Of a stretch of DNA of 64,000 bases, positions 1-64,000 are shown one piece after another. Made by a program: the position numbers and the translations under genes. Within the stretch, counting starts at the first letter, position 1. Every line of letters begins with the position of its first letter. The stretch spans positions 34,210,063 through 34,274,062 of the forward strand of contig NC_056002.1 in the NCBI RefSeq assembly GCF_018446385.1, read 5' to 3'. The DNA is from Zingiber officinale (lineage: Eukaryota > Streptophyta > Magnoliopsida > Zingiberales > Zingiberaceae). The notes beneath the pieces were generated by a model. It was not told the DNA's origin. It did no database searches and was given only the letters and a program-made list of their open reading frames with translations.

Positions 1-1250
1 TCTCTGTGAGACCACGGGTCATCCTGACACTAGTTTTTAGGATCGTACATATTGTCAATTGCTTCTTTATTATTGATTGATCATTGTCATAGGCTAACTC
101 ACCTATTTATACATATTGTCAAGATAATATATGGAAAATATAATGATAAATATGGAAAATATAATGATAATTATAGAAATATATTATTATAAATATGATA
201 ATAATAAATATAGAAATAACGAAAAATATGGTTTGGATTATAATCCAAATATGAAAAATCATCAATAATTAAAATCAATCTCTGAATCTCCTGAATAACC
301 ATCTTTGTCGTTATTAATACTCCCTTGCTGTTGAGGAGCTCCTTGAAAGAGCATCCTCTATTGATGAGGATGCCACCGGAGGTGTCAACGCTGGTTGAAA
401 AAGATGGTGATAAAATAAAATAAAATAAAATAAAATGATAAATCAGATAATACTAAATTTAGGACAATCGGTCCGACCTTATAGGAATTTTTCATTGGCC
501 GTAAAAAAAAAGATGTTAACAGGCTGAATAAAGGGAGGATCATTAAAAAGAAGATGGGAAATGACATTAATCTTTTTTTAATAATTGAAAATAGAATAAT
601 TCTGTAAGTAATATTGATTTAGTAATATAAAAATTTTTATAGGTCACTGGGATAAATTCGAGAAGCGCAAATGTGATTGATAAAACTTATGTCTTATATT
701 TGTGTTTATTTAGCAATTGATCAAAATTGGTTTAATTTGAGGGGAAGTATGGTTGGAAGGTGAGAAGGTGAGGAGTGAGAAATGTGTGAAGTACTTCTTG
801 AATCCTCCAAACATTTCTCTTTCCTTCTCTTTCGTTTTTGAGCTTTGAGATGCTTTGCCAAAGTAAAAGGCCAAATTAGTATAATACGATGACCTTAATT
901 TGAGTTAGGCTATCTACAACTAAAAATTTCATAAGTGGATCGAATTCAAGTAAAGCTGGACTTGTGCACCACCATGTACAATACTCTTACCTGATATCAC
1001 TAAATGATAATGCATGAGCTCCCGGGGCCTAGTGGATCCGGTAATCATATGGCAGATTTGCAACATAAGACAATATATGAGCAATTAGATATTCCTTCAA
1101 TCACTTTGTAAATAAAGAATTATTCATGTGGATTAATCCATCCAAGTCGATTCTAATGTACAATGTCCTTTTAAATATTTTTCTTTTCTCCGTGAAGGCA
1201 TTATTAAGATGAAGTTGCGGTCTTAATGAACTATCTTCATGCTAATTTTC
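1..1250. other. AT-rich intergenic DNA, no gene seen
   Basis: I see no coding region, RNA gene or recognisable mobile element. The stretch holds local AT-rich near-repeats around 120-200 and a short pentanucleotide microsatellite at 411-436. A 60-codon open frame on the minus strand at 385-567 is low-complexity hydrophobic and has no family resemblance. Confidence 0.5.
411..436. repeat. (TAAAA)n microsatellite
   Basis: Five tandem copies of TAAAA are visible, followed by a partial copy. Confidence 0.9.
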
Positions 1251-1356
1251 CAAAGATTAAAAGGGATAATTCCTTTACATGATTCCATAGAAAATTGGGA
1301 ATGAGATGTTGAAAATAAATCCAAGGATAATAATTTTCTAAAATGGTAGAAAAATT
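1251..1356. repeat. 105-bp direct repeat, copy 1 (joined to PR-1)
   Basis: This stretch is nearly identical to 2408-2513, with only a few substitutions. Here it abuts the broken 3' end of the PR-1 copy on the minus strand and supplies the out-of-family last residues of that reading frame. The second copy, 1.1 kb away, is not joined to PR-1. The pair therefore marks a rearrangement or duplication breakpoint. Confidence 0.85.
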
Positions 1357-1778
1357 GCTAATTGATCGCAGCCGATCGCCGTCGACGATCGCCACACCAC
1401 CTGCGTGTAGTGGCCGCACACCTGGCCGGAGGCGCAGGTGTTGCTGGAGTAGTCGTAGTTCTGCCGCTCCGCCACCCAGGCCCCCACGGCGTCCGCCGCC
1501 GTGTAGTCGCGGCCGGATCCCCAGAAGATGTCCTCGCCGTAGGGCCCGCCCGAGTGCACCAGCTGGCAGTCCCTGGCCCGCTGGTTCGCGTAGTTCTGCG
1601 CGTACGCAGCCACCTGGCTGTCCCACGACACCGGCGGCAGACCCGCGCCGACGTTCGCGCGCGCCGCGTTGTGGGCGTTCACGTAGTCCTGAGGCGAGTT
1701 CTGCGGCACGACCGCCGGCGCAGCCGCCAGAGCCAACGCGGCGGCGCACACCAACGCCAGTAGGAATGATGACGTCAC
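1338..1778 (-). pseudogene. PR-1 (CAP domain) pseudogene, 5' part
   Basis: The translation is a pathogenesis-related protein 1 of the CAP/SCP family, a secreted plant defence protein. Seen: a hydrophobic Ala/Leu-rich signal peptide (about residues 1-24), the N-terminal CAP motif [13 protein letters not shown], the [17 protein letters not shown] segment, and [10 protein letters not shown]. It breaks directly after that motif: about 30 C-terminal residues (the CNYNPPGNYVG-type end) are replaced by four foreign residues and a stop supplied by the adjacent direct repeat. The expected start codon is GTG (1776-1778), not ATG, and no upstream in-frame ATG is present in the leader. A TATA box lies about 55 bp upstream. 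GC content is far above the surrounding DNA, as in grass-type PR-1 genes. Two independent lesions (start loss, C-terminal loss) make it a pseudogene. The missing C-terminus is found separately at 3076-3212. Confidence 0.85.
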
Positions 1779-1830
1779 CTCTAAATTAATTAGTAGTCGA
1801 TGAGAGAGCTCTGCTTCTGCTTCGCGGTGT

Positions 1831-1839
1831 TATTTATAG
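1831..1839 (-). promoter_or_regulatory. TATA box of the PR-1 copy
   Basis: On the minus strand this reads CTATAAATA, about 53 bp upstream of the PR-1 initiation position. That is a normal distance for a short-leader PR-1 gene, so the promoter core may survive although the coding region is broken. Confidence 0.6.
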
Positions 1840-1859
1840 ATCTCTAATGCCCTGAACAA

Positions 1860-2407
1860 AAACTAAAGATAAAGAAAAGTAAGAATTGAATAGTTTATTT
1901 ATTTATTTAATATCAATTTGATTCTTTTTTTCACGTCAAATCAAGGCAGCTATCTTAATTAGCAATTCTAATTAAAGATTAAAATTTACTCGATTTTCTT
2001 TTTCTTTCGTTTTAGTAAATTACCTAAATTTGAAAATTTTGTGGATAACAATTATTGTCCATGAAAATTCCACAATATTATCCTAATTAAAGATTAAAAT
2101 TTACTTAAAATTTTAAACCTAAGTCAAGTCATCGCCTCTGCAAATTCCTTTTCTATTTTTTTCCTCTCTTTTTCTTCCTCATTTCTTTTTCTTTCTTTTT
2201 AGTAAACTTAAATTTGAAAACTAATTAAATGGATAAGAATAATATATTGTCCATGAAAATTTCATAATTTGTATAAGAAGAAAAATCAGGGAACATATTC
2301 TTTAGATTTTTTTTCTTCTTATTTATGTCAAATATAATGTTGTTAATGTCAGAGTAACTCTTGGCCACGGAATTAATAGTGAACCCTGTCTATAATGTTG
2401 TTAATTT
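1860..2407. other. AT-rich intergenic DNA with local duplications
   Basis: No gene is seen. Two degenerate copies of a segment containing 'ttgtccatgaaaatt' occur near 2030-2100 and 2205-2275. A motif 'attaatagtgaacccy' at about 2370 recurs near 3735, so small dispersed duplications run through this region. Confidence 0.45.
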
Positions 2408-2513
2408 GTCAAAGATTAAAAGGGATAATTCCTTTACATGATTCCATAGAAAATTGGGGATGAGATGTTGAAAATAAATCTAAGGTTAATAATTTTCTAA
2501 AATGGTAGAAAAT
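2408..2513. repeat. 105-bp direct repeat, copy 2
   Basis: Second copy of the stretch at 1251-1356, in the same orientation. It starts at the shared 'caaagattaaaagggat' and ends at the shared 'aatggtagaaaa'. No PR-1 sequence follows it here. Confidence 0.85.
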
Positions 2514-3060
2514 TTGGCACACCATGACAAAATATTCGTTGTGAGATTATTTTTCCTAATAGAGTGGATACATTCAACTAATCTATTGAAGAGAATCTAA
2601 TTTTGACATATGTGTATATACAATGGTTTATTTTTTTTTAAAAAAAAACTGAAAATAAATTAATGCTAATATTATTATTATTTTTTAATTCAGTTATCTT
2701 CACCTTATTTCAGCTAGTCTTAGAGGTAGTCTTAGAGGTGGACAGACATCTCCCGGTTCGTCTATTAGATAAATTCGATAATATAAACTGTGTTCTAAAA
2801 TTAATCGGCATAACATGTGCCAACTAAAAAACACTAAAAGGCAATTTATCTCTGAAATTAATCCGCCGAAGTTCAGTTCAGACACCTAATTAATTATAAA
2901 AAAACTAAATTAGCAAAAAAAAAAAATCATATCATTAACCATGTTTTTCATTTCATCATTTCTAATCTTATTTCATTTCGTGGCCAGAAAACACACAAAC
3001 ATATTATTTATTCTTAATTATTTCTAGGCCTTATTTATTATTATTAACTATTCTTCATTA
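2514..3060. other. AT-rich intergenic DNA, no gene seen
   Basis: It contains poly-A and poly-T tracts and no recognisable coding or RNA feature. Confidence 0.45.
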
Positions 3061-3075
3061 TTATTGTAATTATGG

Positions 3076-3212
3076 CTAATACGGTCTTTCGCCGACGACG
3101 TTGCCGGGGGATTGTAGTTGCAGATGATGAAGATGGCGCCACTGTCGCACCGGATGCGTCCGCAGTCGATCGCCGTCGACGACCACCGCACCACTTGCGT
3201 GTAGTGGCCGCA
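3076..3212 (-). pseudogene. PR-1 (CAP domain) pseudogene, 3' part
   Basis: On the minus strand this encodes the C-terminal end of a PR-1 protein: CGHYTQVV, then a diverged STAIDCGRIRCDSG segment, then IFIICNYNPP. After NPP the family end (GNVVGERPY and a TAG stop) lies in the next frame. A single base is missing in the C-run of the PP-G codons, so the fragment ends in a frameshift but keeps the native stop at 3076-3078. It overlaps the 5' part at 1338-1778 by roughly 65 bp around CGHYTQVV and differs there by several substitutions. The two are therefore pieces of different copies, or one copy duplicated and then broken. The upstream sequence beyond 3212 is unrelated to PR-1. Confidence 0.8.
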
Positions 3213-3267
3213 ATGTGGACTTTTTTGTCGATTATTTGATTTTGCATGTTAACATCTATGAAAAGCC

Positions 3268-3478
3268 AAAATAAATAATGGACACCATATTTGAATTCCT
3301 TTTAATTTTAGAAATTCATAGAAATTGAAATGGGTGCAATCGGAACACTCTAGGTCCATCAGTGGATTTTGACCGAAACCCACTGATCGAACTAGAGAGC
3401 TCCGATTGTACTCATTTTAGTTCCAGTGGATTTTTGAAATTGCAAGGAGTTCAAATATGCTATTCGTTGTTTATTTTT
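3268..3478. mobile_element. Fold-back MITE, about 210 bp
   Basis: The whole element is one long imperfect inverted repeat. Two arms of about 100 bp (by eye 75-80% identical) are separated by a loop of only a few bases near 3371-3377. The outer ends read aaaataaataatgg on the left and, inverted, aaaataaacaacga on the right. Shared blocks include catatttgaa, gtgcaatcgga / gtacaatcgga and atcagtggattt / atcagtgggttt. A transcript would fold into a single long hairpin. I cannot assign a superfamily, since no clear target duplication is visible. Confidence 0.75.
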
Positions 3479-4690
3479 TACTTCTTCAAATGTATTAAAA
3501 TATTATAAAAAAATTGACTAATGTTGTTCATATATTCTGCTGATAAAAAAAAGAGAAGAGAGAGAAATATAATGAAGAAAAGAAAATGGTAAAAAAATCA
3601 AATTGTTAGGAGGGTAAAATAGGAAATGCACTTAAAAAAATACGTTCTTTGGTTAAATACCAAAGTAGTAAAGTAGTATATGTCTTTTGGTAAATTTAAC
3701 TCTTTATATATGTCTTTTGGTAAATTGCCGCGGGATTAATAGTGAACCCCGTTCATGAAAGGTGAGTTTGATTCGTTTAAGATAGACAAATGTTGGAGGA
3801 TTTGACACGTGTAGCTTGAATCAGTCAATGGGATCTTAATCCTATGGATTTATCTGGTGATGACATAACAAAATGATTAATTCATTATTATGTTAAATTT
3901 TTTGGTGTTAAGCAAATCTTAAGTAAGCATTCAATATTGTAAGTAGCTGACTTGATATCAATGAAAATCAAGAACGCCCTAATTGTCTATATCATTAAAA
4001 GACCGTTTCTCTTATACAAATTACTAAAATAATATTTTAACTATAATTTTCTACTTAAATTACTCTTCTATTGTCAATCGATTTAATAGTAGAAATATAA
4101 AGGATTAGCCTATACAAATAGTATGTTCACTATAAACACTTCATGAGAAGGTGCACATGCATATTGTGTTATTCCAACTAAGTTCTAACTGATGATGGCT
4201 AACATGAGTTACTAAAACTTGTCGTGGAGCATCCTGAACTCTCATTGGCCATTGCTGCATTAGTACACTTCAAACGTGCCTAAATTGCATGGAAATAGTG
4301 AAGTGGCCAGCAACAAATTAGACTTCAAATTTGGTTGGAAGGCATGGATGAGGGGATCCCCCGTACCCTAAGCCATTTCGGGCCTCTTTGCTGGCATAAA
4401 AATAACTTGTTTGTCGAAAATATTTTTTAGGATTTTTATAAAAGAAAAATAGATTATTTTCTGTTGTTTGTATTTGTTACTAAAATATGTTGGTGCCAAT
4501 ATAATATAGAAAAAATCCTTATCAAGATCAGGTTAATAAGGCAGCTTGGTGCAACTAGACCCTCCCAAGCCAAACTGCGAGGCACAACATGATGGAGTTC
4601 ATTGGCTCTGGAAGTATTTGAAACTTCTCATGGACTGCTGCCTCTCCAAAATTAATCTTATGAGTGATGGGAAAATGGGTTGAGAAATCT
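3479..4690. other. Intergenic DNA, no gene seen
   Basis: No open frame of note, no RNA gene and no repeat end is recognised. Part of the stretch (about 4220-4680) is less AT-rich and could be remnant genic DNA, but I could not match it to a family. Confidence 0.4.
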
Positions 4691-5299
4691 GAATGTAAAA
4701 TCTTAAACTCTATTCAATTTTTAAGAAATCATAAATATAATAACTAATATTATGAAAGCATACTATAATCCATAGTTTATAATTATAATTAAGTCCATAA
4801 ATCAATCTTTAATTCTAAATTTGACCATATTAATTTATGACTTATTTAATTGATGATATTAGATATTTATAATTATAATTATGATCCTAAAATTTTAATA
4901 ATCTCTCACTGGATCATATGTGTAAACTTATAAATGTGTTAACTTTAGTAAGTTCATAACTTTTGTCATCATAGTCATATGACTTTCTTAACAATCTCGT
5001 CTATTAATTATATATATATAGAATCATGTAATCTTTGTTGTATCTATCACAACTAAATTAAACCATCAATGGTCATGTACAGCAATGCAATCAAATGACA
5101 TGGATCAATCATGAATGTGTAGCATGAAAATTACATTCAAGGTGATCTATTCATTTTAATTTTCAACTCGTCCTTCTTAACTAAAGTGAGATCAAAACTT
5201 TAACTTAAGTTATACACATTGAACTTTATATTTTATCAGAAAATCTCTAAATACATAAGTTTCAACAACATAACCAAACATACATAGAAAACATATATA
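4691..5299 (-). other. Possible 3' end / LTR of old copia element E2
   Basis: This AT-rich stretch lies immediately downstream (minus sense) of the RNase H remnant at 5300-5796. A short purine-rich run near 4900-4910 (minus sense gtgagagattatt) resembles a decayed polypurine tract, which would make the sequence to its left the 3' LTR. I could not define LTR ends because the matching 5' LTR is not in the window. Confidence 0.3.
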
Positions 5300-5796
5300 A
5301 TACAAACTTTCACTAGATCTAGACTTCAACAAATTTAATAACACCCATATGAGTGGTATGCTCATAGAAGATATTGGCTGGTAAACCCTTCGTAAAAGGA
5401 TATGCTATCATGGAGTTTTTGCCATTGTGTTCTATCGAAATCTGTCCACTTTATACTCTCTATTTCACAGCAAGAAACTTGATATCAATGTGCTTTGATT
5501 TTGTCAAGCTAAGTTCTTATTATTGTTAGAATACAATACAACTGATCTATTGTCACAAAATAACTCCACTGATCTCTCAATCCTTTCCAAAATACACAGC
5601 CTAGAGATAAAATTTTTGAGTCATATTCCATGATTAGATACCTCGTAACATACTACAAACTCTATTGCTATAGTGGAATAAGCTGTCAGTGCCTGTTTGG
5701 CACTTCTCCATGAGATAGCTCCCTTGGCCAACAAAAAAACATAGCCTGAAGTAGATTTCATGTTATCTTGGCATCCCATAAAATTACAGTCAGAAT
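5300..5796 (-). pseudogene. Old copia E2: RNase H remnant
   Basis: In minus-strand translation this is the C-terminal part of a Ty1/copia polyprotein. Seen: KSTSGYVFLLAKGAISWRS, a Y-S-T-I-A-I-E-F-V stretch matching the T-E-A-E-Y/F position, LFCDNRSVV (DN catalytic Asp), and SKHIDIKF matching the HID-K-H motif. In-frame stops and substitutions mark it as dead. It is the distal piece of an element whose upstream pieces lie at 12785-13002, 13331-14115, 31013-31462 and 44369-44833. The upper border is the E1 insertion site, where 5792-5796 is one copy of E1's target duplication. Confidence 0.8.
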
Positions 5797-6048
5797 TGTT
5801 GGTGCAACCTTAGGTCAAGGTTGACCTGGTTGACCCGACTCGAGGTGACTTGACTCGAGTTGTATTTTGATGTTTGACTTAGGAAGATTGTCGGTGCAAC
5901 CTTAGGTCAAGGTTGACCTAGTTGAGTTGCATGTTGATGTTTGACACTCGTGAGAGAGTTCTATTCTTGATATGGGACAAGAATAGATGTTTGGGAGGTT
6001 ATTGGTGCAACCGTAGGTCAAGGTTGACCTGGTTGACCTGATTCGGGA

Positions 6049-6600
6049 AAAGTCCAAGCAGGGAGCTTGGCACTGGAAAAGTCCAAGTATGGAGACTTGG
6101 CACTGGAAAAGTCCAAGCAGGGAGCTTGGCACGAAAATCTGTAGGTGCAACCGTAAGTCAAGGTTGACTTGGTTGACCTGATTCGGGAAAAGTCCAAGCA
6201 GGAGCTTGGCACGCGGAAAGTCCAAGTATGGAGGCTTGGCACGGGGAAAGTCCAAACAGGGAGTTTGGCACGGGGAAAAGTCCTGGTGAGTGAAGCCAGG
6301 CAGTCGGGAAATCCTGGTGAGTGAAGCCAGGTGAAAATCCTAGTGAGTGAAGCTAGGTGAAGGTGAAAGTCCTGGTGAGTGAAGCCAGGCATTCGGGAAA
6401 ATCCTGGTGAGTGAAGCCAGGTGAAAATCCTAGTGAGTGAAGCTAGGTGAATGAGAAAGTCCTAACTGGGATGTTAGGCAGTTGGAAAGTCCTGGTGAGT
6501 GAAGCCAGGTGGAAATCCTGGTGAGTGAAGCCAGGTGAAAACCCTAGTGAGTGAAGCTAGGTGAAAGTCCTGGTGAGTGAAGCCGGGCAAGGGAAAATCC
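6049..6600 (+). repeat. Two tandem arrays in the E1 U3
   Basis: The first array has units of about 28-30 bp containing AAAGTCCAAG...CTTGGCAC. The second has units of about 26-38 bp containing GGTGAGTGAAGC. Unit number differs between the two LTRs: the 5' LTR has an inserted partial duplication of the LTR start near 6143 that the 3' LTR lacks, while the 3' LTR (11211-11450) has extra AAGTCCAAGTATGGAGACTT units. The short ORFs called here simply translate the repeat. Confidence 0.9.
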
Positions 6601-6724
6601 AGATGGATCAAGGGTGATCGGACATCTGGTGATGAGAAGTCCAAGTAGGTCAAGGGAGTGACCGGATTGTACCAACAGGTCAAGATTGACCGGATGTTGG
6701 TTTGGACTTGGTTTGGGCAAAAAC

Positions 6725-7060
6725 CAAGCTCTGGATCGATCAGTGGATCGATCCAGCGATACGCTGGCTATCTGATCGATCTGGTGACCGATCAGATAAC
6801 GATCAGTGGCTTACTGAGGCTTTTCTGATTGGTCTGGAGACCGATCAGAGACGAGCCAACTCTCACAGAGAGTTGGCTGATCGGTCTGGGGACCGATCAG
6901 CCTAGAGCCTGATCGGTCCACAGACCGATTAGAGCACGATCAGTGGCTCTGTGAAGATATGGCTGATCGGTCTGGGGACCGATCAGACTAGAGCCTGATC
7001 GGTCCCATGACCGATCAGAGAGGCTCTGGACCGATCAGGGTGGAGCCTGATCGGTCCAGG
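6725..7060. repeat. Palindrome array upstream of the E1 TATA box
   Basis: Several short inverted repeats of the form CTGATCGGTC-(loop)-GACCGATCAG occur in a row. Variable 4-5 base loops include TGGG, CACA and CATG types. The same palindromes recur at 11885-12200 in the 3' LTR and at 10281-10430 in the interior. The position just upstream of the TATA box suggests enhancer or hairpin function, as described for Sirevirus LTR palindromes; that is inference. Confidence 0.85.
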
Positions 7061-7112
7061 TCCTAGCCGTTGCGACACAACGGCTAGTTCCTGTGTCTTC
7101 TTCTTCGCAGGT

Positions 7113-7120
7113 TATAAAAG
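7113..7120 (+). promoter_or_regulatory. E1 5' LTR TATA box
   Basis: TATAAAAG, downstream of the palindrome array and about 0.5 kb before the end of the LTR, where the R region of a copia LTR would begin. The same octamer is at 12253-12260 in the 3' LTR. Confidence 0.75.
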
Positions 7121-7641
7121 GAGATCGAGCCTCTGCTTCTAGGGTTTCTTCTTCTACACTGCTGCGATTAGAGCTTTGCTGAGCTCTCATTGTGCTGAAG
7201 CTCTGCGTGAGTTTCCTGCTGGTTTTCTAGCTGAGTTTGGATCCTAGAAGCTGCTGTTTCATCTGGGTTCCAATCGACAACAAGAGGCAAGCAAGTGTTT
7301 TTACATTCCTGTTGTTCTTGTGTTCTTGTTCTTCTTGTACTCCTTATTGTTGTTGCAAAGATTGTGGTGAGGTTTCTCCACCCCGAAGGAGTTCATATTA
7401 GCCGGTTCTCCGGGGTCTCATCCACCGACGGATTGATAGGGCTCGTCCACCTTACGGATACGCCGAGGAGTAGGAGTATCATCTCCGAACCTCGTTACAT
7501 CCTTGTGTTAAGGTTTGGTTTTCTTTTCCTTCGTTTCTACGTGTTATTTTCCGCTGCGCTAACCCTAGTTTGTAGAAACGCGACGATTTGGGGTCGGCTA
7601 TTCACACCCCCTCTCTAGCCGTACGAAGAGATCCTAACAAG

Positions 7642-7653
7642 TGGTATCAGAGC
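7642..7653 (+). other. E1 primer binding site (tRNA-iMet)
   Basis: TGGTATCAGAGC, two bases after the 5' LTR end. This is the standard complement to the 3' end of plant initiator methionine tRNA used by copia elements. Confidence 0.95.
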
Positions 7654-7700
7654 AAGGTCGCTCTTCGCCGGATTAACACCCGAGGGAGCACAAGCTAGAG

Positions 7701-9167
7701 ATGGATCAACTCGGAGAAGACATCACCATTCCACCCTTCTACGATCGCGACGACTTCGCGTATTGGAAGGTAAGGATGAAGTATTTCCTTATGACTAACA
7801 TTGAAAATTGGAGTTGTGTACAATTAGGTTTCACTCCTCCGATGGATAAAGAAGGAAAACCTCTTGAGAAGAAGAAGTGGACGAAGGAGCAAATCCACCA
7901 ATCCACAATCAACGACGAGGTAATGAAAATATTTGAATTCTCATTACCTAACGATATATTGTGTAGGATAGGTGGATACAACAATGCCAAGGAGTTGTGG
8001 AACAACTTGGCTAAGTTCCATGAGGGGAACTCCACTTCAAGCCATGAAGAGGAGTCAAGTGAGCCAAGTAGCTCACATCATGGAGAAGAGGAATTAGAAG
8101 TTGAGGGCCACTCAACATCTAAGGAAGAAGAGGAGGAGAGTTCTTCTTCAAGAATGGAGCAAGAGGAAGAAGCTTCTACCTCCGGAAGAGATGAAGAAGA
8201 AAGTCTTCATCCATCCTCAACCCTAGATAACTCAAGCATTTCAATTTCAAATAAATTGCATATATTATGCTTTGAGTGTAGGGAATTTGGACATTACAAG
8301 AGTTAATGTCCAAAGAGGGTTAGGAAGACTCCACCGGCGCCAAAGATCAAGGAAGCCGGAGTCCCGATACGCAAGAGCAAGGAGCACGTGATGTGCTTCC
8401 AATGCAAGCGAAGGGGACATTATCGGAGCCAATGTCCGAGAGGGAGGCAATCTCACAAGGACAAGAGATCGAGCACATGTATAGGGGGAGCTAGGGCAAA
8501 CCCTAAGGTAATCTCTAAGGCACACTCTTGCAATTCTAGTAGGATGCATGCTAGTAGCCTTATTGCTATTGTCAAGAATGATAATCATGTTAATTATAGA
8601 AATCGATACACATGCTTAGGTGCCAAACATGTGAGCCTAGATAAGGATAACACTAGGAAAGCCAACCCTAGAATTAACCCATCTAAGGCTAAGGAAAATC
8701 TAGGTAGAAATCCCAAATCATCTAGACATATGCCTAGGAATACCTCAAAGAAAAATGATAAATTAAAGTTTGAGGTATTAGAGAAAGAAAATCAAGTCTT
8801 GAGGTCAAGACTTGACTCTCTAGAAAAGGCTCTTAAGGATTTGACTCTAGGGTTTAAGGGTCAAAAACCAATGTCCAAGGACAAGAAAGGTTTGGGTCAC
8901 AAACCTAAGTCCCAAGTGGTCAAGCCCACTTATCTTAATGTTCCATTCGATTATGGAACAAAATCTAGGGCTAGGAAGACCATCACCAAGGTCACAAGGG
9001 GAGTCACCCCTAGAGTTGATCTTGATGAGTCCCAAATGACCAAGGTTTCAAAGCCTAGGAGGGTCATTAGAAGGGTTGCTAGGGAAGTCATCCCTAGTGA
9101 ATACTTAGTGAACCCAATGAGCTCCAATAGGTATTGGGTTCCTAGGAGCGTGATTTCATCACGCTAG
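7701..9167 (+). pseudogene. E1 gag, interrupted by one in-frame stop
   Basis: Copia gag (capsid/nucleocapsid precursor) read in one frame from ATG 7701 to the stop at 9165-9167, about 488 codons. The only break is a TAA at 8304-8306. The N-terminal part contains PPFYDRDDFAYWKVRM and a W-(x)-KEQI...-ELWNNL capsid-like region (residues 1-112). An acidic Ser/Glu-rich linker follows (115-180), then two zinc knuckles of the CX2CX4HX4C type: CFECREFGHYKS-stop-C at about 8272-8309 and CFQCKRRGHYRSQC at 8393-8434. A Lys/Arg-rich tail with a short coiled coil (KEN-QVLRSRLDSLEKAL) follows. The stop replaces the Q of the first knuckle (CAA to TAA) and so truncates the protein exactly in the RNA-binding motif. 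Either this copy is dead or the full protein is made by readthrough; the former is more likely. Confidence 0.88.
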
Positions 9168-10949
9168 ATGAGTTAGGGTGTGCCAACCTTACTTGAATAG
9201 GTAGTTAACCTAATCATGGCAAAATGTGGCACTTTAGGAATTTTCAAGGTGCAATCAAGCCTTAAAAATGAAATTAAGAATTATTCCTAAGGTGATTAGG
9301 ATGTGCCAACCACATTTGAGGAATTTTCTAGAGTCGATCTAGTTGGCACATAGTGATCTAAAAATCTTTAGTATATGATTTTAGGTCTATCACACTTAGA
9401 AATATAGAATTTATGGCAAAATGATCGAAATTATCAAAAATGGCAACTAAGGCTAGAATTAGGTATTTTCTATACCTTTACATGTTATTTGCCATATATT
9501 GTTTGTCATATGTCATGTCATGACATCATATTTATTTTATGATCATTTAAAATGTCATGATAATGCTTAGGCTAATTTTTATGTCATGTTTATTTAAGTT
9601 TTCAAACTTTATGCCATGACATCATGACATTGGTACATGTTTTTACTTATGATATCATTATATGCCATGTCATCATCTCTTGCATTATAATCAATGAAAT
9701 TGATTTAAGGACAAACATATAATTTGATATTGAGATCAAATTGGTGTTTAGAAAATGCATGAGAACTTAGTCTAAGTTGACCTTAACCCATATCTCACAT
9801 CAAATTGACTTGAATGTGGTTTGATACACCTTAGATGTGTGTGAGATATTAGGATCATGAGTTAGGATCAAGGTGCATTGTCCTTGTACCTAGATGACCC
9901 TAATTCAAGAAATTAAGGATCATAGGGAAAGCTTGTGTACAAGTCATGTACATCTAGCCCTAAGATTATGGTCCTAAATTCAAATGGTTTTAAAAGCATT
10001 TTAAAATTGATTTGAAAAACCTTGATGAAGCTTTCCTAGTGATAGCATTCATCATTGAACATTGTGATACAAAGTCGAGTTAAACTTGAACTATTTCAAA
10101 GTTTTTGAACTTTGTATCAAGATTGAAAAATGGAAGTTATTTTCATAGAAAACTATTTTTCCATGATAGTATATGTTATGAGGAATGTATCCTCAAAATT
10201 TCACAATTTTTCGAATTTTCTGGAATTTTCTAGGAGTTTCTGAATTTCGGGAAGGAAATTTCAGAAATCTGCCTATCAGAGTCTGGATCGGTCTGGGGAC
10301 CGATCCAGGTAAGTCCTGATCGGTCTGTGGACCGATCCAGTGAAGCATGGATCGGTCTGCAGACCGATCCAGTAAGTTCCAGTAGCACGAGTGCGATCTG
10401 GTGAAGGGCTGATCGGTCTGGGGACCGATCAGGGCGTGCCGAATTTCTGATTTTTCAGCTGTTGTCTGAAATTTCAGTTATGGAAGTGGTGTTTTTGGAT
10501 TTCTAAAGGTTTGGAACTCACAAAGACATTGTTGGTGCAATGGTCAAGGGGGAGTTGACCTTTAGGGGGAGTTTTACCTAATTGTCAAGGGGGAGTTGAC
10601 TTTTAGGGGGAGTTTTTACTCCTTAAGACTTTTGAGGATTAGTGATATGGGATTGTCACTAAGTTGATTGTTGAGTTTAGTATCAAAGGGGGAAATTAAG
10701 AGTTTCAATGAAAGGTATGAGACTTTCATTAGGAAGAAACTCTTGACCTTGATACCCTCCTTTTTCTTTTTGATGTATGTCAAAAAGGGGGAGAATTATT
10801 GGAGAACCCAAGTTAGGTTATCGGGTTAACCTAAGGGGAGAATGTCAAAGAATGTTCAAGGAAAGAACATTGGACATTGGAAGATGATTGGAAAACCTAA
10901 GTTAGGTTATCGGGTTAACCTATCTTGATTATGGGTTTTGTCAAACATC
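9168..10949 (+). other. E1 non-coding interior
   Basis: 1.8 kb without coding potential between gag and the polypurine tract, where pol would be in an autonomous copia element. It contains a second set of the LTR-type palindromes (10281-10430), repeated 'caagggggagttgac' blocks (10547-10610), and a second polypurine-like stretch near 10783-10795 followed by sequence resembling that before the true tract. Confidence 0.7.
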
Positions 10950-10962
10950 AAAAAGGGGGAGA
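10950..10962 (+). other. E1 polypurine tract
   Basis: AAAAAGGGGGAGA directly upstream of the 3' LTR start (10964). It primes plus-strand DNA synthesis. Confidence 0.85.
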
Positions 10963-10963
10963 T

Positions 10964-12779
10964 TGTTGGTGCAACCTTAGGTCAAGGTTGACCTGGTTGA
11001 CCCGACTCGAGGTGACTTGACTCGAGTTGTATTTTGATGTTTGACTTAGGAAGATTGTCGGTGCAACCTTAGGTCAAGGTTGACCTAGTTGAGTTGCATG
11101 TTGATGTTTGACACTCGTGAGAGAGTTCTATTCTTGATATGGGACAAGAATAGATGTTTGGGAGGTTATTGGTGCAACCGTAGGTCAAGGTTGACCTGGT
11201 TGACCTGATTCGGGAAAAGTCCAAGCAGGGAGCTTGGCACTGGAAAAGTCCAAGTATGGAGACTTGGCACTGGAAAAGTCCAAGCAGGGAGCTTGGCACG
11301 CGAAAAGTCCAAGTATGGAGACTTGGCACTGGAAAAGTCCAAGTACGGAGACTTGGCACGGGGAAAAGTCCAAGCAGGAGCTTGGCACGCGGAAAGTCCA
11401 AGTATGGAGGCTTGGCACGGGGAAAGTCCAAACAGGGAGTTTGGCACGGGGAAAAGTCCTGGTGAGTGAAGCCAGGTGAAAATCCTAGTGAGTGAAGCTA
11501 GGTGAAGGTGAAAGTCCTGGTGAGTGAAGCCAGGCATTCGGGAAAATCCTGGTGAGTGAAGCCAGGTGAAAATCCTAGTGAGTGAAGCTAGGTGAATGAG
11601 AAAGTCCTAACTGGGATGTTAGGCAGTTGGAAAGTCCTGGTGAGTGAAGCCAGGCAGTTGTGGAAATCCTGGTGAGTGAAGCCAGGTGAAAACCCTAGTG
11701 AGTGAAGCTAGGTGAAAGTCCTGGTGAGTGAAGCCGGGCAAGGGAAAATCCAGATGGATCAAGGGTGATCGGACATCTGGTGATGAGAAGTCCAAGTAGG
11801 TCAAGGGAGTGACCGGATTGTACCAACAGGTCAAGATTGACCGGATGTTGGTTTGGACTTGGTTTGGGCAAAACCCAAGCTCTGGATCGATCAGTGGATC
11901 GATCCAGCGATACGCTGGCTATCTGATCGATCTGGTGACCGATCAGTGGCTTACTGAGGCTTTTCTGATTGGTCTGGAGACCGATCAGAGACGAGCCAAC
12001 TCTCACAGAGAGTTGGTTGATCGGTCTGGGGACCGATCAGCCTAGAGCCTGATCGGTCCACAGACCGATCAGAGCACGATCAGTGGCTCTGTGAAGATAT
12101 GGCTGATCGGTCTGGGGACCGATCAGACTAGAGCCTGATCGGTCCCATGACCGATCAGAGAGGCTCTGGACCGATCAGGGTGGAGCCTGATCGGTCCAGG
12201 TCCTAGCCGTTGCGACACAACGGCTAGTTCCTGTGTCTTCTTCTTCGCAGGTTATAAAAGGAGATCGAGCCTCTGCTTCTAGGGTTTCTTCTTCTACACT
12301 GCTGCGATTAGAGCTTTGCTGAGCTCTCATTGTGCTGAAGCTCTGCGTGAGTTTCCTGCTGGTTTTCTAGCTGAGTTTGGATCCTAGAAGCTGCTGTTTC
12401 ATCTGGGTTCCAATCGACAACAAGAGGCAAGCAAGTGTTTTTACATTCCTGTTGTTCTTGTGTTCTTGTTCTTCTTGTACTCCTTATTGTTGTTGCAAAG
12501 ATTGTGGTGAGGTTTCTCCACCCCGAAGGAGTTTATATTAGCCGGTTCTCCGGGGTCTCATCCACCGACGGATTGATAGGGCTCGTCCACCTTACGGATA
12601 CGCCGAGGAGTAGGAGTATCATCTCCGAACCTCGTTACATCCTTGTGTTAAGGTTTGGTTTTCTTTTCCTTCGTTTCTACGTGTTATTTTCCGCTGCACT
12701 AACCCTAGTTTGTAGAAACGCGACGATTTGGGGTCGGCTATTCACACCCCCCTCTCTAGCCGTACAAAGGATCCTAACA
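10964..12779 (+). repeat. E1 3' LTR (1816 bp)
   Basis: Same ends and order of parts as the 5' LTR, but with different tandem-repeat copy numbers in U3. It lacks a 12-base piece of the palindrome array that the 5' LTR has near 6795. A TATAAAAG box is at 12253-12260. It ends CCTAACA, followed by the AGAAT target duplication. Confidence 0.9.
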
Positions 12780-12784
12780 AGAAT

Positions 12785-13002
12785 ATCCTGTGATTTCAAG
12801 GGTATCTAACCTCTTATATGTGAGCATGTAATTACTATTTTTCTTTAAATATCTCATTACCTCCTTTGCTACTTTCCAATGATTCATTCCTAGGTTGCTT
12901 AAATATTTGCCCAACACTCCAACAATATATGCAATATCCAGATGCATACAAATAACAAACTTAAGCATACATAAGACTTTCTATAGCCAAAGCATAGGGA
13001 CT
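12785..13002 (-). pseudogene. Old copia E2: RT C-terminus / RNase H start
   Basis: Minus-strand translation gives SPYALAI-ESLMYA, then DIAYIVGVLGKYLSN, HWKVAKEVMRYLKK and LTYKRLDTLEITGYS. These correspond to the well-known copia segment S-Y-A-x-G-S-L-M-Y-A ... RPDIAYAVG ... HW-A-KRILRYLKGT. One in-frame stop lies after LMYA. It continues into 5796 across E1 and comes from 13331 across the MITE. Confidence 0.85.
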
Positions 13003-13322
13003 ACGAGTGCAAATGAGTTAAGCCACTCGCGAGCGGCTAAGTCAAAACTCGAGTCGAGCTCGAAGTTGACTAAGCTCGAGCTGGCTTCATTAGAAATAGA
13101 GCCGATCTCGAGTGTAATTATTACTGGCTCGGTAACTTGTGAAGCCAAATGAGATAGTAATAATATATATTTTTATAATATATAATATATAATATATTAA
13201 TTTATTTAATAAAAAAATAAAAAAATTTGAGCTCGAGCTCGAGTCGAGCCAGTATAAATTGAGTCGAGTCGAGCTTGAGCATAGGTTAGCTCAAGCTCAG
13301 TTCGACTCGTTTACAACCCTAA
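13003..13322. mobile_element. hAT-type MITE (320 bp) inside E2
   Basis: Terminal inverted repeats are imperfect: ACGAGTGCAAATGAG at the left and, inverted, TTAGGGTTGTAAACGAG at the right. The flanks tagggact (12995-13002) and taaggact (13323-13330) form an 8-bp target duplication with one mismatch, the hAT hallmark. Removing the insert rejoins the copia RT reading. The interior is rich in CTCGAGCTCGAG palindromes, with an AT-rich core near 13160-13220, and has no coding capacity. Confidence 0.8.
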
Positions 13323-13330
13323 TAAGGACT

Positions 13331-14115
13331 TTTTTACATTTTTTGAGTCTTGAGTCTTCCTTTAGGGAATTGTTTAAGATTAAACTTGTCTCCTTTAGTG
13401 ACTTGGTGTTCCCTGGTTTGCAATATTGCATGTTAAATCTTTTAAGCACCTTATCAATATAGTTCCTTTGCGATAATCTAAGAGTAACTCGAGAATGATC
13501 TCAGTGTATTTTGATTCCTAGTACAAAAGATGTGTTACCAAGATCTTTCATTTCAAAATATCTATATAGAAATCTCTTGGTACCACTTAACATACTTATA
13601 TCATTTATGGCAAGTAAAATGTCATCAACGTAAAAAATTAGGAAGATATGCTTATTCCCATTGAACCTATGATACACTCAATCATCTACCACATTCACCT
13701 CAAAATCAAATGAGATGATTATTTGATGAAATTTGTAATACCATTGACGAGAAACTTACTTTAACCCATAGATGGATTTCTTAAGTTTGAAAACCATACT
13801 CTTTGGATCTCTTGAAACAGAGTATTCTGGTTGTACCATATAGATTGTTTCCTCAATGTCTCCATTAAAAAAAGTTATCTTGACATCCATATGATGGGGT
13901 TCCATATCGAAGTATGCGACAAGTGCCATAATCATCCTAAAAGAGTCCTTTGTTGAAACTAGAGAAAAAGTCTCCTTAAAGTCAATCCCAAATTTTTGCT
14001 TATAGTCTTTAGCTACAAGACGTGTTTTATACATTTCCACATTACCATTTGAATCTCGTTTGATTTTAAAAATTCACTTACATCCAATAGGTTTCATATC
14101 TTTTGGTAATAGGAC
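13331..14115 (-). pseudogene. Old copia E2: reverse transcriptase remnant
   Basis: The part at 13756-14040 translates to the first half of a copia RT: YKTRLVAKDYKQKFGIDF, ETFSLVS, MDVKITFFNGDIEETIYM and KLKKSIYGLK, matching the K-A-R-L-V-A-K-G and MDV-T-FLNG-L-EE-I-M motifs. Downstream the frame continues in broken form. Both borders are insertion sites: E3 at 14111-14115 and the MITE at 13323-13330. Confidence 0.85.
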
Positions 14116-15372
14116 TGTTAGGATCGGTTGAGCTAGAGGAGGGAGGGGGGGGGGGGGGGGGGGTGAATGGCTCACTTCGTTTTCTTGATCAATTTACTCT
14201 TTCGTAGCGGACACTTGAAGGCAATGCTAACTCTTGTATTTACTTGGTATCCACCTCCTCAAGGAGGTGACTAGTCCAAGGATCCACACCACTCACCACT
14301 CTTCCACTATCAAAACCCTCCTTCTCGGAATCACACCGAAGGTGGAGAAACCTTACAAGATTACAACTCTCCCTCTCTAAAGTAAAGATCACAAACACTA
14401 CAATGAAGAAGAGAAGAAGGATCACAAACTTTAACCGACTTCTTCTTTGCAAGTGAGACTTCAGAAAGTGGCGGAGAGGAGAGCTTGAACACTTTTCAAA
14501 TCTTGATCACTTGAAGGATTTCTAAAAACCTTTGAGAACAATGGAACAGTATATTCTTTTTGGATGATTTGTTTTCTTTTTCTTCCACGCTTTTAATCGT
14601 CGAGAAAACTAGCCGTTTCTCACGTAGCCGTCGCCATGAATCGATTGGGCTTGTATTCCAATCGATTCAAAGGTATCCGTTGAGTGTTGTCACGTTAAGA
14701 TCAACGGCGTAAATCATCTGATTTGAACCTTAATCGATTGGGATTTTGCCTTGATCGATTCAGACATGCTATGCTTCATCGCAAAATCGTAGAGCCTCTT
14801 TGAATTGATCGGCCGATCGATTCAATACCTTGAATCGATCGGCTGATCGATTCAGGAGGAATCTGTGCTTCGCACAGATCGTTCACCGATCGATCGGCCG
14901 ATCGATTCAATACCTTGAATCGATCGGCTGATCGATTCAGGAGGATTCTGTGCTTCGCACAGAACCTTACTGATCGATCGGCTGATCGATTGACTTCCCT
15001 TCAATCGATCGGCTGATTGATTTAGAGGCATTCTGCCTCACAGTTATGTCTGAATCGATTTACAAATCAATTTCTGACAGTGAGCTTAACACACATCCAA
15101 TCTTCTGACTTGCAGGAGCTTCTCTTGCCAAGAATTCGGTCCCCGACCTTCTTGACTTCTCTTGCCTTGCATCTGGTCTTCTGCAAGTAAGCAATAACTT
15201 CTTTTTGCCAAGAATCCAGTCCTCGACCTTCTTGGACTTCCCTTGCATCTGGTCTTCCGACCTGCAAGAAACTCCTCCTGCAAACTCACAATGCATGTTA
15301 AATCCAACGTATTAACCTAAACTTAAATAATTGTCAATACATTGAAACTTCCAGGGCATGATTGCACCAACA
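14116..15372 (-). repeat. E3 3' LTR (1257 bp)
   Basis: In minus sense it starts TGTTGGTGCAATCATGCC and ends CCTAACA. A G-homopolymer of about 20 lies near its minus-sense end (14143-14163), much longer than in the partner LTR. Palindromes of the type AATCGATCGGCTGATCGATT fill 14810-15020. The short ORFs at 15060-15307 translate another internal repeat with the unit CTTGCCAAGAATYCGGTCC. Confidence 0.9.
14810..15030. repeat. Palindrome array in the E3 LTR
   Basis: At least six copies of a self-complementary block such as GAATCGATCGGCTGATCGATTC are arranged in head-to-tail pairs separated by short spacers containing 'tgtgcttcgcacag', itself a palindrome. The matching array is at 30440-30665 in the other LTR. 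Confidence 0.85.
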
Positions 15373-15390
15373 ATCTCTCCCTTTTTGATG
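15373..15390 (-). other. E3 polypurine tract
   Basis: In minus sense CATCAAAAAGGGAGAGAT directly abuts the 3' LTR. It is closely similar to the E1 polypurine tract, including the following TGTTGGTGCAA. Confidence 0.85.
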
Positions 15391-15802
15391 TTTGACAATC
15401 TATTTAAGTTTAAGCTAATTTTCAACATACCATAATAATACAATGATAAATAATGATTGCAGCTACGCTGAAAATCATCTGAATTAAGCATAAGCAGTAA
15501 GCAAGTAAGCTTGAATTTCAATTTAAATTTGATTAAGCATGAACTTCAACATATATCTCCCCCTTTGTCAAATATCAAAAAAAAAAAAAAAAAACAAACT
15601 CCCCCTCAAAATGTGCACTAAACAAAACATAATCAGTCCAAGGGGTACTCCCCCTAAAACACACAGATATCAACATAATATAACAACGGTGATCGGAGAA
15701 ACAAAATAAAAGGTAGAACAAGTAGCATAGTATATATCCAAAATAAAATAGAGTTCACAGAAGGACTCCATAATAACCATCCACATAACGGACAATAACA
15801 CG

Positions 15803-17023
15803 TCAGAAAGGGACATAAAACTCAATAAGATCATCGCCCGAAGGAGGGGGATCAGCAGCAGGAGGAGGAGCAGACGTAGTAGCTGGAGAAGGAACTGCTG
15901 CAGAGTCAGCACCAGCAGCATCCTCAGCATGGGGAACGGGAGATGTGGATGGAACAGACTGAGACGGATGACCTGTAACCCAGGAGCTCACTAAATCCAC
16001 TAATGTATCCAGAGTCGCCTGTATCAAAGTCTGTCGATGGACCATGGTATCCATCGTGGAATGCATGTCGGCTACCTCCATGGTCAGCTCCTCCAGGCGA
16101 GTGTCGAGAGTCTCCTCGAATGTCGGAGAAGCTGGCTCGGGGATATCCCCCTCAGCATCATCCGCCGTAGGAACCAATGCCTGTGCATCCCCCCTGCGGA
16201 GAGCCATGGGTCCCTCACCAAAAGCACGTCCATCGCGCCATCGAACTCCCGCTGGACCACCAACTAAGCCCGTCTTCGTGAAGGAGCGGGAAGAAATCTG
16301 AGAATAAGCAACAGTCATGGGCTCCAGCCGTCCCCGGGAGACATCTACCTTCATGGACTCCAGCCAGTCTGTGATAAGATGCCCGAAAAGCATGTGGACC
16401 GTCTGCTGCACTGGCTGGGTAAAATGAATGATGCAATGAAAAATGTTCAGAGCGATGTTGATGTCAAGGGAATGACGAATGACATATAGGGCAAACATGT
16501 GAGGGGGTCGTAGAGCGGCCAAGGCACGAGAAACAATGGAAAAAAGGCAGTTAATGATCACCTTAAACAAGGCGGCGTTCTCAGCCGATAATTCAAGCGA
16601 AGAAAATTTAGTGATTTGAGCATTTGGCCCATCCGGACGAGGACGACCAAAAAGGAACTGATGCATGGATGCAATGCTGAGATGCTCAAAAGGTGGAGGC
16701 AACTCATCAGGAAGAGTGGGATAAAAAACAAAGTCATTGTTGGATGGTAGACAACCGAGAAAAGATCGAAGAATCTCATAGGAAAAGTCCAAGCTCCGTT
16801 TAGCAATGCGAGTGCGATAATTTACACCATCAGAAGTGTGCAAATTATTATAGAATTTGGAGACAAGACTTACATTGACATCCCTCTCACAGGTTAACAA
16901 TGACTCAATTTTATAGTGCCTGAACCGATTATAGGTATCAAAACAATAGTCCCTATAGAATTTAAGATCAACAGACCTAGGGGTAATGAGCTTGAAGCTA
17001 TGTTTGCTAAAGGCCTGCTGCAA
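15803..17023 (-). CDS. E3 extra ORF at the env position (406 aa)
   Basis: A long uninterrupted frame between pol and the 3' LTR of E3, where Sireviruses carry an env-like or unknown ORF. Residues about 45-235 resemble the 'putative plant transposon protein' domain often seen in plant retroelement ORFs: ERDVNVSLVSKFYNNLH, an R-SLDFSYEILRSFLGCLPS stretch, then FKVIINCLFSIVSRALAALRPP and SLDINIALNIFHCII. Residues about 295-345 form a predicted coiled coil (ETLDTRLEELTMEVADMHST), and the C-terminal 60 residues are rich in Pro, Ala and Ser. I see no signal peptide, no convincing membrane anchor and no glycoprotein-like cleavage site, so calling it an envelope is not supported. It is the only long undamaged frame in the element, which contrasts with the broken pol. 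Function unknown. Confidence 0.75.
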   Translation of the reverse strand: MQQAFSKHSFKLITPRSVDLKFYRDYCFDTYNRFRHYKIESLLTCERDVNVSLVSKFYNNLHTSDGVNYRTRIAKRSLDFSYEILRSFLGCLPSNNDFVFYPTLPDELPPPFEHLSIASMHQFLFGRPRPDGPNAQITKFSSLELSAENAALFKVIINCLFSIVSRALAALRPPHMFALYVIRHSLDINIALNIFHCIIHFTQPVQQTVHMLFGHLITDWLESMKVDVSRGRLEPMTVAYSQISSRSFTKTGLVGGPAGVRWRDGRAFGEGPMALRRGDAQALVPTADDAEGDIPEPASPTFEETLDTRLEELTMEVADMHSTMDTMVHRQTLIQATLDTLVDLVSSWVTGHPSQSVPSTSPVPHAEDAAGADSAAVPSPATTSAPPPAADPPPSGDDLIEFYVPF

Positions 17024-18230
17024 GGCAGCATTAGGGAATCGCGGATCAGTAGGAGGTTGAGGACGGGATTGTGGTCTAGAAGAACCCTCACCCGACTCTC
17101 CAACCTTCTATTTCTTTCTAAAGGATGGGAAAACAATGCACAAGATGGAATAACGTGATTGAGCATAATGCAAAGAAAAGAAGAGAAAAGAAAATGCCGT
17201 GCACATGATGCATGAACGAAATGCACAAAAAAAAAGAAGCAAAATTAGCCACAATCAATTGACAAAAACAAAATAGAGAGGAGAAGAAAGAAAAAGAATG
17301 GAGGAGTTACCTAGGGTTAGGCATATTGAGCTCCGCGACGAGGGACAGTCTGCGAGCCCCTTGTCACCGAGAGAAGGGGAACGGAAGTCGGAGAGGAAAA
17401 AGAGGGCACTCGGTGTCGGAGAAGGCCGTCGGAGAAGACGGCGGACGAGGTGGGAGGAGCGCCGAAGAAATCACCTAAGCGCTAGAGGGAAAGAGTCGGG
17501 AGAGAAAGAAAGTTGGAGTGAGAGAAGACTTAGGTCAATCAGAGAGTTAAGATGGGTTTTAAATTTCCAATCGATCGAGAACACATGAATCGATCGGACG
17601 ATCGATTCACAAGGCCGCTATAAGAATCGAACATGCGTCTGAATCGATCCATCGATCGATTCAAAATGCGCTGAATCGATCCATTGATCGATTCAGATGC
17701 CTTCTGCAAATATCGATTACGCGTTCCAATCGATCCATTGATCGATCGAAACGCGCTGAATCGATCCATCGATCGATTCAGACGCTCTCTGTGATGAAAA
17801 ACAAGCCTCCCAATCGATTAACTAATCGATTGGGAAGGCTGATATTTCTGCACTTCTGAAACTTTCAGATCCAAGGATTGGAAATGCACAAATAATTGTA
17901 CACGCCTCTAAAAATCATGAAATTTTGTGTAGACACTATATATGTCTCATATTATCAAGGAAAAATAAAGTTTGACATAAATTGATTCTTCTTAGCGAAA
18001 ACTTATACAAAATTAAAAGGTGTCAAAAACTTTAATACTTTGAGTAAGTATGTATCCAATTGTGCAATGATAACTCTCATCCAACAACAAACTTCAATCA
18101 AGGTTTCAAACAAAAGTTTTATACATATTGTAAATTTGAAATTTCTAATCATAATCGTAGGGCAAAGTGCACATGATTTGTGCACCTGCTTTTCCTATGA
18201 TTGGACAAATGAATGTTTCATATGAAAACC
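17024..18230 (-). other. E3 spacer with palindromes
   Basis: No confident gene between pol and the env-position ORF. 17565-17840 carries repeated AATCGATCCATCGATCGATTC-type palindromes, like those in the LTR but with a CCAT/CATT centre. A charged Arg/Glu-rich open frame on the plus strand at 17298-17588 is composed of low-complexity purine-rich sequence and is probably not a gene. The right border is the CACTA insertion (TSD acc at 18228-18230). Confidence 0.6.
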
Positions 18231-18470
18231 CACTACAAGAAAAACCCTCATAGACATCGGCGGAACAACAACGGTTTTAAGCAAAAATCGATGTCTTTGA
18301 GTATTTTACACCGATTTTTCTAAAAACCGATGTCTATGAGCGCAGATTTTCGCTCATAGACATCGGTTTTTTTAGCCGATGTCTATGAGCGCCTTTTTTT
18401 CATTAATAGACATCGATTTTAACCACGGTTTTTAAAACACGATGTCTATGAATCAAAATTTTGGCGGACT
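18231..18470. repeat. CACTA left terminal and subterminal repeats
   Basis: Contains the terminal repeat and about eight copies, in both orientations, of a motif near ACCGATGTCTATGAG / CTCATAGACATCGG. In CACTA elements such arrays are the transposase-binding sites. Confidence 0.85.
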
Positions 18471-18889
18471 TTCTTAGCGCGATTTCTTTTGGGCTTCACC
18501 TCGCCCATCATAAATCGAAACCCTAATCCTCTACATCCTCTTTTTAGGAGTAACCATTTGAAAGATGAGCAACGAATCTCTCGACGGCGATGTGGACGGC
18601 GGCGGTCGTCAGCGCTGTCACGGTCTACTGGTTCAGGTGGGTGATGGGCTCGGCGGAAGTGAAAGGCAAGCGGACAGTGAACTTTAAGATGTGATCGAGT
18701 ACTGGTCCTTCTTTCTCCGCTCCAAGGAGGGCCTAGCACCATTACTATATTAGTGAAGTGAGAGCTAGATCCCCTTGTTTCCCCGATCTGATCGCCATCC
18801 GAACTCCTAGCGTTCGACGCCCGGCGACTCCTTCTTGTTCCGGCGGCCTCTCCAGCCCTTCCTCTCCCCCTGCATATCTTCCATTCTTG

Positions 18890-19165
18890 ATGCAGGACAA
18901 GGCGGCCGCGGAGGACGGCGAGAAGGAGACTTTTTCGAAGAAGTCGCGCCACTGCGAAGCCGAGATGCCCCTTACTGATTCCGAGGAAGACTCTTTCCCG
19001 TGGAGGAGATCGTCCAGTACCCTCTTCCGGGATACGTCGCTCCCTCTTCCATCAGCTTCAGCCCCGATGGGCGCTTGATCTCCTATCTCTTCAGCCCCGA
19101 TGGTACCCTCCACCTTAAAGTCTTCGCCTTTGACGTTGCCTCACGGCGGCAGGAGCCCTACTGTT
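18890..19165 (+). pseudogene. Captured dipeptidyl-peptidase-IV-like N-terminus
   Basis: From ATG 18890 the frame reads MQDKAAAEDGEKETF...SRHCEAEMPLTDSEEDSF. After one frameshift near 18998 it continues PVEEIVQYPLPGYVAPSS, ISFSPDGRLISYLFSPDG and LHLKVFAFDVASRRQEPY. This matches, from memory, the N-terminus and first beta-propeller blade of plant DPP8/9-like S9B serine peptidases (prolyl oligopeptidase family). Only about 92 codons are present; the catalytic domain is absent. GC content is much higher than in the rest of the transposon, as expected for a captured first exon. The ORFs on both strands here overlap this fragment and are not separate genes. Confidence 0.7.
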
Positions 19166-19199
19166 CCTCCTAAGCGCCGATTCTTTCTCTCGCGCAATC

Positions 19200-19480
19200 C
19201 CTAATTTTCGTCATCGTTGTTCCTCCTGAGCACCAATTCTTTCTCCTCCCTAACTTGCTCTTGCTGTCGCCTCTCCTCTCACCCACGCTCATCATCTCTA
19301 TCGCTGCTCCTCACCCTTTTTCCTCCCTAACTGACCCGCTCTCGCTGTCGCTGCTCCTCTCACCAACGTTCATGCATCCTTGTCTGCGCCGCCTCCAGGC
19401 GCTGCCAACCGCCGGCCTCCAGCCACCTAAGCATCCTTGTCACCACCGCCTCCAGTCGCCTAAGCAATCTGAAGTTTTAT
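19200..19480. repeat. Tandem duplication, C/T-rich, inside the CACTA
   Basis: A segment of about 75-80 bp containing TCCTCCCTAACTTGCTCT and GCTGTCGCCTCTCCTCTCACC is repeated imperfectly, followed by a duplicated 'gcatccttgt...gccgcctcca' piece. It lies directly downstream of the captured peptidase fragment. An open frame across it is low complexity. Confidence 0.6.
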
Positions 19481-19499
19481 AGGTATTTCTTTGTTACCT

Positions 19500-21060
19500 G
19501 ATACCTTTTGTTTTTGTGTACTTTTGATTTTGTCAATCTGAACCCTAGAGAGAAAGGCAAGAACTTTTGGAACCCTAGAGAGAACATTTTGATCCGCCTC
19601 CAGCAGCCTAAGCATCCTTGTGTACTGTTAATTTTGTTAATAAGGTCCTTGGATAATTACTGATATGGCAAGAACATTTGGAGATTTTTTTTTATCATTC
19701 AGACGATTAAAACGTTCACTATAGGATATTCAGACCCTCCATCACTGCATTCTGTGCAAGCTGGAAGATATGCACTAGGAGGAAGCTTTGCTGGTAAGGC
19801 AGATATATGATGATTTTGATGCTTTAGCAGGGTTTGATTTATGCTTAATGAATTCCAATTTTCATAATGCAAGTCCTAGAACTCCTTGGCAATCAGGCCG
19901 ACTCTCCTTGGCAAGCTTGCAAAACAATAGATTTGTAGATAGGGAGATTGACACTAGAGCTTCAACTAAGCTTTTTTTTTTTTTGTACATTTGTTAGTCT
20001 GACCCCTAACATGCAAGTTGTATTCCAAAAATTTGCTAGCCAAATTCTAGCCTAACAACATTTTTTTTATTGTACATGTCTTCGGATACAGGTTGCCATC
20101 TGCAGTCAATCTGTTTACTAGCACATATTTGAATACTATGGCATAAGTACTAAAATTGCAACTTCATTACCATACTAACACTGTAACTATGCTATTTTTT
20201 TAATTGTACATGTGTTAGCTTGATCCCTAACAACATGTATGTACTATTCTAGTCAAATTCTAGCCAACACATGTTAATTTGCTTGATCCCTAACAATCCT
20301 TATTTCTACGAATAAATAGCTAGCCAAATTCTTAAGTTTCAATAAAAGTTGCACATAGACTTAGTAGCACATAGACTTAGCACATAGACTTGCTTGTTTT
20401 CTATGCTTCTTCAGCAACTCACTTTAAAACCTCAATTGCAGGAATAGAAGGAAGCAGTGAGTGGAGGTTTTGGTCTAAGACATCGGAAGCTTAAGCTTTA
20501 AAGGTCTTTCCTTGTTACCTTTCTTATTATACTTGAATTTCACTTGTAACTTAGTTCTTTATTTATGAATGTTAAATTTACTATATATGCATTTTAAAAT
20601 TCAACAATTTGTCATAATTTTAAATTGATTTTAAGAACATCCATAATGCCAACTATAGATATGCCAACACTTGGAAATTGAAGTTAGATGAACGATAGAT
20701 AATAATCACACAAACCAAAATGATAAAATGAAGAACATCCATAATGCCAACTATATGAATAGTAATTACATGTTAAATTGGCCAGGAACATCAACAAAGG
20801 ACCATGAAGTATTATAGTACCATGATATATTATCGACAAATTGACTATATTGATTATGTATTTATGATAAATATTGCAATGCTTATCATCTGACAAACAA
20901 AGTTGCCCTGACTCCATATGAATCTTTCACATTTCCTGGTTCATCTAAATAGTCAAGTGGTTAATGTTTTAAGTCTCAATTATTTTGTCTAAGATGAAAT
21001 CTAACCGAAGCATATCTGTAAGTTGGGGTTTTGACTAAAACATGATAAAGAACAATATTG
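19500..21060. other. CACTA interior, mostly unidentified
   Basis: AT-rich sequence resembling introns. A short open frame at 19788-19997 (+), containing QIYDDFDALAGFDLC and SPRTPWQSGRLSL, might be another captured exon, but I do not recognise it. Repeated 'cttgatccctaacaa' phrases near 19990-20300 indicate local duplications. Confidence 0.4.
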
Positions 21061-21070
21061 ATTTGCTCAC

Positions 21071-21193
21071 ATTTCTCTTATCATAGAGATAGAAAAAGAA
21101 CTGAGATGGTGAAGAGTACTCCTCAGAGTCCATGTTATGTGCCATGGCAATAGCTCCATACACAGAAAGAGGAAGCACAGGCAGCTCTTCGTC
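21071..21193 (-). pseudogene. Captured exon, chloroplast cyclophilin-like
   Basis: On the minus strand one clean 41-codon exon reads DEELPVLPLSVYGAIAMAHN, MDSEEYSSPSQFFFYLYD and KRN. It is bounded by an AG acceptor (…gatag|gac) and a GT donor (aat|gtgagc). The combination of PLSVYGA-AMAH, EEYSSP-QFFFYLYDKRN is, from memory, that of plant thylakoid or plastid cyclophilin-type peptidyl-prolyl isomerases of the CYP26-2/CYP28 kind. It is the only captured fragment in minus orientation. The family name is less certain than the exon structure. Confidence 0.5.
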
Positions 21194-21368
21194 CTATCAT
21201 TACCAAATTTAAAAAGATGATCTAAGCAAGAATTGAATAACCCATTAACCAATTATCACCAATGAATCGAATTGATCGATCTATGAGAGAAATCTTTCAG
21301 CTCTTGTTCTAGTGTTGTGATTTTGGTTTGAGATTCTAAACTTCGATTTGATAGCAGGAACTCCGAGG

Positions 21369-21847
21369 ATGTTTAGTAGGCTTTTAGGAAAGCCCAAAGA
21401 GCAAACCAGCGCCTTGGCAACTATCGAGAAATTATATGAGGTACTTCGATCTTCCCATCTTGTTTCCCGTTTCTTGACTACGAATCGTAAGCTAAAACTT
21501 GATTGGTTGGGCTTCGTGGATTGTGAAGCTTTTTTTATGTTTGTTTGGATACATGATGTGGAAGCCCAACTTCAACCTGTTCATGAAAAGAAAACAGTTC
21601 TGCTTTGCCTAATAGAATGGTTTAATCTGTGAATAGTATTCATAAGAGCATGAACACATGTTTTGGGCCACAAGTTTAGGGTTTTTTTTGTTGTTGTCAG
21701 AGTATCAGTGGATGATACATTTCTAATCATCACTCTATATGTTTCAGACACTTGAAATGCTCGAGAAAAAGGAGAAAGTTCTCCTTAAGAAGTCTGATGT
21801 TGAGATCGAAAAGGCTAAACAATTCACCAAAACTAAAAACAAAAGAG
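21369..21847 (+). pseudogene. Captured SNF7/VPS32 exons 1 and 2 (ESCRT-III)
   Basis: Exon 1 (21369-21440) begins at ATG and encodes MFSRLLGKPKEQTSALATIE and KLYE. It ends at a GT donor and is followed by a 307-bp intron ending TTTCAG. Exon 2 (21748-21847) encodes TLEMLEKKEKVLLKKSDVEI, then EKAKQFTKTKNKR, and ends at a GT donor (gag|gtgag). This is the basic N-terminal alpha-helix 1-2 region of plant VPS32/SNF7 (CHMP4), the main filament subunit of ESCRT-III in endosomal sorting. Phases join correctly and both frames are open, so a spliced transcript could still read through. The rest of the gene is missing. Confidence 0.85.
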
Positions 21848-22348
21848 GTGAGATTAATCATCTGGCCGTACAAGTTTATGGTTCACTTTTTTGTCCATGA
21901 CACAATATGTTTTTCAACAAAGGTGATCTAGCCAAAATACCAAATTGTTCTATCACAAATTATTTATCCTGTGTGACAAGTATTAGTCTGTGTATGAAGC
22001 TTCATACTTATGCTACGACATACACTTGTTGTCATATGTTTTAGGTTATAATATTGTCATGCTAATTAGATAGAGTAGATTGCTTTGGGTGGTATTTTTA
22101 CCTTTTTTTGGTCATTTGCTTAGTATGATAAGTTTCTTTTTATCTATAATATTTGGATATCTGAACTTGTTTATTTGACATACTATATTCTCTTCTTGAT
22201 TGTTCTTTGGGTAAGATTTTTTTTTAAAATTTCTATTTTATTATATATTCTACTCATCTTGAAAAAATTTTGCTATATTTTTCACATTCATGTAGATTGA
22301 AAAAATTTATGTCACCTCAGTTGACCTAGATTCTCCTTTGTATCACAG

Positions 22349-22444
22349 ACTCGAGTTTACTTGATACTAGAATATGCAGCTAAAGGTGAACTCTACAAGG
22401 AACTACAGAAGTCCAAATGCTTCAGTGAGAGGCGAACTGCTACA
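22349..22444 (+). pseudogene. Captured Aurora kinase exon
   Basis: A single open exon flanked by CACAG acceptor and GTGAGT donor encodes [20 protein letters not shown] and [11 protein letters not shown]. That is the beta-5 strand, hinge and alpha-D region of plant Aurora kinases (EYA-(K/R)GELYKELQK is characteristic). Catalytic-loop and activation-loop exons are absent. It is in the same orientation as the SNF7 exons 0.5 kb upstream. Confidence 0.85.
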
Positions 22445-22754
22445 GTGAGTTCTTTGCAAACACACACTAACGGTTATCAGTGTATGAGTTTTTATCTATT
22501 ATTGTCAATGAAGGACTAACACTCTAATCATGTACCCATAGAATTTGCAGTTCCTTTCTCACTGTATGTACAAGCGTTGTGCATTTGCAAATTTAATGAG
22601 GCTAGTGTGTCTGCAAACTTGAACAAATGTTCTGATAATTTATAAGCTTTATGTGTTTTTTTAGAAATGTCTTAAGGTACTTCTTAATGAATTTTCCCAT
22701 GTTGTCCAGGTACTTCTATAGATTCTTCCTCATGATATTTTTGTTTATCATGGC

Positions 22755-22916
22755 AATGTCCAGAAGTCTATGGCAGCCACTTCTGCTGAGGGTGGCCTTG
22801 ATCCCATACTTGCCTACACTGCCGGAGCAGAGATCGAGCAGCTGCAGTGGTCTTCCTCCCAGCCCGACTGGGTTGCCATTGCCTACTCCACTAAGCTTCA
22901 GATTCTGAGAGTTTAA
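22755..22916 (+). pseudogene. Captured TTG1/LWD-type WD40 protein C-terminus
   Basis: In one frame this reads [40 protein letters not shown] and STKLQILRV, then TAA at 22914-22916. The AGAEI-QLQWSS-QPDW-AIA-S-K-Q-LRV ending is that of the plant TTG1 / LIGHT-REGULATED WD1 family of WD40 proteins. They act with bHLH/MYB factors in epidermal and pigment control, or in the circadian clock. Only the last WD repeat remains. The native stop codon is preserved, so 3' UTR sequence of the donor gene may follow. Confidence 0.82.
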
Positions 22917-24440
22917 TGGAAAGCAAATGGATATTAGAGCAGTAAAGATATTGCCTTTGATTCTATTTACTGAACTGGTACCTGGTAGCACCCCACTCAA
23001 TTGATTTCATAATTAGTGCATAGCTTCATTTCATGTGCTATCATTTCTCTATTGCACTAGGCTTTTGATTATTTTTGGGGTATAGTTTCCTTATTACTTG
23101 CAGGATCAGAATACTAGTTGGATGAATTGTTTGGATCCTCTACTGGCATGTTCTTCAGTTTGCCTTTTTTTTTTGAATTTACTGATAACCTTCTTGGGCA
23201 TTAAAATTATATTTTCTTTTCTATTAGAAACTTACATCTTTGCAGATGTTTGCCTTCTTCTGTGTATCTTCCTGCTTAACTTTATTTAGTTGCTTTTGAT
23301 CTTTGTATAGCACTAGTTATACATTTTTTTTTAAGAGAGATGATTTAGGCGTGTTTAAGATCTTGGTGGATGATTCATTGGATTCGTGGTGTTGGATATT
23401 GTCAGGTAGCTCTTGTAATTCCCTGTGGTTGAACATTTTGAAGTGGAACTGGAGGTATATTTGGAAGTCAGTGTTTAGGGTTGCTGTAGAATGATGCTTT
23501 GAATTGTTGTTATCTGGAGCTTTGATCTTTTGCTTCACTGAACTTATGCAGGAATGTAAAACATTAAGGATCCTGAGATATAATTTTCCCATGTTATCTG
23601 GAGCTTTGATCTTTTGCCATGAATTTTTTCATGTTATCAATGAAAGTAACATGATACTTTCTTATATGATGTATTTTTTTCTTTTCTTTTATTTATTTAC
23701 TTATATATATGATTGCATCTATATATGGTTGAAATTCATGTTGACTAGTTAGCATTTTAGCTATTTTCCCCTTGAAATAAAAAATTGTTTTGATGTTATT
23801 GTATCATTGGAAATCATATAAATGAATTGATGTTACTCATCTTTATTACTGTTGAGGAATTTATTTACTTTTCATGTACTCTTAGTGATAAACAGTTATG
23901 TCATTTGAGTCGACTACTAATGAATTGAATTTCCATGTACTCTTAGTGATAAACAGTTTTCAGGAATGATAGATCTATCACTATATGATGTGGTTGAGAT
24001 AATTGATGAATGTTTCTCTTTTTAAGCATTCCAATTAGTCATCTTGTTACTTGGTGCTCTTACTGTTTTTTCAACTATGATTTTTAGTCTTGGTTTACTA
24101 ATATATTATTTATGCGTTTTTACAGTTTACAAATCTCAAGTACTCTAGAGTTGAAATTGATGAAGTGCGGTTCGAGTGGGCCGAATGCATGCTAGATTAC
24201 ATTTGAAGTGCGGTTCTACCTTAATGTGTTGTTAAAAGAATGTTCTACCTTGATTCTGATATCTATTAACTTTTGATGTAAAAAGAATGTTTGTGTATTT
24301 TATGGATACTGTTGTAAGAAGAATATTTATGTAATTTGTGAATATTTATGTATTTTATGGATACTATTGAATGAAGAATATTTGTGTAATTTGTGAATAT
24401 TTGTGTATTTTTTTTGTTACTGTTTCGGAAATCAAATTTG
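22917..24440. other. CACTA interior, unidentified
   Basis: AT-rich and intron-like, with short direct repeats: 'ttatctggagctttgatcttttg' occurs near 23508 and 23595, 'catgtactcttagtgataaacag' near 23873 and 23934, and 'gaatatttgtgtaatttgtg' near 24325 and 24378. No captured exon is recognised. A short frame near 24150-24210 is not assignable. Confidence 0.45.
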
Positions 24441-24449
24441 TACTGTTAA

Positions 24450-24773
24450 AAAATATTGATATTACATCGGTTTTCCACCGCTGCAAAACTGGTGTTATTA
24501 ACTAATATTACATCGGTCGTATACCGCTGCCAAAACTGGTGTTATTAATATATAATATTACATCAGTTTTACACCGTTGATGAAACGGTGTCGTTAAGTG
24601 ATACTACACCGGTTAATAACCGATTCGAACACCGGTGTCGTTAAGTGATACTACACCGATTTTAAACCGATGTCTAAAATGACAGACTTTTGACATCGCC
24701 TTCATAGACATCGGTCGAAAATGTAATAGACACCGGTGGAAAACCGATGTCTATGAGGGTTTTTGTTGTAGTG
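24450..24773. repeat. CACTA right subterminal and terminal repeats
   Basis: Contains repeated blocks such as ATTACATCGGTTTTCCACCG and 'ctgcaaaactggtgttatta' (three diverged copies), then ACCGATGTCTA motifs in both orientations, and the terminal repeat GTTGTAGTG. The right end is organised differently from the left: it has 55-70 bp repeats rather than the short motif alone. Confidence 0.85.
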
Positions 24774-24954
24774 ACCACTTTTCTTGACCAAAATAATGCA
24801 TCATAACAAACATCATGACCAAGATAAATGTCCCTAACCTCTCACCCCATCTAAATCATAGTAAGAGGACAATCCTATGTTCTTGTGAGAGGCAATTTTA
24901 AGGTGAATAGAACTTAAATAGCTTTACCTATAAAGTGATCATGGAGGATGTGAT

Positions 24955-25530
24955 TTAATCAATACAACACATTCCCAATTCCCTTCTAAGAAAGCTAAAT
25001 TCAACTTCGGGAAGAGGTTTAGTGAAGATATCGGCTAAGTTTGATTTTGATCCAACATAATTTAAAATGATATCACCTTGAGTTACATGATCACGAATAA
25101 AATGATGTTTAACCTCTATGTGTTTCGTTCTTGAATGATGAACGTGATTTTTGGTCAAGTTGATTGTACTCACATTATCACAAAGAACTTGAACATTGTT
25201 ATAGGTAAGTTGATAGTCCTCTAGAGTATGAGTCATCCACAATAATTGTGATACACACTCTCCCATGGCAATATATTCCGTTTCGGTTGTGGAGAGAGTG
25301 ACACAATGTTGTTTTCTACTTGACCAACTTACTAAAGAAGATCCTAGAAATTGACAACTACCACTAGTACTTTTGCGATCCAATTTGCATCCGGCATAAT
25401 CGGAATCGGTATAGCCCACTAGGTCAAAAGTTTCGGTTCTAGGATACCCAAAACCAACATTTTGAGTCCCCTTGAGATAACGAAGAATTCGCTTAACGAC
25501 ACTCAAATATGACTCCTTGGCACAAGATTG
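24955..25530 (-). CDS. E3 RNase H
   Basis: The C-terminal domain of the E3 polyprotein. Seen: VVKRILRYLKGT; the first catalytic Asp in GYTDSDYAGC; RKSTSG; SSRKQHCVTLSTTETEYIA (catalytic Glu); the Asp in VLCDNVSTI; RTKHIEVKHHFIRD; and the Sirevirus/copia ending ADIFTKPLP. The domain looks complete. It is in frame with the RT ORF upstream and separated from it by one TAG codon about 8 codons before the start given here, so in the intact parent the two were one polyprotein. Confidence 0.9.
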   Translation of the reverse strand, partial: QSCAKESYLSVVKRILRYLKGTQNVGFGYPRTETFDLVGYTDSDYAGCKLDRKSTSGSCQFLGSSLVSWSSRKQHCVTLSTTETEYIAMGECVSQLLWMTHTLEDYQLTYNNVQVLCDNVSTINLTKNHVHHSRTKHIEVKHHFIRDHVTQGDIILNYVGSKSNLADIFTKPLPEVEFSFLRRELGMCCID

Positions 25531-26541
25531 CTACCGTGCACATATACCTACGGCAAAAAGTATGTCGGGTCTACTAGCCATAAAATAGAGAAGACTCCCT
25601 ATAGCACTACGATACACCTTGGAGTCAACTTCTTTCCCCTCAACGTCTTTATCCAATTTAGTACTAGTGACCATGGGAGTAGATATTTCCTTTGCATTTT
25701 CCATTCCAAATTTCTTAAATAGCTCTTTGACATATTTAGATTGATGAATGTAAATGCCTTCTTTTGTTTGCTTAATTTGTAACCCTAGGAAAAATGTCAA
25801 TTCACCAACCAAACTCATTTCAAATTCACTCTCCATGTGATTAATGAACTCATTTAAATAATCTTTATTTGTAGAACCACAAATAATGTCATCTACATAT
25901 ACTTGGGCCACAAACATATCATTACCACTATTTTTCAAGAATAAAGTGGGATCAATTTTTCCTCTATGAAGCCCTTTTGATACTAGAAATGTTGACAATC
26001 GTTCATACCAAGCCCGGGGAGTTTGTTTTAGCCCATATAAGGTCTTTTTAAGTTTATATACATGATTTGGATACTCCAAATTTTCAAACCCCGGTGGTTG
26101 CTCAACATATACCTCTTCTTTTATAACACCATTCAAAAATACTGATTTTACATCCATTTGGTACAATTTGAACCCCTTGTGGGCGGCAAATGTCAACATC
26201 ATCCTAATTGACTCCAATCTTGCTACGGGTGCATAAGTTTCATCATAGTCTAACCCTTCTACTTGATTGAAACCCCTAGCAACCAATCTAGCTTTATTTC
26301 TCACAACTATCCCCTTATCATCAAGTTTGTTTCTAAAAACCCATTTTGTATCAATAATCGATTTATTTATAGGCCTAGGAACTAAATCCCAAACTTGACT
26401 TCTCTCAAATTGAGATAGTTCATCTTGCATTGCTAAAATCCAATCGGGATCAAACAAGGCATCATCAATGGTTTTTGGTTCTATTTGAGATATCAAGGCG
26501 ACTTGGCTTCCTTCATTTCTAAAGCAAGATCGAGTTCTCAC
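25531..26541 (-). CDS. E3 reverse transcriptase (copia RVT_2)
   Basis: RT domain of about 250 residues with all main motifs: [36 protein letters not shown], the first catalytic Asp in [12 protein letters not shown] (residue 130), [27 protein letters not shown], the YVDDI active site (Asp 217 and 218), FFLGLQIKQ and a [13 protein letters not shown] end. The first Asp motif has S instead of the usual T/A in KSVFLNG, which is minor. The frame stops at a TAG just after it and continues in frame into RNase H. This is the only recognisable intact RT in the window. Confidence 0.92.
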
Positions 26542-26796
26542 TCCTTGAGTGATGTCTCATACTACTTGATCTAAGGAATGATTTACATGAATCCTAGTAG
26601 GTCTTGATTCTTGATTTATTATAATTTCGGGTTCAAGTGGCAAAGATTCATTTTTCTCACCATCACTTTCTTAATTTTCTTCTCCTTGATGATCTACTCC
26701 ATCCAGTGTTAATTTCTCTAACTCAAAACGTATTTCTTCATCGTTTGTTCTTATAGAGTTCAAAGAAGGATTTTCTTCAAAGACAACATTTAGTGA
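26542..26796 (-). other. E3 integrase-RT linker, broken
   Basis: The low-complexity linker between integrase and RT. In-frame stops are seen on the minus strand, for example around 26665 and 26550. Confidence 0.6.
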
Positions 26797-27254
26797 TTAT
26801 TCAACTAATTTTGATCTTTTGTTGTAAATTCGATACACCTTACTATGACTTGAGTAACCTACAAGGATCCCCTCATCCGCCTTAGCGGAAAACTTTCTCA
26901 AGTGATCTTTGATGTTTAGAATATAAACCTTACACCCAAACACTCTAAGATGCTTAATTGTAGGTGGTTTACCAAACCACAACTCATGAGTGTTTTTCCT
27001 AGAAACCTATGTATTAATGTTCGATTTTGTACATAACATGCCATATTAATTACTTCGGCCCATAGGAAACTATGAAGTGAATATTCATTTAACATGCTCT
27101 GAGTGGCCTCTTGCAAAACCCTATTTTTCCTCTCAACAACTCCATTTTGTTGAGGAGTTTTAGGGGTGGAAAATTCATGTTTATAGCCTTTTTCTATACA
27201 AAAATTTGTAAATCTATCATTTTCAAACTCACCTCCAGGATCACTTCTTATCAT
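26797..27254 (-). pseudogene. E3 integrase catalytic core, C-terminal half
   Basis: Reads RSDPGGEFEN (second catalytic Asp), FSTPKTPQQNGVVERKNR (catalytic Glu) and FLWAEVINMACYVQNR. After a frameshift near 26985 it continues WFGKPPTIKHLRVFGCKVYI and EGILVGYSSHSKVYRIYN, the usual end of a copia integrase. A second frameshift near 27253 separates it from the upstream half. Both breaks are one- or two-base changes, and either could be a sequence error or a real lesion. Confidence 0.85.
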
Positions 27255-28162
27255 GTTATCTTATGAGTCTTTTCATTTTCTACTCTATTACAAAAAGCAA
27301 TCAAGGTATCTAGAGTTTGATCCTTATGTTTCAAGAAAAACACCCATGTATATATAGTGTAATCATCCACAATCACAAAGCAATATCTACTACCATTTAA
27401 AGAAATATATCTACTACTATCAAATAAATTCATGTGAATGAGCTCTAAAGCATTTAAGGCACTTACAACATTTTTACCTTTATGAGTAGCTTTGGTTTGC
27501 TTACCCATTTGACATGCATCACATATTTTGTCTTTTTGAAACTTCAACTTTGGCAATCCTTGCACCAACTCCTTCTTTGAAAGGTTTTTGATATTCCTCA
27601 TGTTGGTGTGAGCAAGTCTCCAGTGCCAAAGCCACGTCTCCTCTTCTTTGGACATGAGACACTTAGCAAACACATTAGTAGCACCAAATAGTTCAGCTTG
27701 ATAAATATTTTCTCTTCTATGGCCTATGAGAATATTAGTATTTAGTTCACTATGCTTGATTAGACATTGAGATGAGTTGAACTCAACTCCATAACCCGAA
27801 TCACATAGTTGACTAACACTTAAAAGATTAAAGACTATGCCTTTCACTAATAACACATTTTTTATTACAATTTTTTTCGAAATTCTAATATCTCCTATTC
27901 CTATAACTTTTAATTCACCACTATTACCAAAAGAAATGGTACCTTTACTTTTGTGTCTAAATGATGAAAATTTTGACGAATCTTCTGTCATATACTTAGA
28001 GCATCCACTATCTACGAACCATGTTGTTGGATGCTCCCCCTTTGCGCATGCCTGTTTAAACACGATGAACCAAATGTTTTGGTACCCATACTTTGGGTCC
28101 GGTAGCATCAATAACAAATTACTTGGGTACCCAAACTTGAACAAACTTAACCCTTGAAGCAT
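27251..28162 (-). pseudogene. E3 protease, GAG-pre-integrase and integrase N-terminus
   Basis: Aspartic protease motif WFVDSGCSKYM (DSG at residues 51-53) with the following G-IGDI region. Then comes the GAG-pre-integrase zinc finger LWHWRLAHTNMRNIK...CDACQMGKQTK (HHCC type) and the first integrase catalytic Asp in FVIVDDYTIYTWVFFLKHKD. It ends in the frameshift described for the next entry downstream. Confidence 0.9.
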
Positions 28163-28562
28163 GATTTCTACTAATTAGAGACATGAATTTAACTTCCTTA
28201 TCTTGTGATTTAAAACCTAGTCCCACTTTGTTGTACACACCTCTTTGAGCGCCTAGAATCATGTCTAAGTATTTTGAGCTAGAAGTAAATTTTTCTAGAG
28301 CACTTCTAAGATCATCAACTTATGATTTCAACGATATATTTTCCTTTTTAAGATCATCAAAATCATCTTTGTCATTTTCATGAAGCATGCAAATTTCACA
28401 TGGCACAATTTTATTTTTAAGTGATTTACATTCATTTTGTAATTTTTTAACCTTCCCTTTTGATTTAGCTAGTGCATTGGTTAAGCATGCAATGGTGGCA
28501 TACATCTTATCAAACTTGGGGGAAATTACCTCATCATCACTAGATGATGACTCACTTGAAGA
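28163..28562 (-). other. E3 gag-pol linker with coiled coil
   Basis: The 61-codon open stretch 28320-28505 (AKSKGKVKKLQNECKSLKNK, DDFDDLKKENISLKS) is a coiled coil joined to an acidic Ser-rich region. Stops on both sides break it from gag and protease. Similar coiled coils follow the zinc knuckles in E1, E5, E9 and E10. Confidence 0.65.
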
Positions 28563-29696
28563 CTACACATCCTCTCCATGACTATCTTCATCTTCACTAT
28601 CTTCAACATGGCTTAAGGCCATGAGAGCCATGTGCTTTGAGCTCTTCCTTTCATCTTCTTCCGATGAGCTTGATGATGAGTCGTCCCAAGTGGCTTTCAA
28701 AGCCTTCTTCTTTTTCTTGATCTTTTCCTCTTGCTTCTTCAACTTTGGACACTCCGTTTTGTAGTGCCCCTTTTTCTTGCATTCATAGCAAATTATATCA
28801 GTCTTAGTCTTAGACTCCACAAGAGATTTACCTTTTCTCTTTTTATCATTGAAAATCTTCTTGACATCCTTCTTGTCAAACTTCCTTGAATGTCTCATCA
28901 TTCTTCGAACAAAGTTTGCCATTTCACTTGATGATAGCTCTTCATCACTATCACTATCACTATCTTGCTCAGATTCTGAAGATGCCACCTTCTTCTCCTT
29001 TTTCTTTTCCTTGTGCTTCTTTTTGCTCTTTTCACCTGCAACCAAGGCTATACCTTTCTCTTTTTGGCTTGTGTTAGCTTGCTCATGCAATTCAAGTTCA
29101 CAAAATAATTCATCCAACTTTACTATTGACAAATCCCTTGATACCTTATAGGCATCCACCATGGATGACCATAATGAGTTTCTTGGGAAAGATTTCAGGG
29201 CATACCTTATGAGATCTCGATTCTCTACACTCTCTCCAACTGAATGAAGACCGTTTAAGAGTTCCTTGAACCTACCATGTAGTGAACTTACCATTTCTCC
29301 ATCCTTCATTGTGAAATTTTGAAGTTGATTTATCAAGAGGTCTCTCTTTGCAATTCTTGAATCCTTGGTGCCTTCATTTAGCTCAATGAGCTTGTCCCAT
29401 AAATCCTTGGCACTCTTGAAAGGTCCAACCTTGTTGAGTTATTCCGAGCTTAATCCACATTGAAAAGTCACAATCGCCTTTGCATTTGCTTGAACCTTTA
29501 TTTTTTGTTCAACGGTCCACCTTGGTGATTCAAGCATTCTTCCATTTTCGGTTGGCGCCGTGAATCCCTCTGTGATTGAGAACCACATGTCAATTTCGGT
29601 CATGAGATATTGTTCCATGCGGCTCTTCCAATAAGCGAAATTACTGTCTTCATAAAATGGTGGTCGTGAAGTACTATGCCCCTCCTTCAATGACAT
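28563..29696 (-). pseudogene. E3 gag with one in-frame stop
   Basis: From the ATG at 29694-29696 (MSLKEGHSTSRPPFYEDSNF) the frame runs through FAYWKSRMEQYL and the UBN2-type capsid region (INQLQNFTMKDGEMVSSLHG, RFKELLNGLHSVGE). A Lys-rich and acidic Ser tract follows, then the zinc knuckle CYECKKKGHYKTEC and an acidic tail. A single stop at 29439-29441 interrupts it after about 85 codons. Copia gag forms the capsid and binds RNA through the knuckle. Position right after the primer site agrees. Confidence 0.88.
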
Positions 29697-29753
29697 CTTG
29701 TAGCTCTTTAACTTGTGCTTTCTTGGTGATGAATCCTCAAAAGAAAACCAATG

Positions 29754-29765
29754 CTCTGATATCAC
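29754..29765 (-). other. E3 primer binding site (tRNA-iMet type)
   Basis: In minus sense TGATATCAGAGC begins one base after the LTR end. It is one base different from the standard TGGTATCAGAGC. Confidence 0.85.
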
Positions 29766-29766
29766 T

Positions 29767-31007
29767 TGTTAGGATCAGTTGAGTTAGAGGGGGGGGGGGT
29801 GAATGACTCACTTCGTTTTCTTGATCAATTTACTCTTTCGCAGCAGACACTTGAAGGCAATGCTAACTCTTGTATTTACTTGATATCCACCTCCTCAAGG
29901 AGGTGACTAGTCCAAGGATCCACACCACTCACCACTCTTCCACTATCAAAACCCTCCTTCTCGGAATCACACCGAAGGTGGAGAAACCTTACAAGATTAC
30001 AACTCTCCCTCTCCAAAGTAAAGATCACAAACACTACAATGAAGAAGAGAAGAAGGATCACAAACTTTAACCGGCTTCTTCTTTACAAGTGAGACTTCAG
30101 AAAGTGGCGGAGAGGAGAGCTTGAACACTTTTCAAATCTTGATCACTTGAAGGATTTCTAAAAACCTTTGAGAACAATGGAACAGTATATTCTTTTTGGA
30201 TGATTTGTTTTCTTTTTCTTCCACGCTTTTAAACGTCGAGAAAACTAGCTGTTTCTTACGTAGCCGTCGCCATGAATTGATTGGGCTTGTATTCCAATCG
30301 ATTCAAAGGTATCCATTGAGTGTTGTCACATTAAGATCAACGGCGTAGATCATCTGATTTGAACCTTAATCGATTTGGATTTTGCCTTGATCGATTCAGA
30401 CATGCTATGCTTCATCGCAGAATCGTAGAGCCTCTTTGAATTGATCGAACGATCGATTCAATACCTTGAATCGATCGGCTGATCGATTCAGGAGGAATTT
30501 GTGCTTCACACAGATCGTTCACCGATCGATCGGTCGATTGATTCAATACCTTGAATCGATCGACTGATCGATTCAGGAGGATTCTGTGCTTCGCACAGAA
30601 CCTTACTGATCGATCGACCGATCGATTGACTTCCCTTCAATCGATTGGCTGATCGATTCAGAGGCATTCTGCCTCACAGTTATGTCTGAATTGATTTATA
30701 AATCAATTTCTGACAGTGAGCTTAACACACATCCAATCTTCTGACTTGCAGGAGCTTCTCTTGCCAAGAATCCGGTCCCCGCCTTCTTGACTTCTCTTGC
30801 CTTGCATCTGGTCTTCTGCAAGTAAGCAAGAACTTCTTTTAGCCAAGAATCCAGTCCTCGATCTTCTTAGACTTCCCATGCATCTGGTCTTCCGACCTGC
30901 AAGAAACTCCTCCTGCAAACTCACAATGCATGTTAAATCCAACGTATTAACCTAAACTTAAATAATTGTCAATACATTGAAACTTCCAGGGCATGATTGC
31001 ACCAACA
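29767..31007 (-). repeat. E3 5' LTR (1241 bp)
   Basis: Partner of 14116-15372, with the same ends and the same palindrome array (30440-30665). The G-homopolymer is about 10 here against about 20 in the other LTR. Substitutions between the two LTRs are visibly more frequent than between the E1 LTRs, so E3 is older than E1. Confidence 0.9.
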
Positions 31008-31012
31008 AGGAC

Positions 31013-31462
31013 AACTTCCTAAATTTTATTGTCTTGCATTGACTTATACTTCTCATTCATTGTCTCGATCCACTTTTGAGAATTTGAATCTTGAATGGCT
31101 TGACGAAAGTTGATTGGATCATCCTCTGCCATACCATCATTTTCCTCATGTTCTTGGAGTAGTACTGTGTAATCATCCGAAATAGCACTCCGCTTTGCTT
31201 TAGTGGATTCACATAAAGACACTTATTCTTCATACACTAGTTCTTAAGGCCGCTGAGTTTGTTCTTTTGGGATTTGATTAACAATGTCTTGTTGTTCTTG
31301 TATTACATCATGATTATTGTCGGGAGTGAAATCTTGATCATTATCAGAAGCAATCATAGGAATACAAACCATTTCCTCTTGAAGAGTAGTGGGAATGCAT
31401 TCCGCCTTAAAGACAAGGTCTATTACTTTATTCTTCCCTCCAAACTCAATATCGTCAAAGAA
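31013..31462 (-). pseudogene. Old copia E2: integrase end and linker to RT
   Basis: Reads FFDDIEFGGKNKVIDLVF (end of integrase region), an acidic linker, then DDPINFRQAIQDSNSQKWIE and MNEKYKSM, matching the copia DP-S-A...W--AM--E--S motif before RT. It continues at 14115 across E3 and is preceded by 44369-44838 across E5 and the TRIM. Several stops are present. Confidence 0.82.
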
Positions 31463-31467
31463 CATTG

Positions 31468-32503
31468 TGTTGGGACCTTTGACATCTGCTAGAGGGGGGT
31501 GAATAGCCGATCACCCACTTCGATTACTTTATGTAATTGTTAGTACGCAACAAAATACAAAATAACTAATAAATAAAAAGACAAACCCAATGACACATTT
31601 GTTTATGTGGTTCGGAGATAAATCTCCTACTCCACGGCTATTTGTAAGGTGGACGATCCCGATCCGTCGGTGGTCGACTCTCTTGAAAACTTCATCTAGC
31701 TCAAACCTCATTTTCGGTGGAGAAACCTCACCACAACCTTGATCCAAACACCCTTAGATCATAAGAAAAACTTGGAGCACTTAGGAGACTTCTAATAGAC
31801 TTTAACCAAGTCTATTTTGTCAATCATGGCTAAGCACCCTGAGCTCTCTTAAATAGAACTTGGAAGAAAACACAAGTTGTATTTACCGCCATCAGTCGAC
31901 TGGTGTATACACCAGTTGACTGGTCCTTTAAGTGAAGCCGACCGTAGTACCTCAACAGTCAGCTACCAGTCGACTGCTATAGTGTATCAGTCGACTGCTA
32001 CAGTATACCAGTCGACTGTTACATTATATTAGTCGGCTGCTATAGTACTGCTATAGTACTATTACAGTAAACTATAAACCTAGGATTTTACCCTGAGTAC
32101 AATTTCTCATGCACTTGTCCTTGCTTACACAACCTAGACCTAGCACTCTATTCTTCTCCATCAGCTTTGTATCTCTTGGATGCCTCCCCATCCTTCACGC
32201 CTTGTCCTCTTGAGCTTCTATCGGCCTTGTCATCATTGTCAGGTCTTCACCACCAAGAGGCTGTGCCTTTGAGATTTCATCCATTACCAAATCACACTTA
32301 GACTTACGTTGCCAAAACTATATGCTTGGACTCACACAGCCAAGATTCACACTTGGACTTTTCTCCTTTGTCAAAATCACACTTGGACTTTCCTTGTTGT
32401 ACCTGTATCCTGTACACTTACAATGTATATTAAATATAACAATAAATCTAACTTAAACGTTTGCCCAAACATTAAAACCTAGGGCACCTAGATTGCTCCA
32501 ACA
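31468..32503 (-). repeat. E5 3' LTR (1036 bp)
   Basis: Carries an array of CAGTCGACTG palindromes (31895-32040; units such as ACCAGTCGACTG), the family signature, shared with the 5' LTR (43145-43300) and the solo LTR at 60158. Confidence 0.88.
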
Positions 32504-32613
32504 ATCTTCCCCTTTTTAATGTTCGACAACCCGTTTAAGCTAGGGAAACATACATGCAATAACAATGTAAATAAACATGCAAATCAAGTCATGCATAAAC
32601 ATGGAACCTAACC

Positions 32614-34630
32614 TGTTACGCAACCGCAAGTGTATGGTTTCGTCATCAGTAATAAAAGGATATCGTATCCACAGGGATTGTTAATTGAGCACTAGTTAAC
32701 TTCGCACGGCGAATTATCTAGACAAACGTAAGATTAGTTGGGAAAGAGAGTAAAAGAAAGAGAAGAGAAAAGAAAGTGAATGGATCTTGAGATGGGTTGA
32801 GATTAGAGGATGGAGGATGATAGATTCTAGGATTTGGTTTCCTTGTAATGCTAGGCGATGTTACATAGATTGTTTAGTTTCTATCCTCTATGTTCATGCT
32901 CTTGTTGGAAGTTAGATTCATTACCGACTCTCCCCTGCAGTGGATAAGCCGGCATGATCTCCTACTCCATGTCCTATGCTACTAAATGGAAGTGATCCTA
33001 TGAAGTCCGATTAACTAGACAACCCTGTCACGACGTCCCTCGATCATACAACATAGAAACACACTAACATACAATAACATAGAAATAGAAATAGAGATTA
33101 TGCCCGATCCCCTACTTCCTTATGGAGATTTGTTTCTCCTTTCAAGGTGATACCTTAGACGTCCGTTAGCAGGGTAGCCCTGTCACGACACCCCTCGGTC
33201 ATACGATCTAAGGTATCCCCCTATGGGATTAACAATTCTACACAACTATTTGATAAAATATGTAAAAGATATATATAAGTATTCACACACACACATTTCA
33301 TCAAACATGAACAAAACATCAATAAGTCATTGAATAGAAACATAGTAAATCTACATAGTTTTACATCTCCATCACATCACAAATACTTCATACATTCTAG
33401 ATCTGGAGATCTACTCCATCGCAAAGGAAGAACATCCCAAAAACATAAAGTAAAGCATACTTACAACCTTAGATGTGAGAAGAAGGGGAAGAAGAGATGC
33501 TTGCCAATGTTTCCAATGTCTTGGGGATGCCTCATTACTTCAGAGATGGACGGATCATCAAGGGATGAAAGAGAATGAAGCTCTAGGGTTTCCCCCTAAG
33601 GGGAGAACCCTTCCCCAAGGAGAGCAACAAAGTCCCAAACCCAAGATGAGTCAAAGAATGAGGATCTGGACCCTTTTATACCTCCTCCAAATTGCCCAGG
33701 AAAACTAGGATTATAGGGGTATAGTAAACTGGATTTTTCACCCATTAAACCAGGTTTTATCATGATTAACCCTGAAATAAAGTTGTATCTCTTGAAATTA
33801 TCTTCAATATGATACTTGGATCGAGCCCTAGCTCCAACCGAGCCAAAAGTTATGGTGGTTCAAAGTTTAGTCTGCAGTCTGGGCAGAGGCCTAGATGAAC
33901 CCACTATTGGGAAGCAAGACTGTGCCATTTAGCACGGGCAGACAATGCTATCTCTCTATTGGATCTGAAGAAAAGTTGTATATCTTAAAGTTATTTATGT
34001 TTTAGTATAAAGATCAACCCAAAACTCTAACCGAGCGCAAATTTATGGTCATTTTACGATCAGTCTGCAGTCTGACCAGAATTCAGCACAGCTCTATTTT
34101 GGCGTGACACAACCCCATATTCTTCATCACACGGCTGTGTGGAATCCACACGGCCTCACTCGACTTCCTCACAGGTTGAGTCACACGGTCGTGCCCTTCT
34201 TCTTCTCTGCCAAAGTCACACGACCATGTGGATTCACACGACCCTCGCCTTCCTTGTCTCTAGAAAGTTGGCACGACTATGTGCTACCTGGCCATGGGGA
34301 AGTTAACGCGGTCGTGTGGCTCACACGACCATGGCTTGATTTACCTTTGCGGGGGAGCACGATCATGCCATTTGGAACGGCCAGAACATGTTAATATCCA
34401 CACAACCGTGTGACCTACACATCCCAAGCTCCTGTGTGCGTTTTAGATCCATTTTTGTTCCAAATCGCGTCCTATCAATCAAAACAAGCAAAGAGTAGAT
34501 CTTCGAACAAAAGAAGTAGAAATATAACATTACAATGAAATAGGGTGTAACAAACATAGATTATTCTAATGAAATATAAGTAGATGTGCATCAAAGTATG
34601 CATAAAAGTATATATAATCTACGCACATCA
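32614..34630 (-). repeat. E6 3' LTR (2017 bp)
   Basis: Contains a TCACACGGYCGTGT palindrome array at about 34105-34400, partly decayed. The 5' LTR has better-preserved copies at 39660-40010. Divergence between the LTRs is obvious by eye, so this is an older insertion than E1. Confidence 0.88.
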
Positions 34631-35919
34631 CACTCCCAGACTTAAACCTTTGCTTGCCCTCAAGCAAAAGCTACAATCTAGATTCATGTGGTTAAATAGT
34701 GCATCATAATCTCTAGCAAGTCAATCTAATCCTATCAAATGATTTCAGTAGTGAGCAAGATACAAAAGTAGTTTGAGTATGACCTAAGTAGTAGTCCTCC
34801 ATGCTCAGTGCGATAGTGGCCTATGTTTATCAAGTTTCAATCCCTAAGTCTAGTCAAGTCGTCATAGAACTGTATTCCTTATGCTCTCAGCGATAGGTAC
34901 TTACCTGCCACACACTTGGTTCATCCTTCTCAATCTACCCAAGGTCTCAAAGGCGTGCTCGATATCAAGAGAAACATAGCAGTTATTTTTCTAGTAACCT
35001 AACTCGGTCTCAAAGGGGTAACTTGCTAGTTTCCACTCACGACAACTATTTTTTATATCCCTTATTCATTTTTTTTTCTTTTTTCATCATTATTTTTAAT
35101 TGATTGCAAGATGCAATACTTGAACACAAATGCATATAAGTGCAAATGTTGGGATATTTTTGATTTTTCCAAATGAGTTGACATGATTCGAGCATCATCC
35201 AGTAACCAAAATGTAGTTTGAGAAATCACCATGAAAACACTAGTACTAATCAAGTTCTATGAATCATGACTATTTTCAGAGTTTTCTACCACCAAAACTA
35301 GGTAAAGTGTATAAAGGTCCTAAAACAAGGCCAATATTTAAACTCTTATAGTAAAGACATTGCTCACTTCATGTTATCATAGATAGAAAAAGATAGATCA
35401 CTAAACATAGTAGTACCATAAGTAACCAATAAACCACATGCAATCTAGAATAAATGTGCTAGTGTTTTACATTAAGGAACAAACAATCATGATGTGATGT
35501 AAGATGCAACTAGCAAAAATTTTATTATGCAACAAGAAATGTGCAAAAACTAAGGAACATGAAAACTATACTAAGCCCAAATATCCCCTAGACTTAAACT
35601 TTTCATTGTCCCAATGAAAACTAGAAATGATATATGGATGAGGTTTTATGGAGTTTAGAGAAGTTACCAAGTGATGAGCTCCAAATGGTTTACATATTTT
35701 TGAAAATACTCCTCTATCCAATGCTCACATTTCTCCACAACTTTGAAATCTACAAAACAATAATAGACAAGAAAAATTAAGTAGAGGATATGAGTTATTA
35801 TGAAGAAAGAAATGAAAACAAGAAAGAAATAAAGACATAAAGAAAACAAGAAAGAAGAACTTGGGTTGCCTCCCAAGAAGCGCTTGTTTAAGGTCATTAG
35901 CTTGACCACCTCATTAGAT
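34631..35919 (-). other. E6 3' non-coding interior
   Basis: No gene. Near 35866-35920 is 'gcctcccaagaagcgcttgt', whose complement (ACAAGCGCTTCTTGGGAGGC) I recognise as a conserved stretch of Athila/Tat-group elements near the end of their coding region. The polypurine-like run (minus sense CTGGGAGTG) abuts the LTR. Confidence 0.6.
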
Positions 35920-36360
35920 TCATCTAAATCTCACTCTTGAAAGGATAAGATATTTCAATACCCTGGAGAGAGCTTTCAATATTGGAGTTAAAAAATGAAG
36001 TATCGCTCTCTCCATCTTCGTCTTCTTTGAAATTTTTTCAGGTGGTCGAAGACGATTCAAATTGAGCTTCCAAATATCAGCCTCATGAAAATATGCACAC
36101 TCAGAAGAAATACAAATATCCCATATACATGTTAAATAAGATAGAACCGAAACCATATTAAGATAAGCAGAATAAGAAATAAAAACTGAATCACATCCAA
36201 CAAAGTCAAATATAGGTACCTCTATAAAATTTTCTAAAAGATCACAAGAAGTACTAACCTTACTTTGCTGAGAGATACCTGAAAGTTCTAAACATGTGGA
36301 TGTGACTTCCTCTGAATCAAATGATGGTTCTGGCTCTGGCCCAGGTATTGGTCCTACCAA
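35920..36360 (-). pseudogene. E6 ORF remnant, unknown
   Basis: A 146-codon open frame following the acidic ORF and probably its continuation after a stop or frameshift. It contains short acidic and Ser-rich segments and no motif I recognise. Confidence 0.35.
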
Positions 36361-36378
36361 AGGTGGTGATTCTTGAGA

Positions 36379-37101
36379 CTATGCCAACTCTACATAAGTC
36401 CCTACACATTGGTCCACAGTATGTTCAATCTTTACAACTCTCATAATCTCTAAGGGATGTGTGGAAAAAGGAGGTGATTCTTGAGATGCTTCTTCCACAA
36501 CATAGCTCTCTACACATTCTTTCATATCATCATCATCAACACAAGCATCAAAAAATAAACCAACATCTATATTTTCAGCAGGAGAATCAGCTATAGGAGG
36601 ATCAATAACTTCACTTGCAGTTTTAAGTTGATCTACCACATCACATTCATCATCTGAAAATTCAATTTCACTATAGCATCCTGTAAAATCTGAAGGTAGA
36701 TCTGAAAACTTGTTCACCACTGCATTATCAATAAAATCCTCATCTGAAGAGTCTTCATCTTTATACACATCATGAAATCTGCACTCAACCCTACCAGTGT
36801 CATAGAATTTGTTAGGGTCTTTATCTTCATTGGACCTCACTAGCCTTTGTGGAAAAAGAACCCTTAGTGAAGGGCTTAGGAAAGGTACTTCTTTTATCCC
36901 ATATTCCCTTTGAGCTTGAGGAGAAGATTCAACTTTCTTATCTAGTGTCGGTGTGATCAAACGTTGAGGAAAAGGTACTTGTGGCCTTTGGGAACTTCCT
37001 AGAGTAATGAAACTGAGTTCATGTGGTCTTCTATTGTTCTTCTCCTCAATTCTAAACATGTCCTTTTTCAGAAGTTCTTCATGATTCTTGCCACTTCTCA
37101 A
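36379..37101 (-). CDS. E6 acidic ORF, unknown function (240 aa)
   Basis: Open frame downstream of gag with a basic start (RSGKNHEELLKKDMFRIEEK), a middle with two repeats of PFLSPSLRVLFPQRLV / PFPQRLITPTLDKKV, and a strongly acidic C-terminal two thirds (for example DEDSSDEDFIDNAVVNKF). No protease DSG/DTG, zinc knuckle or RT motif is seen. It occupies the place of protease-pol in an autonomous Athila. A linker or chaperone-like gag extension is possible, but I do not recognise it. Confidence 0.45.
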   Translation of the reverse strand: MRSGKNHEELLKKDMFRIEEKNNRRPHELSFITLGSSQRPQVPFPQRLITPTLDKKVESSPQAQREYGIKEVPFLSPSLRVLFPQRLVRSNEDKDPNKFYDTGRVECRFHDVYKDEDSSDEDFIDNAVVNKFSDLPSDFTGCYSEIEFSDDECDVVDQLKTASEVIDPPIADSPAENIDVGLFFDACVDDDDMKECVESYVVEEASQESPPFSTHPLEIMRVVKIEHTVDQCVGTYVELA

Positions 37102-37298
37102 CTTAAGATCATTATCATTTACACTAGATTTTGTATGTGTAGGAGGAAGGTCTTCTTTGAATCATTTTGAAACTATACTATCAATCTTTGTCCCAAATGT
37201 TTGAACTCCTCAATCTGTGACTTGTGAATTTTAATATTTTTGGGTGGTTGAACTTCAGTTTGTTTGACAGATTCTCTTACATTTATAGCTTGCACTTC

Positions 37299-37906
37299 TT
37301 AAATTTTTGAGGGAGATTCCATCCAACTTTTATTCGACCATTCATGGAGGTTCAATGCCACTTGATCAATTAATGTATATGCTTCATCTACACTCTTGTC
37401 CATAAAAGAACCTCCAGCTGATGAATCTAACAAACACTTATTTGAGAAAGAAATTCCCCTATAGAATATGTGTAAGGTCAGCCATTTTTCAAACCATGAT
37501 GAGGGCATTGTCTTTGTAGACTCTTGAATCTGTCCCATGCTTCAAATAATGATTCTCCATATGCCTGAACAAAATTTGTGATGCAATTCCTCATATAAAT
37601 TGTTCTACTTGGAGGGAAAAAATGCTTCAGAAATTGCTTCTCTAATTGTTTTCAACTTGTGATGCTTTGAGGACAGAGAGAATATAACCAAGCCCTTGCT
37701 TTATCCTTGATACTAAAAGGAAATGCCATCAATCGAACTGTATCTGCTGACACTCCTTCACAGTTCACCATATCACAAAGCTCTAGAAATGTCTCAAGGT
37801 GCAGATAAGGACTTTCTGATACTTCTCCTCCAAATTTGTGACCTTGTATCATGAAAATTAACTCTGTGTCTAGTTGGAAACTTTCTGCTTCAATATAAGG
37901 CTGCAC
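37299..37906 (-). pseudogene. E6 Athila-type gag, frameshifted
   Basis: Two open pieces, 37652-37906 and 37299-37538, in different frames. The first has HLETFLELCDMV...ADTVRLMAFPFSIKDKARAW and LYSLCPQSI. The broken intervening part has LFEAWDRFK; the second has WLTLHIFYRGISFSNKCLLD, SSAGGSFMDKSVDEAYTLID and NLHEWSNK. These correspond to the retrotransposon gag domain of Athila elements (F-L-FPFSLKDKAK-WL ... FYNGL ... AAGG-(L/F)-K---EAYELIE-MA-N). There is one frameshift near 37600. Confidence 0.82.
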
Positions 37907-38132
37907 AATGGGAGATAAAAAATCTTGCAGAAATGGGTGCAGAGAAATCTCTTAAGGACCTGCTTGACATGTTAGTACTCATGGTATCTAAAAAAAATTA
38001 TAAGGAAAATTAAAAATGCAGAATTAAAGACAAGAAATAAAATGCATAATGAAAACAAGAAAGAAAATGTAAAAAGAAAAAAAATATCTAGAGTAATTCA
38101 TATGTTAATCAACTAATGTTAATCGAAAACAG

Positions 38133-38150
38133 TCCCTAGCAACGGCGCCA
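38133..38150 (-). other. E6 primer binding site (Athila/Tat type)
   Basis: In minus sense TGGCGCCGTTGCTAGGGA, six bases from the 5' LTR end. This is the GGCGCCGTTGC primer sequence seen in Athila/Tat gypsy elements. Confidence 0.9.
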
Positions 38151-38156
38151 AAAACT

Positions 38157-40207
38157 TGTTACGCAACCGTAAGTGCACTGTTTCATCATCAGTAATAAAA
38201 ATATATCGTATCCACATGGACTGTTGATTAAGCACTAGTTAACATCACACGGCGAATTATCTAGACAAATGTAAGATTAGTTGGGAAAGAGAGTAAAAGA
38301 AAGAGAAGAGAAAAGAGAGAGAATGGATCTTGAGATGGATTGACCTTAGAGGATGGAGGATGATAGATTCTAGGATTTCGGTTTCCTTATAATACTAGGC
38401 GATGCTACATAGATTGTTTAGTTTCTATCCTCTATATTCATGCTCTTGTAGGAAGTTAGATTCATTACCGACTCTCCCCTGTAGTGGATAAGCCGACATG
38501 ATCTCCTACTCCATGTCCTATACTACTAAATGGAAGTGATTCCTATGAAGTCCGATTAACTAGATAGCCCTGTCATGACGCCCCTCGGTCATACAACATA
38601 GAAACACACTAACACACAATAACATAGAAATAGAAATAGAGATTATGCCCGATCCCCTACTTCCTTGTAGAGATTTGTTTCTCCTTTCAAAGTGATACCC
38701 TAGGCGTCCGTTAGCAGGGCAGTCCTGTCACGACGCCCCTCGGTCATACGATCTAGGATATCCCTCCTATGGGATTAACAATTTTACACAACTATTTGAT
38801 AAAATATGCAAAAGATATATATAAGCATTCACACACACATTTCATCAAACTTGAACAAGACATCAATAAGTCATTGAATAGAAACATGGAAAATCTACAT
38901 AGTTTTATATCTCCATCACATCACAAATACCTCCTACATCCTAGATCTGGAGATCTACTCCATTGCAAAGAAAGAACAGTCCCAAAACATAAAGTAAAAC
39001 ATACTTACAACCCTAGATGTGAGAAGAAGGGGAAGAAGAGATGCTTGTTGATGTTTCCGATGTCTTGGGGATGCTTCCTTGCTCCGGAGATGGACTGATC
39101 ATCAAGGGATGGAGGAGAATGAAGCTCTAGGGTTTCCCCCTAAGGGGAGAACCCTTCCCCAAGGAAAGGGACGAAGTCCTAGACCCAAGATGAGTCAAAG
39201 AATGAGGATCTTGACCCTTTTATACCTCCTCCAAACTGCCCAGGAAAACCAGGATTACAGGGGTTCAGTAAACCGGGTTTTTCACCAATTATACCAGGTT
39301 TTCTCATGATTAACCCTGAAACAAAGTTGTAGCTCTTGAAATTATCTTCAATCTAATACTTGGATCGAGTCTTGGCTCCAACTGAACTGAAGGTTATGGT
39401 AGTTCAAAGTTTGGTCTGCAGTCTAGGTGGAGGTCCAGATGAACCCACAGTTAGGAAGCACAGCCATGCCATTTATCATAGGTAAACAATGCTATCTCTC
39501 TGTTGGATCTGAATAAAAATTGTAGATCTTGAAGTTAGCTACGTTTCAATATAAAGATCAGCCCAAAACTCCAATCGAGCGCAAAGTTATGGCCGTTTTA
39601 TGATCAATCTGCAGTCTACCCAAAATTCAGCACAGTTCTGTTTTGGCGTGGCACGACCCTATATTCTTCGTCACACGACCGTGTGGAATCCACATGGCCT
39701 CACCCAACTTCCTTATAGGTTGAGTCACACGGCCGTGTGGCTCACACAGTCGTGACCTTCTTTTCTGCCAAAGTCACACAGCCGTGTGGATTCACACGAC
39801 TGTGGCCTTCTTTGCCTCTGGAAAGTTGGCACGGTCGTGCCATTTGGCACGACCGTGTGTTGCCTGGCCACGGGAAAGTTGACACGGTTGTGTGGCTCAC
39901 ACGGTCGTGGCTTGATTTGCCTCTGGTGGGGCAGCACGGCCGTGTCATTTGGCACGGCCAGAACATGCTAATGGCCACGCGGTCATGTGGCCTACATGGC
40001 CTAAGCTCCCGTGTGCGTTTTAGCTCCATTTTTTCTCCAAATCGGGTCCTATCAATCAAAACAAGCAAAGAGTAGATCTCCGAATAAAAGAAGTAGAAAT
40101 ATGACATTACAATGAAATAGGGTGTAACAAACATAGATTATTCTAATGAAATACAAGTAGATGTGCGTCAAAGTATGCATAAAAGTGTATATAATCTACG
40201 CACATCA
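38157..40207 (-). repeat. E6 5' LTR (2051 bp)
   Basis: Pairs with 32614-34630. The region 39660-40010 carries at least eight CACACGGYCGTG-type blocks, many fully palindromic, e.g. TCACACGGCCGTGTGG. Open frames on both strands here are translations of this array. Confidence 0.88.
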
Positions 40208-40212
40208 TAACC

Positions 40213-41156
40213 CTAGGCTCCCTTCACCTAAACTCCTCCTAGAGCTAGGATTTCTTGTAAAGATTAACTTCTTCCCCTTTGCCAATAAATGAGCAATTGC
40301 TCTCCCTTCACCTAAGCTCTCCCTTGAGTTAGGATTTCTCGTAAAGGTGTGTAGGTTTCTCACTTCAACCCAACACTTCTTCCCTTTTGCCACACATCAA
40401 AAAGACTTCCAACAATATCTTAATTATTGGACTCTTTGACCTCTAATGACCACAATTATCATATATTAACCCCATAAGGTTACATACATGTTCACCATTT
40501 TTTTTGGTCATTTTCTATTATTAGAAAACACTTCCAGTCTGTATCAGTCGACTGCCATTGACCCTGAGCTTACAGAAATATTCTGTGCTAAAAAATACTG
40601 TTACCAATAGACTGGTATCTGTACCAGTTGACTAGTACTCTAGTTTAGCAAAAATCAGTCTTTCTGACCCACTTTCAGAAATGCACCAAAAATTTCACAG
40701 ACCTCTAAAAATTCTAAATTTTGTGGAGAGGTCTATTTTACCAATGTATACTTGGAAAAATATATTTATCACAAATCCCAAGATTGATATAAAATTTAAA
40801 ACTAGCTAAATGGTTCAATTAAACCTTGACCTAAAGTCCTAGTTTTGACTTCCTCTTGATGTATCTGCCCATACTAAACCATAATGTATTCCTAGCATTA
40901 GTTTATATTACATCTATACATCAAAAATCAATTTTCAAGCAATATGAATCCAAATCATATTTTCATGCATGAAACTCAATCCAATTGTGCCAATTTCTTA
41001 GGTTTGAGACTCAAGTTCGTCTCTAAAATCCTTTGGCACATTCCATGGATCTTTTAAACTCTCAAGTAATACCCACTTGAGATCCATTTACCATTTGTCC
41101 CAAAGACTCTTTGAGCTCCCCTAAAACTCTTAACTTTAGCCACCTCCTTAGGTGAC
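40213..41156 (-). other. E5 interior, non-coding
   Basis: No coding region between the E6 insertion and the gag end. Further CAGTCGACTG-like motifs near 40545-40640 mirror those in the E5 LTR. Confidence 0.6.
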
Positions 41157-42660
41157 TCATCTATTATGACTAGGCCACTTTGGTGCACCTTGGGTGACAA
41201 TTACCTTGTCTTTAGTTAATTTCTTCTTGTCCTTAACCTTAGACACCTTATCCTTGCCATAAACATATGCAACCCTAGCATATTTCTTCTTATTGGCTTT
41301 GTATGACACTCCCTTATCCTTGGTCACTCCTCCCTTACCAATGTCATGTGCCACCCTAGCACTTGACCTCCTTTTGGTTTTAGAGGGACCCAATTTGACA
41401 TTTTTGGATCTTTGACTATCCAAATACATGTCAAGTCCTTTAGATCCAATAATGAATCTATCCAGGACTTTCTCCATTTCCTCAAGCCTTAACTTTAAGA
41501 CTTGATTTTCCAACTCTAGGATTCTAACCCTAGAGTCAACTTATCCACCTTGGACATTCCTAGATCTACTCACCTTCCTAGGCATATGTCTCCCATTCTT
41601 GGGATTAATACCTAGATTTTCACCCACTTTCCTTCCCTTAGGTAAATTGGTTTGTGTCTTATTATGTCTAACCTTAGTACATGATTTCCTAGGGTTATCT
41701 ATAGTGTTGACCCTATTCCTATCATTATACCTAAATCCATAATTATGAATGGGTACATAATTTTTATTTTTTCTAACAAGCATGTAGAAATCTAAATTTT
41801 GATTAAATTTTAAAATAGGGATTACCTTCCCTTTTATCTTTGGAGCTCTCCCTTGACTTGAGCTCCTCTTCTTTTCTCATTTTTTCAAGTATGCCAATTT
41901 CTCGAGCTCTCCTCTCCTTGGGCACTTAGTATAGTTGTGACTATACTCACCACACGTGAAGTATCTAATATGCTTCTTCTCTTTCTTCTTCCTACAACTT
42001 ACATTAGTTAAATCAATCTTAGTGAGTTTAGGGTTTACCTCCCTTATCTTTTGGAGCGATGGTCACCTACTTTTGTAGTACCTCGTCTTACCACACTCAA
42101 AGCATTTGATGTGGCTCTTCCTGCTCTTCTTGGTGGATGAGGTGGAGGGTTGAGATTCCAAGATCTCTTCTTCCTTGGATGGATCCTCTTCCTCTTTACT
42201 CGAAGATGTGGATGATTCCACTTCCTCTTCCCTTGAAGATGTTACTTCCTCATCTTCCTTCTTCTTCTCGGGTGTTGAGCACGTGTCAACATCTGATTGA
42301 TCCTTCCCTTGGACCAATGCACCCTTCTCCTTGGGTTCCTCCACTCTTTGGAGTTGTGTAGTATCTGCATAGAGCGCAATCACCTTGCTCCAAAGCTTAT
42401 GAGCACTCTTGTACTCACCTACATTCGATACCACATTAGGAGGTAATAAATCAATTAAAATTCTAGTCACCTCCTTATTTGTCTTCGCTTGCTCTATTTG
42501 CTCCTTGGTCCAATATTGAGGTCGAAGATACTTCCCCTTCTTGTCCGTCAGAGCTTCGAATAGAACTTCCAATGCGGTCCAATGGCCCTAATCTATTTAG
42601 AACCAAGTCTGCAACCGCTTCCTCCAATACTCGAAATCATCTCGATCGTATGGAGGTGCG
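41157..42660 (-). pseudogene. E5 gag, several lesions
   Basis: Reading on the minus strand: APPYDRDDFEYWRKRLQTWF followed by stops, EVLFEALTDKKGKYLRPQYW, TKEQIEQAKTNKEV, LLPPNVVSNVGEYKSAHKLW. Then an acidic Ser/Glu linker, a damaged first zinc knuckle (CFECGKTRYYKSR, with Tyr at the His-preceding positions and a stop where the last Cys is expected), and a second knuckle-like CGEYSHNYTKC near 41910-41940. A basic tail and a coiled coil (ENQVLKLRLEEMEKVL) end the protein at 41157. The layout is the same as in E1 gag, so E5 and E1 are related gag-only families. At least three stops or frameshifts kill this copy. Confidence 0.82.
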
Positions 42661-42763
42661 ATTTGGATATCCCATCCTAGAGGTCCTTCGGACTCTATCT
42701 TCCTCTAGCGCTTTGCTCGCTCAGCGATTAGTCCGTAGAAGAGCGACCCGCTTTGATACCACT

Positions 42764-43746
42764 TATTAGGACCTTTGACACCAGCTAGAGGGGGGTGAAT
42801 AGCCGATCACCCACTTCGATCGCTTCCTATAATTGTTAGTACGCAACGAAATACAAAACAACTAACAAATAGAAAGACAACCCCAATGACACATTTGTTT
42901 AAGGTGGACGATCCCGATCCGTCGGTGGATGACTCCCCGAAAAACTCTAGTTAGCTCAAAGCTCCTTCTCGGTGGAGAAACCTTACCACAACCTTGATCC
43001 AAACACTCTTTTATCATAAGAGAAACTTGGAGCACTTATGAGACTTCTAATAGACTTTAACCAAGTCTATTTCATCAACCATTGCCAAGTACCCCGAGCA
43101 CTCTTAAATAGAGCTCTGGACAAAACATAAATTGTGTTTCCTGCCACCAGTGGACTGGTGTATACACCAATCGACTGGTCCTTTAAGTGAAGCCAACTGT
43201 TGTACCCCAACGGTCGGCTACTAGTCGACTACTACAGTGTATCAGTCGATTACTATAGTATACCAGTCGACTACTACAATATACCAGTCGACTATTATAG
43301 TACTACTACAGTAAATCTTAAATCTAGGATTTTACCCCGAGTACAGTCTCTCATGTACTCATCCTTGCTCGCACAACCTAGACCTAGCCTTCTAGCCTCC
43401 TCCATCAGCCTTACGCCCCTCAAATGCCTCCCATCCTTCACACTTTACCTTCTAGAGCTTCCATCAGCCTTGTCATCATTGTTAGGTCTTCACCTCTAAG
43501 AGATCGTGTCTCCAAGACTTCATCCATTACCAAGTCACACTTGGACTTACGTTGCCAAGACTACATGCTTGGACTTACACCATCAAGATTCACACTTGGA
43601 CTTTCCTCATTTGCCAAGATCACACTTGGACTTTTCTTGTTGTATCTATATCCTGCACACTCACAATACATATTAAATACAACAATAAAACTAACTTAAA
43701 CCTTTTCCTAAACATCGAAACATATGATACCTCGATTACTCCAACA
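42764..43746 (-). repeat. E5 5' LTR (983 bp)
   Basis: Pairs with 31468-32503. Primer site bases TGGTATCAAAG follow in minus sense at 42751-42761. A CAGTCGACTG-type array is at 43145-43300. Confidence 0.88.
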
Positions 43747-43748
43747 AT

Positions 43749-44363
43749 TGTTGGGGTTGTAAGGTTACAAATATAGTCTCACATTAAAAATACATGAGAA
43801 AGATCATGGATTTATAAGATAAAGATATCTTCATGGGAATGAGGTCTTTTGGCTAGAGCCCAGGAGCAAAACCATGAGAGCTTAGGCCCAAAATACATAA
43901 TATCATACTATTATGGAGATATTTAAATTTATTTTGGTCCTAACAATTGGTATCAGAGTGAGGTTGCTCTTCACCGGACTAACCACCAGAAGAAACATGA
44001 GCCAGAGCCATGATCTAAGATCGAACCATGTGGGTGAAACCTTGAACGAAGTAGGGGAGACCTTGAGTAGGTCAAGGTGACCCGATGCTCAAAGGGAGGC
44101 CCTAAGCAGTTCAAAAGTGACTCGGTGCTTGAGGGGGATCCTGTGATCCTTTGTTTGAGGGGGGATTATTGGGGTTGCAAGATTACAAATATAGTCCCAC
44201 ATTGAAAACACATGAGAAAGATCATGAGTTTATAAGAAAAATATATCTCCATTGGCATGAGACCTTTTGGGTAGAGTCCAAGAGTAAAACCATGAGGGCT
44301 TAGGCCCAAAGTGGACAATATCATACTATTGTGGAGATATTTAAATTCCTTTTGGTCCTAACA
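43749..44363 (+). mobile_element. E7: TRIM (miniature LTR retrotransposon, 615 bp)
   Basis: Two 197-bp LTRs (43749-43945 and 44167-44363), starting TGTTGGGGTTG / TATTGGGGTTG and ending GGTCCTAACA, enclose a 221-bp interior. The interior begins with the primer site TGGTATCAGAG (43948-43958) and ends with a polypurine tract GAGGGGGGA near 44157-44165. No coding capacity. This is the definition of a terminal-repeat retrotransposon in miniature. The LTRs differ at roughly 25-30 positions, so the insertion is old, in keeping with its place in the decayed E2. The right flank CATTG matches CATTG at 31463-31467. The simplest reading is that the TRIM entered E2 with target duplication CATTG and E5 later inserted at its left edge. 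Confidence 0.85.
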
Positions 44364-44368
44364 CATTG

Positions 44369-44833
44369 TAGTTTTTGTCTCAAAGATGGTATTTACTTTG
44401 GGATCATAAAACTTATAGCCCCATGATCGCTTAGAATATCCAATAAAGTAGCTACTTACTATTCTAGAGTCCAATTTCTTTTCAAGTTGCCAATACGGTC
44501 AAGCCTCAGTCGGACATCTCCAAATATGAAAATATTTGAGACTTGACTTTCACCTTATCCAAAGCTCAAAAGGTGTTTTAGTAGCTACTTTAGTGGATAC
44601 TCAATTTAGAATGTAAGCTACTATTTTTAATGCTTCTCCCCATATGACTATGGCAAAGTTAAATGACTAACCATACTCCTTACCATATCCTTAAGAGTTT
44701 GATTTCATCATTCAGCTATACCATTCATGCTTGGTGAGCATGTCATGATATATTATGGAACGATTCCACACTCCTCTAGGTATTGAGCAAAAGGTCTTAG
44801 ATATTGCTCACCTTAACCATTGTATCTACCATA
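44369..44833 (-). pseudogene. Old copia E2: integrase core remnant
   Basis: The minus-strand reading contains EQYLRPFAQYLEECGIVPQY, CSPSMNGIAE, NQTLKDMVRSM, ATKTPFELW, RSWGYKFYDPK and TIFETKT. These are the E-F-YC---GI--Q---P-TPQQNGVAER-NRTL--M-R-M and TPYELW ... GY-FY-P----F-T regions of a copia integrase. Many stops. It runs directly into 31462 once E5 and the TRIM are removed, which supports the nesting order. Confidence 0.82.
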
Positions 44834-46173
44834 GTATTTGTAGTACCTCGGGTAATAAACCAAGTTAAGTTAGGCCTTGTGTATTTAATGTCTTATGTCT
44901 GAGTGTGCAGAAACTTAGGAATATAAGAAGTTGAGTGGAAGGCACAGTGAGTGAGAAGGATGACACACGAAGGGAGTCAATGAGTTTAGTGCATCCATGG
45001 GATGAAGAGCTATAGAAGAGTATACCAGTGAAGTGAGAAGGACACGTGTGATGCATCCGAGGGATGAGAAGCCAGGAGGAAGTCAGCTCGAGAATAAGGT
45101 CAGAGTTGGGTTCGAGTGAGCTAAACTCCGGATGACCAGAGTATCACCTAACCAAGCAGGGCTCGAAAATGGTCAACTCAGAAGTTGACAATGAAGACCC
45201 AAGGCACCTCAGTTGGATTGAGGCACCTCGGATGTCCAATAGATCAGCTACGGTTGAAGAGACATAAGGAACCTAAGTTGTTTGGAGGTACCTCGGGTGA
45301 ATACTAACCGAGGTGCTTCTAATCAACCGAGTGCCTTCGATGATCTTGGAGCCATTATGGTGTGGATAAGAGCGGGAATCCAGCTCATCCTAATTAAGGT
45401 GCCTCTGATGAACCGAGGCGCTTCGAATGCCACTAGATTAGAAATTGAACGTTGTGTGGAGATAAATCTTATTTAGTTGGAGGTGCCTCCTGTTGGTGTA
45501 GGTAGGCCAGCAAGAGGGGGTGAATTGCTTGTAAAATAAAAATTAACCTTTCCCGATCTTCCAACTCAGATTAGAAGCTCAATTATAATAAAAAAAATTA
45601 AACAAAAAAAAATAGAAGAGGCTAAGAAATTAACTTAGCTACAAATTAGATGGTTGTTAATCCAAGACAGTGAAGAGCACTAGTGGGTCTCATTCGTTGC
45701 AGGCGGAGAAGCCTCTTATAGATGTTAACAGTGTTAGCACAGTGGGGCCCACAAGAGAGGGTTGAATCGCTTGAAATACTAAAATACCCTTCTCGTTCTT
45801 TCAACTCTATTTAAAATGCAACAATAATAATAAAATAAAAGTAACAAAAAATAAGGAAGAGACTCAGGATTTACTTAGTTACAACCTAGGTGGTTGTTAA
45901 TCCAAGGCAGTTGCAAAGCTTACTAAGAATCTCCTTCTCTGAAGGTGGAAAAGCCTTTTACACACAATGACAGCTTAAACAGTTGCTAGGAAGTTAATAC
46001 AAGAGTTGATATTCTATTTCCTAGCTCCAGAGGCCTTTTTATAGCTCCTGGAATTCCTATCCGTAGCTCGAGGACGCCTTCAAGGAGAATGGAAGGCACC
46101 TCCAGCGAGGCAGTAGTGGATAAAGGTTTATCCGCTGCCAACAACTACTTTGGCCAGGTCGAGGGCGCCTTCC

Positions 46174-46310
46174 ATAGGCATGGAAGGTGCCTTCCTTGCT
46201 TATGGAGGGCGTCTTCCATGCTTATGGAAGGCACCCTCCGCTTGAAGGAAACGAAGGCGCATTGGGTGCCTCAGAGGCACCTTATATTCCTTTAGAAGGC
46301 ACCTTCAGCA
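46174..46310. repeat. Palindrome cluster in the E10 LTR
   Basis: Repeated GGAAGGYGCCTTCC / GAAGGCACCTTC blocks, many self-complementary. Similar clusters occur in the other E10 LTR (49110-49200, 56570-56640) and in E9 (57185-57330, 59410-59540). Confidence 0.8.
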
Positions 46311-47365
46311 GATTCTCCAGCCTCCATATAGTCTTGATCTGCTCTGATCGCCTGGGTGATTCCTGCCTACTGAAATAGGGCTCACCCGAGCCCAATTTCT
46401 GTCCTTCTCCTCGAGCAGGCTTCCACTCTGACTTCTCGTCTCTCAAACATTGCGTACGTTCTTCTCATCCACCGGTGTACTCTTTTGTAGTACTTTGTTC
46501 CTCGGATGCACCGAACTCGTTGGCTCTCTTCCCGTGTCATCCTTCTCGCTAGCTGCGTCTTCCGCTCGACTTCTTGTGCTCTTAAGTTCCTGCACACTTA
46601 GACACAGGGATCAAACCAAAACAAGACCTAACCTAACTTGGTTGATCACATCAAAACAACCACGAGTTCAACAATATCCTCCTTTTTGATGTGCATCAAC
46701 CCAAGTTCTAGGGTAAAACAAACAGATAAAAAAAATTTGCAAAACATTTTAAATATTAAATTGCAATATAAGAAATTGCAAAAACAAGTATAATGTCATT
46801 TGAGTTAGAAATATTCAAATTGAGAAAAAAAATCCTCACTCCCCCTAACTCCCCCTTGTATCTTTCCTCCCCCTATGATCACATCAAAAAAAAAATACTA
46901 GGAAAAAAATTTTGAAATTAAATTAAATCTTTGGGGGCACCTTAGTAAGTAAATCTTGCTAGTTAACCAATTTCTAAGTCATGAAATTTTCAAATAATTG
47001 ACCAATATTAAAAACATTATTTATCTAATTTGATAAGCTTATCAGTTTATCAATTAAATATTTAATTCAGTAATTGACTTCCAGGATGTGGTGAGACACT
47101 AGGCCTTCTTGGTTATTGGATCATCAACTACTTCTAGACAAAGCCTTTTAAAGAATTTAAACATTTAATTTTTTTGAAAGTCAAAAACAAATGTTTAATC
47201 TAAATAAGATTTTGGAACCCAATACAGGTTCCTTCCTACTCGGATAATAAAAAATTTAGGGGGTATATAATTTTTAAATTTTTTTCTAATTTGTCCTTGG
47301 TGATGTCTAATATACTAGTTTAACCTACCATGAATTCTAAGTTCTGATTTTTTAAAGTTATTTAA

Positions 47366-48650
47366 TTATGAGCATGCATCTTTTTTTAAACTGTCAATTT
47401 GCATTTTCAAGTTATCATTTTCAACCTTTAAGTTGTTTAATTGTCCTTTCAAATCATCGTTCTCTTTTTCTAATTTTGCCAAATCTTTGGTAAGAATTTT
47501 AATAAACTGAAAGGGCTGATTAGGGGATAGAGCACGTACCTCACTTACCTTAAGTTCTGATGCCCCCCCCCCCCCCCTCATCGTTGCTTTCTTCTTATGA
47601 TCCTCCCCCTTCATTTATGTTCATCTCTGAGCTGGTCTCATCTTCTTCTTGATGGATTGCCGTTAGGGCTAGTCCAGCGTATGCTTCGATTTCAGATTCG
47701 GAGGATGACGACTCGTCCAATGTGGCTTCGGGATTATGTTTGGGCCGAGCTGGCTTCTTATTCTTTTCCTTGTCTTTGTTCTTCAGTTTTGGGCAGTCAT
47801 CTTTGATGTGTCCTTCTTCGTTGCAATTGTAGCATAGGACAGTCCTTCTATTTTCAAGATGCTTACTAGTCTGCGATTTAAATTTATTAGATTTAATAAA
47901 TTTATTGAACTTTCTTGCCATAAGAGCCACTTTGACTTCATCGATGGATGCTTCGGAGTCTTGATCTTCCGTCTTTGCTTTTAGGGCAACATTGAGATTT
48001 GTCTTTTTTATTTTTTTAGGATCTACAATTCGAGATTCATGAATTTCAAAAGTGGAAAACAAAATCTCTAGTGTACTTACCTCAAGATCCTTAGAGATAT
48101 AGTATGCATCTACTAAGGATGCCCATTCTGAAGTTCTCGGGAAGGCATTGATCGCATACCGGATTGAATCTCGATTTGTTATCGATTCTCCGAGATTGTT
48201 TAACTGAGTAATCAGTTCTTTGATTCATGCTTGGAGTTGCACTACCTTTTCTCTATTGTCCATCCTCAGGTTTGTTAGCTGGGTTCAGAAAATGTCTTGC
48301 CTTGCTAACTTTGCTTCCAAGGTACCTTCGTGAAGTTCTAGAAACTTCTCCTAGAGATCTTTAGCGGAGTCGTAGCTGCCAATTTGATTGACCTCCTGGG
48401 GTGGAAGGATGCTGAGCAGATGGAACTCTACTTTACCGTTCGCCATGAAGTTCGCTTGCTTCTTCTTCGTCCACTAATATTCTTCTTTCTTGGCTCTGTG
48501 TTGATCCATAGGTGCTACAAAATCATATTTCATTATTAACAGAATTTCAAAATATGTTTTGAAGAATACCTCCATTCGGTGTTTCCATTGTTTGAAGTCT
48601 CTGTCAAATTTGGGAGGGGGGTGAATGCTTGCAATGACCATTGTCTTGAT
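47366..48650 (-). pseudogene. E10 gag, broken
   Basis: The clearest part, 47595-48062, encodes LNVALKAKTEDQDSEASIDE, a basic region, the zinc knuckle CYNCNEEGHIKDDCPKLKNK and an acidic tail. A frameshift at a C-homopolymer (about 47562-47578) separates it from 47366-47614, a coiled coil (LAKLEKENDDLKGQLNNLKV, ENDNLKMQIDSLKK). Upstream to about 48650 the capsid-type region is recognisable in minus translation but carries stops. No pol follows; the polypurine tract is 0.7 kb downstream. Confidence 0.78.
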
Positions 48651-49214
48651 CTTGATGCTTCAGTCGGCGGTTAGTCCTTCTGACGTGGTTGGGCTCTGAT
48701 ACCACTTGTTGGCGCAGTGGGGCCGACAAGAGAGGGTTGAATCGCTTGAAATACTAAAATACCCTTCTCATTCATTCAACTCTATTTAAAATGCAACAAT
48801 AATAAAAAAAATAAAAGTGACAAAAAATAAGGAAGAGACTCAGGATTTACTTGGTTACAACCTAGATGGTTGTTAATCCAAGATAGTTGCAAATCTGACT
48901 AAGAATCTCCTTCTCTGAAGGCAGAGAAGACTTTTACACACATGAAAGCTAAAACAGTTGCTAGGAAGTTAATAAAAGAGTTGATATTCTATTTCCTAGC
49001 TCTAGGGGTCTTTTTATAGCTCCTAGAAATCCTATCCGTAGCTTGAGGGCACCTCCAGCGAGACAACAACAGATAAAGGTTTATCCGTTGCCAACGGATA
49101 CTTTGGCCAAGTCGAGGGTACCTTCCATAGGCATGGAAGGTGCCTCCCTTGCTTATGGAGGACGCCTTCCATGCCCATGGAAGGTGCCCTCCATTTGAAG
49201 GAAGCGGAGGTGCA

Positions 49215-51888
49215 TGTTAGGATGTATACTAAAAGCCTAACTTTTGGTATAAACATTTATCTAGAAATAAGAATCACATTGGTCAAATGCCTACATTTAT
49301 AATAAATGTAGTTGTTCAATTAATTTATATTGTAGATAACATGATGTGTGGTGTCACACACAGAGGATCATGTTATCAGTACCTTATAAATTATAAACAG
49401 TAGCTCACAATCAAAATGGAAAGGAACAAACCATTGGAATATCATAGTGTAATTAGGTATTAGTTTGTCTTAACTATATAATTACACTAGTACACTTAGA
49501 GTGTATTGAGTAGGACCATTAGAGGTCGTCTCTTTTATACTGACTTTATAAAGGGACAAAGACCTCAGTTATTATGGAAGTGTGTGCTCTTAATCCTAAT
49601 ATAATAACAAGCACATATATTTGATATTTATTTCTTTAATTTATCAATGGGTGAGATTTAGTTCGATAAATCAATAAGGCCGATAAGTTGGGAAATGATA
49701 TCACTTATAGTGTGTGTTGTTGATTATAGAAGGAAACTGTGTCCTAGTAATCTAGGTTGATAATGTCCCCAAGAGGAGCTCATAAGTATTGTTATGTTAA
49801 ACCCTGCAGGTGGACTTAGTCCGACATGATGATGAGGTTGAGTGGTACTACTCTTGGACTAAGATATTAATTAAGTGAGTTGTCAGTAACTCATTTAATT
49901 AGTGGACATTCGACATCTTAAACACAGGGAGACTGACACACTCATAATAAGAAGGAGCCCAAAATGTAATTTGGGATTGGTGCGGTAGTTCAATAATAGT
50001 TCTTTAGTGGAATGAATTATTATTGATGAAATTAAGTTGTGTATTCGGGGCGAACACGGGAAGCTTAATTTCATCGGGAGACCAAAACCAATTCCTCCTC
50101 TCGGTCCCTATCGTAGCCTCTTGTATATAGAGATTTATACCCACCATATACCCACCTTCTTACCCATCCAATGGGGCCGGCCAAGTTAGCTTGGAACCCA
50201 AGCTAGGGCCGACCAAGACCAAGTGGATGAGCCAAGTTGGTGGCCGGTCAAAGCTTGGGTCCCAAGCTTAGGTGGCCGGCCACTAGAATATTAAAAAGGA
50301 TTTTTATTAAAATTATTTCTTATGTGGATATCATGGTTCTAAAAGAGAGTTTAAAAAATTAAAAATTTCCTTTTATAGATTTCTACAAAAGATTAAGAGA
50401 AGAGATTAATCTCTTTCCTTATTTGTAGATTAAAAGGATGGTTTTAATTTTTGGTAAAAACTTTCCTTATTTGTAAATCATCCACATGTTTAAAAGAGAG
50501 TTTAAAATTTGAAATCTTTCCTTATTTGTTGATTAAAAGGTGGATTTTAAATTTTAAGAAAACATTCCTTTTTAACCATGTTCATGATTTAAAAGAGAGT
50601 TTAAAAATTAAATATTCTCTTTTATAAGTTTCTACAAAAAGATTAAGAAAAGATTTGATATTTTTCCTTATTTGTAGATTAAAAGAGATTTTAATTTTTA
50701 GAGATAACTTTCTTTTTATCTACATGTTTAAAAGAAAGATTTTAATTTATAAAGTTTCCTTTTTACTAACCATGAAGGGATTAAAATTATTGGAGAAATT
50801 TTTATAAATTTCTGGAAACAAATTAGGAAGTTTTAATTAATTAAAAACTCTCCTTGTTTATAGCTTGTGGTGGCCGGCCATATGAATTGAGAAAAGAAAA
50901 TTGATTTTTAATTAATTAAATTTTCTTTTTCATGGCAAAAGAATTAAGGAAGTTTTTATTAAAATTCCCTTATTTGCCAAGACCAAGGATTATAAAAGAG
51001 GGGGTAGAGGTGCCTTCATGGGTGAACGACTCTATTTTATTTTCTCCCTCTTTTCTTCCTTGGTGTGGCCGACCCTTCTCCTTTTCTCTCTTCCTCTTGT
51101 GTGGCCGAAATCCTTTATCTCTTGGAGCTTTGAGGAGGTGGCCGGATCTAGCTTGAGGAAGAAGGAGAGAAAGCTTGCATCCCTTGGAGCTTGGTTGGTG
51201 AAAAAATTCTTCATCCTTAAGAAGATATGCTTGGCCGAAACTTGAAGGAAGGAAGAAGAAGGTGCCTTGGTGGTTCTCGTCTCGGAAGATCGTTGCCCAC
51301 ACAACATCCGGGATTAGAAGAGGAATACGGTAGAAGACCTAGAGGTTTTTGTTTGCAAAAGAAAAGGTATACTAGTATTTAATTTCCGCATCATACTAGT
51401 TTTATTTCTTTATAAAAATACCAAATACAAGAGGCATGCGATTCTAGTATTTCGAATTAGTTTTCGATGTTGTGTTCTTTTGTTTTTCTTTTCCTTGTGA
51501 TTTGATTGTTCCTTTTGGTTGACCTAAAGTTATTTAAGGAAATTAAATATTAGCTTTCCTTAAAAGGCTTTGTCTAAGCGGTGGTGGTTGTTCCCATATC
51601 CAAGAAGGTCATGTGCCTCGCCATGCAATCTTGGAAGCCAATTTTGGAAATTAATATTTAATGGAATTAATAACCTAGGTGATTTGGATCGAACGTGTTA
51701 AGTTCCGCAGGAGATCCAAGTCTAAACCTAAAAGAACAAATAAATTAAACTTAGGATCAAACGTGTTAAGTTCCGCAGGCGATCCAAGTTTAATTTAAAA
51801 GAACACATGGTAGCTCGGAAAAGGTTCAGACCTTTGTACAAAATTTTTATACAGTGGAACCATTAGGTTTTCTGAGTAGCAACCAACA
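49215..51888 (+). repeat. E11 5' LTR (2674 bp)
   Basis: Starts TGTTAGGATGTATAC, ends AACCAACA. The middle (50330-50780) is a series of diverged AT-rich modules around TTTAAAAGAGAGTTTAAA and CTTTCCTTATTTGTAGATTA. GGCCGGCC-type sites recur at 50175-50290 and 50870-50880. A TATAAAAG box is at 50991-50998, about 0.9 kb from the LTR end. The short ORFs called downstream of it are in the presumed R-U5 and do not resemble known proteins. Confidence 0.9.
50991..50998 (+). promoter_or_regulatory. E11 LTR TATA box
   Basis: TATAAAAG after the AT-rich module array; the same octamer is in the 3' LTR at 55666-55673. Confidence 0.65.
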
Positions 51889-51902
51889 ATTGGTATCAGA
51901 GC

Positions 51903-53380
51903 TAGGGTTTTGCCTCTGTGTATTTGGTATTAGTTTAATTATGCACATGTCATACATAATTTAGGCAGGATAATAATAGGATGTGCTAACTTTGTGGATG
52001 CAGGATCCAACTATTATGGCTTATAGATATTGTGTGTGTGATTGGACCCTTGGACATGTCAAGGGCATTATATTGTGTGTGCATGATTGTATTATAAAAT
52101 ACAGCAGGAGCTGTATTTAGTTTTATTAGGATTTCATTTTTTAATCTAGATGCATGTACATTCCTTCGAGGAATATATGATCGAAAAATATAAAATTCTA
52201 TTTATGTCGCGGATCGAATCTTGCAAGGTGTGGAACCTTTTGAGGATCAGATGCGCAGCGGAATAAGGAGCAAGATGGATGCGACAACTAGACCCAGTGG
52301 CGGTGGCCAAAGATGGCAGCAGCTAGAGTTGGCGACACACGGAGGACAGCAATAGATAAAAGCCATAATAGCTGAAAATTAGTTTTTCTATTTATTGCTT
52401 TTTATGCTGTGCTGTGTGTGCTTGTTAGTATGCATGTTAAGTAGGCTAGCATAGTCAAAATTCCTCACTTTAAATAACTAAGTGGGAGAGGGATTTATGT
52501 TTAATAAATTCCACGGTCTCCATTACTGGTTTATAAGTGATGCAACAAGCTTGCGCATTGGCTCTGAGTGCCTTCCTCCATATCGGATGAGCTTGTTTGC
52601 GGATCACTAGATTAAACTTCCATTTTGGATGACTATAGGAAGTTAATTAAGAGCATGTGATCTTCCCCATCGGAAGGGGCACAATCTTATTAATGGACTT
52701 AGTGTCAAGTAATGGTATACACTTAGGCACGTCTAATAGTATCCTCCCCATCGGAGTCACTGTTATTATTTGTGTGACCGAAGAAAACCAACTATTAATT
52801 TATCAAATAAATAGGTTGACAAGATAATAAAATTAAAAACTCCTCTTACAAATGTTTGATTTTATATACGTCCACACTATCGTGGCATACAAAATTCACG
52901 GTGTTTGAGGTAATTTTATTTTGTCATAAAGATTTATTGACAAGATAATTAATGGGTAAAACCCTCCTCTTACAAATGTTTAAATTTTATATACTTCCAC
53001 ACTATCGTGGCATGCAAAATTCATAGTGTTTGAGGTGTTGGTGAATTTAAATAATATTGTTTGAGGAATCAATGTTATTTTAAATTCAAAAGTTTTGACC
53101 AAATATTTGATCAAAGACAGATCAACTATTAATTTTATTCATCATAAAGTAAAGTTGATGAGATAATAAAATTAATGGATAAAATCTCCTCTTTGATTTT
53201 GTATACGTCCACACTATCGTGACATACAAAATTCATGGGAATTTTAAGGAGTTGATCTTGACCAAATATTTTTGTGACTCTTAGGATTTAAAATGTTTGT
53301 CAATCCCCTAGTTGTTATACTATAGAAAAGACTTAGTAGTCCCAATTGTAATGATTGGAAATAGTACTTGGACATTAAGG
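51903..53380 (+). other. E11 leader, non-coding
   Basis: No gag frame is recognisable, although gag would be expected here. A segment of about 100 bp with CGTCCACACTATCGTGGCAT recurs three times (near 52870, 52995 and 53205), separated by related AT-rich sequence. It is therefore a tandem repeat that seems to have replaced gag. Confidence 0.6.
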
Positions 53381-53439
53381 TAGACTGTCTTCTTAGAATT
53401 AAGAACAAGATAGGTGTATTTTATTCATACATGTTTAGT

Positions 53440-53890
53440 GGGATTATCTACCGGTACCTGGTGTGTAGATACAGGAGCCACTGATCATGTCTGCAATTCA
53501 TTGCAGGGGTTCCAGGAAACCTGATAACTATATGAAAGGTAAATCACCATCTACATGGGCACTACTGCAAAAAGTGGTAGCTATTGCAGTGGGAGATGCT
53601 TATCCTCTGATAGGAATAAAATATGGATTTTAGAAATTGTCTTTACGTACTAAGTTTAGAAAGAACTTGTTTTCAGTTTCTAAACTATTAAAGAATAGAT
53701 ATTGTGTCTATTTTGATAACAAAGTTGTTGTCAAGAAAAATAGGGAAGTTATCTATTCTGGTACGATGATTGGCAATTTATAAATCCAATAACTCCCACG
53801 ATGCAACAAATGGAAATTAGTAACACATCTTCTAACTTTAAGAGAAAGCAACCGTCGGAAATGAACCATTTATATCTTTGGTATCTAAGG
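53440..53890 (+). pseudogene. E11 copia protease and truncated GAG-pre-integrase
   Basis: Reads in changing frames: TWCVDTGATDHVCNSLQGFQ (DTG protease active site), then KLSLRTKFRKNLFSVSKLL-type sequence, YCVYFDNKVVVKKNREVIYS, and finally MNHLYLWYLRLG. That last motif is the LWHLRLGH start of the GAG-pre-integrase domain with the final His lost, because the 3' LTR begins exactly there. Several frameshifts are present. Confidence 0.78.
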
Positions 53891-56560
53891 CTAGGATGTA
53901 TACTAAAAGCCTAGCTTTTGGTATAAACATTTATCTAGAAATAAGAATCACATTGGTCAAATGTCTACATTTATAATAAATGTAGTTGTTCAATTAATTT
54001 ATATTGTAGATAACATGGTGTGTGGTGTCACACACAGAGGATCATGTTATCAGTACCTTATAAATTATAAACAGTAGCTCACGATCAAAATAAAAAAGGA
54101 ACAAACCATTGGAAGATCGTAGTGTAATTAGGTATTACTTTGTCTTAACTATATAATTACACTAGTACACTTAGAGTGTATTGAGTAGGACCATTAGAGG
54201 TCATCTCTTTTATACTAACTTTATAAAGGGACAAAGACCTCAGTTATTATGGAAGTGTTTGCTCTTAATCCTAATATAATAACAAACACATATATTTGAT
54301 ATTTATTTCTTTAATTTATCAATGGGTGAGATTTAGTTCGATAAATCAATAAGCCCGATAAGTTGAGAAATGATATCACTTATAGTGTGTGTTGTTGATT
54401 ATAGAAGGAAACTGTGTCCTAGTAATCTAGGTTGATAATGTCCCCAAGAGAAGCTCATAAGGATTGTTATGTTAAACCCTGCAGGTGGACTTAGTCCGAC
54501 ATGACGATGAGGTTGAGTGATACTACTCCTGGACTAAGATATTAATTAAGTGAGTTGTCAGTAACTCATTTAATTAGTGGACATTCGACATCTTAAACAC
54601 AGGGAGACTGACACACTCATAATAAGAAGGAGGCCAAAATGTAATTTGGGATTGGTGCGGTAGTTCAATAATAGTTCTTTAGTGGAATGAATTATTATTG
54701 ATGAAATTAAGTTGTGTGTTCAGGGCGAACACGGGAAGCTTAATTTCATCGGGAGACCAAAACCAATTCCTCCTCTCGGTCCCTATCATAGCCTCTTGTA
54801 TATAGAGATTTATACCCACCACATACCCACCTTCTTACCCATCCAATGGGGCCGGCCAAGCTAGCTTGGAACCCAAGCTAGGGCCGGCCAAGACCAAGTG
54901 GATGAGCCAAGTTGGTGGCCGGCAAAAGCTTGGGTCCCAAGCTTAGTTGGCCGGCCACTAGAATATTAAAAAGGATTTTTATTAAAATTATTTCTTATGT
55001 GGATATCATGGTTCTAAAAGAGAGTTTAAAAAATTAAAAATTTCCTTTTATAGCTTTCTACAAAAGATTAAGAGAAGAGATTAATCTCTTTCCTTATTTG
55101 TAGATTAAAAGGATGGTTTTAATTTTTTGGTAAAAACTTTCCTTATTTGTAAAGCATCCACATGTTTAAAAGAGAATTTAAAATTTGAAATATTTCCTTA
55201 TTTGTTGATTAAAAGGTGGATTTTAAATTTTAAGAAAACTTTCCTTTTTAACCATGTTCATGATTTAAAAGAGAGTTTAAAAATTAAATATTCTCTTTTA
55301 TAAGTTTCTACAAAAAGATTAAGAAAAGATTTGATATCTTTCCTTATTTGTAGATTAAAAGAGATTTTAATTTTTAGAGATAACTTTCTTTTTATCCACA
55401 TGTTTAAAAGAAAGATTTTAATTTATAAAATTTCCTTTTTACTAACCATGAAGGGATTAAAATTATTAGAGAAATTTTTATAAATTTCTGGAGACAAATT
55501 AGGTAGTTTTAATTAATTAAAACTCTCCTTGTTTATAGCTTGTGGTGGCCGGCCATATGAATTGAGAAAAGAAAATTGATTTTTAATTAATTAAATTTTC
55601 TTTTTCATGGCAAAAGAATTAAGGAAGTTTTTATTAAAATTTCCTTATTTGCCAAGACCAAGTATTATAAAAGAGGGGGTAGAGGTGCCTTCATGGGTGA
55701 ACGACTCTATTCTATTTTCTCCCTCTTTTCTTCCTTGGTGTGGCCGGCCCTTCTCCTTTTCTCTCTTCCTCTCGTGTGGCCGAAATCCTTTATCTCTTTG
55801 AGCTTTGAGGAGGTGGCCCGATCTAGCTTGAGGAAGGAGAGAAAGCTTGCATCCCTTGGAGCTTGGTTGGTGAAAAAATTCTTCATCCTTAAGAAGATAT
55901 GCTTGGCTGAAACTTGAAGGAAGGAAGAAGAAGGTGCCTTAGTGGTTCTCGTCTCGGAAGATCGTTGCCCACATAATGTCCGGGATTAGAAGAGGAATAC
56001 GGTAGAAGACCTAGAAGTTTTTGTTTGCAAAAGAAAAGGTATACTAGTATTTAATTTCCGCATCATACTAGTTTTATTTCTTTGTAAAAATACCAAATAC
56101 AAGAGGCATGCGATTCTAGTATTTCGAATTAGTTTTCGATGTTGTGTTCTTTTGTTTTTCTTTTCCTTGTGATTTGATTGTTCGTTTTGGTTGACCTAAA
56201 GTTATTTAAGGAAATTAAATATTAGCTTTCCTTAAAAGGCTTTGTCTAGGCGGTGGTGGTTGTTCCCATATCCAAGAAGGCCATGTGCCTCGCCATGCAG
56301 TCCTGGAAGCCAATTTTGAAAATTAATATTTAATGGAATTAATAACCTAGGTGATTTGGATCGAACATGTTAAGTTCCGCAGGAGATCCAAGTCTAAACC
56401 TAAAAGAACAAATAAATTAAACTTAGGATCAAACGTGTTAAGTTCCGCAGGCGATCCAAGTTTAATTTAAAAGAACACATGGTAGCTAGGAAAAGGTTCA
56501 GACCTTTGTACAAAATTTTTGTACAGTGGAACCATTAAGTTTTCTGAGTAGTAACCAACA
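53891..56560 (+). repeat. E11 3' LTR (2670 bp)
   Basis: Lacks the first bases (TGTTA) of the LTR because of the deletion junction; otherwise collinear with the 5' LTR with few differences. Ends AACCAACA. Confidence 0.9.
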
Positions 56561-57702
56561 TAGGGCACCTTGGAGGCACCTTCTATTCCTTTAGAAGGCA
56601 CCTTCTATTCCTTTAGAAGGCGCCTTCAGTAGATTCTCCAGCCTCCATTTGGTCTTGAGTTGCTCCGATTACCTGGGTGATTGTGGCCTACCGAAATAAG
56701 GCTCACCCGAACCCAATTTCTGTCCTTCTCCTCAAGCAGGCTTCCAATCAGGCTTCTCATCCCTCGAACATCGCATAAGCTCTTCTCATCCACCGGTGTA
56801 CTCTTCTGTAGTACTTCATTCCTCGGATCCAGCGAGCCCGTCGACTCTCTTCCCGTGTCATCCTTCTCGCTAGCTGCATCTTCCATTGACTTCCTGTTCT
56901 CCTAAGCTCCTGCACACTTAGACACAGGGATCAAACCAAAATAGGACCTAACCTAACTTGGTTGATCACATCAAAACAACCACGGGGTTCAATAGACAGC
57001 TTAAGAAATAGACTAGGAAAGATTACAAGAGTTGTAGTTATAGTTGTTGTTTATTTCCTACCTCTAGGGGCCTTTTTATTGTTCCTCAAAAATCTTATCC
57101 AAGGGTGGAAGGTGCCTTCAAGAGGGTTTAAGGTGACTTCAATCGGTTTAGTTTTATCCGTGTGAAGATAAAACTTTATCTTTGCCAACGGTTGTCGAAA
57201 GGCACCTTCAAGGGTTGGAAGACACCTTTGTACTATTCATCGAAGACACCTTTCAAGCCTTTGAAGGCACCTTCAGTACTATTCACAAAAGACGCCTTTA
57301 AAGCCTTTGAGGGCGCCTTCAGCACTGTTCATCTGGAAATAATTAACTTCCCTTATTAACTATTTTTTGCTTCATTTGCTTGGGTGATGATCCGACCATC
57401 CAGAATTGAGTTCATCCGAACCCAACTTCAGCCTTCTCCTTGAGTAAACTTCCTCCCTGGCTTCTCGTCCCTCGGACATCGCACACGTCCTTCTCATCCA
57501 CCGGTGTACTCTTTGCAGCATCTCGTCATTCGATGCATCGAGTATGTCAACTCCCTTCCCGTGCCATCCTTCTCGATAGCTACATCTTTGGCTCAAGTTC
57601 TTGTGTTTCTAAGTTCCTGCACACTTAGACACAAGGATCAAATATAACAGGACCTAACTGAACTTGGTTGACCACATCAAAACTACCTTGGGGGTACTTA
57701 CA

Positions 57703-58979
57703 ATCTCCCCCTTTTTTGATGTGCATCAACCCAAGTTCAAGTTAGGGTAAAAATTACAATAAAATAAAAGTGATAACAAATTACTTGCAAAATAAGTAAA
57801 AAAAAAAAAATTGCTTGCAAACAAATAAGTAAAATTCTAAATCCTAACTCCCCTTAAACTTGTCCCTATTTCTCCAACTTTGATCACATAAAAAAAGGGT
57901 AGGAAAAATAAAATAAACTTTTTAGAAAATTTAAAATATTTCTCTAGGGGTACTTAATAAAAATTAATGATTTTATCGACAAGAATAAATCAGGTAAATT
58001 AAATTTCTAGCATGCAATCAAAAATTTATTTAATTATCTAAACAAGATTTAGGAACCCAAAATAAATTATGTCCTACTTGGGTAACCAAATATTTGGGAG
58101 GTATATAATTTTTAGGAATTTTTTTAATTTATCCCTGATGACTTCTAATGTACCAGTTGATTTTACCATAATTTCTAAATCTTGGTTTTTGATAGTAATT
58201 AGAACATGCATGATTATTTTTTAGCTTTTTAATTTCTATTCTCAATTTTTTATTTTCTATTTTTAAATTATCATACATTTCTAAGGGACATAAATTGATT
58301 AAGGTCATTTTTATCTTAGCATTTTCTTTTTCTAGTTGTACTATATTCTTTAAAAGCATTTTAATAAAATTGAAAGACAGTTTGGGAGATAGTGTGTATG
58401 CCTCACTTACCTCATGTTGTGATGCTCTCCCTTCATCGCAGCTTTCTTCTGAGGATCTTCCCCCTTCATCGATGCTCATTTCTGAGCTGCTTTCCTCTTT
58501 TCTTTGATGGTCTGCCAATAGAGCTAGTCCGACGATTTCCTTGGTATCGGGTTCTTCGGACGACGACTCGGTATCCATTGAGGAGTTAGATTCGGCTTTT
58601 GTTAATTCTTCATAGAGCTTCAAGAACATTTCCCAAAGTCCTTTTACACTTTTGTAGTTGCTGATTCTATCGAGTTCCTCAACTGGTAGTATACTTATAA
58701 GGTGAAATTCAACACTACCTTTTGCCATAAAATTGTCGTGCTGCTTTCTGGTCTAGAGGTGCTCTTCGAGTTCTTCTCTATTCATGTTCTTTGGTGCTTC
58801 AAAATCATATTTCATTATTAATAAAATATTAAAATCTGTCTTAAAGAATACCTCCATTCGTCACTTCCAAAACATGAACTCCCCCTAGAATACTGGTGGG
58901 TGGATGCTAGTTCTGATCATCATCTTTGTGTTTCAGTCAGTGGTTAGTCCTTCTGAAGTGTTCTGTCTCTGATATCAAT
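57703..58979 (-). pseudogene. E9 interior with gag lacking the zinc knuckle
   Basis: The main open part, 58129-58728, encodes MAKGSVEFHLISILPVEELD, SVKGLWEMFLKLYEELTKAE, an acidic Ser stretch (SSEEPDTKEIVGLALLADHQ), and a coiled coil (MLLKNIVQLEKENAKIKM, NLKIENKKLRIEIKKLKNN). Compared with the related E10 gag, the whole middle, including the C-terminal capsid part and the CCHC knuckle, is missing. The capsid start is joined directly to the acidic tail that follows the knuckle in E10. Upstream (58740-58920) the N-terminal HPP-F...ME-FFKTDFNILL region is present with stops. Confidence 0.78.
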
Positions 58980-60157
58980 TGTTGGTGTAGGTAGGCCAAC
59001 AAAAGAGGGTGAATTGTCTCCAAAATAAAAATTAATCTTTCCTGATCTTCCAACTCGGATTAGTAGCACAATTATAACAAATGAAATTGAACAACTAAAA
59101 ATAGAAGAGGCTAAGAAATTAACTTGGTTATAATCGAGATGATTGTTAATTCAAGGCAGTGAAGAGCACTAATAGATCCCCTTCATTGCAGGCGGAGAAG
59201 CCTCTTATAGATGTTGATAGCTCAAGAAATAAACTAGGAAATATTACAAGAGTTGTAGTTACAGTTATTATCTATTTCATAACTCCAGGGGCCTTTTTAT
59301 AACTCCTAGAAAATCTTATCTGAGGGTGGAAGGTGCCTTTAAGAGGGTTCAAGGCACTTTCAATCGGTTAAGTTTTATCCGTGTGAAGATAAAACTTTAT
59401 CTTTGCCAATTGCTGTTGGAAGGCGCGTTCAAGGGTTGGAAGGCTCCTTTGTACTGTTCATCGAAGGCACCTTCCAAGCTTATGAAGGTGCCTTCAGTAC
59501 TATTCATAGAAGGTGCCTTTAAATCCTTTGAGGGTGCCTTTAGCACTATTCATCTAGAAATGATTAACTTCCCTTGTTAGCCATTTTTCGCTTCGTTTAC
59601 TTGGGTGATGCTCCGACCATCTAGAATTGAGCTCATCCGACCCTAACTTTAGCATTCTCCTCGAACAAACTTCCTCCCCGGCTTCTTGTCCCTCGAACAT
59701 CACGCAGGTTCTTCTCGTCCACCGGTGTACTCTTCCGCGGCACTTTATCCTTCGGATGTACTAAGCCCGCCAACTCCCTTCCTGTGTCATCCTTCGTGGT
59801 AGTTGTGTCTTATGCTTGACTTCTTGTGTTCCTAAGCTCTTGCACACTTAGACACAAGGATCAAATAGAACAGGACCTAATTGAACTTTGTTGATCACAT
59901 CAAAACTACCCTGGGGTACTTACACCTCCAAGTGATGTGAGGAGCTTCTAATGCCACGTCAGCCAATGGTCACTTGTGACCAGAATGCTATAACTAGCAT
60001 CCTAGAGCTAGGAGTTCCATAATACACTTAGAATCAACTTTTGTACTTCATTTTTGAGCTTCTAATTGCTGTAAGAGGCTTCTTCACCTTTGACTATTGT
60101 CAAAGAAGGAGTTTTCTTTTAGTGCTTTTAATTGCTTTGGATTAACAACTACCTAGG

Positions 60158-61393
60158 TGTTGGAGTAATCTGGATACCCTAGGTTTTGATGTTGGGGGTA
60201 AAGGTTTAAGTTAAGTTTATTATTGTATTTGATATGCATTGTGAGTGTGCAGGATATAGATATAACAAGGAGAGTCTAATTGTGATCTTGGTAAAGGAGG
60301 AAAGTCCAAGGATGAGTCTTGGCGGTGTAAGTCCAAACATGTAGTCTTGGCAACGTAAGTCCAAGTGTGACTTGGCAATAAGTGAAGTCCCGGAAGGGCA
60401 GCCTCTTGGGAAAGGAAGACCCGACAATAATAACAAGGTCAATGGAAGCTCCAGAAGGCAAGGAGTGAAGGATGGGGAGGCATCTGAGGGACGTGAGGCT
60501 GATAGAGGAGGCTAGAAGAATAGGTCTAGGTTGTGCGGGTAAGGATGAGTGCATGAGAGACTGTACCTAGGATAAAATTCCAGGTTACTGTAGTATTATT
60601 ATAACATTACTGTAGTAGTTGACTGATGTTTTTATCAATTGACTGGTATTTTTATTAGTCGACTGGTAGACAGTTGTTAGCTTGTAATGGTCAAATTTCA
60701 CTTAGGACCAGTCGACTGGTGGTTGTACCAGTCGACTGGTGACGGAAAAATAGCTTGGTATTTTCCTCCCGAGCTCTATTTAATAGAGTTCAGGGTGCTT
60801 AGACATTATTGACAAAATTAGTAGTGGTTAACCCTAATTAGAGTCTCTAAGTGCTCAAGTGATCTAGTGTGGCCTTGTGTGAGTTGTGGTAAGGTTTCTC
60901 CACCCACAAGGAGCTACGCGAGCTAGCCGAAAGTTCTCCGAGGAATCATCCACTGGTGGATTGGGATCGTCCACCTTGCGGATAGCCGTGGAGTAGGAGT
61001 AAGTGATCTCCGAACCATGTTACATAAACATGTTAAAGGTTTGGTTGTAGCCCCCAAGGTGTAGCACAGACAGTGGACGCATGGTATCTCTGGCGTAATG
61101 ACCAGGGGTCGATTCTTAGGAACTGATGGCCTGGGGTTTACCCCGCCATGTGCCTATGGCCTGTGTACCTGCATGAACCTCCCTCCATATCCGTGGGGCC
61201 GACACTAGGGGGGTCGTTAAGGTAGCAGATCTACCTTTGTTAAAGGTTTGATTGTATTGGTTGTTGCATCTAGGTTTAGCTTTCTATTTGTTAGTTTTGT
61301 TTTGTATTTTCACTGTGCATTAACAAGCGTAGGATGCAACGATTTGGGTGAAGAACTATTCATCCCTCCTCTAGCGGCATCAAGATCCCAACA
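60158..61393 (+). mobile_element. E12: solo LTR of the E5 family
   Basis: A single LTR starting TGTTGGAGTAATC and ending TCCCAACA, homologous to the E5 LTRs read on the minus strand, with target duplication CTAGG at 60153-60157 and 61394-61398. No interior or second LTR, so it arose by LTR-LTR recombination. It contains the family's CAGTCGACTGG motifs (60650-60745) and a SINE. Confidence 0.88.
61050..61237 (+). mobile_element. E13: tRNA-derived SINE (188 bp)
   Basis: Flanked by a 19-bp direct repeat with one mismatch (61031-61049 and 61238-61256, TGTTAAAGGTTTGGTTGTA). Near the start lies TAGCACAGACAGTGG, resembling an RNA polymerase III A box, and 40 bases on GGGGTCGATTCTTA, resembling a B box (GGTTCGANTCC). 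GC content is higher than in the surrounding LTR. Size, internal promoter and long target duplication fit a plant SINE. The 3' end lacks a long poly-A or poly-T tail. Confidence 0.8.
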
Positions 61394-61558
61394 CTAGGTT
61401 GTAATCAAGAAAAATCCTAGAGTCCCTTCTTTATTTTTTATGTTATTTATTTTCTTTTAATTAATTATGTGTCATTGCTAAGCAAGAAAGCAAGAGAGGT
61501 TCTAACTTATTTTGCAGGTCATCTGTTCACCCCTCTAGCCAGTCCACCCGATCCAACA

Positions 61559-61795
61559 AGTTTATCAGAGTCCAACTACTTTAGAAGGACTAATCATCAA
61601 CTGAAGAAATAAGATGATGGCCAGATTAAGCATTTATCCACCGAAGTTCGAGGGAGTTCACTCTTTGGAAGCACTGGATGGAGGTATTCTTCAAAACTAA
61701 CTTTGATATTATTTTAACAATTAAATAAGGTTTTAAAACACCCAGGGATGAGAAAGGAGAAGAAAAAGAAGAGTATCAATAGAACAAGAAATATC
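61559..61795 (+). pseudogene. E8 gag start, truncated
   Basis: After the degenerate primer site, ATG near 61613 opens MMARLSIYPPKFEGVHSLEA. In another frame RMEVFFKTNFDIILTIK follows, closely like the N-terminal gag of E9 (HPPVF ... RMEVFFKTDFNILLIMKYDF). Frameshifts and stops are present, and the sequence ends at the junction with E14. Confidence 0.65.
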
Positions 61796-64000
61796 TTTCA
61801 TTCTTTTAAGGGTCTTTTCTAATTTATCAAGTCTTGACCTCGAGACTTGATTTTCTCTCCTTAAATCCTTAACTTTGGACTTTTATTGATTTTCTTGGGC
61901 ATTTTTATTTTTAGGCGCATTCCCAAAATCCTTATATTTTTTACCCAAATTGTTATTTACCTTCCTAGCCTTAGGTGAGGTAGGCTTAGCATGAAATGAT
62001 TTATAATTAACCCTAGGGTTTTCATAGTTTTTATTTTCATGATAGATAGCATTGAAATGATCAAATTTAGATATCGTATGCTCTTTATCATGCCACAAAG
62101 AAATACCATTAACTAATGTACCTTAGTGTTATTCTTGAAAACTCCCCCTCGACTTGAGCTTTCTCCTTTCTTCTTGGTCGAATCTCTTCCCTTGGACATT
62201 GGTTCCGGTAATATTTCTTTTGATTGTAAGAAAAATACACAATATGATTCTTGCCTTTGTGTACCACGACGCCGACCTTCATTGGCTTCTCTTTGCCCTT
62301 TGGTGCCACTTGACCCTTCTTCTTGGCCAACTTTTGGACACTTGCTCTTATAGTGTCCTCTTTCTCCACACTCAAAATAAATTATATGTTTTTTATCCTT
62401 ATAAATTGAAATTGTTATACCTTCATAAATTTTACTTGTAGAGGTGAAACTTTCTTCTTTCTCATTAATTATGGATAATGAAACTTCTTCTTGTTCCATG
62501 ATATGTCCCCTTCAATCCATAAGGTGGATGCTTCCTCAATTTCTTCTTCGGATGTTGAATATCTCTCAACTCTCAAATCCTCTTCCTCTTAATCCAATGA
62601 ATCTCCCTCTTTAGATTTTTCTAGATTTAGTAATATAGAGGGATTTTCATGGAACTTGACCAACTTGCTCCAAAACTCGTTTGCACTCTTATAATCCCCT
62701 ATATTGCATAAGACATTGTTAAACAACAAATTAACTAAAATTGTTGTTATCTTATCATTTGCCTCAAATTTTTTAGTTGCTCCTCAGTCCATTTGCTTCT
62801 TTTGAAGAGCTTCCCTTTGCAATCCATTGGAGCTTGAAACTCCTACATTATAGTAAACCATTACTTTATCTCCATCATAAAAAAATGTTCAACCTTTGAT
62901 TTCCAAAGGTCGAAGCTTCCAATTCCGAATGATGGAGGTGCTCAAATATCATATCTGAATCCATCTCCAAACTCCATTTTTGAATTTGAGCTCTTTTGAT
63001 GATAATTTCTTGACTTTGAAATTAGAGTTTCAAGCTTCAATGTTTTCTTCTTCCTCTAGCTCATTACTCTCTCAGCGATTGGTCTAATGAAATGTGACCT
63101 CTCTTTGATACCGCTTGTTAGGACACTCCGGCGAGTTAGAGGGGTGATTAACTCTAATAACTTCGTTGATGATTTGTTGCAACGGAAACTTGAACCAAAT
63201 GCTAACAACCTTGATTTTACTTGGTATCCACCTCCTTGAGATGACTAATCCAAGGGTCCACTCTCCTCACTAATAGTACACTATGAAATCCTCCTTCTAT
63301 GAGGTAGAGAATCCTCGTACAAACTCCAACACGAGAATACATGAGAAATACAACAAAAAATACAACAAGAACAAGAAAATGAATACTACAATGAGAAACC
63401 TTTACTCTTGATCTCTTGTTGTTATGGATCTCCTCTTGATGCTTGGAAATGCAGCAGCACTTTGCTCCAAGAACTTTCAAGAACTGATGGAAAGAATCGG
63501 AGAAGAAGTCTTGCATTTGAATTTTCATCGTTGCCTTTATATCTCACGGATTAGGGCTCTCAGTCGATTGGCCTTACCCCCAATCGATTGTCACGTCAGA
63601 TTCGAGTGCATCTAGCCGTCCAAGCCTCACAATGACTCTTTTATTTGTCACTTAATTGATTAGTAAATTGATTACGAGCCTTCTTAATCGATCACTCAAT
63701 CGATTACGAAGCCTTCTGTTCACTCGCGAGCTTCTCCCAATTGATTACCCAATCGATCAAGCAGCTTCAATCGATCACCTGATCGATTCAGAAGCTCTCT
63801 GTTCGCTTGTAACCAAGCTTAATCGATTAGTTAATCGATTAAGCCTCTCGTGATATCCTCAATCGATTAGAATTCTTCCCAATAGGTTCAGCACAATGCA
63901 ATGCACTATGCTTCATGAAAAAATAGCTTCCAATCGATCACTTGATCGATTGAGTTCAGGATGAATCAATCACATGATTGATTCTCCATGTACTTCACGA
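61796..64000 (-). mobile_element. E14: copia element, gag and partial 5' LTR, runs off the window
   Basis: The 5' LTR begins at 63116 (plus TGTTAGGACACTCCGGC) and continues past the window end. The primer site in minus sense is TATCAAAGAG-like (63101-63111). The LTR resembles E3's (shared CTTGGTATCCACCTCCT near 63220) and carries CAATCGATTA...ATCGATTG palindromes from 63650 on. The interior has gag only before the junction with E8 at about 61795; no 3' LTR is seen. Confidence 0.75.
61800..62990 (-). pseudogene. E14 gag, broken
   Basis: Contains zinc knuckles FECGERGHYKSKCPK (first Cys replaced by Phe/Tyr context) and YFSYNQKKYYRNQCPREE (Cys and His lost), then a basic region and a coiled coil ENQVSRSRLDKLEKTLKRMK ending near 61800. 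Upstream capsid-type sequence to about 62980 carries stops. The order matches E1 and E5 gag. Confidence 0.75.

Follow-up and report, generated by a model that had tools for sequence, protein, structure and literature searches.

A non-autonomous CACTA transposon in ginger that joins pieces of host genes from several element lineages

The element and its ends

We identified a single non-autonomous CACTA transposon of about 6.5 kb at positions 18231-24773 of the window, the 64,000-nucleotide stretch of Zingiber officinale DNA analysed here (NC_056002.1, 34,210,063 to 34,274,062). Its features are given below in window coordinates; positions marked el count from the first base of the element.

18228-18230: left copy of the target-site duplication ACC, read directly; a single ACC is present at the empty site L041
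18231-18260 (+): 5' terminal inverted repeat CACTACAAGAAAAACCCTCATAGACATCGG, pairing with 24744-24773
18248-18451: 5' subterminal array of CCGATGTCTATGA in both orientations, 7 sites by motif scan
18459-18730 (+): SMT2 (sterol C-24 methyltransferase 2) piece, 5' region and N-terminus, with a 33-bp deletion
18731-19156 (+): N-terminal piece of a DPP-IV-like peptidase gene, frameshifted, by donor alignment
19153-19156: joint between lineage F (5' part) and lineage E2 (middle), 4-bp shared GAGC
19157-20665: body of lineage E
19711-19877 (-): spliced (intron-free) piece of an unnamed gene-like locus, C14 locus L074 with an allele on C13
20633-20657: 25 bp identical to CYP37 donor sequence but out of order, a short way beyond the edge of the CYP37 piece
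20666-21266 (-): CYP37 (plastid cyclophilin) gene piece, coding exon at about 21074-21193
21268-22205 (+): SNF7/VPS32 gene piece, exons 21369-21440 and 21748-21847 plus introns
22303-22306: joint between lineages E2 and C; E2 homology runs to el 4072 and C homology starts at el 4076
22313-22462 (+): Aurora kinase piece, one exon (22349-22444) with both splice sites
22749-23587 (+): LWD (TTG1-like WD40) gene piece with C-terminal codons, stop and 3' region, by donor alignment
23594-23617: 24 bp identical to LWD donor sequence but out of order, a short way beyond the edge of the LWD piece
23636-24440: element tail, common to lineages C and D
24444-24756: 3' subterminal repeats, with 47-bp units at 24444-24679 and four CCGATGTCTATGA motifs at 24667-24756
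24744-24773 (-): 3' terminal inverted repeat
24774-24776: right copy of the target-site duplication ACC, read directly

A sequence-only reading of this DNA had described near-perfect 30-bp terminal repeats, an ACC duplication and subterminal arrays, and all three are borne out. The termini are 30 nt long, begin CACTA and are 97% complementary. ACC is present on both sides and singly at the empty site. The window holds 12 copies of the subterminal motif (at most two mismatches) where 1.2 would be expected; 11 of these lie inside the two arms, and the remaining one is at 20474-20486. Because the left flank is a repeat (best other match 94%), a search for an allelic empty site through it was abandoned, and paralogous copies of the host repeat were used. 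One copy, L041, has one ACC and no element, and the joined flanks align to it without gaps over 600 bp at 98%. The flanks align over 600 bp to a second element-free copy, L042, as well, but the ACC itself differs there. The CACTA-starting inverted repeats, the 3-bp duplication and the subterminal repeats in both orientations place the element in the CACTA superfamily.

CACTA ends are very common in this genome. The 30-bp terminus is found at 2530 + 2487 sites at up to two mismatches (0 + 0 for the reversed-pattern control), and exact 13-mer CACTA ends number 4474 + 4375 (67 + 72 for the reversed control). Such abundance could favour a reading in which unrelated DNA lies between two stray ends, or nested insertions resemble one element. 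That reading has a negligible probability and is refuted by the other copies: the whole arrangement, hereafter the composite, is present at five sites (C17, C1, two on C8, and C10) in identical inner order and with different duplications (ACC, GAA, AAT, GTA and TTG), to which the empty site is added. The two ends thus belong to one element, a point that the earlier reading had marked for checking.

That reading also noted the lack of a transposase, and we agree: a Pfam scan of 10 element ORFs, from 117 listed stop-to-stop ORFs of at least 30 aa, detected no transposase domain, and the longest frame is at most 201 aa. Being transposase-free, carrying host-gene DNA from elsewhere and having moved as a unit in several copies, the element is of the Pack-CACTA / Pack-TYPE kind. 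Transposase_21 genes are numerous in the genome (6544 candidates, of which 150 were scored and all 150 exceeded the cut-off). Neither the termini nor the subterminal motif was found within 1.5 kb of transposase genes at any of the six loci examined, and neither those loci nor three further candidates yielded a transposase source bearing these ends. L053 (C1, 8.8 kb, duplication AAA) has the same end family and L052 (C1, a long stretch between 13-mer ends) belongs to another family; no transposase frame was recognised in either when ORFs of at least 110 aa were read. L073, which is 8.6 kb away from a C1 transposase, is a member of a different CACTA subfamily. Among eight random 13-mer sites, one (L003) has the subterminal motifs of the present element in number.

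Captured gene pieces and their donors

Seven captured pieces are present in the composite, six of them from named host genes and the seventh from an unnamed gene-like locus. Five of these (DPP-IV-like, cyclophilin, SNF7, Aurora and TTG1/LWD) had been named from the sequence alone, the plastid cyclophilin correctly on the minus strand, and all five are real by structure-database matches or donor alignments. The earlier count was too low, as SMT2 and the spliced piece were overlooked. With the bare pieces, Pfam gave weak matches for CYP37 and Aurora and either nothing or irrelevant families for the other pieces, so identity rests on donors. Searches for donors and copies at the DNA level scored at most 40 candidates each (14 of 14 in one search); copy numbers are therefore lower bounds, and some donors may have escaped detection.

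Host DNA located elsewhere is represented by donors for SNF7, LWD, SMT2, CYP37 and DPP-IV. The prediction that donors exist elsewhere in the genome holds for DPP-IV, CYP37, SNF7 and LWD, at 1.6-2.6% mismatch; for Aurora, the nearest gene found differs by 11%. The CYP37 donor (C19:2870647-2871247, 97.5%, 15/601 mismatches) has an allele at C20:2627770-2628370, and the piece matches the solved chloroplast CYP37 with E 4e-17. The SNF7 donor (C22:3003501-3004192, minus strand) is 97.45% identical over el 3038-3975 (19/937 mismatches), with an allele on C21. The DPP-IV donor lies at about C10:25394319-25401059 (minus strand) and differs by 11/426 mismatches and 7 gap columns. At these three donor loci some exons only were read. 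The SMT2 donor (C17:1942998-1944077, minus strand; best 113 of 220 candidates scored) matches el 229-468 at 89.3% and el 468-500 at 100%. The LWD donor (C16:21593391-21594452) has a stop-free open frame and matches at 97.7% and 98.1% (10/631 mismatches in the larger part). SNF7 and LWD donor matches extend through introns or 3' sequence.

The Aurora piece matches Aurora kinase B with E 3.5e-10. Its closest gene among the best 133 of 3638 candidates scored is on C14 (L048, 88.7% over 150 bp, 17/150 mismatches), and because of this 11% mismatch we do not take L048 as the direct donor. The spliced piece lacks exactly one 318-bp GT-AG intron of L074, and an intron-free relative on C2 matches more widely, over 19679-19946. 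Pfam and PDB searches gave this piece no name.

LWD pieces are widespread. We identified 65 LWD matches, including 53 C-terminal pieces (the window's among them) and 8 full-length LWD/TTG1-type genes; four were left out of these classes, one because it reached 61% and three because they are partial or belong to other WD40 proteins. The window copy has lost 93 bp at 22956-22960, between two TTTGA repeats. The LWD donor and all 12 of the other copies spanning the site, among those examined, keep this stretch, whose size was read in the donor and two copies. A PDB search with the LWD piece returned only an unrelated RecA match, which was disregarded.

A composite of three element lineages

Parts of three multi-copy elements make up the composite mosaic: F supplies the 5' end, SMT2 and DPP-IV; E2 the spliced piece, CYP37 and SNF7; and C Aurora, LWD and the 3' end. 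For most pieces, the claim that this element collected them is wrong, as they turn up in separate element lineages that lack the remaining ones. The 5' part alone (18480-19156) accounts for 25 of 40 matches scored, non-composite matches starting at or after 19153 for 6 of 40, and el 4076-6543 is matched alone at 12 or more loci. In an F element (L050) the DPP-IV piece runs beyond the joint, for 749 bp rather than 426. In lineage C the Aurora piece extends upstream into an N-lobe exon and HSP90 (one of two HSP90-like frames submitted to Pfam had no match). A relative on C15 carries HSP90, Aurora and LWD (duplication ATA), and one on C3 carries CYP37 without SNF7 (duplication AAA). Group D has an LWD-free arrangement with other filling between el 4517 and 5406; we infer that this is the state before LWD capture, not a loss.

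The five composites may have a complex fusion history, and one fusion with subsequent spread does not fit them cleanly. Compared with the window copy, the other composites show a divergence of 5.2-7.2% in the 5' arm and of 4.5-4.9% in the 3' arm; for CYP37 the figure is 0.5-1.2%. In the 3' arm, two group C copies (2.5%) are closer to the window copy than the other composites are. Because the arms diverge more than the captured CYP37 and the 3' arm is nearer group C, repeated fusion or later exchange is possible. The flank comparison omits 2 of 23 right flanks (L011 and L014), which are too short, and dating is rough, with a rate of 6.5e-9 taken from the part used of a ginger paper (PMC8342499).

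Two processes have to be weighed for capture and joining. Fusion of neighbouring CACTA insertions with the intervening DNA swept up (the Catoni model of Pack-CACTA, as given in the portions used of PMC8903248 and PMC13317346) would account for all capture and joining, and the same portions report element fusion for Pack-TYPE elements. Several observations fit: the F/E2 and E2/C joints are element-to-element, an E element on C3 retains a second internal 5'-type terminus (CACTACTAGAAATATGATC at L049:1685), and CACTACTAGAAATATGATC also lies beside the same E body at L013rc:1266. However, DNA swept up in this way is expected to come from a single continuous locus and to be bordered by remnants of the elements, whereas the CYP37 and SNF7 pieces lie 1 bp apart with donors on different chromosomes (C19/C20 and C21/C22), and SMT2 and DPP-IV meet bluntly with donors on C17 and C10. 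The out-of-order donor copies at two borders are also unpredicted. As an account of all capture and joining, fusion is thus unlikely.

Those two out-of-order copies suggest template-switching repair, but they might equally have arisen afterwards by local duplication, and the junctions as a set give mixed signs. The LWD exit border has 6-bp AATTTT, the F/E2 joint shares GAGC (random joints reach at least 4 bp in 2.1%), the SMT2/DPP-IV border is blunt and the CYP37/SNF7 border has a 1-bp filler.

The explanation that we favour, and hold as a whole with considerable confidence, is a non-autonomous Pack-CACTA of a high-copy subfamily whose mosaic arose by template-copying repair, lineage joining and movement in trans. 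Breaks inside earlier elements would have been repaired by copying ectopic templates with switching, bringing in single pieces. The lineages would then have come together through repair, or through neighbouring insertions fusing and losing their inner ends. A composite that retained two compatible termini could have been moved by CACTA transposase supplied in trans.

Most likely, the composite has no coding function of its own, and its captured exons would at most serve as cassette exons for transcripts that cross it. A functional exon-shuffling vehicle, expressed and under selection as a chimeric protein or regulatory RNA, is highly improbable. The SNF7 and Aurora exons keep their splice sites, SNF7 exons 1 and 2 spliced together are predicted to give an open 57-aa frame, and Tgm-Express1 exons are spliced into host transcripts according to the text consulted of PMC1947982. 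Against this, splicing from SNF7 exon 2 to the Aurora exon is out of frame at once and the DPP-IV piece is frameshifted, which leaves exon shuffling by the composite unproven; SMT2, moreover, has its 33-bp deletion. SMT2 frames in a related but different copy group have a pooled pN/pS of 0.54, a value open to bias.

More speculatively, and with a modest chance of being right, the subfamily (about 5000 recognisable ends) may be a combinatorial recombiner that captures host pieces one by one through template-switching repair, an already spliced one among them, and repeatedly exchanges cassettes, some of its frames possibly becoming genes. Elements with HSP90, Aurora and LWD, with the spliced piece and CYP37, and with SMT2 and DPP-IV would then have been recombined to yield the seven-piece composites. 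A few chimeric frames that became amplified, for example one of 170 aa derived from SMT2, might be evolving into genes.

Relation to known systems

The kind of element is already known from soybean and maize; new here is that several separate lineages survive and are readable. Gene capture by TIR transposons is still debated between fusion of neighbouring insertions and template-switching repair. Because donors, elements lacking single captures, lineages and composites coexist in one haplotype-resolved genome, the junctions are readable and the sequence of events is testable. A warning also follows: a predicted gene in a genome of this sort can turn out to be a transposon mosaic, as for the LWD tail (53 of 65 matches).

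Chenopodium CACTA elements also capture host gene fragments; those in the section used of PMC8978399 hold one gene per element (Neprosin, AP2) and retain a transposon domain beside the fragment. The Pack-TIR gap-filling (FoSTeST) model shares template switching and short shared breakpoint sequence with the ginger case, but in the material drawn from PMC8277862 it concerns animals, whereas the ginger junctions are few and mixed.

Capture by CACTA elements was rightly taken as known from the start (Pack-CACTA in rice, soybean and wheat); Tgm-Express1 and Pack-CACTA are precedents. The view that five donors are unusually rich is not supported as it stands, since there is a close precedent: Tgm-Express1 of the soybean wp allele, as the consulted text of PMC1947982 describes it, is a non-autonomous CACTA with five unrelated host gene fragments in 5.7 kb. 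Both elements carry multiple unrelated fragments with exons and introns. The ginger composite has seven pieces in 6.5 kb, one already spliced, and multi-copy related lineages that hint at its assembly. Judging from that text, Tgm-Express1 sits in a gene intron, whereas the ginger composite lies inside a retrotransposon-like repeat and is known from DNA alone.

Pack-CACTA / Pack-TYPE elements of Arabidopsis, rice and maize share CACTA ends, a transposase-free interior, coding DNA from several loci and element fusion, which is reported there. In contrast to these, the ginger composite joins three gene-carrying CACTA lineages, and LWD-free and SNF7-free relatives survive beside it.

Captured pieces and insertion site

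The termini, target duplication and subterminal repeats of the non-autonomous CACTA element at 18231-24773 match their description in the sequence-only reading, and an uninserted site confirms a real element. With one ACC removed, the joined flanks give a 600-bp gapless match (98%) to an uninserted host-repeat copy, L041; a second copy without the insertion, L042, differs at the ACC itself. Minus-strand frames at 24955-26556 in the right flank resemble copia-type RNase H and reverse transcriptase (named by reading, not search). We also noted copia-type gag/pol frames in several pieces at 24955-29438, minus strand (named by reading only); the RNase H frame is followed directly downstream by the CACTA element. 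The window further contains:

a plant snoRNA, snoR71 (RF00097), on the plus strand at 37491-37596, scoring 58.8 bits (gathering score 40)

Donors were sought in 3.09 Gb of ginger sequence on 211 contigs, of which C17 holds the window (C17:34210063-34274062). The assembly is described as haplotype-resolved, with 3.1 Gb, 11 chromosome pairs and a scaffold N50 of 141.27 Mb (PMC8342452); neighbouring contig numbers are taken as homologues, for example C21/C22 for SNF7 and C19/C20 for CYP37.

Captured pieces, in element coordinates (el 1 is window position 18231) unless stated, with identity to the donor
el 229-500, SMT2, donor on C17, 89.3% and 100%, 33-bp deletion
el 501-926, DPP-IV, donor on C10, 11/426 mismatches
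window 19711-19877, minus strand, seventh piece, matches allelic pair C13/C14 in two parts
el 2436-3036, CYP37, donor on C19, 97.5%
el 3038-3975, SNF7, donor on C22, 97.45%, introns included
el 4519-5357, LWD, donor on C16, 97.7% and 98.1%
Aurora, nearest gene found on C14, 88.7% over 150 bp

All five genes named from sequence alone have matching genes elsewhere, the nearest for Aurora at 88.7%, but that list was incomplete, having overlooked SMT2 and the seventh piece. The SNF7 donor continues with further exons to the C-terminus, the CYP37 donor has downstream exons, and the DPP-IV donor has a DPPIV_N domain exon ~5.5 kb downstream. The LWD donor holds a stop-free open frame for LWD residues 8-346. 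A longer Aurora piece, from an element of the Aurora and LWD lineage, aligns at 77.7% to the nearest Aurora gene.

At C13/C14, a 318-bp GT-AG intron separates the two parts of the seventh piece. Because this intron is exactly absent from the element and a related C3 element, the piece must have passed through RNA at some stage; a C2 relative likewise lacks the intron. Frames and intron point to a gene-like C13/C14 locus, for which, as for the piece, Pfam and PDB searches gave no name.

Three lineages and their composite copies

In its structure the element resembles a set of three older elements placed end to end. Part F (SMT2 and DPP-IV; el 1-926) is the only part matched by 25 of 40 scored loci, and 7 of these 25 coincide with SMT2 matches (113 of 220 SMT2 candidates scored). 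In L050, the sole F locus read, the DPP-IV piece extends to 749 bp. Parts of E2 (the spliced seventh piece, CYP37 and SNF7; el 923-4072) are common to six non-composite loci among the 40. In L013 (C5), CYP37 and SNF7 adjoin this element's own 5' terminus, and its 3' end was not found; the C3 element L049 (duplication AAA) contains CYP37 and lacks SNF7.

Part C (Aurora and LWD; el 4076-6543) is matched alone by 12 loci among the matches listed. The sole such locus read to its 5' end, on C15 (duplication ATA), carries HSP90, two Aurora exons and LWD; one HSP90 frame has a Pfam match (E 2e-36) and a second has none. This complete 5.1-kb relative (L039:6259-8101 running into L020, C15:43149758-43154873) has a multi-exon HSP90 piece that reads as cytosolic-type upstream of Aurora and LWD. 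Nineteen further loci among the matches listed (group D) match the tail and not the LWD stretch, and the two subtypes read have other sequence between el 4517 and 5406.

Using the whole element as query, we identified four further composite copies in the same genome.

Sibling composite copies (F, E2 and C)
C1:59343680-59350357, target duplication GAA
C8:93950914-93956632, target duplication AAT
C8:91165504-91188897, interrupted by ~17.7 kb of other DNA, target duplication GTA
C10:40122145-40131143, interrupted, target duplication TTG

Among the matches listed, the paired chromosomes hold no composite counterpart to any of the five copies, which suggests that the composite insertions are young. 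C7 and C8, by contrast, have one group C insertion in common; a comparison of 21 right flanks gave no other pair that shares a flank. In three of the five composites el 4221-5094 is missing, and with it the LWD codons. The window copy has lost 93 bp between TTTGA repeats, kept in 12 of 12 other spanning copies read and in the LWD donor. The copy with the ~17.7-kb insert is split after el 4170, and el 4165-4170 is repeated across the insert, which starts TGTTGG and ends CCAACA (by reading), as an LTR-type insertion would.

Junctions, divergence and assembly

A three-lineage mosaic whose captures arose through break repair with template switching is the probable explanation; the composite itself may have formed by repair or by fusion of neighbours. 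The junction evidence is mixed. CYP37 and SNF7, with donors on different chromosomes, meet at a 1-bp filler, and SMT2 and DPP-IV are joined bluntly. The F/E2 joint shares GAGC (at least 4 bp is reached by 2.1% of random joints; 20000 draws). The LWD exit has AATTTT in common with element sequence (0.27% of draws reach at least 6 bp, though several motifs of this kind occur in the element). An exact-match script leaves 17 unmatched bases at the E2/C joint and 10 at the LWD entry, partly due to substitutions; by eye, the LWD entry is a 1-bp filler. Exact 24- and 25-bp out-of-order copies of internal donor sequence just outside two pieces could be later duplications.

Fusion of neighbouring CACTA insertions could instead lie behind both joining and capture. 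L049 looks like a fused element pair, and its second 5'-type terminus suggests that fusion also occurs here. This element (L049:1051-4828) is probably complete, with 5'-type termini at 1051 and 1685 and a right end placed where homology to L028 stops. L053 (C1:6733296-6742130; duplication AAA), which is 8.8 kb long and has ends of the same family as the window element, contains frames resembling a non-LTR retroelement endonuclease and reverse transcriptase (named by reading only).

Divergence of the other composites from the window copy is lowest in CYP37 (0.5-1.2%) and SNF7 (1.0-1.9%), higher in DPP-IV (2.3-3.3%) and the tail (2.9-4.2%), and highest in the 3' arm (4.5-4.9%) and the 5' arm (5.2-7.2%). 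The window 3' arm is 2.5% from two group C copies, closer than to other composites. This pattern argues against a simple history. The uneven divergence slightly lowers our confidence in the template-switching mosaic and slightly raises that in fusion, which stays an unlikely general cause. The arms (18231-18480 and 24531-24773) are several-fold more diverged among composites than the captured pieces; CpG-rich arms may mutate faster, but the same pattern would be expected if elements had repeatedly fused or exchanged sequence.

Timing, coding potential and known elements

Mismatch to donors is 1.6% for LWD (larger part), 2.0% for SNF7, 2.5% for CYP37, 2.6% for DPP-IV and ~9% for SMT2 (22 mismatches, 243-column part); Aurora differs by 11.3% from the nearest gene found. 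A substitution rate of 6.5e-9 per site and year is given in PMC8342499. At this rate, the young captures would date to roughly 1-2 million years ago, with ages several times greater for Aurora and SMT2. These ages are likely overestimates, because methylated transposons mutate faster.

Splice sites of the SNF7 and Aurora exons are preserved, and spliced SNF7 exons 1 and 2 give an open 57-aa frame. SNF7-to-Aurora splicing shifts the frame and the DPP-IV piece is frameshifted; the predicted frames do not support a chimeric product. Amplified copies of all or part of SMT2 N-terminal residues 1-118 occupy ~90 loci among 113 matches scored (for example L056-L066), adjoining the same 5' arm at loci read. 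All 11 copies read, chosen for a stop-free 170-aa open frame, comprise SMT2 plus ~50 other residues; with this biased choice, pN/pS is 0.44-1.18 against the donor and 0.54 in pooled pairwise comparison.

In the open-access papers searched, we found no report of the ginger family or of a comparable set in which separate and fused lineages survive together, and 'CACTA' is absent from the main text of PMC8342452 and of the other ginger genome paper. Such a set makes the capture mechanism testable. The ginger element is of the same kind as maize Pack-CACTA and Tgm-Express1; the latter shows that exons in such an element can enter transcripts by splicing (PMC1947982).
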